IMG/VR virus record: IMGVR_UViG_3300025138_000231
Location: 1-29,393 of that record
Source of the DNA: a virus
Direction: 5' to 3' (one strand)
Length of the DNA stretch: 29,393 nt
Shown here piece after piece: positions 1-29,393 of this stretch. The notes under the pieces were generated by a model. That model made no database searches. It was not told the origin of the DNA and saw only the letters and a program-made list of their open reading frames with translations. Every line of letters begins with the position of its first letter. Within the stretch, counting starts at the first letter, position 1. The translations under genes and the position numbers were made by a program.

Positions 1-668
1 TTATTTAGGTCTATGCCTCGCTTTGCGTTGTTCTTTACACTATCAGGATAGTCGCTATATGAAGCAAGCTCTTCTTTGCTTAGAAGCTCTTTTAATTCCT
101 CTACTAACATTTGCTTTTGCAAGTCCTCGAAGCTATCGTCTTTTGACATGTCGTAACGGTCTGCGAAATACCCCTCTATACTGAACCCTTTGACCTCTCC
201 GCTTTTTGCTTTGGCATATAAATCGTCATCGTCAATTTTCATTGATACCATCCAGGTGCCCTCAGGTACATTTAAACCGTAGTGCCTTGATTTGTCTTGC
301 TCGCCCTCAACGATCCAAGACTCAACAATTGTTGTTCCCTTGATAGGTTGTTTATGCTCATAGGTTGCGTTCTGATGGTTTGAACGCTTAAAGAATAACT
401 CTGAGGCTTTCCTTACCGTATCCTTGCTAAAGTATATGTAATACTCATCTCCTGTCTTATCGTTTTTTCGGTAGATTTGTTTATTAGGAATTAAGGCAGC
501 GCCCATGAGCAACCGCTTTTCCTTATCTACTTCCGCAAGCATTACCTCTTGCTTATTCAAGGCAATAAAGTTTTCCTCTATTGCTGGTGTTTCGACAAGA
601 CTCACAGCCTCTATACCGCTGTTCTCGTCTTTCTCGTCAATGATTAATTCTACAATTCTCATATTCAT
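1..668 (-). CDS. XkdF-like prohead protease, 3' end outside window
   Basis: The first 222 codons of a putative capsid-maturation serine protease of the phage XkdF type, which cleaves scaffold or capsid protein during prohead assembly. The conserved core runs from about residue 53 (LLMGAALIPN) through YEHKQ (His105) and IVESWIVEG to GLNVPEGTWMVSMK and KGFSIEGYF (Ser163). His105 and Ser163 are my guess at the catalytic pair, not proven. The C-terminal SDYPDSVKNNAKRGIDLN is the beginning of a tail domain often fused to Bacteroidetes XkdF proteins, and the reading frame is still open at base 1. GGAGG lies at 673-677 on the minus strand, 4 nt before ATG 668 and 10 nt before ATG 662, so either start is possible. 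It follows the tape measure gene by 15 nt. Confidence 0.8.
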   Translation of the reverse strand, partial: MNMRIVELIIDEKDENSGIEAVSLVETPAIEENFIALNKQEVMLAEVDKEKRLLMGAALIPNKQIYRKNDKTGDEYYIYFSKDTVRKASELFFKRSNHQNATYEHKQPIKGTTIVESWIVEGEQDKSRHYGLNVPEGTWMVSMKIDDDDLYAKAKSGEVKGFSIEGYFADRYDMSKDDSFEDLQKQMLVEELKELLSKEELASYSDYPDSVKNNAKRGIDLN

Positions 669-683
669 ATAACCTCCGTTTTT

Positions 684-2768
684 TTAAAGTGTTGCATTTT
701 GTACTCTGTTTCTGTCTAATGCCTGAGCTGTGGTTACATCTCCGCTGACCACAAAGGCTTGCGTTGGCTGTTGCTGTAATTGTGCGAGCTGATTTACTCC
801 GCTGTCTCCGACTACGTTAAACTCAGGGGCGCCTCCTCCTCCAATTCCGCTTGGGCTTGGGTTGTCAACTGTTCCTCCTGGAGATTCAAATTTAGTAGCA
901 GCAATTGTTGCAATATTTGCAGCCGATGTTGCCGCAGCAAATGCAAGCGAAGCAATACCAGCTGGATTCGGTACAGGTCCAATAGCCACAGGCGACTGAG
1001 CTAAAGAAGCCGTTATTGCTTTTCCAGCATCAATGATTGCGCCTCCTAATTGCAAAGCCTTATTAAACTTAAATTGTTTTTTTGCAAGCGCTTCCTCTTC
1101 CTTGCTTCCTTTTTCCAACTTAGACATTTTATTTGCAAAAACAGCATCTCCTAATGCTTGCACGGCAGCTGCTCCTTTCTCAGCCATTTCCAAGCCTTCT
1201 TCAATTCCCTCAAATACTTTTTCTCTGTCTTCTTTTCTTTGCTTTTCTTCGTCTTCATAAAACTGCATTGTTATTTTTCCCATTGCAGCATACTTATTAA
1301 AAGTAGTTTCTACTTCTTTGTTTGCAGTTAATTCAGCAACATTTATGCTTTCTACACCAAATTCTTTTTCTGCCTCTAAGTCTTTTTGCCTAAATTCATT
1401 CCTTATGTCATTCTCAGCCTCTTGTTGTTGGAATAAAAATAATTCAATCAAGCGCTTACGTTCTAAAGCATTTATTTCCGTGTTTTTCTTTGTGTCTTCA
1501 ATTAGGCGATCAAATTTTACTTTGTTGAGCTTAAGTTCTTGATTAATGCCCTCTTCCATTATTTCAATTTCAAGGTCTTCAATTTGCCTTGCTACAGATA
1601 AACGTTTATCTTGAAACTTTTTCCAATTTTCATATTTTGTTTTTTCATGTTGAGCATCAAGGATTTCCATTTTATCGAATCCATCGGACTGTATCTTTCT
1701 TAAGCCTTTTATTTGCTCTACAAGTAATAACTGTTCTTTTTTATTTGCAGCAATCTTTGCATCTAATATTTTTTTTAATCTTTTTTCTTCTATTTTTTGC
1801 GCCTTTGTTGGATCTAAACCAAAAGCCATAGTTTCGCTATTAAACTGCTTAAATAATTCTTTATTTTCTTCTGTTATTTTACGATATGCCTCTTGCGTTG
1901 CCTTGCCTCTTTTTTGTATAGATTCCATAAACTCAAGCGCAACTTGCCTTTCTGCTTGCGCCGAAGACTTCCCTTGTGCTTGTAATACCTTTATGCGTTG
2001 TTCACGCGCTGCTGCTTCATTATCTTCAAGTTTGTTTAATTCATCAAGCTGCTTTCTTCTGGATGCCAATTCATCTTGATACCGCAACATTTCTGCATCG
2101 TGCCTTTTTTGCCTTGCCTCTTCTGCTTTCTTTTCTTGCTCTTCAAGTTTTTCTAAAGCTATCATCAAAGCTGCTACTGCCGTCAAAACAACTCCGATAC
2201 CTGTCAATGCAAAAGCCTTAGAGGCAGTTGTCATCCCTTTAAAAGCTTTTATTGCAACACCTCCAAATTGCTTAAATACTGGTATTGATTCGCGAATACC
2301 TTGAACCCCTTGCTGTATTGCTAATGCTGACTGCACCTTTAACAATGTTTCTTCAAGCGCTTCTGACTCTACTCCAACTAAACCCATTACTCCCTGGATA
2401 GCTGCAAAGCCACTGGTCGCTCCTGTTAATGCTCCTCCAAGCTTTTGATCTAAAGTCGTTGCTGCTGAATCAACTACTAAGTCGGTTTGTATTTGTACCT
2501 TTCTATATTGACCTACCTTTTCAAGTAACCCCTGATATTCTCGACTCGTTGTATCGCCAGCAAGCGCAAGTTCGTAAAGTCGATCCTCAGCCTCACCCAT
2601 TCTTGCTGTAAGCGGTTGAATATCTCCGTTAGCCTCCTCAAAAGTTTTATTTAAACCCTCTAAAGAATCATTTGCTACTTCGGTTGCTTTGCCTAAGTCT
2701 TTAAATTCTTCTGTCGCCTCGTCAACACCTTTAGTTTTTACATTGACATTTATTGACTTGTTTACCAT
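684..2768 (-). CDS. Tail tape measure protein
   Basis: A 694-aa protein with the build of a siphovirus tape measure. It would sit inside the tail tube and set tail length. It has a short N-terminal region, a glycine/alanine-rich stretch with one hydrophobic segment at about residues 185-205 (FALTGIGVVLTAVAALMIAL), a very long charged coiled coil at about 205-560 rich in Lys, Glu and Gln, a second alanine-rich hydrophobic part at about 565-630, and a Gly/Pro/Ser-rich C-terminus. By the usual 0.15 nm per helical residue the tail would be near 100 nm, which is an inference. Its start overlaps the preceding 62-aa gene by 7 nt. It is downstream of the large tail proteins, whereas in most siphoviruses it precedes them. 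Confidence 0.85.
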   Translation of the reverse strand: MVNKSINVNVKTKGVDEATEEFKDLGKATEVANDSLEGLNKTFEEANGDIQPLTARMGEAEDRLYELALAGDTTSREYQGLLEKVGQYRKVQIQTDLVVDSAATTLDQKLGGALTGATSGFAAIQGVMGLVGVESEALEETLLKVQSALAIQQGVQGIRESIPVFKQFGGVAIKAFKGMTTASKAFALTGIGVVLTAVAALMIALEKLEEQEKKAEEARQKRHDAEMLRYQDELASRRKQLDELNKLEDNEAAAREQRIKVLQAQGKSSAQAERQVALEFMESIQKRGKATQEAYRKITEENKELFKQFNSETMAFGLDPTKAQKIEEKRLKKILDAKIAANKKEQLLLVEQIKGLRKIQSDGFDKMEILDAQHEKTKYENWKKFQDKRLSVARQIEDLEIEIMEEGINQELKLNKVKFDRLIEDTKKNTEINALERKRLIELFLFQQQEAENDIRNEFRQKDLEAEKEFGVESINVAELTANKEVETTFNKYAAMGKITMQFYEDEEKQRKEDREKVFEGIEEGLEMAEKGAAAVQALGDAVFANKMSKLEKGSKEEEALAKKQFKFNKALQLGGAIIDAGKAITASLAQSPVAIGPVPNPAGIASLAFAAATSAANIATIAATKFESPGGTVDNPSPSGIGGGGAPEFNVVGDSGVNQLAQLQQQPTQAFVVSGDVTTAQALDRNRVQNATL

Positions 2769-2950
2769 AGCTCTTTAATTTTTTTGAGATGTTCTGAATT
2801 AGTTTTTTTGAGAATTTGCATCCTCTTTTTCTGCTTGAATATTCCCTTTATCCCTTTCTCTAAATTGTATAAACCTTTTGCAACCTGGACGTCATGGTTG
2901 CCCTCGTAGAAATCGTCTATTTGTAGTAAGTCTATTATGTTCTTTAACAT
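2762..2950 (-). CDS. Small protein between tail protein and tape measure
   Basis: A 62-aa basic protein whose family I do not recognise. It has an acidic N-terminal third (NIIDLLQIDDFYEGNHD) followed by a lysine-rich helical C-terminus. The start is fixed by a TAATG overlap with the 795-aa gene, and the end overlaps the tape measure start by 7 nt, so it is translated within the tail operon. Position suggests a tail-assembly or baseplate helper, but nothing in the sequence shows this directly. Confidence 0.7.
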   Translation of the reverse strand: MLKNIIDLLQIDDFYEGNHDVQVAKGLYNLEKGIKGIFKQKKRMQILKKTNSEHLKKIKELW

Positions 2951-5337
2951 TATGGTTGTTGTTGTATAAATATTTGATTTGCTACTGTTGTGCCATCTGC
3001 ATAAGTATAGGTAACCGTAATTGTAAAAATATTTACAATACCTTGTTCCGTTCTAAGTTGCGTAAAATCCTCATCGCATATATTGTTAGAGTCTGCTTCC
3101 GTTATAATAAGCTGCTTTACATTTGCGTTTACAGGAATACAAACTTGTATTATTCCATCCGATGTCAATGAGCTTGGAGTAATTGTTACACCAGCATCGC
3201 TTGTTGTTATGGCTGCGCTTACAGCTCCGTTAGGAAATAATATCTTTACATCTACGCATTGGCTTGCTAAGCTTGGAAAAAGTGGCTCTATTGGAACATT
3301 CCCTCCATCGCTAATGACAGGAGTAAAATCATTTAACAAAGTAAAGCTAACCTCTCCGCTTGTTAGGTTGGACTTCATGTCATTTATAACGTATCTTTTA
3401 TCCCTAATAATTACACGGTCATTTAGCTTTAGATTTGTAAGCAAGCTAATTGGCAGAATCGTCTTTACGCTTGTTTCTCTATTCTTTAGATTAAAAAGAT
3501 TGCTTAGATATCCTTGATAATAAACGCTAAATAAAGTATTTGGAACAGTCGCATCCAGGAGCGTGCTAATGTCGGCATGAAAGTTTAAAGTGTAATTTAA
3601 ATTAGTATCAAGTAAATCTTGCCCGAAAGGAACGTATTGACTTTGCGCTGTATGCGATCCAGTATTAAAGCTATAAGCTGCTGCAAGTTGGTCGTACTTA
3701 TACATAACAATAGGTTTAGGGGTATACCTATTCCCATCTTGATTTAATGTTTCGCCTATTTGCAAAGTTGTTCCTGAAAACTTTTGCATCATAAAATTTT
3801 CAAATGGTAGTTGTACTTTAAAATCGCCTCCGTCGTATTCAAATGATTCGCTTGTGTTTCCGTATCCTCTGCCTGTTAAGTTTTTAAATATTGTATTCGT
3901 TGCGCTTTCGCTTTCTTGGTACTTAAATTCTATGTTTTTAAAAAGCTTTACCCTGTCTATGTTTATGCTTTCTATATCTGTATATTGCGTTATGTCTACA
4001 ATAGCTCCTTTTGCATACCAATCATTTAAAGGTTCTATTTCATAAACATTTGCAGACGTTGCATAGCATGTTAAATTAAACATTTGTAAAATTCCTTTGA
4101 AAAAACTTTCTACTGTCATATCAGGCAAGTATCCAGATACTCCAAAAACGCTCAGCAAGCTAAATTGATTTGAATTGCCATAAAATAGGTTGCTCAATTC
4201 AATCTCATTTGATCCGTTAAATATTGTTGCCTCTTGCTGATAGCTTATAGAGACGTTAATGTTCATTGCTGCTTGCCCTCTGACCTTAAAAGTATATTGC
4301 CTATTTAGAGAAGTAATGCTTCCGATATCCTCTGCAATAAAATAACTATTATTTGCTGTACCCTCTATAACTTGGACGAGCTGACCATTTGCAAAAACAT
4401 CTAAATAATATATATCTGAGGAAGTTGTAAATACTGTTGCCCCTACTCTAACAAAATAATCTGTTACAAAGTATCCGCTTGGAATGTTTGGAAAGGCTGT
4501 AGCAAAAGGTTGGTGCACATAACTAAGCGTGTTTAATGTTGTATCAAAATAGTCGCTTGCATTTAAAGCTTGGTTGTAATTGTTACCTCCATTATAAGCC
4601 AAATTAAAACTAACCTCTTGTCGCTTACTGCTAAAGACAAACTGATTTTCATTTTGACAAAATAAATAAGCATTTTTAAATTGCTTGCTTTCTAAAAAAG
4701 TACCGTTAAAAGTGATACCGTATTTTGTTTGCATTCCCGAAAATATTGTATCTATTTTAATTGCTGGGAAAAGTTCGTCAAAGTGTATTGCGCCTGTTCC
4801 TGTACTTGGCTTTATATCCGTGCTTCCTCCATCTCCATAGGTTAAGTTTCTGCTTACAACTAAAGGGAACCTAATGTCATAATCTGTTGTGCCATCTATT
4901 ATTCTATTTTTTACTTCGGTTGCATTGTAAGTAAAATCGGTTGAAGTCAATTTAATATCAACAAGCTTGTCATTGCTAAATTTATCTTTTAAGCTTACAA
5001 CATCTCCATAAAAAGTAATTTGATAGCTGTACGCTTGGTTGTTTTTTACTTCCGCTTTTTCAAGGCTTATTTTTCCTGTTCTGAAAGGAGTTAAATCTAT
5101 TTCAATATTTCCATCTCTCCTTATGTTAAAGTCCAGGGTGCTGTCAATATCGTTTTGGTAAAAGTGTTGGAATATAGCATTGTTACTTGGGCTTGCTGGA
5201 ACGCTAAAACTTTGGCTAAAGTCCGTAAACACCTTGCTAATGTCTTGCACGTTTTGTTGGCTTGATGTTACGCTGATTGTTTCGTCATCAAATAAATCTA
5301 ACCTTTGCCCCTCTATGTAAACTTGTACCGTTCTCAT
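2950..5337 (-). CDS. Large tail/baseplate structural protein
   Basis: A 795-aa protein beginning MRTVQVYIEGQRLDLFDDE. I recognise it as a type common in Bacteroidetes siphoviruses, where it is encoded beside the tape measure and annotated only as tail or structural protein. The N-terminal 120 residues (KVFTDFSQSFSVPAS, then an ITFYGD motif) are the most conserved-looking part. The middle is beta-rich with many Asn, Ser, Thr and aromatic residues. The last 110 residues look like an Ig-like beta domain with a few cysteines. A tail-tip or baseplate hub role is inferred from size, composition and position. It starts with a TAATG overlap after the 370-aa gene and ends with one before the 62-aa gene. 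Confidence 0.7.
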   Translation of the reverse strand: MRTVQVYIEGQRLDLFDDETISVTSSQQNVQDISKVFTDFSQSFSVPASPSNNAIFQHFYQNDIDSTLDFNIRRDGNIEIDLTPFRTGKISLEKAEVKNNQAYSYQITFYGDVVSLKDKFSNDKLVDIKLTSTDFTYNATEVKNRIIDGTTDYDIRFPLVVSRNLTYGDGGSTDIKPSTGTGAIHFDELFPAIKIDTIFSGMQTKYGITFNGTFLESKQFKNAYLFCQNENQFVFSSKRQEVSFNLAYNGGNNYNQALNASDYFDTTLNTLSYVHQPFATAFPNIPSGYFVTDYFVRVGATVFTTSSDIYYLDVFANGQLVQVIEGTANNSYFIAEDIGSITSLNRQYTFKVRGQAAMNINVSISYQQEATIFNGSNEIELSNLFYGNSNQFSLLSVFGVSGYLPDMTVESFFKGILQMFNLTCYATSANVYEIEPLNDWYAKGAIVDITQYTDIESINIDRVKLFKNIEFKYQESESATNTIFKNLTGRGYGNTSESFEYDGGDFKVQLPFENFMMQKFSGTTLQIGETLNQDGNRYTPKPIVMYKYDQLAAAYSFNTGSHTAQSQYVPFGQDLLDTNLNYTLNFHADISTLLDATVPNTLFSVYYQGYLSNLFNLKNRETSVKTILPISLLTNLKLNDRVIIRDKRYVINDMKSNLTSGEVSFTLLNDFTPVISDGGNVPIEPLFPSLASQCVDVKILFPNGAVSAAITTSDAGVTITPSSLTSDGIIQVCIPVNANVKQLIITEADSNNICDEDFTQLRTEQGIVNIFTITVTYTYADGTTVANQIFIQQQP

Positions 5338-6449
5338 TATACTACATTTGAAATAACATCGTAAGCAAAGTCAAAACTAAGCGTGTAATTTATTGTACCC
5401 TCATTAATTCCTTTGCGCTTAAGCAAGCTTGAATCCTTAACAGTTACAGGAGTATATGCCGCAGCAAATAAACCATCCTTTTGCTCAGGATCGAACAGCA
5501 TGACTTTTTCGCTTAGAAGCATCTCTTGTATATACTCTCCGTATAAATCATTTACAAAACCTGTATTTAGTTTAATTGATTCTTTTCCGTTTTTATTGAA
5601 CTCTCTTATTTGACCTTGATTCGTTGGAACATAAGGTAAAACGCTTGGGTTCACTTTGTAGTTATCTGCCTTTACTTCTATGTTTCGTGTTTTGGCTTTT
5701 TGAAAAAATATTCTTGACCAAGAACCGTAACGATTAACAAAGTCAACCGCAACAGGAGAATACTTAGGCTCGCATTGCGGCTTGAAAGTTCCTGTCCACC
5801 TTACTGATGTTCCTCCCCCTAAATACTCAACTTTATTTCCTTTGGCTAAATTTGGCAAATATACTCGGCTGAATGTTTTTATGCCAGCAGATGTTGCCGT
5901 TATATTTTGAACTGAGCCAGTTGATAAATTAGTATATCTTATTACGTCATTGACCGCAAGCTCAACGTCAAAGCTTCCAGCCATATTCACAACCGCTGTT
6001 GTAAGCTGAGAGGAATCGTGATTGTAAAAATAAGTTCCCTCAGATAAAAACACGGTGCTACTGATTGTATTAAAACCCTCCATAAAATAGTTGTACCCAT
6101 CCATGAAATCCAATTCGCTGCTTGTATCTAAAATTGAATAAGTGCCATTTGTTAGCTTCTTATATGTTTTAAAAAGCACGTTGACCTTTGTGCTTGGGCT
6201 GATATCTAAGTCATACGAATTGTAAACATTCTGCCAATTAGTAAACGTAAAATACTCGCGAACATAAGGCGAGATATTATAATACATCTTTAAATTGTTT
6301 GATGCTGGAATTAATTTACTCAACGTATATTGAGGATCTGGTGGTTGGCTTCCTGTTGTCCATAAGAACAGTTCAACCTTTGAGCCTGTTACTCCTGATA
6401 CCCCTGTTAAATCTACTGGTATATTGTATGGCGATCTTGCTACATTCAT
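5337..6449 (-). CDS. Tail structural protein
   Basis: A 370-aa beta-rich protein, N-terminus MNVARSPYNIPVDLTG, of a kind that sits next to the large tail protein in Bacteroidetes phages. It contains repeated short Asn/Thr/Tyr-rich strands, a cysteine in FKPQCEPKYSPVAVDFVNR, a basic WSRIFFQKAKTR stretch, and a C-terminus ending FDFAYDVISNVV. No enzyme motif is visible. A distal-tail or adaptor role is plausible from its position between the neck proteins and the large baseplate protein, but I cannot show it. It overlaps the upstream gp10-like gene by ATGA and the downstream gene by TAATG. Confidence 0.65.
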   Translation of the reverse strand: MNVARSPYNIPVDLTGVSGVTGSKVELFLWTTGSQPPDPQYTLSKLIPASNNLKMYYNISPYVREYFTFTNWQNVYNSYDLDISPSTKVNVLFKTYKKLTNGTYSILDTSSELDFMDGYNYFMEGFNTISSTVFLSEGTYFYNHDSSQLTTAVVNMAGSFDVELAVNDVIRYTNLSTGSVQNITATSAGIKTFSRVYLPNLAKGNKVEYLGGGTSVRWTGTFKPQCEPKYSPVAVDFVNRYGSWSRIFFQKAKTRNIEVKADNYKVNPSVLPYVPTNQGQIREFNKNGKESIKLNTGFVNDLYGEYIQEMLLSEKVMLFDPEQKDGLFAAAYTPVTVKDSSLLKRKGINEGTINYTLSFDFAYDVISNVV

Positions 6450-6994
6450 TTGCTTAATCTTTTAAAATTTTCTTTTGTTATTTGGTCGAATAGTTTTTCC
6501 ATGTCAAGACCGTATTTATCTACTAATTCATCAGGCAACCTTTTGAAATACTTCTCAAATGGCTTTGTAAAAAATAGCGTTGGTTTTATTCCTTTGTTAA
6601 ATATGCTTCGAGCTATCAAAAAATTAAGGCTCTTTCTCTTTATGAATTTGCCTTGCTTATCTCTTGGCGCTATGCCTTTTCTTATTGTCCATTTATCAAA
6701 TGCGCTTGGTGGCGGCATTCCTTTTAATCCTCGTTTACCGCCTTTGCTTTTGTATGCGTATCCATCTAAAGATTTACCGCTTTTTACCCCTTTGACTCCG
6801 CGATCCTGATAGAATCCGTAATCCTCCATCTCAAAACTTATCTGCACCGAGTTCTTAGATTCCTTTACATACGATTTAAGGCTGTCTTTAAGCTTTCCGC
6901 TTGTGTTTTGACTTGATAGGTTTTGCTTTGCCTCTTGAATAACATTATCTCTAAAGTCATTGAGCAATTCTTGTATGTTGTCAAATTCAGCCAT
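6446..6994 (-). CDS. HK97 gp10-like head-tail joining protein
   Basis: A 182-aa basic protein resembling the HK97 gp10 neck family, which joins the head connector to the tail. The features I use are the N-terminal helix followed by SGKLKDSLKSYVKESKNS, and YGFYQDRGVKGVKSG, similar to the YG.F...G...R core of that family. A basic, glycine-rich central loop (KGGKRGLKGMPPPSAF) follows, and then a helical C-terminus. It starts by TAATG overlap with the preceding 150-aa gene and overlaps the next gene by ATGA, so it belongs to the neck/tail operon. It could instead be another tail-completion protein. Confidence 0.6.
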   Translation of the reverse strand: MAEFDNIQELLNDFRDNVIQEAKQNLSSQNTSGKLKDSLKSYVKESKNSVQISFEMEDYGFYQDRGVKGVKSGKSLDGYAYKSKGGKRGLKGMPPPSAFDKWTIRKGIAPRDKQGKFIKRKSLNFLIARSIFNKGIKPTLFFTKPFEKYFKRLPDELVDKYGLDMEKLFDQITKENFKRLSK

Positions 6995-7446
6995 TAGCAG
7001 ATTGTTCCGTCATTCGGGATGAGTATATCGCATGTCATTGTGAAACCGCCAAGCTTATTTTCAAAGCGCTCAGTAAAAGGCTCGCAAGTTGGGTTTCCAT
7101 CCACCTGGAATTTATCGCTGTATAAATCTCCTCTCCTTAAAAGTTCGTAGCATCTATTCTGAACAGCAAGCATTGTATTAAGCACCCAAAGCTCGTTGTC
7201 ATTGCCATCAAATTTATTTGGGCTTTTCTCTTTTGATATATCGGTTATATCCATTGCAAGAATAGAAATATTATAACGAATGACATTGCCCTCAAATGTT
7301 GCGGTATTGACAATTAAATGAACGAGTGGAAATATGGTTTGTTTCGCCAAGTCAACCTCAAAGATGTCGCCCTGAGTTACGGTTGAGATTATAGGATCCG
7401 ATTCAAAGTGGGTTTTTAGTTTGTCTATGATATCAAAGTAATTCAT
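6994..7446 (-). CDS. Probable tail completion/terminator protein
   Basis: A 150-aa protein beginning MNYFDIIDKLKTHFESDP. The small alpha/beta layout (helix, FPLVHLIV strand, IRYNISILAMDI strand, long helix around MLAVQNRCYELL, final FTMTCDILIP strand) fits the tail terminator or tail-completion fold of siphoviruses. Its place between the chaperone and the gp10-like gene supports this. The ATG overlaps, as ATGA, the stop codon of the -1 frame of the chaperone gene and not the frame-0 stop, so the two are translationally coupled only if the -1 frame is read. The function is inferred. Confidence 0.6.
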   Translation of the reverse strand: MNYFDIIDKLKTHFESDPIISTVTQGDIFEVDLAKQTIFPLVHLIVNTATFEGNVIRYNISILAMDITDISKEKSPNKFDGNDNELWVLNTMLAVQNRCYELLRRGDLYSDKFQVDGNPTCEPFTERFENKLGGFTMTCDILIPNDGTIC

Positions 7447-7715
7447 CGTTTCATTTGTTGTTTAAGTTCGTTTGCTTCGATTTCGTTTTTTTGTTTTTCG
7501 AATGCGAGATATGTGAGACATTTAGTAAGTCGGAGCTTTGCAACTTCGTCAAGCTTGGTAACATCTTTTTGAGCGAGGCAATAGAAGCTGCTATACCATC
7601 CCCATTGTTTTCCGAATAAATATCTTTCGCTGTACTGCTGGAATTCGTCATCGTCTTCAGTTCGCTCTGTAAATAACTGAGAGTAAGATTTAGTAATTCG
7701 CTTCCTAAAGTCCAA
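7443..7715 (-). CDS. -1 frame extension of tail-assembly chaperone
   Basis: A 90-codon frame lying wholly inside the 3' third of the 250-aa gene, one base back. It has no ATG; its first codon is TTG within a T9 run, so it is most simply read by -1 frameshifting. The joined protein would have residues 1-163 of the frame-0 protein plus 90 residues, 253 aa in total. Its peptide is not random: FGKQWGWYSSFYCLAQ, then DVTKLDEVAKLRLTKCLTYLAFEKQKNE is a pattern I recognise from the second chaperone frame of Bacteroidetes phages. Its TGA makes an ATGA overlap with the next gene. By analogy with lambda gpG/gpGT, the extension would bind tail tube subunits while the shared part coats the tape measure. 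Confidence 0.75.
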   Translation of the reverse strand: MDFRKRITKSYSQLFTERTEDDDEFQQYSERYLFGKQWGWYSSFYCLAQKDVTKLDEVAKLRLTKCLTYLAFEKQKNEIEANELKQQMKR

Positions 7716-8203
7716 AAAAAAACCGAGGCGCTTATCGCAACATCCAGGGGAGCAAACCTCATCAAATCTTGCATGTCCTCATTAGGCTCATAATCTACAA
7801 TTGAATACTTGTCTTTTTGCTTTTCTTTTATTGGTCTAAACATTACAGCCATCGCCTTATGATACGTTTCCCAATTTTGCAAGTTGTTTTCCAAGTCAAC
7901 GTATTCTCCAAATGAAATATCGTCAAGCTTTGGAATAAATCCGAACTCAATGTTTTTAATTTTAAATTTTCTAATTAGCTTCGGTTTCTCGCTGAATACT
8001 TTTGTAAAATGCGTAATCAATCCGTTTAGGTCTTTCATTTTTATTTTACCTACCTCCGATAAATCTATTCCGCAAAATATTTGGATCATTTTCTGAGCAA
8101 TAAACTCCTCGTCATTTGAAGCCTCTTTTGTCTTTACGAACTTTTGATACCTTGATAATGGTATTTCGCTTAATGAGCTTGGTAGTAATAAATCTACTTT
8201 CAT
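7451..8203 (-). CDS. Tail-assembly chaperone, frame-0 product (gpG-like)
   Basis: A 250-aa protein that I take for the tail-assembly chaperone which protects the tape measure during tail assembly. Residues 1-163 are mostly helical with the conserved-looking LSEIPLSRYQKF near the start and MQDLMRFAPLDVAISASVFF just before the slip site. After the slip site the frame does not end: it continues 87 residues (WTLGSELLNLTL, NGDGIAASIASL, and a Lys/Ser/Asn-rich end). So frame-0 and -1 products have nearly equal length but different C-termini, unlike lambda, where the short form simply stops. The NGDGI region looks constrained too. It starts 31 nt after the methyltransferase gene with AAAGG upstream. 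The assignment rests on motif recall and the slip site. Confidence 0.75.
   Translation of the reverse strand: MKVDLLLPSSLSEIPLSRYQKFVKTKEASNDEEFIAQKMIQIFCGIDLSEVGKIKMKDLNGLITHFTKVFSEKPKLIRKFKIKNIEFGFIPKLDDISFGEYVDLENNLQNWETYHKAMAVMFRPIKEKQKDKYSIVDYEPNEDMQDLMRFAPLDVAISASVFFWTLGSELLNLTLSYLQSELKTMTNSSSTAKDIYSENNGDGIAASIASLKKMLPSLTKLQSSDLLNVSHISHSKNKKTKSKQTNLNNK
7715..7721 (-). promoter_or_regulatory. T-TTT-TTT slippery heptamer
   Basis: Minus-strand T9 run (7714-7722), read in frame 0 as GTT TTT TTT TGG. The phase T_TTT_TTT fits a canonical X_XXY_YYZ -1 slippery heptamer. A slip turns V-F-F-W into V-F-F-L and opens the 90-codon extension. I did not identify a clear downstream stem or pseudoknot. 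Confidence 0.75.
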
Positions 8204-8234
8204 AACTATATAACCTTTTTATTTTTGATTTGTA

Positions 8235-8996
8235 TTACCGAAATAAGGTATATTCGTTTTCTTTTATTCTTTGTTCCGCAATCTTGAAATAATTCTCATC
8301 CATTTCAATTCCTATTCCATTTCTATTCGTATTCTGACACGCTACCATTGTAGAACCCGAACCCATAGTAAAATCTAATACTATTTCACCTTCGTTAGTG
8401 TAGGTCTTTATTAAATACTCCATTAAAGCAACGGGTTTTTGGGTTGGATGAATTGGCTTTTGACATTCTAAATCAAATTCAAGCACACTTTGTGGGTAAT
8501 TAGTAAAAGCTTGTGTAGTATCTCTATGACTAGGTCTAGCTCCAAAACTTGCGTCTTGTGTTGTTTTATTTTTTCTTTTAATATTAACTTCTTTTAATCC
8601 TTGAGGGTTGTATACCATTCTGCTTTTAGACTGATTCCTGTGTATTGTTTTTCCTTTGCTAAATACTATTAAATTCTCGTGTTTTTTTAAAGGTTTGTTT
8701 TTAGCGTGTGCGAAACCACTATTGAATCTCTTCTTTCTCCATACCCAGTCATATTTAAAATCTTGAATATTACTCATTCTTAAAGCGCTACTAAACGGTT
8801 CACTACCGAATAACACTATTGCTCCATTCGGTTTTATTATCCTATTAAGTTGATTCCACATTAAATCAAAATCAATAACGCTATCCCATTTACACGCAGT
8901 TGTACCGTATGGTGGATCTGTTATAATAGCATCAATAGAACCACTTTTAATCGTTTTCATTATCTCTAAACAATCGCCATTTCTTAAATCAATCAT
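8235..8996 (-). CDS. DNA N6-adenine/N4-cytosine methyltransferase
   Basis: A 253-aa S-adenosylmethionine-dependent DNA methyltransferase of the beta class. Motif IV is DPPY at residues 27-30 near the N-terminus, and the FxGxG-type SAM site is FTMGSGST at 209-216 near the C-terminus, with the recognition part between them. HPTQKPVALMEYLI is the typical segment before motif I. Length and motifs are complete, so it should be active. DPPY permits either adenine-N6 or cytosine-N4; adenine is more usual. It starts by ATGA overlap with the large terminase gene, so it is made late, beside packaging. It has no restriction partner here and probably protects the phage genome or marks it for packaging. 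Its target site cannot be read from sequence. Confidence 0.88.
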   Translation of the reverse strand: MIDLRNGDCLEIMKTIKSGSIDAIITDPPYGTTACKWDSVIDFDLMWNQLNRIIKPNGAIVLFGSEPFSSALRMSNIQDFKYDWVWRKKRFNSGFAHAKNKPLKKHENLIVFSKGKTIHRNQSKSRMVYNPQGLKEVNIKRKNKTTQDASFGARPSHRDTTQAFTNYPQSVLEFDLECQKPIHPTQKPVALMEYLIKTYTNEGEIVLDFTMGSGSTMVACQNTNRNGIGIEMDENYFKIAEQRIKENEYTLFR

Positions 8997-10153
8997 AGCA
9001 CGCTGTAACTTCCGTAATTCTTATTCATTCCTAATGTTTCCATCTCATGATACCTGACCGCATCCAGCGCATGGTTGAAATTATCCACAGGTTTATTAAG
9101 TTGCTTGCCTGTTTTATCCTTATCCCAACAATAGCTCCGCAGCTCTTTGATTAGGTTTGTGCTTTGAGAGGTTACTAAATAGTTTTGCCTTTGCATTACA
9201 TCTATTCCGTAATTGATTGAATCTCTGCCTTTGGTTACCCCTTTTATAATGATTCCGTAACGCTGTATATCAGCGATTGATTTGGGTTCGGCAGAATCGG
9301 CATATATTGGAACGTCTTTAGGCAACTTCTTTGCTATGTCAGAATTTAGCAATCCTGTTTGGTAGGTCATCTCATCCAAAATGCGTTGGTCATTGTATTT
9401 ATAGACTGCGATTATAGCTGTCGGATCCGCAGAGTACCCAAAGTCTAAACCTATGCCTATCAATCTTGCCTCCTCAGGTATTCTATCAATCGTTTTGTAG
9501 TTCGTAAATACCGCGCCTTGTAATTGACCGACCTTGCCCTCTCCGTAAACAGTCCACCAGTTGCGCCAATATGCGCTTGTCTTCGCTTTTAAGCGGTTCT
9601 TTTCTATTTGTTGGATAATACCCTCATCAAGCCCCTCATTGTCCTTGTAGGTTAATATTATGAAATCGGCATCGTCTTCCCCTTTGAGTTCTCTATGAAC
9701 CCAAAACTCATTGGCTGGATTGAAGTCGAGGTAAACGCTTCGCTTTGTTCTTATGGAAAGTTCGTTGTAAGCTTCAAAGGTTACATTGTTGCACTCGTTG
9801 ATGTATAAAATATCCCTCCTCGCTCCTCTGAGTTTGCTTGCATCGTCTGCGCTAAAAAATTCGATAAAGCTTCCGTTTGCAAATTCGTATTTTAGATAGC
9901 TCTTGTTGAAACGATCCTCCTGAAAACGATTTGTCCATTTCATAATTTTCAAGAAATCTCGAAGGGCACCGCGCCTAAGGTGGGGAATGCTCTCGGCAAC
10001 TACGCTTATTTCTAAGCCGCTTTTTTTTGTTGCCTTGTCTATGAGTACAGGAAGTATGCCAAAAGTCTTTCCAGCGGATGTACCTCCCTGAATTATTTTA
10101 ATTCGCTTTTTGAGAGCGAGTATTTTATTTATCGCTGTTGTCCTCTGTAACAT
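8993..10153 (-). CDS. terL: Terminase large subunit
   Basis: A 386-aa packaging motor and nuclease. The ATPase half has Walker A GGTSAGKT at residues 23-30 and a Walker B-like DILYINE at 114-120, with the catalytic Glu120. The RNase H-like nuclease half has the expected acidic residues in LDFGYSADPTA (Asp237), YADSAEP (Asp286) and NHALDAVRY (Asp364). The sequence is of the PBSX-like type and full length. It overlaps the end of the small subunit gene by 29 nt, and the methyltransferase gene begins within its stop codon (ATGA). It translocates DNA into the prohead through the portal. The portal gene is about 15 kb away in this window rather than next door. Confidence 0.95.
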   Translation of the reverse strand: MLQRTTAINKILALKKRIKIIQGGTSAGKTFGILPVLIDKATKKSGLEISVVAESIPHLRRGALRDFLKIMKWTNRFQEDRFNKSYLKYEFANGSFIEFFSADDASKLRGARRDILYINECNNVTFEAYNELSIRTKRSVYLDFNPANEFWVHRELKGEDDADFIILTYKDNEGLDEGIIQQIEKNRLKAKTSAYWRNWWTVYGEGKVGQLQGAVFTNYKTIDRIPEEARLIGIGLDFGYSADPTAIIAVYKYNDQRILDEMTYQTGLLNSDIAKKLPKDVPIYADSAEPKSIADIQRYGIIIKGVTKGRDSINYGIDVMQRQNYLVTSQSTNLIKELRSYCWDKDKTGKQLNKPVDNFNHALDAVRYHEMETLGMNKNYGSYSVL

Positions 10154-10457
10154 CAGGGAATAAAGGTTGCTCTATATTAGTTTGTTCGATTTGTTGCAAT
10201 GGCGCGCCGTATGCGCTGTCCATTAATTTTTGATACGATTGAGCATCGCCATCTCTTGCTTTCTTGATTAGAGCTAAAGTCATCAAATCCTCTTGGCTCA
10301 TGTTTTCAATCTTGCTTGTTAGAGGGTTTTTAAGATTCTGCTCAACGGATAGCCATTTGTTTGCTATTGTGCTTCGGTTCTTGCTTCCAACAGGTCTGCC
10401 CTTTGGGTTTCCGCTTTGCCCTTTCTTGTATGGGATTAAATTATCTTCGTTAGCCAT
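10125..10457 (-). CDS. Small terminase-like protein (DUF5681 type)
   Basis: A 110-aa protein with the N-terminal GQSGNPKGRPVGSKNRST motif of the DUF5681 family, often found immediately before the large terminase. A helical region follows (MSQEDLMTLALIKKARDGD, then YQKLMDSAYGAP), then an acidic tail. It is the best candidate for the DNA-recognition subunit of packaging. The motif is seen directly; the role is inferred from the family's usual position. It overlaps the large subunit gene and starts in the stop of the dioxygenase gene. Confidence 0.75.
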   Translation of the reverse strand: MANEDNLIPYKKGQSGNPKGRPVGSKNRSTIANKWLSVEQNLKNPLTSKIENMSQEDLMTLALIKKARDGDAQSYQKLMDSAYGAPLQQIEQTNIEQPLFPDVTEDNSDK

Positions 10458-11266
10458 TAGTGGTCTTTTCTTTTAATTGCTCGCTCCATTGCCTTTTGTT
10501 GCAAGCGTTCTACTTCTTCTTTATATGGGTAGCAATGTTTCATTTGTTCAAGGCTGTAATAGACTATGCTTGCCCTGTATGGATTGTCATCAGTTTTTAT
10601 GATTGGCATTACTCCGTGTATTTCCGTTTGACCATCAAATATTGCAAGGAATCCATCGTCTTGACTTAAGGCAAAACCGTACTCAGGAAATACAAGCTCC
10701 CCTCCAGCTATGCCATGCCTTAAAATTAAAACATTGCTTAGATTGCCTTTAAAGTTGCCTGTATCGCGATGGTATTTAATCGCATGGTTTACATTTATAT
10801 TTGCAGTCAAAAAAGGAGACTCTCTTTGGATCCTGTAATCTGCTTCAACGCTCTCATCAATTAGCTTTGTATCTCTTTCTAAATTATCAGGCAAATGTTG
10901 CTTATAAATCTTTAAAAGCTTTTTGCTGAATTTAAAAATTCTTAGGTTGTTTTCTCTCTCTTGTTTCGTCTTTGCGCTAAATCTGCAAAAATCATTGCGC
11001 CTTGCTATTCTCGGCAAGCTTCCGAATACGCTGCTTTGAGTTGGCAAGCCTCTTGTCCTACTGCTTCTATTTAGTTTTGTTGTCAAGGATGCCTTTCTAA
11101 TTCCTGTAAGCTCCTTAGAATTGATTTTAATATATAACCCTACCGCTTTGCCATCCTTATAAAATATACAATCCTCGCTAATTACTTCAGAGTAATCGTC
11201 TTTGCTTGGAGTATTTTTGAGCAGCTCATCGCATTTTTTTATTTGTATTAAATTAACCTTTCTCAA
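10457..11266 (-). CDS. TET/JBP-like 2OG-Fe(II) dioxygenase
   Basis: A 269-aa protein with the iron-binding triad of a 2-oxoglutarate dioxygenase: His166 and Asp168 in KYHRDTGN, and His217 in TEIHGVMP. Arg231 in YRASIVYYS is the likely 2OG-binding arginine. GIAGGELVFPEYGFAL and the upstream SSVFGSLPRIARRNDFCR match my memory of phage TET/JBP-family proteins, which oxidise the methyl group of 5-methylcytosine in DNA. The same phage carries a C5-cytosine methyltransferase at 16205-17311, the expected partner. It lies between a ParB-like gene (14-nt overlap) and the small terminase, where DNA would be modified before packaging. No glycosyltransferase was seen. It could instead be a related hydroxylase with another substrate. 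Confidence 0.7.
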   Translation of the reverse strand: MRKVNLIQIKKCDELLKNTPSKDDYSEVISEDCIFYKDGKAVGLYIKINSKELTGIRKASLTTKLNRSSRTRGLPTQSSVFGSLPRIARRNDFCRFSAKTKQERENNLRIFKFSKKLLKIYKQHLPDNLERDTKLIDESVEADYRIQRESPFLTANINVNHAIKYHRDTGNFKGNLSNVLILRHGIAGGELVFPEYGFALSQDDGFLAIFDGQTEIHGVMPIIKTDDNPYRASIVYYSLEQMKHCYPYKEEVERLQQKAMERAIKRKDH

Positions 11267-11834
11267 CTTCCATAATTTTTAAAATTACTTGACTAAAATC
11301 CTCTACCCCTAAATCATTTACTTTTTTTTCAAACCAAGCTACAACCTTTTCGTATAAATCAGAATCGTAAACTAAATACAAACGTTTAATTTCAGCATTT
11401 AAAAAGTTTTCAAGCTCCTCGTCAGGATTCATTCCAGCGTATTCATTTTCGTTTGACATATTGTCTCCCATAAATGGCATAGACAAACCCATCCCCTCTA
11501 ATTCATCCATGTCAAAATCATTTGCCAAAGCATCCCAGTCCCATTCTCCTGAGCTGAGATTATCCTTTACTATGAACTCTCTTTGTTGTTCCTCTGTTAA
11601 TGAGCTTGCTTTGATTATGTAAACTTCTTTTAATCCAGCCTCTTTGCATGCTCTTAATCTTTGGTTGCCTCCAAGTACAATGTTATCGTCATTTACTATA
11701 ATAGAACGCAACTGCAACATCCAGGGAGATTCTTTGATTGACTTAACTAATTTTTTAAATTGAAAGTCTTTAATAACTCTTGGGTTATTTGGGTTATTCT
11801 TTACCTGAGATATTTTTACCTTTTCAATTTGCAT
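11253..11834 (-). CDS. ParB-like nuclease-domain protein
   Basis: A 193-aa protein whose first 95 residues match the ParB/sulfiredoxin-like domain common in phages. Visible parts are KISQVKNNPNNPR near the N-terminus, KLVKSIKESPWMLQLRSIIV, the nucleotide-site motif VLGGNQRLRACKEAG, and EEQQREFIVKDNLSSGEWDWD. The C-terminal half is acidic and of unknown function. In other phages these proteins occur beside terminases or DNA methyltransferases, and some bind or nick DNA or use CTP/ATP. Here it is immediately before the dioxygenase and terminase genes, so a role in DNA modification or packaging is plausible. It starts with a TAATG overlap after the 128-aa gene. Confidence 0.8.
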   Translation of the reverse strand: MQIEKVKISQVKNNPNNPRVIKDFQFKKLVKSIKESPWMLQLRSIIVNDDNIVLGGNQRLRACKEAGLKEVYIIKASSLTEEQQREFIVKDNLSSGEWDWDALANDFDMDELEGMGLSMPFMGDNMSNENEYAGMNPDEELENFLNAEIKRLYLVYDSDLYEKVVAWFEKKVNDLGVEDFSQVILKIMEVEKG

Positions 11835-12220
11835 TATTCGTAAGTTTCAAAAACCGTCTTCATCTTGTTATGGATTTCCCTTAGACAGCTTGCGCAGTTT
11901 GTTGCGTTTGTTTTTACTCTAAAGATTCGGCTGTATATTTTAATCATTTTATCTCTTTCGCTTGGTCTGTAAGTTGTTGCTTCTTTTGCAAACCATTCCT
12001 TTAGCCATTTGTATTCGTCTTCCAGTAGGCAGTCAGGCTTCTTTGTAGTTCTGAATAACTCGTTGAGCTTATTTTTTCTCTCGGTACAGCCGCAATCCTC
12101 TCCAAGAATAAACTTAGCTACCTTTGCAGCTCCTGTCTTTTCCAATACCTCCTCTACTATGTCGCCAACTCCTTTGGTTGGTTGTTTTATTGGTTTCCGT
12201 TTTTTTGTTGTTTTACTCAT
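11834..12220 (-). CDS. Conserved phage protein with cysteine pairs
   Basis: A 128-aa protein of a kind I recall from Bacteroidetes phages, with no known function. It has a Lys/Pro-rich N-terminus, then VGDIVEEVLEKTGAAKVAKF, a cysteine group (EDCGCTERKNKLNELF), EDEYKWLKEWF, and a C-terminal CASCLREI. The CGC and CASC pairs could bind zinc or iron. It ends with a TAATG overlap with the ParB-like gene and follows the 79-aa gene by 10 nt. Its place in front of ParB, dioxygenase and terminase makes a late DNA-handling role possible, but this is only position. Confidence 0.7.
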   Translation of the reverse strand: MSKTTKKRKPIKQPTKGVGDIVEEVLEKTGAAKVAKFILGEDCGCTERKNKLNELFRTTKKPDCLLEDEYKWLKEWFAKEATTYRPSERDKMIKIYSRIFRVKTNATNCASCLREIHNKMKTVFETYE

Positions 12221-12230
12221 GATTTTTTTT

Positions 12231-12470
12231 TTAAATATACAATAGCGATTGCATTACATCTATTTCCTTTTGCGTTTCCGTGTCCGCTTTAAGGTTGCCT
12301 ATAAGCTTGCTTTTTAATCTTAGTATCTCTTGCTTTACATACTTGGTTCGATATATTGGTCTGGTATCCTCTTCCTTTTGTACGGTGTAACCGTGTTCCT
12401 CCAGGAGCTTAATGCTTTCCTCAATCTTTGCTTTTTGTACTCGGTAGTGGTTAAATATTTGATTGTCCAT
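12231..12470 (-). CDS. Small helical hypothetical protein
   Basis: A 79-aa charged protein, not recognised. Two predicted helices (RVQKAKIEESIKLLEEHGY and YVKQEILRLKSKLIGNL) flank a short loop with TVQKEEDTRPIYRTK, a layout like a small coiled-coil or helical-hairpin regulator. Its start lies inside the preceding 62-aa gene (20-nt overlap). It is part of the sigma-factor transcript. Confidence 0.6.
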   Translation of the reverse strand: MDNQIFNHYRVQKAKIEESIKLLEEHGYTVQKEEDTRPIYRTKYVKQEILRLKSKLIGNLKADTETQKEIDVMQSLLYI

Positions 12471-12639
12471 CTGTTGTTGATTTATTATAAATTTCTTTTT
12501 CCGATTCGCTTAGGTTCGTATAATGGTAGAAAGGGCTTGAAAGCATTTCGCTCTCCGTATAATATGCCTCATCTTTTTTCCCTATTACTTTTGCTGTAAA
12601 GTATAGCCACTTTCTGCCTTTATCCATTTTAACTTTCAT
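12451..12639 (-). CDS. Small hypothetical protein after sigma factor
   Basis: A 62-aa protein, not recognised. It has a basic N-terminus (KVKMDKGRKWLYF), a few aromatic residues and an acidic, Ser/Thr-rich C-terminus. It begins 2 nt after the sigma-factor stop codon and overlaps the next gene by 20 nt, so it is translated together with them. A partner or anti-sigma role would be guesswork. Confidence 0.55.
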   Translation of the reverse strand: MKVKMDKGRKWLYFTAKVIGKKDEAYYTESEMLSSPFYHYTNLSESEKEIYNKSTTDGQSNI

Positions 12640-12641
12640 AA

Positions 12642-13184
12642 CTATTTTTTGTTCTTTTGGTTTACAAAATCTTGGTATTGTTCATTTAGCTTTTCTCTTA
12701 TCTTAGCCTTGCATCTTTTTAAAGTATAAAATATCGTCTTTGTGCTGATGTTAGAACCCTCGGCAATCGCTCTCATGCTTATAGCATCCTCTCGGTATTT
12801 ATCCTGGATCCCTGTATAAGCTCTAAAGACTCCATTGTCAAAAAATTGCCAAGTATTCATCTCCTTTATAATTTCTGATTCTAAATTATCGCTTTCATTT
12901 GGCTGATAGTAATCGTATTCTACAGCAATAGGATGTTCTTCAATATCTATTTTATGCACCTTTTGTTTTTCTTGCTGATAATTTAAGAATAAATTTTTTA
13001 GAATCGTGTAAAGGTATCCCATGTTTAGTTCGCCATCCTTGATTGCTATCTCTTCCTTTCCGTATTTGATTAGCTTGATGTAGAACTCTTGAACAATGTC
13101 CTCAGCGTAAAAATGCTCGCCTAAGTCGTGAATGATCCTGATAAAATCATTTTGCTTTTCTTGAACTTTTACAATCCACTCCAT
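12642..13184 (-). CDS. Phage RNA polymerase sigma factor, sigma-70 family (ECF-like)
   Basis: A 180-aa sigma-70-like protein with only regions 2 and 4. Region 2 is visible as HFYAEDIVQEFYIKLIKYG at about residues 24-42, the usual -10-binding helix, followed by LYTILKNLFLNYQQEK. Region 4 is a helix-turn-helix at about 133-166 (SMRAIAEGSNISTKTIFYTL, then KRCKAKIREKL). It would direct host RNA polymerase to phage promoters, most likely the late ones. It is the first gene after a strong terminator and has its own TAnnTTTG promoter box, so it is a separately controlled switch. Its own target promoter sequence is not known. Confidence 0.85.
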   Translation of the reverse strand: MEWIVKVQEKQNDFIRIIHDLGEHFYAEDIVQEFYIKLIKYGKEEIAIKDGELNMGYLYTILKNLFLNYQQEKQKVHKIDIEEHPIAVEYDYYQPNESDNLESEIIKEMNTWQFFDNGVFRAYTGIQDKYREDAISMRAIAEGSNISTKTIFYTLKRCKAKIREKLNEQYQDFVNQKNKK

Positions 13185-13199
13185 TGGTTACAATCTAAT

Positions 13200-13207
13200 C
13201 AAATGTA
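13200..13207 (-). promoter_or_regulatory. Bacteroidetes-type -7 promoter box for sigma factor gene
   Basis: The minus strand reads TACATTTG, an exact match to TAnnTTTG, 15 nt before the sigma-factor ATG. No TTTG is seen at the -33 spacing; that stretch is the T/A-rich tail of the terminator. Transcription would begin close to the gene, at about 13193. Confidence 0.6.
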
Positions 13208-13225
13208 GTGATTATTTTTTAATCA

Positions 13226-13253
13226 TTAAAAAGCCCAACATTTCTGCTGGGCT
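13226..13253 (-). terminator. Rho-independent terminator after the recombination operon
   Basis: On the minus strand, AGCCCAGCA, a GAAA tetraloop and TGTTGGGCT form a 9-bp stem with one G-U pair, followed by T5. It closes the replication/recombination operon after the SSB-like gene and separates it from the sigma-factor promoter. Confidence 0.9.
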
Positions 13254-13277
13254 AATTACTACACAATTACCCTCGTA

Positions 13278-13601
13278 TTAGAAAGGGATGTCTTCAGAAT
13301 CTTTGCTTTCGTATGAAGCCTCCTCTGTTTGCGCTCGGTTCAATCTCCAAGCTTCCAAAGTATTAAAATATTTTACTTCGCCTTTTGGGGAGGTCCATTC
13401 TCTGCCTCTTATGTTTATATCAACATCAACCGCATCTCCTACCTCGTAGTCATCCAGGAGAGGGCATTTATCTTGCGTTAGCTGCAATGAAACCAATTGC
13501 GGATACTTATCCTCCGTTTCAAGTACAAAGTCTCTCTTTGCAAATTTTTGACTGATTTGTTGGGTTTCCCCTTTTAGGTGTAATTTTCCTTTTACGTTCA
13601 T
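13278..13601 (-). CDS. SSB-like OB-fold protein (DUF3127 type)
   Basis: A 107-aa protein that looks like a small single-stranded-DNA-binding OB-fold protein of the DUF3127 type: an initial beta strand (MNVKGKLHLKGETQQIS), KRDFVLETEDKYPQLVSLQL, then VGDAVDVDINIRGREWTSP and YFNTLEAWRL. The acidic C-terminal end SKDSEDIPF copies the DDIPF tip by which bacterial SSB recruits repair and replication proteins. It is the last gene of the recombination operon, 2 nt after its neighbour, and just before the terminator. It would protect ssDNA made by the exonuclease and work with the ERF annealing protein. Confidence 0.75.
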   Translation of the reverse strand: MNVKGKLHLKGETQQISQKFAKRDFVLETEDKYPQLVSLQLTQDKCPLLDDYEVGDAVDVDINIRGREWTSPKGEVKYFNTLEAWRLNRAQTEEASYESKDSEDIPF

Positions 13602-13603
13602 GA

Positions 13604-13978
13604 TTATTTATTTATGTATTTTAATTTTAAAGGTGTCCAATAAGCTTTTTTGCCATTCATAACTTTTTTGTCTTTAAGGTATCTCGGTCTAAAAATATCA
13701 TATTCAGTCCATACCGCTAAACCATCAAACATTAACTCATATTCAGTTAGCGGATTTAGTTCAACTAACCTTTCTTTAAACATAATATCATCAAGCGCAT
13801 GAACAGCCTCAGAATTAACCCCTCCAATTATTGCTGTTCGTCCTTTATGAGTTTTAGAACCTTTTAAATAATCCAAATTGCCTTTCAATTCTGGAATTAA
13901 TTTTAATAAATCCAAAATATAAACCTCCTCATTGTAACTACTTTTAATTGCGTTCATTATTTTATCTTTTAAACTCAT
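13604..13978 (-). CDS. Hypothetical protein in recombination operon
   Basis: A 124-aa protein, not recognised. The N-terminal 35 residues are helical (LKDKIMNAIKSSYNEEVYILDLLKLIP could pack as a small helical bundle). The rest is alpha/beta with a basic, aromatic end (AYWTPLKLKYINK). It overlaps the exonuclease gene by ATGA, so it is coupled to it. A DNA-binding or accessory role beside the exonuclease and SSB-like proteins is a guess from position. Confidence 0.6.
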   Translation of the reverse strand: MSLKDKIMNAIKSSYNEEVYILDLLKLIPELKGNLDYLKGSKTHKGRTAIIGGVNSEAVHALDDIMFKERLVELNPLTEYELMFDGLAVWTEYDIFRPRYLKDKKVMNGKKAYWTPLKLKYINK

Positions 13979-14670
13979 ACCTCTTGCGCTTTAAATTGTT
14001 CGTGAATTAATGTCTCGTAATACTCTCGGCATTCCTCAACTCGCTCGTAAATCTTTTTAATTGCTTCAGGATCGTATGCAATCTCAAAGCATTTAATTCT
14101 TTGCTCCTTTGGCACTCTCTCGAAGTTATGTTGCATTTCTACTGCATTCCTTACAATTGGGTTGTCTTCTATTTCTTTGAGCTTGTAGTGGACTCTTCTA
14201 ACCTCATCCTCGACAATGTCGCTTGGTGTATCTACTAAGCAATAAACGAGATATGAGTTTCGTCTTCCTGTCAATTCCATGTAACCCTGGAGCTGATAAT
14301 AGTAATCCTTGTTCGGTACATCCTTTTTAAACCAGGGGAATGTAGTCGCATCATAACTACTCTTTACATCAAGCACAAAATCCTCATTGAGTACGTCAGG
14401 AGTTCCTGTCAAGTATTCATTCTCGTAAAACTCCTCATTCTTTGACATTGCGCCCATCTTCAGAACCTCCTCGGCAAGCTCTATGCTTGCATCCTCAACC
14501 GCTATTCCCTTATCAATGGCTTTGCTCCATATGTCTTTGCTATACCCGTACATATTCTCAATAGCATAGTCCTCTAAATAACCTTGACAAGTCTTGCTCA
14601 ATTGCCCTTTTGTTCGGCTGTTCGTCATTATCTTGCCAATTGCGGAGCATCTTATCTTAAATTCTTTCAT
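13975..14670 (-). CDS. YqaJ/lambda-exo-type recombination exonuclease
   Basis: A 231-aa nuclease of the YqaJ (lambda exonuclease-like) family with the PD-(D/E)xK fold. It begins FKIRCSAIGKIMTN, the usual first helix. GIAVEDASIELAEEVL carries the conserved acidic helix, TGTPDVL gives Asp92, VLDVKSS gives Asp101 and Lys103, and YYYQLQGYMELTG is the conserved Gln/Tyr helix. It should degrade one strand of double-stranded ends to give ssDNA for annealing. The ERF gene is immediately upstream with an ATGA overlap, forming the classic exonuclease plus annealase pair. Confidence 0.85.
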   Translation of the reverse strand: MKEFKIRCSAIGKIMTNSRTKGQLSKTCQGYLEDYAIENMYGYSKDIWSKAIDKGIAVEDASIELAEEVLKMGAMSKNEEFYENEYLTGTPDVLNEDFVLDVKSSYDATTFPWFKKDVPNKDYYYQLQGYMELTGRRNSYLVYCLVDTPSDIVEDEVRRVHYKLKEIEDNPIVRNAVEMQHNFERVPKEQRIKCFEIAYDPEAIKKIYERVEECREYYETLIHEQFKAQEV

Positions 14671-15188
14671 AGTTGCTCTAATTGCTTATCGGTTAATGAG
14701 TAATTCTCTTTGAGTTTCTCGGTAGTATATTCTCCTCGGTCAATCATTTCTAAGGCAGCTTTAAAATTAGCAGCGTTAAGCTTCTTTTTCTCTTTCTTCT
14801 TTCCGTGAGTATTCGTTGAATCAGCATCTTTTGTATCGTCTATTAAGAATAATCCATTTAATGCGTACTTCCTTGCATAGCTGGAGGAGGATCCAAAGCT
14901 CTGAGCAATGTCCATTCCTTTGCGATTGATGTCAATGCCAGCTTGCGCCTTTACAGCTTGAACTTTACTGCCATCCGTAATCATTGCAGTCGCTTCGACA
15001 TACATACAGCCAGCAGCTTCCTTTACCTCATCCGTAAGGTTCAATACTAAGCCATTGAGCAAAGGCTTTACCGCCTCCATAATGTCCTCGCAGCTTCGGT
15101 ATTTATACTTTCCAAAGCTATTATACTGATTCTTTGGCGCTTTCAGTTGTTGTTGGATTTCTCCAAGTCTTTCAATTAGTTTATTCAT
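14667..15188 (-). CDS. erf: ERF family ssDNA-annealing recombinase
   Basis: A 173-aa protein of the ERF annealing family. It has the N-terminal helical start with NSFGKYKYRSCEDIMEAVKP, a central beta region, and the family's signature near residues 98-112 (FGSSSSYARKYALNG), followed by a linker KKKEKKK and a helical C-terminal domain with EKLKENYSLTDKQLEQL. It anneals complementary ssDNA, working with the exonuclease encoded next (ATGA overlap). It is upstream of the SSB-like protein and downstream of NinG in one recombination cassette. Confidence 0.88.
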   Translation of the reverse strand: MNKLIERLGEIQQQLKAPKNQYNSFGKYKYRSCEDIMEAVKPLLNGLVLNLTDEVKEAAGCMYVEATAMITDGSKVQAVKAQAGIDINRKGMDIAQSFGSSSSYARKYALNGLFLIDDTKDADSTNTHGKKKEKKKLNAANFKAALEMIDRGEYTTEKLKENYSLTDKQLEQL

Positions 15189-15193
15189 AACGA

Positions 15194-15475
15194 TTAATTT
15201 ATTTGGTTTATATAATTATGCGCTTGTTCATAGTGCGCAACATAGCGTTTAAAATTTTTATAGCTTTCTCTAAGTTCTTTTGATCCTCTGTAATCGCCTT
15301 GTAAAGCGCAACTGTTTGCCTCTGAGTATATCGCCTCTTTGTAGGTTATTGCTTTGATTAGGCTTAAATCAAACAGCCATCCATCCCCGATTCGCTCGTT
15401 GATTATTTCTCTACCTTGAATTTTGATTGATAAGATTCCAGCGGTCGCCGAAACCTCAATGGGTTTTCCTTTCAT
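15194..15475 (-). CDS. Hypothetical protein before ERF
   Basis: A 93-aa protein, not recognised. It has a beta N-terminus (GKPIEVSATAGILSIKIQG), a middle helix around LSLIKAITYKEAIYSEAN, and a C-terminal helix rich in Tyr and Lys. It is 5 nt before the ERF gene and 57 nt after NinG. That 57-nt gap is AT-rich and holds no recognisable promoter box or hairpin. A recombination accessory role is inferred only from position. Confidence 0.6.
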   Translation of the reverse strand: MKGKPIEVSATAGILSIKIQGREIINERIGDGWLFDLSLIKAITYKEAIYSEANSCALQGDYRGSKELRESYKNFKRYVAHYEQAHNYINQIN

Positions 15476-15532
15476 AATACGTTTTTAATTGTTAGTGATA
15501 TAAAAATAATAAAAATATTCCTTATATAAAAA

Positions 15533-16057
15533 TTATTCTTTTAAGGCTTTCGCCTTTTGTTTGTACTCCTCAATAATATCTCGCAGCTCATCCCTTGAAT
15601 ATTTCATAGTCTTATGCGCTTGCTCATGCAATTGGATTAATTCATCTGCTCCGATTCTCTCCTGGATTCCTATTTGATAGTTTAGCAAGTTTCCGTGTTT
15701 ATGTTGGTTACAAGCCACGCACTGACCGTGTACGTTTCTCTCGTCAAATGTAACAGATTTATGCGTTCCGCTGCTGAAATAATGTCCAGCATCAAACTTA
15801 TGACCTAAAGGCTGACCGCAAGAAACGCAAGGTTTTTTTTTGTCTCGCTCTCGGATAAATGTATTAAAATATTTTTGCGCTTTCTTCATTAAGCTTTGAA
15901 CGGTTTCCAGGGTTTCCTTTAGTTCTTTTTTTTCTTTCTTCCAATTCTTGACCTTTGCAGTTTCTATCCATACTTTAACGCATTCAGGCTTAAAGCAATA
16001 TTTTTGATTAAAGTGCTTGGCTTCAAATTTTTCTTTGCAGTTTTTACAACGTGGCAT
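15533..16057 (-). CDS. ninG: NinG/Rap-type recombination protein
   Basis: A 174-aa protein of the NinG (Rap) family, a structure-specific nuclease that helps resolve recombination intermediates in lambdoid phages. It has an N-terminal zinc knuckle (PRCKNCKEKFEAKHFNQKYC with a further Cys at ECV), a coiled lysine-rich linker, a second CVSCGQPLGH zinc site, then FDAGHYFSSGTHKSVTFDE and VHGQCVACNQHKHGN, an HNH-like active site, and a helical C-terminus. Motifs and length are normal for the family. It starts inside the end of the small Zn-ribbon gene (14-nt overlap). Confidence 0.9.
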   Translation of the reverse strand: MPRCKNCKEKFEAKHFNQKYCFKPECVKVWIETAKVKNWKKEKKELKETLETVQSLMKKAQKYFNTFIRERDKKKPCVSCGQPLGHKFDAGHYFSSGTHKSVTFDERNVHGQCVACNQHKHGNLLNYQIGIQERIGADELIQLHEQAHKTMKYSRDELRDIIEEYKQKAKALKE

Positions 16058-16208
16058 CGTCTTTTTGAAATATGTAAACTTCTTCTACGTTGCAATCTAT
16101 GTTAGTGCATAGGTGTACGTTTATTATGCCGTCATCTTCTAAGTTGAAGTCTTCGTATTCGTGTTGCTCTTGCCATTTTATTGGCTCTCCGCATTGTGGG
16201 CATTTCAT
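16044..16208 (-). CDS. 54-aa Zn-ribbon protein
   Basis: A small gene, short but well supported. The start makes an ATGA overlap with the C5-methyltransferase stop, and the end overlaps the NinG start by 14 nt, so it exactly fills the gap. The protein begins MKCPQCGEPIKW and later has LCTNIDCN, giving a CxxC plus CxxxxC zinc-ribbon pattern, with an acidic middle. Zinc ribbons of this type commonly bind nucleic acid or a protein partner. Coupling to NinG and the methyltransferase suggests a DNA-metabolism role, but the partner is unknown. Confidence 0.8.
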   Translation of the reverse strand: MKCPQCGEPIKWQEQHEYEDFNLEDDGIINVHLCTNIDCNVEEVYIFQKDDATL

Positions 16209-17311
16209 AAGTTAAATTGTTTTATGATTAATTCTAAGCACCGTACTACTATACTATTTCCAGCTTGTTTATATGCTTGGCTATCTGAGCAAGTCCAAGT
16301 AAAGGTATCGGGAAAGTCCATTAGTCGAAAGCATTCTCTTGGAGTTAATCTTCTCATATTGCCAGTATTTTTTTTTACTTTTTTTAACATTGACAAATAC
16401 TCTGATGAAGAACCGCCTCTGCCAATAGCTTCAGTAAGAGTTCCGCTTACATGAGGGTCTACCTTTAACTTATCTAATTTATTTTGTTGATTATCATTTA
16501 ATTTTTTAGTTGCAGATTTAATTTCTATTGTATTATCAGTAGGGCACAAAGCTGCATTTGCGCGTAAAGTGTTTGCGGTATCATTTTCGTTTTTTGGTTG
16601 CCATTTAAATCCTGTTTGTTTTTCTTCGTGTCTTTCTTTGTGTTTTAAAAAACCGTTTATAATTGTTTCACTTAAAAAATACTTTTCATCTGCTTCATTT
16701 TCAAGTACGTTTTTTAGTCGTTTGGTTAAGTGTTCTTCTTTTGCCCATCGAAAATTATTGTCTTGATCATAGCGAATGCCTATTATAAAAACTCTTTGCC
16801 TATTCTGTGGTACTCCGTGTTTTTTTGCATTCATTACTTTATAGTAAATATGATAAGGCACTGAATCTTCATAAGGAAACAATACAGGTAAACCGTTTAC
16901 GCTTTTGCCTCCTAACATATTTACCCATTCTTTAAAAGTGTTTCCGTTGTCGTCTGACAATAGACCTTTGACATTTTCAAATATAAAATATCTTGGCTTG
17001 TTCTTCTTTATAAATTCGTGGCTATTAAAAAACAATAAGCCTCTTTTATCGTCTTTGCCTAATCGTTTTCCAGCTAAACTAAAAGCCTGGCAAGGTGGCG
17101 AAGTCATATAAATGTCTAAGCTTTCTTTTGGTATTTCTCTTTCGTAAACATCCTTAGGATAGTATTTAGGCTCTCCGTAATTATGTATAAATGTTTCTCT
17201 TGCAAATTTATCCATATCACAAGCGAAAACCTCATCGTATTTAATACCTAAACGCATTAATGCTTGATTAAATGCGCCTACTCCAGAAAAATCACTTCCC
17301 ACCTTTATCAT
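16205..17311 (-). CDS. C5-cytosine DNA methyltransferase
   Basis: A 368-aa enzyme with the full set of C5-methyltransferase motifs: I DFSGVGAF (residues 7-14), IV SPPCQAFS with the catalytic Cys74, VI FENVKGL (111-117), VIII QNRQRVFIIG (169-178), IX RRLTPRECFRLMDFPD, and X QAGNSIV near the C-terminus. The target-recognition part lies between VIII and IX, about residues 180-320. It should methylate cytosine C5 in a specific sequence that cannot be read here. No restriction enzyme gene is adjacent. It overlaps neighbours by ATGA on both sides, inside the replication/recombination operon, so it is an early gene. The TET/JBP-like dioxygenase may use its product. Confidence 0.95.
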   Translation of the reverse strand: MIKVGSDFSGVGAFNQALMRLGIKYDEVFACDMDKFARETFIHNYGEPKYYPKDVYEREIPKESLDIYMTSPPCQAFSLAGKRLGKDDKRGLLFFNSHEFIKKNKPRYFIFENVKGLLSDDNGNTFKEWVNMLGGKSVNGLPVLFPYEDSVPYHIYYKVMNAKKHGVPQNRQRVFIIGIRYDQDNNFRWAKEEHLTKRLKNVLENEADEKYFLSETIINGFLKHKERHEEKQTGFKWQPKNENDTANTLRANAALCPTDNTIEIKSATKKLNDNQQNKLDKLKVDPHVSGTLTEAIGRGGSSSEYLSMLKKVKKNTGNMRRLTPRECFRLMDFPDTFTWTCSDSQAYKQAGNSIVVRCLELIIKQFNL

Positions 17312-17601
17312 AATTCTAATTTAGCATCCTTAATAATTTCTTTTAGCTTGTCTATTTCGTGTTTATGCTCTGCAATAATTAATTGATTTCTAAAATTAGA
17401 TTTGCATTCAATTCGATACTCTTGCTCAAATTCTAAAAAGACATTATGAAAATGCTCAATATCCTCTGCGCTTTCTTTCATTGAATTAATTAAATCCTTT
17501 CTTCCTGGATGCTTAAATTCTATGTCCTCAATGCTTTCTTTGAATTTGATTAGTACCGTTTTTAGGTTAATCTTTGCTTTTAATATTTCTAAGGTGTTCA
17601 T
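17308..17601 (-). CDS. Coiled-coil hypothetical protein
   Basis: A 97-aa protein made almost wholly of charged heptad-like helix (LEILKAKINLKTVLIKF; IEHFHNVFLEFEQEY; IIAEHKHEIDKLKEIIKDAK). Not recognised. ATGA overlaps join it to the DnaB-like ATPase before it and the methyltransferase after it, so it is an integral part of the operon. An adaptor role is possible from the coiled coil but not shown. Confidence 0.65.
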   Translation of the reverse strand: MNTLEILKAKINLKTVLIKFKESIEDIEFKHPGRKDLINSMKESAEDIEHFHNVFLEFEQEYRIECKSNFRNQLIIAEHKHEIDKLKEIIKDAKLEL

Positions 17602-18497
17602 TTTTCTTTAGCGTATATTTTATTGTAAACATTAGGAGCTGGATTCTCTTGCTCATAATATAGGAATTTTTCTTTGTCAAACCATAATATCAATTGACCT
17701 ATCTGACCAGCGGAGCGAGGCTTGATTTTATTAAAGTTGATTATGGCTTGGTTGTAATTTAAGTCCTCTCGGTGTACCGTTATCATGCACTTACCACTGT
17801 TAAACCATTCGGATCCTCCCTTTAAATCGTATGGACTCGGCACGCTTCTCTTTCCGTTTATCTTTTCCGTGAGCTTAGGATGTATGATTGTATGTAGATG
17901 CAATTCGTTATCCTCTGCGATTTGATTACGATACGGTAAAACCACTTCTAAATATTGTGCGTATCCTCCAAATTCATGGTAAGGATGACTCAGGTCTTTC
18001 CAGGAGTCAATGCTTGCTGTTTGCAATCCGCTTTTTTGTTTAAGCTCAACCGCATAGTCATAGAACTGGAAAGGAGTCATCTTTGCTTTTACATCCTTTT
18101 TAGTTAGGATGTGGAAGTGCTGAAATATCCAATCTAAGCTGCTCCGTATTTCTCTATCCTTTATTACGTTGCGTTCTTTAGGATTGAAGCTCTTGCCTGT
18201 GAGTTTGTGAATAAGATCCGCAACAATCTCCACGTTGCTCCCAACATCAGGAAAGTAAACCAAATGCTTCCATCCATAAAATTTAGAGGTATTCAATAAG
18301 CACTCCATAAGTACTTGTGTTTTTCCTGACATTGGAAATCCTGTCCAATCCGTGCAGTTGCCTAATTGCATAGAATAAAACTCGTCTAATCCTTTCCAAC
18401 CTAAATACTTTCCTTTGTTATTGAAATTATCTCGGTGCTTAAATATCTTGTCAATTACATCTCCTGTCTCTGTTACCTTGTATCCGTTTATTGCCAC
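17598..18497 (-). CDS. DnaB/RecA-like (SF4) replicative helicase ATPase
   Basis: A 299-aa RecA-fold ATPase resembling the C-terminal half of DnaB-type replicative helicases. Walker A is GFPMSGKT at residues 53-60, the Walker B acidic residue is Asp164 in [15 protein letters not shown] (His206) sits at the usual sensor position, and [18 protein letters not shown] matches the later SF4 motif. It lacks the DnaB N-terminal domain, as phage versions often do. It would unwind DNA at the phage fork, or act as a related ATPase. The start overlaps the initiator-like gene by 10 nt, the normal arrangement of initiator/loader followed by helicase. Confidence 0.8.
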
Positions 18498-19060
18498 GCT
18501 GCTTTAAATTTAGTATGTGTTCCTAATTCGTCTTTTGTTTGTTCTTTCTTGAGCCAATTCTTGGCGGTTAAATATAATGATTTGTATTTCTTATTTTGTT
18601 TAAAGTTTTCGATCGCATCCAGAACATCGTCAATCTGTTGCTTTAAGTAATTAGCTTCAAGCTTTGAAAATTGTTCTTTAGAGATAGACAGATGAGCGAA
18701 GCTCCTATATGTTGTTTCATTTACATTAACACTATCACTTACATTAACACTATCAGCTTTTTTGGGTTTCTGAAAAAAGGGTTGGGTTTTTTGGGTTTCT
18801 TTTTCTTTCTTTGGTCTGCCTCCCTTAGCTCCATTTATTTTCTGCTTGTCTATATAGACGTTGTACTTCCTTAAATCGCGCTTTAGAGCTTGCCTAATGC
18901 CCTCAAAGGCAAGGTCAATGATAAACTCTGCTCCTGGTTCTTCATCAGCACAGTAAGAGAAAATGTGTTTGATTAATTTGCCAGCTTGTTCATCAGATAG
19001 TTTGTCAAAGATTCCTCTTTGATCCATATAAAGAATAAAGCTTTTTTTGTCTTTTGCCAT
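18488..19060 (-). CDS. Replication initiator-like protein (DUF6291/replisome organizer type)
   Basis: A 190-aa protein. The N-terminal region [20 protein letters not shown], then [10 protein letters not shown], and later [15 protein letters not shown] match phage replisome-organizer-like proteins; I believe DUF6291, but the number is from memory. A low-complexity linker (about residues 88-112) contains a repeated DSVNV. The C-terminal helical domain ([32 protein letters not shown]) resembles helicase-loader ends. It precedes the SF4 helicase with a 10-nt overlap. The 5' side is a folded non-coding region ending in T9, so its expression may be attenuated. Confidence 0.7.
18721..18756 (+). repeat. 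Tandem 18-bp repeat in the initiator-like gene
   Basis: Two adjacent 18-bp units, ttacattaacactatcac and ttacattaacactatcag, differ only at the last base. They lie in the coding sequence and give the DSVNV repeat in the linker. Confidence 0.9.
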
Positions 19061-19071
19061 AAAATTTAATT

Positions 19072-19100
19072 AAAAAAAAACGACACGCTTTCAAGCGGTG
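19072..19100 (-). terminator. Hairpin with T9, possible terminator/attenuator
   Basis: On the minus strand, CAC-(C)-GCTT, loop GA, AAGC-GTG makes a 7-bp stem with one bulge, then TCG and T9, just before the initiator-like gene. It is short for a full terminator, and because it lies upstream of a gene an attenuator is as likely. Confidence 0.5.
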
Positions 19101-19196
19101 GCAGCTTTACTCACGTATCGTAATAAACCAATAGAAAAAAGTTATAAGCCACCTTTACAACTTTTTCTTAGAAATCAATCTACGTTTCCATAGATT
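19072..19196 (-). ncRNA. Structured leader or non-coding RNA candidate
   Basis: The 167-bp gap 19061-19227 has no convincing ORF, but on the minus strand it holds three ordered hairpins. Hairpin 1 (19177-19196) has an 8-bp stem and GAAA tetraloop. Hairpin 2 (19136-19166) has a 12-bp stem with loop AGGTGGC, and its one G-U pair would be an A-C mismatch on the other strand. Hairpin 3 (19084-19100) is followed by T9. The loop of hairpin 2 contains GGTGGC, a perfect complement of GCCACC at 19097-19102, which forms the base of hairpin 3. No known RNA family was recognised. Confidence 0.5.
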
Positions 19197-19227
19197 AAAC
19201 AAATTATGAACGCATAAATATAATCAA

Positions 19228-19485
19228 TTATTTTTTCCACGGAGTTACTTTTTCAATTTTTATAATTAAATCTTTCCATTTGCCCCAAGCTCGCACCGCC
19301 TCATCCCTTGAATAAGCTACAGCGTAATCAATTGCCTGGAGGGGATTATTTATGTCCTTATCGCTTTTGTAGTAATTGTATTGGATCCTGTAGGTATGCA
19401 ATCTGCAATCCGTTCTCTTAACTCTGCGAGCATATAAATCAATATTAAAATTATCCCATTGCTCGTTGTTTACTATGTGTCCCAT
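19228..19485 (-). CDS. Hypothetical protein
   Basis: An 85-aa protein, not recognised. It has a Tyr/Arg-rich N-terminal half with two beta-like stretches and one cysteine (TDCRLHTYRIQYNYY), then a helix AIDYAVAYSRDEAVRAWGKW and a basic end TPWKK. It follows the 65-aa gene by 1-2 nt and is the last gene before the structured non-coding stretch. Confidence 0.6.
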   Translation of the reverse strand: MGHIVNNEQWDNFNIDLYARRVKRTDCRLHTYRIQYNYYKSDKDINNPLQAIDYAVAYSRDEAVRAWGKWKDLIIKIEKVTPWKK

Positions 19486-19486
19486 T

Positions 19487-19684
19487 TTATAAGTTTTTAA
19501 TGTATTTCTTTGCTTGCTGTTTCATGTACTTTTTATCAAGCCACTCTAAAAGCTCAATCGTATTAAATACCATTGTAAACTTTTTGCCGTATTCGTCTTT
19601 CCCTACAAGATACGTTTCATTCTCAGGTGTACTCATAAAGGCATTGATGTCATGAATCCTCTTTGTAATTTCTCTTTCTTCCAT
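19487..19684 (-). CDS. Small hypothetical protein, internal start chosen
   Basis: A 65-aa acidic/lysine-rich helical protein starting MEEREITKRIHDINAFM. A longer reading from 19732 is possible but would overlap the upstream gene in another frame; the ATG at 19684 instead forms a TAATG overlap with that gene's stop, matching the operon's habit. Internal VGKDEYGKKFTMVFNTIELLEWL looks like a small mixed domain. Not recognised. Confidence 0.6.
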   Translation of the reverse strand: MEEREITKRIHDINAFMSTPENETYLVGKDEYGKKFTMVFNTIELLEWLDKKYMKQQAKKYIKNL

Positions 19685-19779
19685 TATCCAAATATTAAAA
19701 TTGCATAGTAATACATAGTTCCCAGAGCGCATAAAAATAACGTGCCGTAAATTGCTTCTTTTAGTTTTTCCTTTTTCAT
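19684..19779 (-). CDS. 31-aa single-span membrane peptide
   Basis: A hidden small gene of 31 codons: MKKEKLKEAIYGTLFLCALG and then TMYYYAILIFG. A positively charged start is followed by about 21 hydrophobic residues, a typical single-span peptide. It fills the gap between the 72-aa gene (3 nt after its stop) and the 65-aa gene (TAATG). A toxin-like, superinfection-exclusion or membrane-anchor role is possible; nothing shows which. Confidence 0.6.
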   Translation of the reverse strand: MKKEKLKEAIYGTLFLCALGTMYYYAILIFG

Positions 19780-19782
19780 AAT

Positions 19783-20001
19783 CTATTTAAGTTTATCAAG
19801 TTGTTTTGTAAATCGTTCGTTTAATCTGCCGATGCTCATAATGTAGATAAGGATATTATGTTCGTTTTTCTCTCGGATGTTCGGGAATTCTAAACCGAAT
19901 CCAAAGCCATTTGACCATTCCGCTTTGTCTATTCTTTTTTCAAAGTGTTCAATTGCTTCCTCAATCTCTATGAGAAGCTCTAAGGTTTCTTTTCTGTTCA
20001 T
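19783..20001 (-). CDS. Small hypothetical protein
   Basis: A 72-aa protein, not recognised. A charged helix (NRKETLELLIEIEEAIEHF) is followed by a Gly/Phe-rich turn (WSNGFGFGLEFPNI) and a second helix (ILIYIMSIGRLNERF). It begins 2 nt after the Arc-type regulator stop and is in the same transcript. Confidence 0.6.
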   Translation of the reverse strand: MNRKETLELLIEIEEAIEHFEKRIDKAEWSNGFGFGLEFPNIREKNEHNILIYIMSIGRLNERFTKQLDKLK

Positions 20002-20003
20002 TG

Positions 20004-20141
20004 TTATTGGTTTTTAGATGTTGTGATTGCTTGAGCAAGTAGAACTTGAATTTCCTTGTTTACGCTCCTCGCATTTTTCTTTGCTGATGCCTCTATTTTA
20101 TCATAAAGGTCTTTTGGTAGGTTGATTAGTTTTTGTTTCAT
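20004..20141 (-). CDS. Arc-type ribbon-helix-helix regulator
   Basis: A hidden 45-aa gene. The protein begins MKQKLINLPKDLYDKIEASA and continues with KKNARSVNKEIQVLLAQAI, which is the ribbon-helix-helix layout: a beta strand of alternating residues (KQKLINLP), helix A, a turn with ARSVN, and helix B. Arc-like repressors have this NKEI core and size. It is directly downstream of a very AT-rich region with a -7 box and two 12-bp direct repeats, which are plausible promoter and operators. It would control the small-gene transcript, and possibly itself. The reading is clear; the target is inferred. Confidence 0.8.
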   Translation of the reverse strand: MKQKLINLPKDLYDKIEASAKKNARSVNKEIQVLLAQAITTSKNQ

Positions 20142-20145
20142 ATAT

Positions 20146-20153
20146 CAAATATA
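20146..20153 (-). promoter_or_regulatory. Possible promoter for the Arc-type gene
   Basis: The minus strand reads TATATTTG, matching TAnnTTTG, 4 nt before the ATG at 20141. The start of transcription would fall on or next to the start codon, giving a nearly leaderless message. No TTTG is visible at the -33 spacing. Confidence 0.4.
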
Positions 20154-20172
20154 TATAAAAAATATATATAAA
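20148..20172 (+). repeat. Two 12-bp AT direct repeats, possible operators
   Basis: The sequence aatatatataaa occurs at 20148-20159 and 20161-20172, so the period is 13 bp. The repeats overlap the -7 box and lie immediately upstream of a gene for an Arc-type DNA-binding protein. Low complexity makes a chance origin possible. Confidence 0.5.
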
Positions 20173-20203
20173 CGATATAATTAAGAAAAAAAAGTTTATT
20201 TGC

Positions 20204-21238
20204 TTAGAACAAATGAGTTAATCTTGCAACTTGCCCGTTCTCTTTATGGTGTATAAAACCCTCAACCGCCTTTGGAGCGTGCTGATACCCCTTTATGTGA
20301 TGCCAGGAGTCTGTGCCTGATGGAGAACGTAAGCTCTCAACGGTTACTCCAATGAAGTCTTTGCTTGTTTTGTGATGAACGTGATGCGTGTAAACGTATC
20401 TATGCTTAGTCTTTGACCATTCAATTGGAAATTCTTGCGCCATTAATAAAGGCAAGTCTTGAGTTTTTGCGCCATCTCCGTGAGTTGTGCCAATTAAATT
20501 GCTTCCGTATCTAAAACCTTTGCGGTGGGATATTGAGCAATCAAAGCTTATATTTTTGTTATTACCAAAATACGTTTTAATGACGTCTGCAAGGAAAAAA
20601 CCTGTTTGGTAGTCGTGGTTACTTGGGTTAAAAGTAAAATGAACATCTGCAACCGCAATCAATTGTATCAAAATATCAACATAGAGCTGCTTTGCAATTA
20701 AGAAGTTGGAGTACCATTGTCCATCGGTGTCTTGTTTTGTTCCAGCGGTAGTTGTTCGGCTTGGTGTATCAATGTGCAGAATATCGTTTCCTCCAATGAA
20801 TAAAATCTTGTCAATGGGAAACCCTTGCGCTTTGTTTAAAATGCCTTGCACTCCCTCCTTTACCCTTTTAACCGCGATTTGATTGTTATAGTCTTCGCCT
20901 GTTTCAAATGAATCTGCAAGTTTTCCAATGTGTATGTCTGCTGGATCGATTACGAGCAAGTATTCTTTTTTTCCAGGATCCCTTTTTATTGTTGGATATT
21001 TAGGAGCAAATTTTTGCATGTCTTGAATAAGCCTTTTACATAGCTCCTCCAACTTATTTTTAGCATCGTCTTTATGCAATGGGTTCTTAAAGAATAGACT
21101 TGCCTCCTTAGTTTTTAGCCATCCATGCTTAACGCTTTCAATATCTACTCCAGCTTGTTCAGAAGCTGCTTTTAAACCTCTATACTTAAACAGTATTTCT
21201 TGTTCGTCTTTCGATAGTCTGTATCTTTTATTGGTCAT
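20204..21238 (-). CDS. Calcineurin-like metallophosphoesterase
   Basis: A 344-aa phage protein with metallophosphoesterase motifs in order: ADIHIG (Asp101, His103), GGNDILH (Asp152), NPSNHD (Asn207, His208, Asp209), THGDG (His253) and THHVHH (His286, His288). Together these form a binuclear metal centre. The first 50 residues have a helix-turn-helix look (AASEQAGVDIESVKHGWLKT) and may bind DNA. Phage proteins of this type are taken as nucleases or phosphatases; the substrate is unknown. It begins by ATGA overlap with the spanin gene, so it shares the lysis transcript, and it is the last gene before the Arc-type regulator's control region. Confidence 0.8.
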   Translation of the reverse strand: MTNKRYRLSKDEQEILFKYRGLKAASEQAGVDIESVKHGWLKTKEASLFFKNPLHKDDAKNKLEELCKRLIQDMQKFAPKYPTIKRDPGKKEYLLVIDPADIHIGKLADSFETGEDYNNQIAVKRVKEGVQGILNKAQGFPIDKILFIGGNDILHIDTPSRTTTAGTKQDTDGQWYSNFLIAKQLYVDILIQLIAVADVHFTFNPSNHDYQTGFFLADVIKTYFGNNKNISFDCSISHRKGFRYGSNLIGTTHGDGAKTQDLPLLMAQEFPIEWSKTKHRYVYTHHVHHKTSKDFIGVTVESLRSPSGTDSWHHIKGYQHAPKAVEGFIHHKENGQVARLTHLF

Positions 21239-21633
21239 AGAAACTTTTTAAATATTTGCAAAGCACCCAAAACAAGAACGATCAAGAAAATATATAATAA
21301 GTAGTTAGGTTGTTTACTTGCTTTTGCTTTCTGCACCTCTACCCTTGTTTCGAATCTTATAGTATCTCTGTGTATTTTATATTCTATTCGTGTTTCTAAT
21401 CGCGTTTTAGGAACAAAAACATTCTCATATCGTATGACAGTATCTTTTGATGAAAAGTAGCGTTCGTAAATTACAGAATCGCGATATATTACAGGAATTG
21501 AATCAATTGTTGCAATTCGAATTGTGTCGCTTGATATAGTCGGTTCTAAGCCCTTTTTTAAAGCCCTCCTATAGTGATAGTTCGCTGAACAGCTAAACAG
21601 CGTTAAAACGCATATAAGACTATAAATACGCAT
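21235..21633 (-). CDS. Probable unimolecular spanin (outer-inner membrane)
   Basis: A 132-aa protein starting MRIYSLICVLTLFSCSANYH, a lipoprotein signal with a lipobox ending at Cys15. A periplasmic middle of repeated beta-type stretches follows (SDTIRIATIDSIPVIYRDSVI, and KDTVIRYENVFVPKTRLETR), and then one membrane helix at about residues 111-127 (LLYIFLIVLVLGALQIF). An outer-membrane lipid anchor plus a C-terminal inner-membrane span is the layout of phage T1 gp11 u-spanin, which fuses the two membranes at lysis. The start at 21633, not an upstream ATG at 21690, gives the signal peptide. It overlaps the amidase end by 14 nt, as lysis genes often do. Function is inferred from topology and position. 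Confidence 0.75.
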   Translation of the reverse strand: MRIYSLICVLTLFSCSANYHYRRALKKGLEPTISSDTIRIATIDSIPVIYRDSVIYERYFSSKDTVIRYENVFVPKTRLETRIEYKIHRDTIRFETRVEVQKAKASKQPNYLLYIFLIVLVLGALQIFKKFL

Positions 21634-22033
21634 ACTCTGTTCTTGCATCAAAAGAGGGGCATGCCTTGTTGGAGAAATTTCGATGTCCAAATATTTGCAT
21701 ATCCTTATTGTGAGTGTATATTAATTCTTGTATTAATTTGACTAAAGAATCTTTTTGCTCTTTGGTTCGCGTATCCTTAGCCTCGCTCATATCCTTAGAC
21801 ATTCCTCCAACGTATGCGATCCCAATAGAATTTTTATTTTCTCCGCTGGTATGAGCGCCTGATAGCTTTATTGGTCTGCCGTATTCAACCGTTCCATCAA
21901 TGTGAACGAGGAAGTGATACCCTATGTCATTGAATCCTCTTTTTAGATGCCAGCGCCTAATATCAGCGACATCGTGTTCGCGCCCCTCTGGAGTAGCTGT
22001 GCAATGAATTACAATTTTATTTATCTTTCGCAT
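21620..22033 (-). CDS. N-acetylmuramoyl-L-alanine amidase endolysin
   Basis: A 137-aa Amidase_2/T7-lysozyme-like enzyme. Zinc ligands are His10 (IHCTATPEG), His117 (GHRNFSNKACPSF) and Cys125. Tyr39 and Lys123 sit where T7 lysozyme has its catalytic residues. There is no signal peptide, so it reaches the cell wall through the holin. It cleaves the amide bond between N-acetylmuramic acid and L-alanine. Length is typical for a single-domain phage amidase. It overlaps the holin gene by 17 nt and the spanin gene by 14 nt. Confidence 0.92.
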   Translation of the reverse strand: MRKINKIVIHCTATPEGREHDVADIRRWHLKRGFNDIGYHFLVHIDGTVEYGRPIKLSGAHTSGENKNSIGIAYVGGMSKDMSEAKDTRTKEQKDSLVKLIQELIYTHNKDMQIFGHRNFSNKACPSFDARTEYAYL

Positions 22034-22490
22034 TTATGTCCTTAAAATCTTGCGTTACCTCTTTGGCTCTTGCAAATAAGTTTTTTAACGATTGCCAAAG
22101 GTCGATGTTCTTGACCGCCTTGTAGTTTTCGTTAATACTTATCACTTCAATAGATACTAAAACTAAAGCTAAAATTTTAGTCGTTAGAAGTTGTACACTA
22201 AAAAATGTTAACACTATATCGTTCAAAATGTAGTAGTCTATTAAGTAGAAAAGCATTACGGTAACTTCGTACAATAGGATCTTAGAAATTACTGCGCTTA
22301 GTTTTCTGCTTGTTACTTTCGTTTTTAGCTTGTAAGATTTCCATACTCCTGTAAGAGTATCTAAGATTACAGAAACACCGATTAAAATAAGTATGCCTGA
22401 GATAGGCAAAAAGAAGCTGCTGACTATTGCGAAAAGTTGCATAGAATAAGTTTGTAGTTTAGTTAGTAGCAAAAGTAACTGTGTTTTCAT
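22017..22490 (-). CDS. Holin
   Basis: A 157-aa membrane protein with about three hydrophobic segments: about residues 22-46, 70-89 and 96-117. Between the first two, DTLTGVWKSYKLKTKVTSRKL is the conserved cytoplasmic loop of the phage_holin_4 family. The C-terminus is charged. It is followed directly by the amidase (17-nt overlap), the usual holin-endolysin order. It makes the membrane lesion that releases the endolysin. The start is part of an ATGA overlap with the 50-aa membrane protein before it. Confidence 0.8.
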   Translation of the reverse strand: MKTQLLLLLTKLQTYSMQLFAIVSSFFLPISGILILIGVSVILDTLTGVWKSYKLKTKVTSRKLSAVISKILLYEVTVMLFYLIDYYILNDIVLTFFSVQLLTTKILALVLVSIEVISINENYKAVKNIDLWQSLKNLFARAKEVTQDFKDINAKDK

Positions 22491-22639
22491 TGTTCAAGTT
22501 GTTCTATTAACTGGTAAGTTAGATAAATTAAGAAAAACCCACCAAGACTCTGTACGAAGTATTGCGTACCAAATAGCAAGTTGTAAGCTGCGAAGTAGCC
22601 TGTCAGAAAATAAAGTAAAGCTAAAACTTTAGTGTGCAT
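22487..22639 (-). CDS. 50-aa membrane protein before holin (possible second holin/antiholin)
   Basis: A hidden gene. Translation gives MHTKVLALLYFLTGYFAAYN, LLFGTQYFVQ, SLGGFFLIYLTYQLIEQLEQ: two hydrophobic segments (about 5-23 and 31-44) and an acidic end. It is held tightly: the ATG overlaps the upstream stop as TAATG, and its TGA overlaps the holin ATG as ATGA. A short membrane protein of this kind directly in front of a holin often acts as an antiholin or second holin, but this is inference. Confidence 0.8.
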   Translation of the reverse strand: MHTKVLALLYFLTGYFAAYNLLFGTQYFVQSLGGFFLIYLTYQLIEQLEQ

Positions 22640-22953
22640 TATTTCTTTTTGGATTTAGAATCGCCTTTTGGTAGTTCAACATCTACGTCAATTAATTCTT
22701 CTGTAAGTTCAAATGGCAAAGACCAAGCAAGTGTACCCATAAGCGCAACTGCTTCAGCGTGTGTCATTGCTTGAATAATTGCTACAGTTCCATCTGTTAT
22801 GAAAGTAGGTTCTGTATTCCACTTAATTACAAATTGCGATTCATCTAAAGATTTGCGAATCGTGTTTTCAGATGTTTCTCCGATTTGTGCAAAGTCAATT
22901 AAAGGCAAGTCTGCTATGTTAATTGTTGCGTATGTTTCTGCTATTCTTTTCAT
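22639..22953 (-). CDS. Conserved small phage protein
   Basis: A 104-aa protein of a kind I recall between fibre genes and lysis genes in Bacteroidetes phages; function unknown. It begins MKRIAETYATINIADLPLIDF, continues GETSENTIRKSLDESQFVIKW, and ends acidic then lysine-rich (LPKGDSKSKKK). No catalytic motif is visible. It starts 5 nt after the LamG protein gene and ends in a TAATG overlap with the 50-aa membrane gene. The position suggests a small structural or tail-fibre accessory. Confidence 0.65.
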   Translation of the reverse strand: MKRIAETYATINIADLPLIDFAQIGETSENTIRKSLDESQFVIKWNTEPTFITDGTVAIIQAMTHAEAVALMGTLAWSLPFELTEELIDVDVELPKGDSKSKKK

Positions 22954-22958
22954 TTGCT

Positions 22959-23804
22959 TTATGTTGGTACGTCTGTGCTGAATGTTGTAAAGTTTGTCAT
23001 CGTTCCGTTGTTACTTGCCGAACCGTTATCTGTCAAAGTTGGGCTTGTATCGCCATCACCGCATCGCCACCAAGAAAGTGGGCTTAAATCCGTTAAATCG
23101 TTTGGCGCTCCTGTTCCGTATATTGCATTTACATTACTTGCTGAAAGTTCTGAATTAAAGACTGCAACCTCATCTGTAATTGCATCAGCAGGGTTAAGCG
23201 GCGCAGTTGACATTGCGCCTATCAAAAAAGGAGCAGTGTTTTCTATGGTTGCAGATAAAGCTCCACCCGAAGCGCCGTCAAGGCTGCTAACTACCTTATC
23301 AATATAAATTTTACCGCCATTTATTGTGCTTGAACCATCATAAGTAAAAACCAAATGATGCCAATTTGAATCGGTTATTGTTGCAGTGCTTTTCCAAAGC
23401 AGCCTTTGGCTTGTATTACTTGTGTCTGTCCTTAACACAATAACAATAGCGTTGCTTGTATTCAAATTAAAGAACATGCCTCTGCGGTTTCCTGTAGGCG
23501 CCATTTTACTGAGCAGAATGTGATTAGCGCCTATTGAATTTCTTTTTACCCATAAGCTATAAGAAAAAGCATCTGTCCTTTCAAAGTTTAAACTTGAATT
23601 AGTACCGCAATCTACATAGTCATCAACACCATCAAGCAAAATTGATTTTGTGTTAGCAAACGCGGCTGCTGTACCTAAACTTGTATCTCCGCTTGCGCTT
23701 GAATCGTAAATTTTGCCCCAATCATTTGTTGCTGTAGTTTTGCCTTTACCGTAGTCAATGGTATTATTAACCGCTGCTTGCCCCCATCCGTTTGTTACTG
23801 CCAT
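22959..23804 (-). CDS. LamG/concanavalin-like domain protein, likely tail-fibre or receptor-binding
   Basis: A 281-aa protein. The core carries the laminin-G-3/concanavalin-like lectin signature: LLDGVDDYVDCG, FSYSLWVKR, NWHHLVFTYDG, GGKIYIDKVV, then ITDEVAVFNSELSASNVNAIY and LSPLSWWRCGDG. This fold binds sugars or proteins and occurs in phage fibres. It follows a short appendage protein and precedes lysis, the usual place of fibre genes. Binding to a host surface polysaccharide is a reasonable inference. The first 40 residues are a Thr/Gly/Ser-rich attachment-like region. There is no signal peptide. Confidence 0.8.
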   Translation of the reverse strand: MAVTNGWGQAAVNNTIDYGKGKTTATNDWGKIYDSSASGDTSLGTAAAFANTKSILLDGVDDYVDCGTNSSLNFERTDAFSYSLWVKRNSIGANHILLSKMAPTGNRRGMFFNLNTSNAIVIVLRTDTSNTSQRLLWKSTATITDSNWHHLVFTYDGSSTINGGKIYIDKVVSSLDGASGGALSATIENTAPFLIGAMSTAPLNPADAITDEVAVFNSELSASNVNAIYGTGAPNDLTDLSPLSWWRCGDGDTSPTLTDNGSASNNGTMTNFTTFSTDVPT

Positions 23805-23807
23805 TTT

Positions 23808-24251
23808 TTATGTTGTTATATCGCCAAACAAATACCAAGTATCTGTAGCAGTTTTTAATATTGTTGCCTGTGCGTACTGCGCTGCAAGTTTCGTCTTTCC
23901 TCCGCTTGAATTAACTGTTACTCCTGATGTTGGGGTTACTGTTACTTGACCAGCGCCTCCCTGGATTAATTCGATCCGCGTTCCAATAGGAAAAGCTGTA
24001 CCGCTGTTTAATGGAATCCTTGCAATGATTGCGCTTCCATTTGTTAGCGTAACCGTTTTATGAGCATCCGTTAAAACCAAGTTGTAAGTCGTAGCTGTTT
24101 GCGCATTTATAGCGCTTCCTTTTAGCTCCGCGCCTGTAACCTTTTTGCTTGTATAAGTTGATCCGCTTACGAATTCAGATATAGCAATTAAATCCGTGTT
24201 TGCTAAATTACTTCCCTTTGCCGATAGCGCACTTATTCTGATGTCTGCCAT
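23808..24251 (-). CDS. Short appendage/fibre-like structural protein
   Basis: A 147-aa protein with a compact beta-rich pattern typical of phage tail-appendage proteins: MADIRISALSAKGSNLANTD, KKVTGAELKGSAIN, then VTLTNGSAIIARIPLN, GTRIELIQGGAGQVTVTPT, and the ending WYLFGDITT. The N-terminal IRISALSA...DLIAISE is a common start for fibre proteins. It lies 3 nt before the LamG gene and probably forms part of the same appendage. The exact role is inferred. Confidence 0.7.
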   Translation of the reverse strand: MADIRISALSAKGSNLANTDLIAISEFVSGSTYTSKKVTGAELKGSAINAQTATTYNLVLTDAHKTVTLTNGSAIIARIPLNSGTAFPIGTRIELIQGGAGQVTVTPTSGVTVNSSGGKTKLAAQYAQATILKTATDTWYLFGDITT

Positions 24252-24327
24252 TTTCTATTGTTTTGAGATATATTTTTAATTTCTCTATGTCTTTTTTCTT
24301 TGCTTTGTATCTTACTACATTACCCAT
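24208..24327 (-). CDS. Possible 39-aa basic peptide in head-tail gap
   Basis: A 39-codon frame, MGNVVRYKAKKKDIEKLKIY then a short tail, spans the 63-bp gap between the connector and appendage genes. It overlaps the connector's end by 13 nt and the appendage start by 44 nt. The lysine-rich helical beginning looks like a real small protein, but the large overlap with the next gene weakens it. It may be chance. Confidence 0.35.
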   Translation of the reverse strand: MGNVVRYKAKKKDIEKLKIYLKTIENGRHQNKCAIGKGK

Positions 24328-24815
24328 CCTGTAAAGTTTATGTCATCGCTTGGAAATACGTCTCCATCGCTATTGCTTGTGTACTCAGGAAAAGACGATT
24401 GATTAAAGTTCATGTACTGAACAAAACGTTCTTTGTAGTGCATAGCTGTTTGCATCGCCTTTCCCTCCAAATAATCTATTTCCTCCTTTGATACCGTATC
24501 GCTATTCTCGGAGTTGTGTTTATAGATTCCTTTGTTTGAAATCGTATAAGCTCCGTTAGGCAAATATCTTGCATAAGCAAAATGAATCAAGCAATCTTTT
24601 ATGTAATCGTTTAATAGAGATAAATACGGATCCACTAAATTGCTTGCAACAATATCCGCTTGTATCTTTTTAAGCAAATCCGTTCCAAGCATCTCCTGAA
24701 TTTCTATGTCTTGACTAATTTTGATATACTGAATAAAAGTATCTGTATCCAGGTTTCCGTTCATCTGCGTGAATCGTACTATGTCGTCTCTTGTTATGAG
24801 TAATGCTGTTGCCAT
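24315..24815 (-). CDS. Head-tail connector (gp6-like/DUF6712 type)
   Basis: A 166-aa helical protein directly after the portal (3 nt). It starts MATALLITRDDIVRFTQMNG and has the helical repeats of head-tail adaptor proteins (FIQYIKISQDIEIQEMLG; LSLLNDYIKDCLIHFAYARY) and a C-terminal INFTGWVM like the conserved end of such Bacteroidetes phage proteins. I think it belongs to the gp6-like connector or DUF6712 group, named from memory. It would bind the portal ring and receive the tail. Confidence 0.65.
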   Translation of the reverse strand: MATALLITRDDIVRFTQMNGNLDTDTFIQYIKISQDIEIQEMLGTDLLKKIQADIVASNLVDPYLSLLNDYIKDCLIHFAYARYLPNGAYTISNKGIYKHNSENSDTVSKEEIDYLEGKAMQTAMHYKERFVQYMNFNQSSFPEYTSNSDGDVFPSDDINFTGWVM

Positions 24816-24818
24816 GTC

Positions 24819-26588
24819 TTATCCTTTGTAATTTGGGTGATGTCCGTTGTCAGGCATATCCTTTGGAGCTATCTTTGATTTCGCATTGCCATAAGGCGAA
24901 GGCTTGTAACTCTTCGGTATATCATTTACCTCTGCCGAACTACTTAATGCCTTATCCTCATAATATGAACCGTCTTTCTTTTTCTTTAATCGGTACAGTT
25001 GCTCCGACCAAAAATGTCCGCAGTTAACACCGCCCTTGAATTTAAACAAATCATACGCTTGCCCTTTATGCCCAAATGATTTATTTACTCCTTGCCTTGA
25101 AGCCTTATCAATGTCCTCTAAGCGATATACAACTCCGTTATTAGTTCTTGTCATCATTTTTTTGCAGAAACCTCTTGTCTTTGAACTGCTGTATTTTTCG
25201 CTGTATTTGTATCTTACTTTGTAAATTGATTTGTCAAGGTAACTGCTTCGGCTTGGAAAACTTTTAATAACATCAGCAAACTTTTGTAAAGTGCTTTTAC
25301 CTTTTTTATCGTTTTCTTTTATCCAATCATCAAGCTCCGTGTTTTCATCGTCAACCTCTCGCTCGTCAATCAAATCCCATTCCTCACCCATAACTTCGCC
25401 CTCTAAGTTGTCAAGGATGTTCTTAGCATCCTTTTCATTTATCTCTGAGCGTAATTCTAAGCCTGTCTCCTCCTCTTTCTGCTCGTCTGTTACTATATTA
25501 TCCAAGTCGGTAAATTCAAGCGGTTTAAGAGTCTTAAAATACAAGTTTAAGGATATACCGTTAAACGATAAGATATCGTCAAATGCATCGAGCAATAAAT
25601 CTTGCATTGGTCTTATTACCATGTTGTCAAAAAGAATAAACGAGTTTTCTAATTCGTCAGCGTTTGAACTGAACCCATTGCTTGAAGCTATGCCAAAAAG
25701 AAGTGGACTCGTTACGTTATTTCCTAACATAATTTTTCTAAGACATTCCTCTGCAAGCGTAGAGTAGAGGTCAGGCGCATCGTTTACAGGCATTGCATCT
25801 ACCGTTGTCTTGCTTTCAGCGTTTGAATTAAAACTGACAATTACCTTTTCGCCTTGCGTTCCTGTTAAGCCTTGCATGACCTTATGCTTAATCATTCGCT
25901 GTTGTTCCTCGCTTGGTTGTCCATTGTTAAAATTCACAACTACACGACTTGCGAAGCCATTGTTAACTTCGTTTATTAAGTAATCACTTATAGACTCCTC
26001 CAGGGTGCAGTAAGGAATCGCGCCAATGTAATCAGGCAAAGCGTAGTATTTCAAACCTACTGAATAAGGCTTTACATAATAGATTTCTATGTCCTCATTT
26101 GAAAAGCCGAAAGCTGGTATTCTTTTAGGCTGATAGTTCTTAGTGTCTTGCCAGTTGTCCGAATAGTAGTAAGCCTCAACCTTGCCCTCCTCGTTGCACT
26201 TCTCAGCTCGTAAAAGTTGAACAGGCATATGATGAACCGCAGCTATTTTTTTACGATCCTTAGAGTAAATAACTTGCATTGCGCATTGACCTAAAAGCTT
26301 TAAGTCGCTTACTAAGTTCCGAACATCTTCTTTCTTGAACATCGAAACCATTGCAGCGTATTCATTCGGCTTTTTGTTTGCGTTTGTTGCTGACAATCCC
26401 TTTCCGTAAACAAGGCGATTAATGTTGTTTACAATCGCGTTTTGAGTCGTGCTATTTGTATAACAATCAATTAAGAATTGAAAGTAATTATTGTCATCGC
26501 CAAAACTAACGTAGTCATCTTTCTTGCTTTCTGAAATTACAGGCGCTTCGTATGCTGCTAATTCTAAAATGTGTACGTCTTTACTCAT
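24819..26588 (-). CDS. Portal protein with C-terminal head-morphogenesis domain
   Basis: A 589-aa protein. The first 370 residues match phage portal proteins: FLIDCYTNSTTQNAIVNNIN, GQCAMQVIYSKDRKKIAAVH, YYALPDYIGAIPYCTLEES, SRVVVNFNNGQPSEEQQR and SNADELENSFILFDNMVIRP. The last part, about 457-537, is a separate domain: KYSEKYSSSKTRGFCKKMM, VVYRLEDIDKASRQGVN and KGGVNCGHFWSEQLYR. This resembles the C-terminal zone of Mu gpF-like minor head proteins. So portal and minor head protein appear fused, as in other Bacteroidetes phages I recall. The portal forms the 12-mer DNA channel with the terminase. It starts by ATGA overlap with the 109-aa gene. Confidence 0.85.
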   Translation of the reverse strand: MSKDVHILELAAYEAPVISESKKDDYVSFGDDNNYFQFLIDCYTNSTTQNAIVNNINRLVYGKGLSATNANKKPNEYAAMVSMFKKEDVRNLVSDLKLLGQCAMQVIYSKDRKKIAAVHHMPVQLLRAEKCNEEGKVEAYYYSDNWQDTKNYQPKRIPAFGFSNEDIEIYYVKPYSVGLKYYALPDYIGAIPYCTLEESISDYLINEVNNGFASRVVVNFNNGQPSEEQQRMIKHKVMQGLTGTQGEKVIVSFNSNAESKTTVDAMPVNDAPDLYSTLAEECLRKIMLGNNVTSPLLFGIASSNGFSSNADELENSFILFDNMVIRPMQDLLLDAFDDILSFNGISLNLYFKTLKPLEFTDLDNIVTDEQKEEETGLELRSEINEKDAKNILDNLEGEVMGEEWDLIDEREVDDENTELDDWIKENDKKGKSTLQKFADVIKSFPSRSSYLDKSIYKVRYKYSEKYSSSKTRGFCKKMMTRTNNGVVYRLEDIDKASRQGVNKSFGHKGQAYDLFKFKGGVNCGHFWSEQLYRLKKKKDGSYYEDKALSSSAEVNDIPKSYKPSPYGNAKSKIAPKDMPDNGHHPNYKG

Positions 26589-26914
26589 AAAATGATAAAT
26601 TTATTATCCGATGGTATGCTTGTGAATTTACCCTCATTTACTGAATAGGAATCTACCGCCTGATTTGTGCAAAATATTCTGTCTTTATATACAACCGCGG
26701 ATCCGTTGCGAATCTCCAAATTGTAAAAATGATTCTGCAAGATAGTGAAAGTTGCGTTAATAGTATCATAGTAATCTCCTTGAACGCTGCTCGCGATAGT
26801 TACCTCGACTTCCGTATTGGTTTGGTCATCCGTTATAAAAAGCTTGTCATAGGTCGTTGTGCGAGGTATAAACCTAATGCTTTGCTCTGTTCCTATTTGC
26901 TGTAAAATTACCAT
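26585..26914 (-). CDS. Small virion protein
   Basis: A 109-aa beta-rich protein with the pattern MVILQQIGTEQSIRFIPRTT, TNTEVEVTIASSVQGDYY, FYNLEIRNGSAVVYKDRIFC, and the ending SDNKFIIL. I recall the same ending in small structural proteins of Bacteroidetes phages. Function unknown. It is the first gene after a terminator, with AGAGGTT before the ATG, and its stop overlaps the portal start. The position suggests a head or neck decoration or completion protein. Confidence 0.7.
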   Translation of the reverse strand: MVILQQIGTEQSIRFIPRTTTYDKLFITDDQTNTEVEVTIASSVQGDYYDTINATFTILQNHFYNLEIRNGSAVVYKDRIFCTNQAVDSYSVNEGKFTSIPSDNKFIIL

Positions 26915-26959
26915 CTATTCTTATAACCTCTTTTTTTTTGACTTGTTACCCTTTAAAAC

Positions 26960-26984
26960 AAAAAAGGCGCTCCGAAAAGCGCCC
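26960..26984 (-). terminator. Terminator after the major tail gene
   Basis: On the minus strand, GGCGCT, a 6-nt loop and AGCGCC make a GC-only lower stem followed by T6. It lies 25 bp after the stop of the 190-aa gene, and would lower expression of the genes that follow. Confidence 0.9.
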
Positions 26985-27008
26985 TACGTTATGAAAGGAA
27001 TAAACGTA

Positions 27009-27581
27009 TTAATTTGTTTTGATTACCGCTGAGTCTCCTCCTGATGTTGCAAAAGCAACTATTAAGGTAGCCTCTGAGGATGCATCAATGAAGTTGGCTG
27101 GTAAAACCTCGCTCGCCACAAAAGTCAATTTGTAGCCATTAAAAGATCCCATGTCAGACCCGCTGGAGACCTCGCCAGCAGTAGTATCGCAGCCCTGAGC
27201 CAATCCCATCAAAAAGAATTGGTCGGTCATAGTGCGTACAATGATACGCGGTCTGCCGTAAGCAAGTAGTTTAATATTTTTGTGCATTGCTATGTCTTGT
27301 TTCTTTAAAGAAATCTGAAGCGTTTGCTCAAAGAATGTTGTGCCATTGTCTCTACTCGTCTGAATAGCAGTAATGAACGAATTTTCGTTCGATTTTAATT
27401 CGTATTTAAATAGGTCAATTGCCGTTGCTGGTTGCCAAGTATCAATGACATCAGCATTTGAAGAATCGTATGCAATGTTGTCGGTGGATAAATCGTCGAA
27501 GTTTGCAAAGTAAATGGCTTTTAGTCCGCTTACGCTTGATTTACACTCTTCAACACGTCCGTTAGTTATGTCGCAGCTCAT
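27009..27581 (-). CDS. Probable major tail (tube) protein
   Basis: A 190-aa protein beginning MSCDITNGRVEECKSSVSGL. It is of a type I recall in Bacteroidetes phages: SRDNGTTFFEQTLQISLKKQ, LLAYGRPRIIVRTMTDQFFL, LAQGCDTTAGEVSSGSDMG and FNGYKLTFVASEVLPANF. The all-beta composition, size near 20 kDa, placement straight after the capsid gene and terminators on both sides fit an abundant tube subunit, so I call it the major tail protein. The alternative is another abundant virion protein. No cleavage or enzyme motif is visible. Confidence 0.65.
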   Translation of the reverse strand: MSCDITNGRVEECKSSVSGLKAIYFANFDDLSTDNIAYDSSNADVIDTWQPATAIDLFKYELKSNENSFITAIQTSRDNGTTFFEQTLQISLKKQDIAMHKNIKLLAYGRPRIIVRTMTDQFFLMGLAQGCDTTAGEVSSGSDMGSFNGYKLTFVASEVLPANFIDASSEATLIVAFATSGGDSAVIKTN

Positions 27582-27600
27582 TTGTTTTTAGTTTTGCGAA

Positions 27601-27634
27601 TAAAAAAAGGGAAAGGTATTTTACCTCCCCCTTT
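27601..27634 (-). terminator. Terminator between capsid and tail genes
   Basis: On the minus strand, AAAGGGGGAGGTA, an AAA loop and TACCTTTCCCTTT pair over 13 bp with two G-U pairs, followed by further T residues. It lies in the 71-bp gap after the capsid gene and may be partial, allowing capsid and tail proteins to be made in unequal amounts. Confidence 0.85.
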
Positions 27635-27652
27635 AAATATTCAAGTTTATAA

Positions 27653-28588
27653 TTATGCGTGGTAAAGAACGATATCAGAACCAATTGCGAATTGAACTCC
27701 AGCGCTTAGTCTGTAGATAATTCTCACGTTTTGCGATCCGTCAACGTCAGCCATGTCAATATATTTTGCCTCTGCTGTTACATCACTCAACAAACCGCAT
27801 CCAAAGAATAGGTTTGAAGTTTGAGCAGCCATTGCAGTATTGTCAGCCATTCCGTTAGCAACAACTACAGGAATACCATCAAAAGTTAAAGCTCCGTTAG
27901 AGAACCATTGAGTTCCTTTGTTGTCAATACCAGCATTTGAAGTTGCGGGTACAGAGAAACCTCCAAGTGCGCGAACGTATGCCTTAGCAATATTTCTTGA
28001 AACGTATATAGTCAAGTCCTCAGCTCCGTATACCGTTGATGGTATAGCATCTACAATCGAACCTAATTTATCGACTACGTTTGCAGCAGTAACCGCAGCG
28101 TGTGAAGCTACATCTACAACCGTTGCATCAGCCAAAGCCAAAGTAACAAGTCCATCAAACTGACCGCTTGTTCCTGTAGCGCCCTCCCAAATAGAAGTCT
28201 CGATAGCTGAAGCTGTCATTCCAGCAACATGCGCAAGCATAAAGCTTTTGAAATCTGCTGGTAAATCTTCATAAGCAGAATATCCCGCTTGTGCAGCGAT
28301 CCAATCCTGGTGGTAATCTTTTTTACAAAGTTGTACGTTTGATTGTACCTCTTTCAATGTTAATACTCTCTCAGCAACATCAACGTCCATGTTGTGATCG
28401 AAATCGCATGTAGCGTTTACCAAAACATTTCCTGTTGTTGAAATTTTCTTCATCACTCTCTTGTAGTGAATGTTCGGTAATACGGTTACCAATCCATTTG
28501 CAATTGTCGGTGCGCTTAATAATGCTGCTGCAACGAAATCTCCGTTGAAGTCTCCAGCATATGTGCTACCTGTTACAGTGTTTGCCAT
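27653..28588 (-). CDS. Major capsid protein
   Basis: A 311-aa protein with the mixed alpha/beta, Ala/Val-rich composition of a HK97-fold capsid: an N-terminal arm (MANTVTGSTYAGDFNGDFVA), VLPNIHYKRVMKKIS, VQLCKKDYHQDWIAAQAG, GTSGQFDGLVTLALADA, VYGAEDLTIYVSRNIAKAYV, FDGIPVVVANGM and the C-terminal VRIIYRLSAGVQFAIGSD. It lies 10 nt after the scaffold gene and before a terminator, as expected for the most abundant virion gene. The fold is recognised by overall pattern; I saw no single diagnostic motif. Confidence 0.8.
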   Translation of the reverse strand: MANTVTGSTYAGDFNGDFVAAALLSAPTIANGLVTVLPNIHYKRVMKKISTTGNVLVNATCDFDHNMDVDVAERVLTLKEVQSNVQLCKKDYHQDWIAAQAGYSAYEDLPADFKSFMLAHVAGMTASAIETSIWEGATGTSGQFDGLVTLALADATVVDVASHAAVTAANVVDKLGSIVDAIPSTVYGAEDLTIYVSRNIAKAYVRALGGFSVPATSNAGIDNKGTQWFSNGALTFDGIPVVVANGMADNTAMAAQTSNLFFGCGLLSDVTAEAKYIDMADVDGSQNVRIIYRLSAGVQFAIGSDIVLYHA

Positions 28589-28598
28589 TTGTTAAAAA

Positions 28599-29258
28599 TT
28601 AATTATTATTATTATTTGAATTTGCTATTTTAGATAGTACGGTATCCATGATAGTCTTGCGCTTGTTTGGGGAAATCGTGTTTCCAGCTTTTTTCGCTTT
28701 GTTCTCAGGATTGTGTACTATTGGTTTTGCTGCTGCAATAACTTCTTCAGCCTTTGGCTCTTCCGTTGACAGCTCAACCTCTTCTGTAATTGCTTCAGGA
28801 GTAGACTCTTCGGCTACTGGATCCTTTGACAATTCTTGGAGCTTAGATTGAAGCTCCTCATTTTCTTTTTTCAATTTTTCCATTTCAGAAAAGAAAGTTT
28901 CTTTTACGATTGATTCAACCGTTTTTTTGATAGGCTTAGATTCTTCCGTAGCTGCTTCAACTTCTTCTTCAACAACTTCTTCTTTTACTTCTTCCTCAAC
29001 AACTTCTTCCTCTGCCTCTTTAAGCTCGCCAATGATTCCCTCTTCAGTAATTACAAGAATCTCTCCTGATTCCATTTTGTACTCGCCAATAGGTAAAGCA
29101 ATTTTTTGCTCGTCTTCCGTTACAATCATAACTTCCTCGCCTTGCTCAAAAGTTTCTGCTTCTATGACCGTTACTTTGTCATCTAATTTGCGTTGCTCAA
29201 GCTTTACCTCTAAGCCTAAAACTTCTCTTACTTTGTTTAAAATAGAATTATCTTTCAT
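28599..29258 (-). CDS. Head scaffolding protein
   Basis: A 219-aa very acidic protein directly before the capsid gene. The N-terminal part (DKVTVIEAETFEQGEEVMIV and ALPIGEYKMESGEILVITEE) is a beta domain I recall from Bacteroidetes scaffolds. The middle is Glu/Val-rich low complexity (about residues 83-110), then a coiled coil (SEMEKLKKENEELQSKLQEL), then a basic C-terminus that would bind the capsid, ending in Asn repeats. This acidic, helical, basic-ended layout is typical of scaffolds that are removed by the prohead protease. It is 21 nt after the end of the partial gene. Confidence 0.75.
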   Translation of the reverse strand: MKDNSILNKVREVLGLEVKLEQRKLDDKVTVIEAETFEQGEEVMIVTEDEQKIALPIGEYKMESGEILVITEEGIIGELKEAEEEVVEEEVKEEVVEEEVEAATEESKPIKKTVESIVKETFFSEMEKLKKENEELQSKLQELSKDPVAEESTPEAITEEVELSTEEPKAEEVIAAAKPIVHNPENKAKKAGNTISPNKRKTIMDTVLSKIANSNNNNN

Positions 29259-29279
29259 TTTGTTTATTTATTCGTGTTT

Positions 29280-29393
29280 TTAAATAGTCACTTTAGATAT
29301 TTTTACAACATCGTCTGAAGCTGCATTAAATTTACTTGGATATTCAGATATTAATTTTTCTAATTGCGTATATCCAGGTATTTCTTTAGCGGA
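29280..29393 (-). CDS. C-terminal end of an unknown gene cut by the window
   Basis: The last 37 codons of a gene that enters from beyond the right edge; the reading is open at 29393 and ends at TAA 29280-29282. The peptide contains EIPGYTQLEKLISEYPSKFN and ends VKISKVTI. The family is not recognised. It lies just before the scaffold gene, so it is likely a late structural or assembly gene. It does not continue the XkdF-like frame at the left edge. Confidence 0.6.
   Translation of the reverse strand, partial: SAKEIPGYTQLEKLISEYPSKFNAASDDVVKISKVTI

Follow-up and report, generated by a model that had tools for sequence, protein, structure and literature searches.

Does a phage that encodes both a C5-cytosine methyltransferase (C5-MT) and a TET/JBP-like dioxygenase use the two enzymes together, the first making 5-methylcytosine (5mC) and the second oxidizing it to 5-hydroxymethylcytosine (5hmC)? 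An initial annotation of the DNA considered here (the window, 29,393 nucleotides of the viral record IMGVR_UViG_3300025138_000231) had proposed such a partnership, and both open reading frames were indeed found where it had placed them, both on the minus strand (Table 1). To answer the question, we considered the two protein families, the distribution of the two genes among related viral loci and the gene order around the dioxygenase gene. The related loci referred to throughout are the best 80 of 91 matches to the window dioxygenase (hereafter TET); the viral records are linear and possibly fragments.

Table 1 Features of the window considered in the analysis, with the evidence for each
Feature	Position	Strand	Details
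Second DNA methyltransferase, N6-adenine/N4-cytosine type	8235..8996	-	PF01555, E 2.8e-35; beside TerL
Large terminase subunit	8993..10153	-	Terminase_3/3C match
Small gene, DUF5681	10125..10457	-	Directly before large terminase gene; downstream border of slot
Exchangeable cassette, ParB C-tail + TET	10442..11512	-	Borders from blastn to seven sister loci that carry other enzymes
TET/JBP 2OG-Fe(II) dioxygenase	10457..11266	-	269 aa, TTG start; Pfam, alignment, fold model
ParB-like partner	11253..11834	-	193 aa; ParB_N PF02195, tail comparison, model ma5f2a689173d
128-aa protein	11834..12220	-	Upstream border of slot
C5-cytosine DNA methyltransferase	16205..17311	-	368 aa; PF00145, motifs; accessory gene

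Enzyme families and gene content of the record

Judged from sequence and model, the first protein is a TET/JBP dioxygenase, as the HMM match, the iron triad with its arginine and the predicted fold all agree. Tet_JBP (PF12851) matched with an E-value of 1.1e-16 (score 61 bits, cut-off 34.9), and no J-binding domain was found among the Pfam matches of the protein. In an alignment of the window TET with proteins from 62 of the 80 related loci, from which near-copies, partial proteins, L042 (which has a stop), L076 and L078 were left out, the iron ligands H166, D168 and H217 and the 2OG arginine R231 were invariant in 63 of 63 sequences; M1, despite its TTG codon, is nearly invariant among relatives. 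Alignment with TET2 pairs the base-stacking residue Y237 with Y1902 and N171 with N1387, and places L239 where TET2 has H1904. The AlphaFold2 model (pLDDT 87.7) was closest to NgTET1 (Z 18.1, 220 residues, rmsd 3.1), with TET2 at Z 17.5 (249 residues, rmsd 3.6). The top 16 matches all belong to the TET family, mostly as structures that contain DNA, and the first non-TET rows appeared at Z 14.1; sequence identity over the structural alignments with the solved enzymes TET2, NgTET1, CcTet and CMD1 was 14–19%. A prolyl or peptide hydroxylase, the alternative that the initial annotation had wished to see checked by HMM search and structure prediction, was rejected, as TET folds ranked first and PHD2 was found at Z 12.5 only. 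Oxidation of a DNA base is the likely activity. The PHROG name of the protein, 'queuine tRNA-ribosyltransferase' (phrog_6059), looks like a propagated misnomer. PADLOC gave no match for TET, and scans of genome contigs found no relatives in bacterial hosts or prophages.

The second protein matched PF00145 (E 2.8e-68) and, above its cut-off, TIGR00675 (dcm). Motifs I, IV, VI, VIII, IX and X were all found. A CmoX-type carboxymethyltransferase was considered and rejected, as motif X reads GNS, with the SAM-type Asn, where CmoX needs Arg (R350). Among the 25 best PADLOC matches, most of those for the window's methyltransferases are to models of type II or orphan methyltransferases, and the C5-MT also matches the DrmMII and DruM models. 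As described initially, the C5-MT gene lies among recombination and replication genes and TET beside the terminase, about 5 kb apart.

With regard to the rest of the record, the second methyltransferase belongs to a family that, to our knowledge, makes no 5mC; 7 of the 80 loci (best 80 of 91) contained a relative of it, with a close match in L002. TAGT (PF20691) had no match anywhere in the record, and Pfam scans of all 42 listed ORFs revealed no sugar transferase or other second-step enzyme, nor any aGPT-Pplase or 5hmU kinase family, in a record from which about 1 kb of the genome is possibly missing. The suggestion that the next gene of the pathway lies outside the window is unlikely to hold, as the record seems close to complete: judged against L114, the missing stretch would lie between the prohead protease and the capsid gene. 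Matches to the Pfam RTP family and, for the gene at 26585, to N-glycanase_N were below their cut-offs.

Distribution of the methyltransferase relative to TET

C5-MT genes, detected by PF00145, were present in 6 of 35 TET-containing records and in 9 of 43 TET-less relatives (Fisher p 0.78). The former set comprises all 33 contigs of at least 10 kb among the 80 loci and the short L007 and L043, added because an earlier search had shown a C5-MT there (without these two, 4 of 33); the latter count rests on a search of 45 of 79 new terminase loci. Partial matches are counted on both sides, namely G029 and two part-genes of G017 among the records with TET, and G053, G071 and G079 among those without. 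When only records of at least 15 kb are considered, the counts are 4 of 25 with TET and 7 of 14 without (p 0.03), a difference that is uncorrected for relatedness and therefore not used as a claim. The same profile found no C5-MT in any of 16 whole records of phages that encode related TETs, nor in three further TET records apart from Melnitz-3. Moreover, L006/L005 and L007 are 89–92% identical in DNA, with the C5-MT cleanly absent from the former and present in the latter at one site, while their TETs are identical at 261 of 269 positions (97%). The closest relatives of the window C5-MT among those compared (74–80% identical; L119, L162, L111 and L143) come from records with no TET, where the gene lies 4–7 kb before TerL, as it does in the window.

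Melnitz-type loci, namely Methylophilales phage Melnitz-3 and 71 related loci, served as a positive control for C5-MT/TET linkage. Eight partial loci did not enter the position test and, of the 63 listed, all 56 with more than 1.2 kb of upstream DNA carried a C5-MT (own profile plus Melnitz-3 query), immediately upstream in 52. With the window's ParB as the sole query, no ParB was found in any of the 72 loci. In the tree, the window TET clade joins the actinophage ParB-TETs (100/99), apart from the TETs of C5-MT operons, although long branches were flagged; it should be noted that the ParB-context label was given to the 24 window-type rows collectively and that Stinger was not included. Melnitz-type TETs have D at the N171 position in 59 of 59 and D or G at the L239 position. 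HTVC112P-type TETs also carry Asp at the N171 position, as do NgTET1 and CMD1, yet their loci showed no C5-MT (0 of 36, own profile), so these residues do not sort by partner. ParB was sought in the HTVC112P-type loci with the window's ParB only. One further locus search kept the best 80 of at least 600 matches, and searching the PDB with the TET of HTVC112P yielded unrelated matches only.

C5-MT and TET thus assort independently, and we judge the C5-MT not to be part of the TET module, given its equal frequency with or without TET and the L006/L005–L007 pair. It would be a separately gained protection gene, and TET would work without it. Of the initial interpretation, the two families, the likely base oxidation and the lack of a visible sugar transferase stand, while the notion of the C5-MT feeding TET finds no support, given independent assortment, absence from whole records and a clade different from that of true operons.

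The ParB-like gene and the exchangeable slot

The ParB-like gene overlaps TET by 14 bases, and the terminase genes follow directly downstream, the DUF5681 gene being taken as the small subunit from its position. Among the window and the 80 related loci, a ParB-like gene was present in 76 of 81, at position -1 in 74; as the five remaining contigs start inside TET, ParB precedes TET wherever the upstream side exists (76 of 76). The window ParB has a common N-domain (residues ~1–110), a weakly predicted linker (~120–136) and a helical C-tail (137–192), which tail comparison assigns to the TET-linked type.

In blastn against seven sister phages with other enzymes, DNA homology ends at 11497–11512 and returns at 10442–10469. 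In phages with flanks 79–90% identical to those of the window, TET is replaced by a methyltransferase, Mom, a glycosyltransferase or ABC-GNAT; apart from TET, the slot contains mostly members of DNA-modification families. The 128-aa gene borders the slot upstream in 65 of the 80 loci compared, the window being among these 80, and 15 had no visible slot. ParB tail type tracks enzyme type in 74 of 75 cases, for a comparison set of ParB proteins of at least 160 aa; L142 and L144, with low-scoring ParB tails and TET in the slot behind another gene, belong to neither test set. Between some sister phages the N-domain is 90–95% identical while tail and enzyme differ together, and the methyltransferases in the slot are fused outright to ParB. 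The ParB C-tail and the enzyme form an exchangeable cassette, which is new here.

As the N-domain is kept while tail and enzyme change together, we predict that the tail binds the enzyme, in which case the tails would be ready-made tags for aiming DNA-modifying enzymes. ParB would act as a targeting subunit for TET. Somewhat short of even odds, we place the more general proposal that phages of this group use the slot, which lies between the 128-aa gene and the terminase, as a plug-in site for varying DNA-modification chemistry, with the ParB N-domain as common DNA-loading module, the C-tail as enzyme-specific dock and thymine oxidation as the chemistry chosen here. If true, ParB would be a general adaptor delivering whichever enzyme its tail binds, and sister phages could swap base modification by one recombination event. 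The available text of PMC12783734 states the role of ParBc-domain proteins beside phage DNA-modification enzymes as unknown, a question that the slot makes testable.

Substrate of TET and comparison with known systems

The phage TET probably oxidizes a base in the phage's own DNA, most likely thymine. Thymine already carries a 5-methyl group, and the substrate has to be one that all these phages possess. With a probability of roughly 60%, we favor a ParB-guided TET that hydroxylates phage DNA independently of the C5-MT. TET and the ParB-like product of the gene upstream of it would work together, with ParB bringing TET to the phage's DNA before packaging; there TET would hydroxylate a pyrimidine at its 5-methyl group, most likely converting thymine to 5-hydroxymethyluracil (5hmU), which would block some host nucleases. 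We infer that thymine is the substrate, that 5hmU is the end product and that protection is the purpose. Several points count against this reading and should be considered: two papers associate phage TETs typically with the modification of cytosine (in the available text of PMC11404850 and PMC12730594), N171, shared with the 5mC-acting TET2, is compatible with cytosine, host-made 5mC could be the substrate, and the window lacks the pyrophosphorylase and kinase of actinophage modules. Nonetheless, the likely modified base shifts from cytosine to thymine, so that 5hmU, not only 5hmC, is the relevant product to assay.

That the C5-MT makes 5mC which TET converts to unglycosylated 5hmC is unlikely, although this one phage, which carries both genes, may still form 5hmC. 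Both are intact in one record, the C5-MT motifs are canonical, N171 is as in TET2 and C5-MT/TET systems of the Melnitz type exist. In addition, three relatives have a C5-MT near TET, which counts against thymine: in L017 it follows TET directly within the slot, and in L043 and L056 it is 0.9 and 1.7 kb upstream. Independent assortment, a near-identical TET retained without C5-MT, closest C5-MT relatives in records without TET, none in 16 whole records, the ~5 kb separation and the different TET clade nonetheless speak against this partnership. We also regard as improbable a TET that takes thymine and 5mC, or host-made 5mC, with a product that would depend on the host and on accessory genes. 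N171 could suit both bases, Leu at 239 means that the side chain contacting O2 in TET2, NgTET1 and CcTet is gone (available text of PMC11040006) and a minority of TET phages carry a C5-MT, but a gene order conserved with ParB alone points to a module that is self-sufficient.

Hydroxylation of RNA or protein is very improbable: 2OG oxygenases are versatile enzymes, yet the 16 best folds are all TET-family and the slot otherwise holds mainly DNA-modification families. Demethylation of N6-methyladenine (6mA) made by the second methyltransferase is more improbable still. The TET relative CcTet works on 6mA and the phage encodes an N6/N4-type enzyme; however, CcTet is opened to 6mA by Gly331, where the window TET has Asn, which blocks 6mA in other TETs (available text of PMC11040006), and relatives of that methyltransferase were found in 7 of the 80 loci.

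Burke et al. (2021) are said to have described C5-MT/TET systems for cytosine hypermodification in other phages. Such operons resemble the window in uniting a TET/JBP oxygenase and a C5-MT within one phage. In them, however, the C5-MT adjoins TET and no ParB was found, whereas in the window the two genes are ~5 kb apart, ParB lies upstream, TET falls outside the C5-MT-linked clade and the DNA glycosyltransferase or other second-step enzyme expected of such an operon is missing. The solved 5mC enzymes TET2, NgTET1, CcTet and CMD1 share with the window TET the fold, HxD...H...R and the stacking aromatic, but in the first three His or Arg contacts base O2 where the window TET has Leu. JBP1 and JBP2 of kinetoplastids, which hydroxylate thymine in DNA (available text of PMC10276184), belong to the same Pfam family by name. 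In CmoX, Arg replaces the motif X Asn that the window C5-MT keeps; CmoX-associated and window genes are alike in that ParB-domain proteins stand beside phage DNA-modification enzymes (both from the available text of PMC12783734).

The closest comparison is with actinophages. In tblastn with the window TET, 95 of 50,697 phage records matched, 84 of them actinophages by name. Relatives in the window's clade adjoin aGPT-Pplase2 and an adenylate/5hmU kinase, a module described as a possible thymidine hypermodification system in the available text of PMC11955845. Tonitrus and CaiB add aGPT-Pplase2 and/or a kinase, and Lilmac1015 and Altadena a glycosyltransferase and a deacetylase, all of which the window lacks; without a pyrophosphorylase and kinase of the Tonitrus type, we do not class it as a hypermodification system. 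The window has a C5-MT, which the genomes of Nigel, Stinger, CaiB and Tonitrus lack. Nonetheless, in the modules of Mycobacterium phages Nigel and Stinger, Gordonia phage CaiB and Rhodococcus phage Tonitrus, as in the window, a ParB-like gene lies directly or nearly upstream of a TET/JBP homologue with the terminase downstream, and the TETs, ~25–31% identical where most of the protein aligns, fall in the same clade for those phages that are in the tree.

The dioxygenase gene and its neighbor

The initial annotation had noticed in the window a TET/JBP-like dioxygenase (TET) and a C5-cytosine methyltransferase with all main motifs, and as both enzymes passed their family checks, this observation is confirmed. 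In an alignment of TET2 with a profile of 63 window-type sequences (E 0.001), the iron-binding H166, D168 and H217 match, as does R231, the 2OG arginine. The AlphaFold2 model of TET (pLDDT 87.7, pTM 0.84) found NgTET1 as its nearest fold (Z 18.1), followed by TET2 (17.5) and CcTet/CMD1 (16.5), with the first non-TET rows at Z 14.1 and FTO/ALKBH3 at about 13-14. From a comparison with the related viral locus L114, about 1 kb is missing from the window record, which probably represents an almost entire genome of some 30 kb in permuted form.

Features of the window and of related viral loci (L-numbers)
Feature	Position	Strand	Remarks
TET/JBP dioxygenase, 269 aa	10457-11266	-	Pfam Tet_JBP above curated cut-off
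C5-methyltransferase, 368 aa	16205-17311	-	All main motifs; usual motif X Asn
Prohead-protease-like ORF (by eye)	1-690		Leaves left end of window
Capsid gene region	28599-29393		Right end of window
Accessory gene near methyltransferase site	L006:4454-4912		About 153 aa, GNAT-like by eye; in L006/L005, absent from L007
Melnitz-type C5-methyltransferase	L224:3206-4423 and relatives in L225-L295		

When the window was taken together with the best 80 of 91 IMG/VR relatives of its TET locus, a ParB-like gene was found in 76 of the 81 loci, immediately 5' of TET in 74, and a terminase gene in 72. As the five loci lacking ParB are contigs that start inside TET, ParB is present in every locus with its upstream side visible. 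We also examined 16 annotated phage records in which a related TET occurs (Tet_JBP match in all 16, three above cut-off); 11 have an annotated ParB-like gene a few genes or less upstream of TET, and in most a terminase lies within several kb. The window TET belongs to the already known ParB-TET/JBP kind. In public records, phage TET/JBP genes are often annotated as 'queuine tRNA-ribosyltransferase' or 'SNF2 DNA repair protein'. Directly 5' of the large terminase lies a gene called 'terminase small subunit' in Nigel, whereas KayaCho and Stinger have it as 'adenylate kinase'. Such names apparently reflect propagated misnaming.

An exchange slot beside the terminase

In phages sharing the window's terminase, the slot between a 128-aa gene and the presumed small terminase subunit gene contains either no ParB or ParB with an enzyme. 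The slot was in view in 65 loci, window included (15 of 80 were not in view), 36 without and 29 with ParB. The contents of the latter, in overlapping categories, were a ParB-methyltransferase fusion (7 loci, N6_N4_Mtase above the Pfam cut-off in all 7), a TAGT-like glycosyltransferase, alone or with another gene (12, one also with TET), TET (5), an ABC-ATPase/GNAT protein (3), Mom (2, L110 and L141, confirmed by Pfam) and ParB alone (1). Five TAGT-like proteins were searched against Pfam, four scoring above cut-off and that of L142 below, while the others were assigned by clustering. TET-associated glycosyltransferase-like (TAGT) genes neighbor ParB, and Tet_JBP matched nothing in the mostly partial records, in L106, L109, L111, L116, L117, L119, L120, L123, L124, L138, L152 and L153, and L111 and L119 carry a C5-methyltransferase in addition. 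In L118, L128 and L149, ParB adjoins the protein that combines a GNAT domain with an ABC-type ATPase (in L118, phrog_11143, function unknown), which is possibly a further, undescribed DNA-modification enzyme.

In seven loci with four other enzyme kinds, homology to the window DNA stops inside ParB (11497-11512) and returns where TET ends (10442-10469), the flanks of the exchanged stretch being 79-90% identical; in two ParB-less phages it stops at 11837 and returns at 10431. In the ParB model (pLDDT 81.9, pTM 0.54), an N-domain is joined to a helical tail by a weakly predicted linker (about 120-136). The N-domain (110 aa), similar in sequence to ParB/Spo0J, is 90-95% identical to those of L106, L108-L111, L115 and L128, which accompany a methyltransferase, TAGT, Mom or GNAT, versus 58-85% for other slot ParBs; for the C-tail, good alignments are confined to ParBs linked with TET. 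When all loci are counted, the best of 25 other tails scores below 74 of the 75 tails linked to TET, even though the N-domains of TET-linked ParBs are less like that of the window (median 59%) than those of other ParBs (75%). The exceptions are L142 and L144: their slots hold another enzyme gene ahead of TET, and their ParB tails are not TET-type. Among open-licence papers listed for ParB-linked or exchangeable modification genes, none describes this slot in its listing.

The methyltransferase and the substrate of TET

The partnership proposed in the initial annotation, where the C5-methyltransferase makes 5mC and TET oxidizes it to 5hmC, was not borne out. The methyltransferase occurs in 6 of 35 TET-bearing records versus 9 of 43 TET-less relatives picked by terminase (Fisher p 0.78), where it should be noted that the 35 comprise all 33 contigs of at least 10 kb and two short ones chosen for a methyltransferase already seen, without which the count is 4 of 33. 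A PF00145 search of the 16 whole phage records gave none, and among the best 80 of 600 or more terminase-selected loci, TET was found in 5, the methyltransferase in 6 and both in none. The cleanest case of TET being kept irrespective of the methyltransferase is a single lineage (DNA identity 89-92%, TET proteins 261/269 identical), in which L007 has an orthologue of the window methyltransferase, flanked by the 17308 gene and the NinG region, and L005 and L006 have no gene at that site. The region near it also seems to trade genes. The nearest relatives of the window methyltransferase among those compared (L119, 80%; L162, 77%; L111, 75%; L143, 74%) lie 4-7 kb before the large terminase gene, as in the window, in records without TET, and within TET records identity reaches 68% in L007 and 65% in L056, with others far lower. 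The C5-methyltransferase is not linked to window-type TET. A 5hmC pathway in the window phage is a minority possibility. Speaking against this reading, a C5-methyltransferase is directly 3' of TET in L017 and 0.9 and 1.7 kb upstream in L043 and L056, and phage TETs are treated as cytosine enzymes in the sections available of PMC11404850 and PMC12730594.

As a positive control, we considered Methylophilales phage Melnitz-3, in which an HhaI-like methylase gene overlaps TET. A C5-methyltransferase was found in 67 of all 72 Melnitz-type loci and in 56 of the 56 with more than 1.2 kb upstream, immediately 5' of TET in 52, and ParB, sought in all 72, in none. In a maximum-likelihood tree, 13 Melnitz-type TETs form one clade (100/100), divided from window-type (24 rows labelled as a group) and actinophage TETs by a 100/99 split, with long branches flagged. 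HTVC112P-type TETs fall on the methyltransferase side of this split; as ParB was found in 29 of their 36 loci and a C5-methyltransferase in 0 of 36, TET-plus-ParB reaches beyond the window's clade. In all 63 Melnitz-type methyltransferase ORFs above 350 aa, the motif X Asn is replaced by Leu (GLMVAP, not GNS), while CmoX has Arg there.

If the oxygenase works in phages that do not make 5mC, the substrate to be expected is a base common to all of them. Thymine bears a 5-methyl group. It is the substrate of JBP, according to the part seen of PMC10276184. N171 is found in 63/63 window-type TETs and 10/10 relatives (nine actinophages, one cyanophage), and is Asp in 59/59 TETs of the methyltransferase-linked clade; L239 is found in 59/63, with Met in the rest and Asp/Gly in that clade. 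Excerpts of PMC11040006 place the equivalent of N171 in contact with N4 in TET2, NgTET1 and CMD1, and that of L239 with O2 in TET2, NgTET1 and CcTet. These residues are consistent with thymine as substrate without proving it, as Asn is likewise present in TET2, and HTVC112P-type TETs carry Asp although no C5-methyltransferase was found with them. The product is likely 5hmU. Activity on 6mA like that of CcTet is unlikely, since the same excerpts report that an Asn in this position blocks 6mA.

Proposed action and related modules

We propose that the ParB N-domain would engage phage DNA and the tail would hold the enzyme, which would act on replicated DNA prior to packaging, as fits a slot adjoining the terminase. 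The ParB-methyltransferase fusions suggest that ParB and enzyme function as one unit; as tail-enzyme tracking is explicable by linkage through descent alone, the tail as a dock should be taken as a hypothesis. The window TET module lacks the second-step enzymes seen in actinophage systems: Lilmac1015 and Altadena add a glycosyltransferase and a deacetylase, CaiB a kinase near TET and, in the part consulted of PMC9302106, a pyrophosphorylase, and Tonitrus aGPT-Pplase2 and an adenylate kinase beside TET, genes that the available text of PMC11955845 describes as a possible thymidine hypermodification system.
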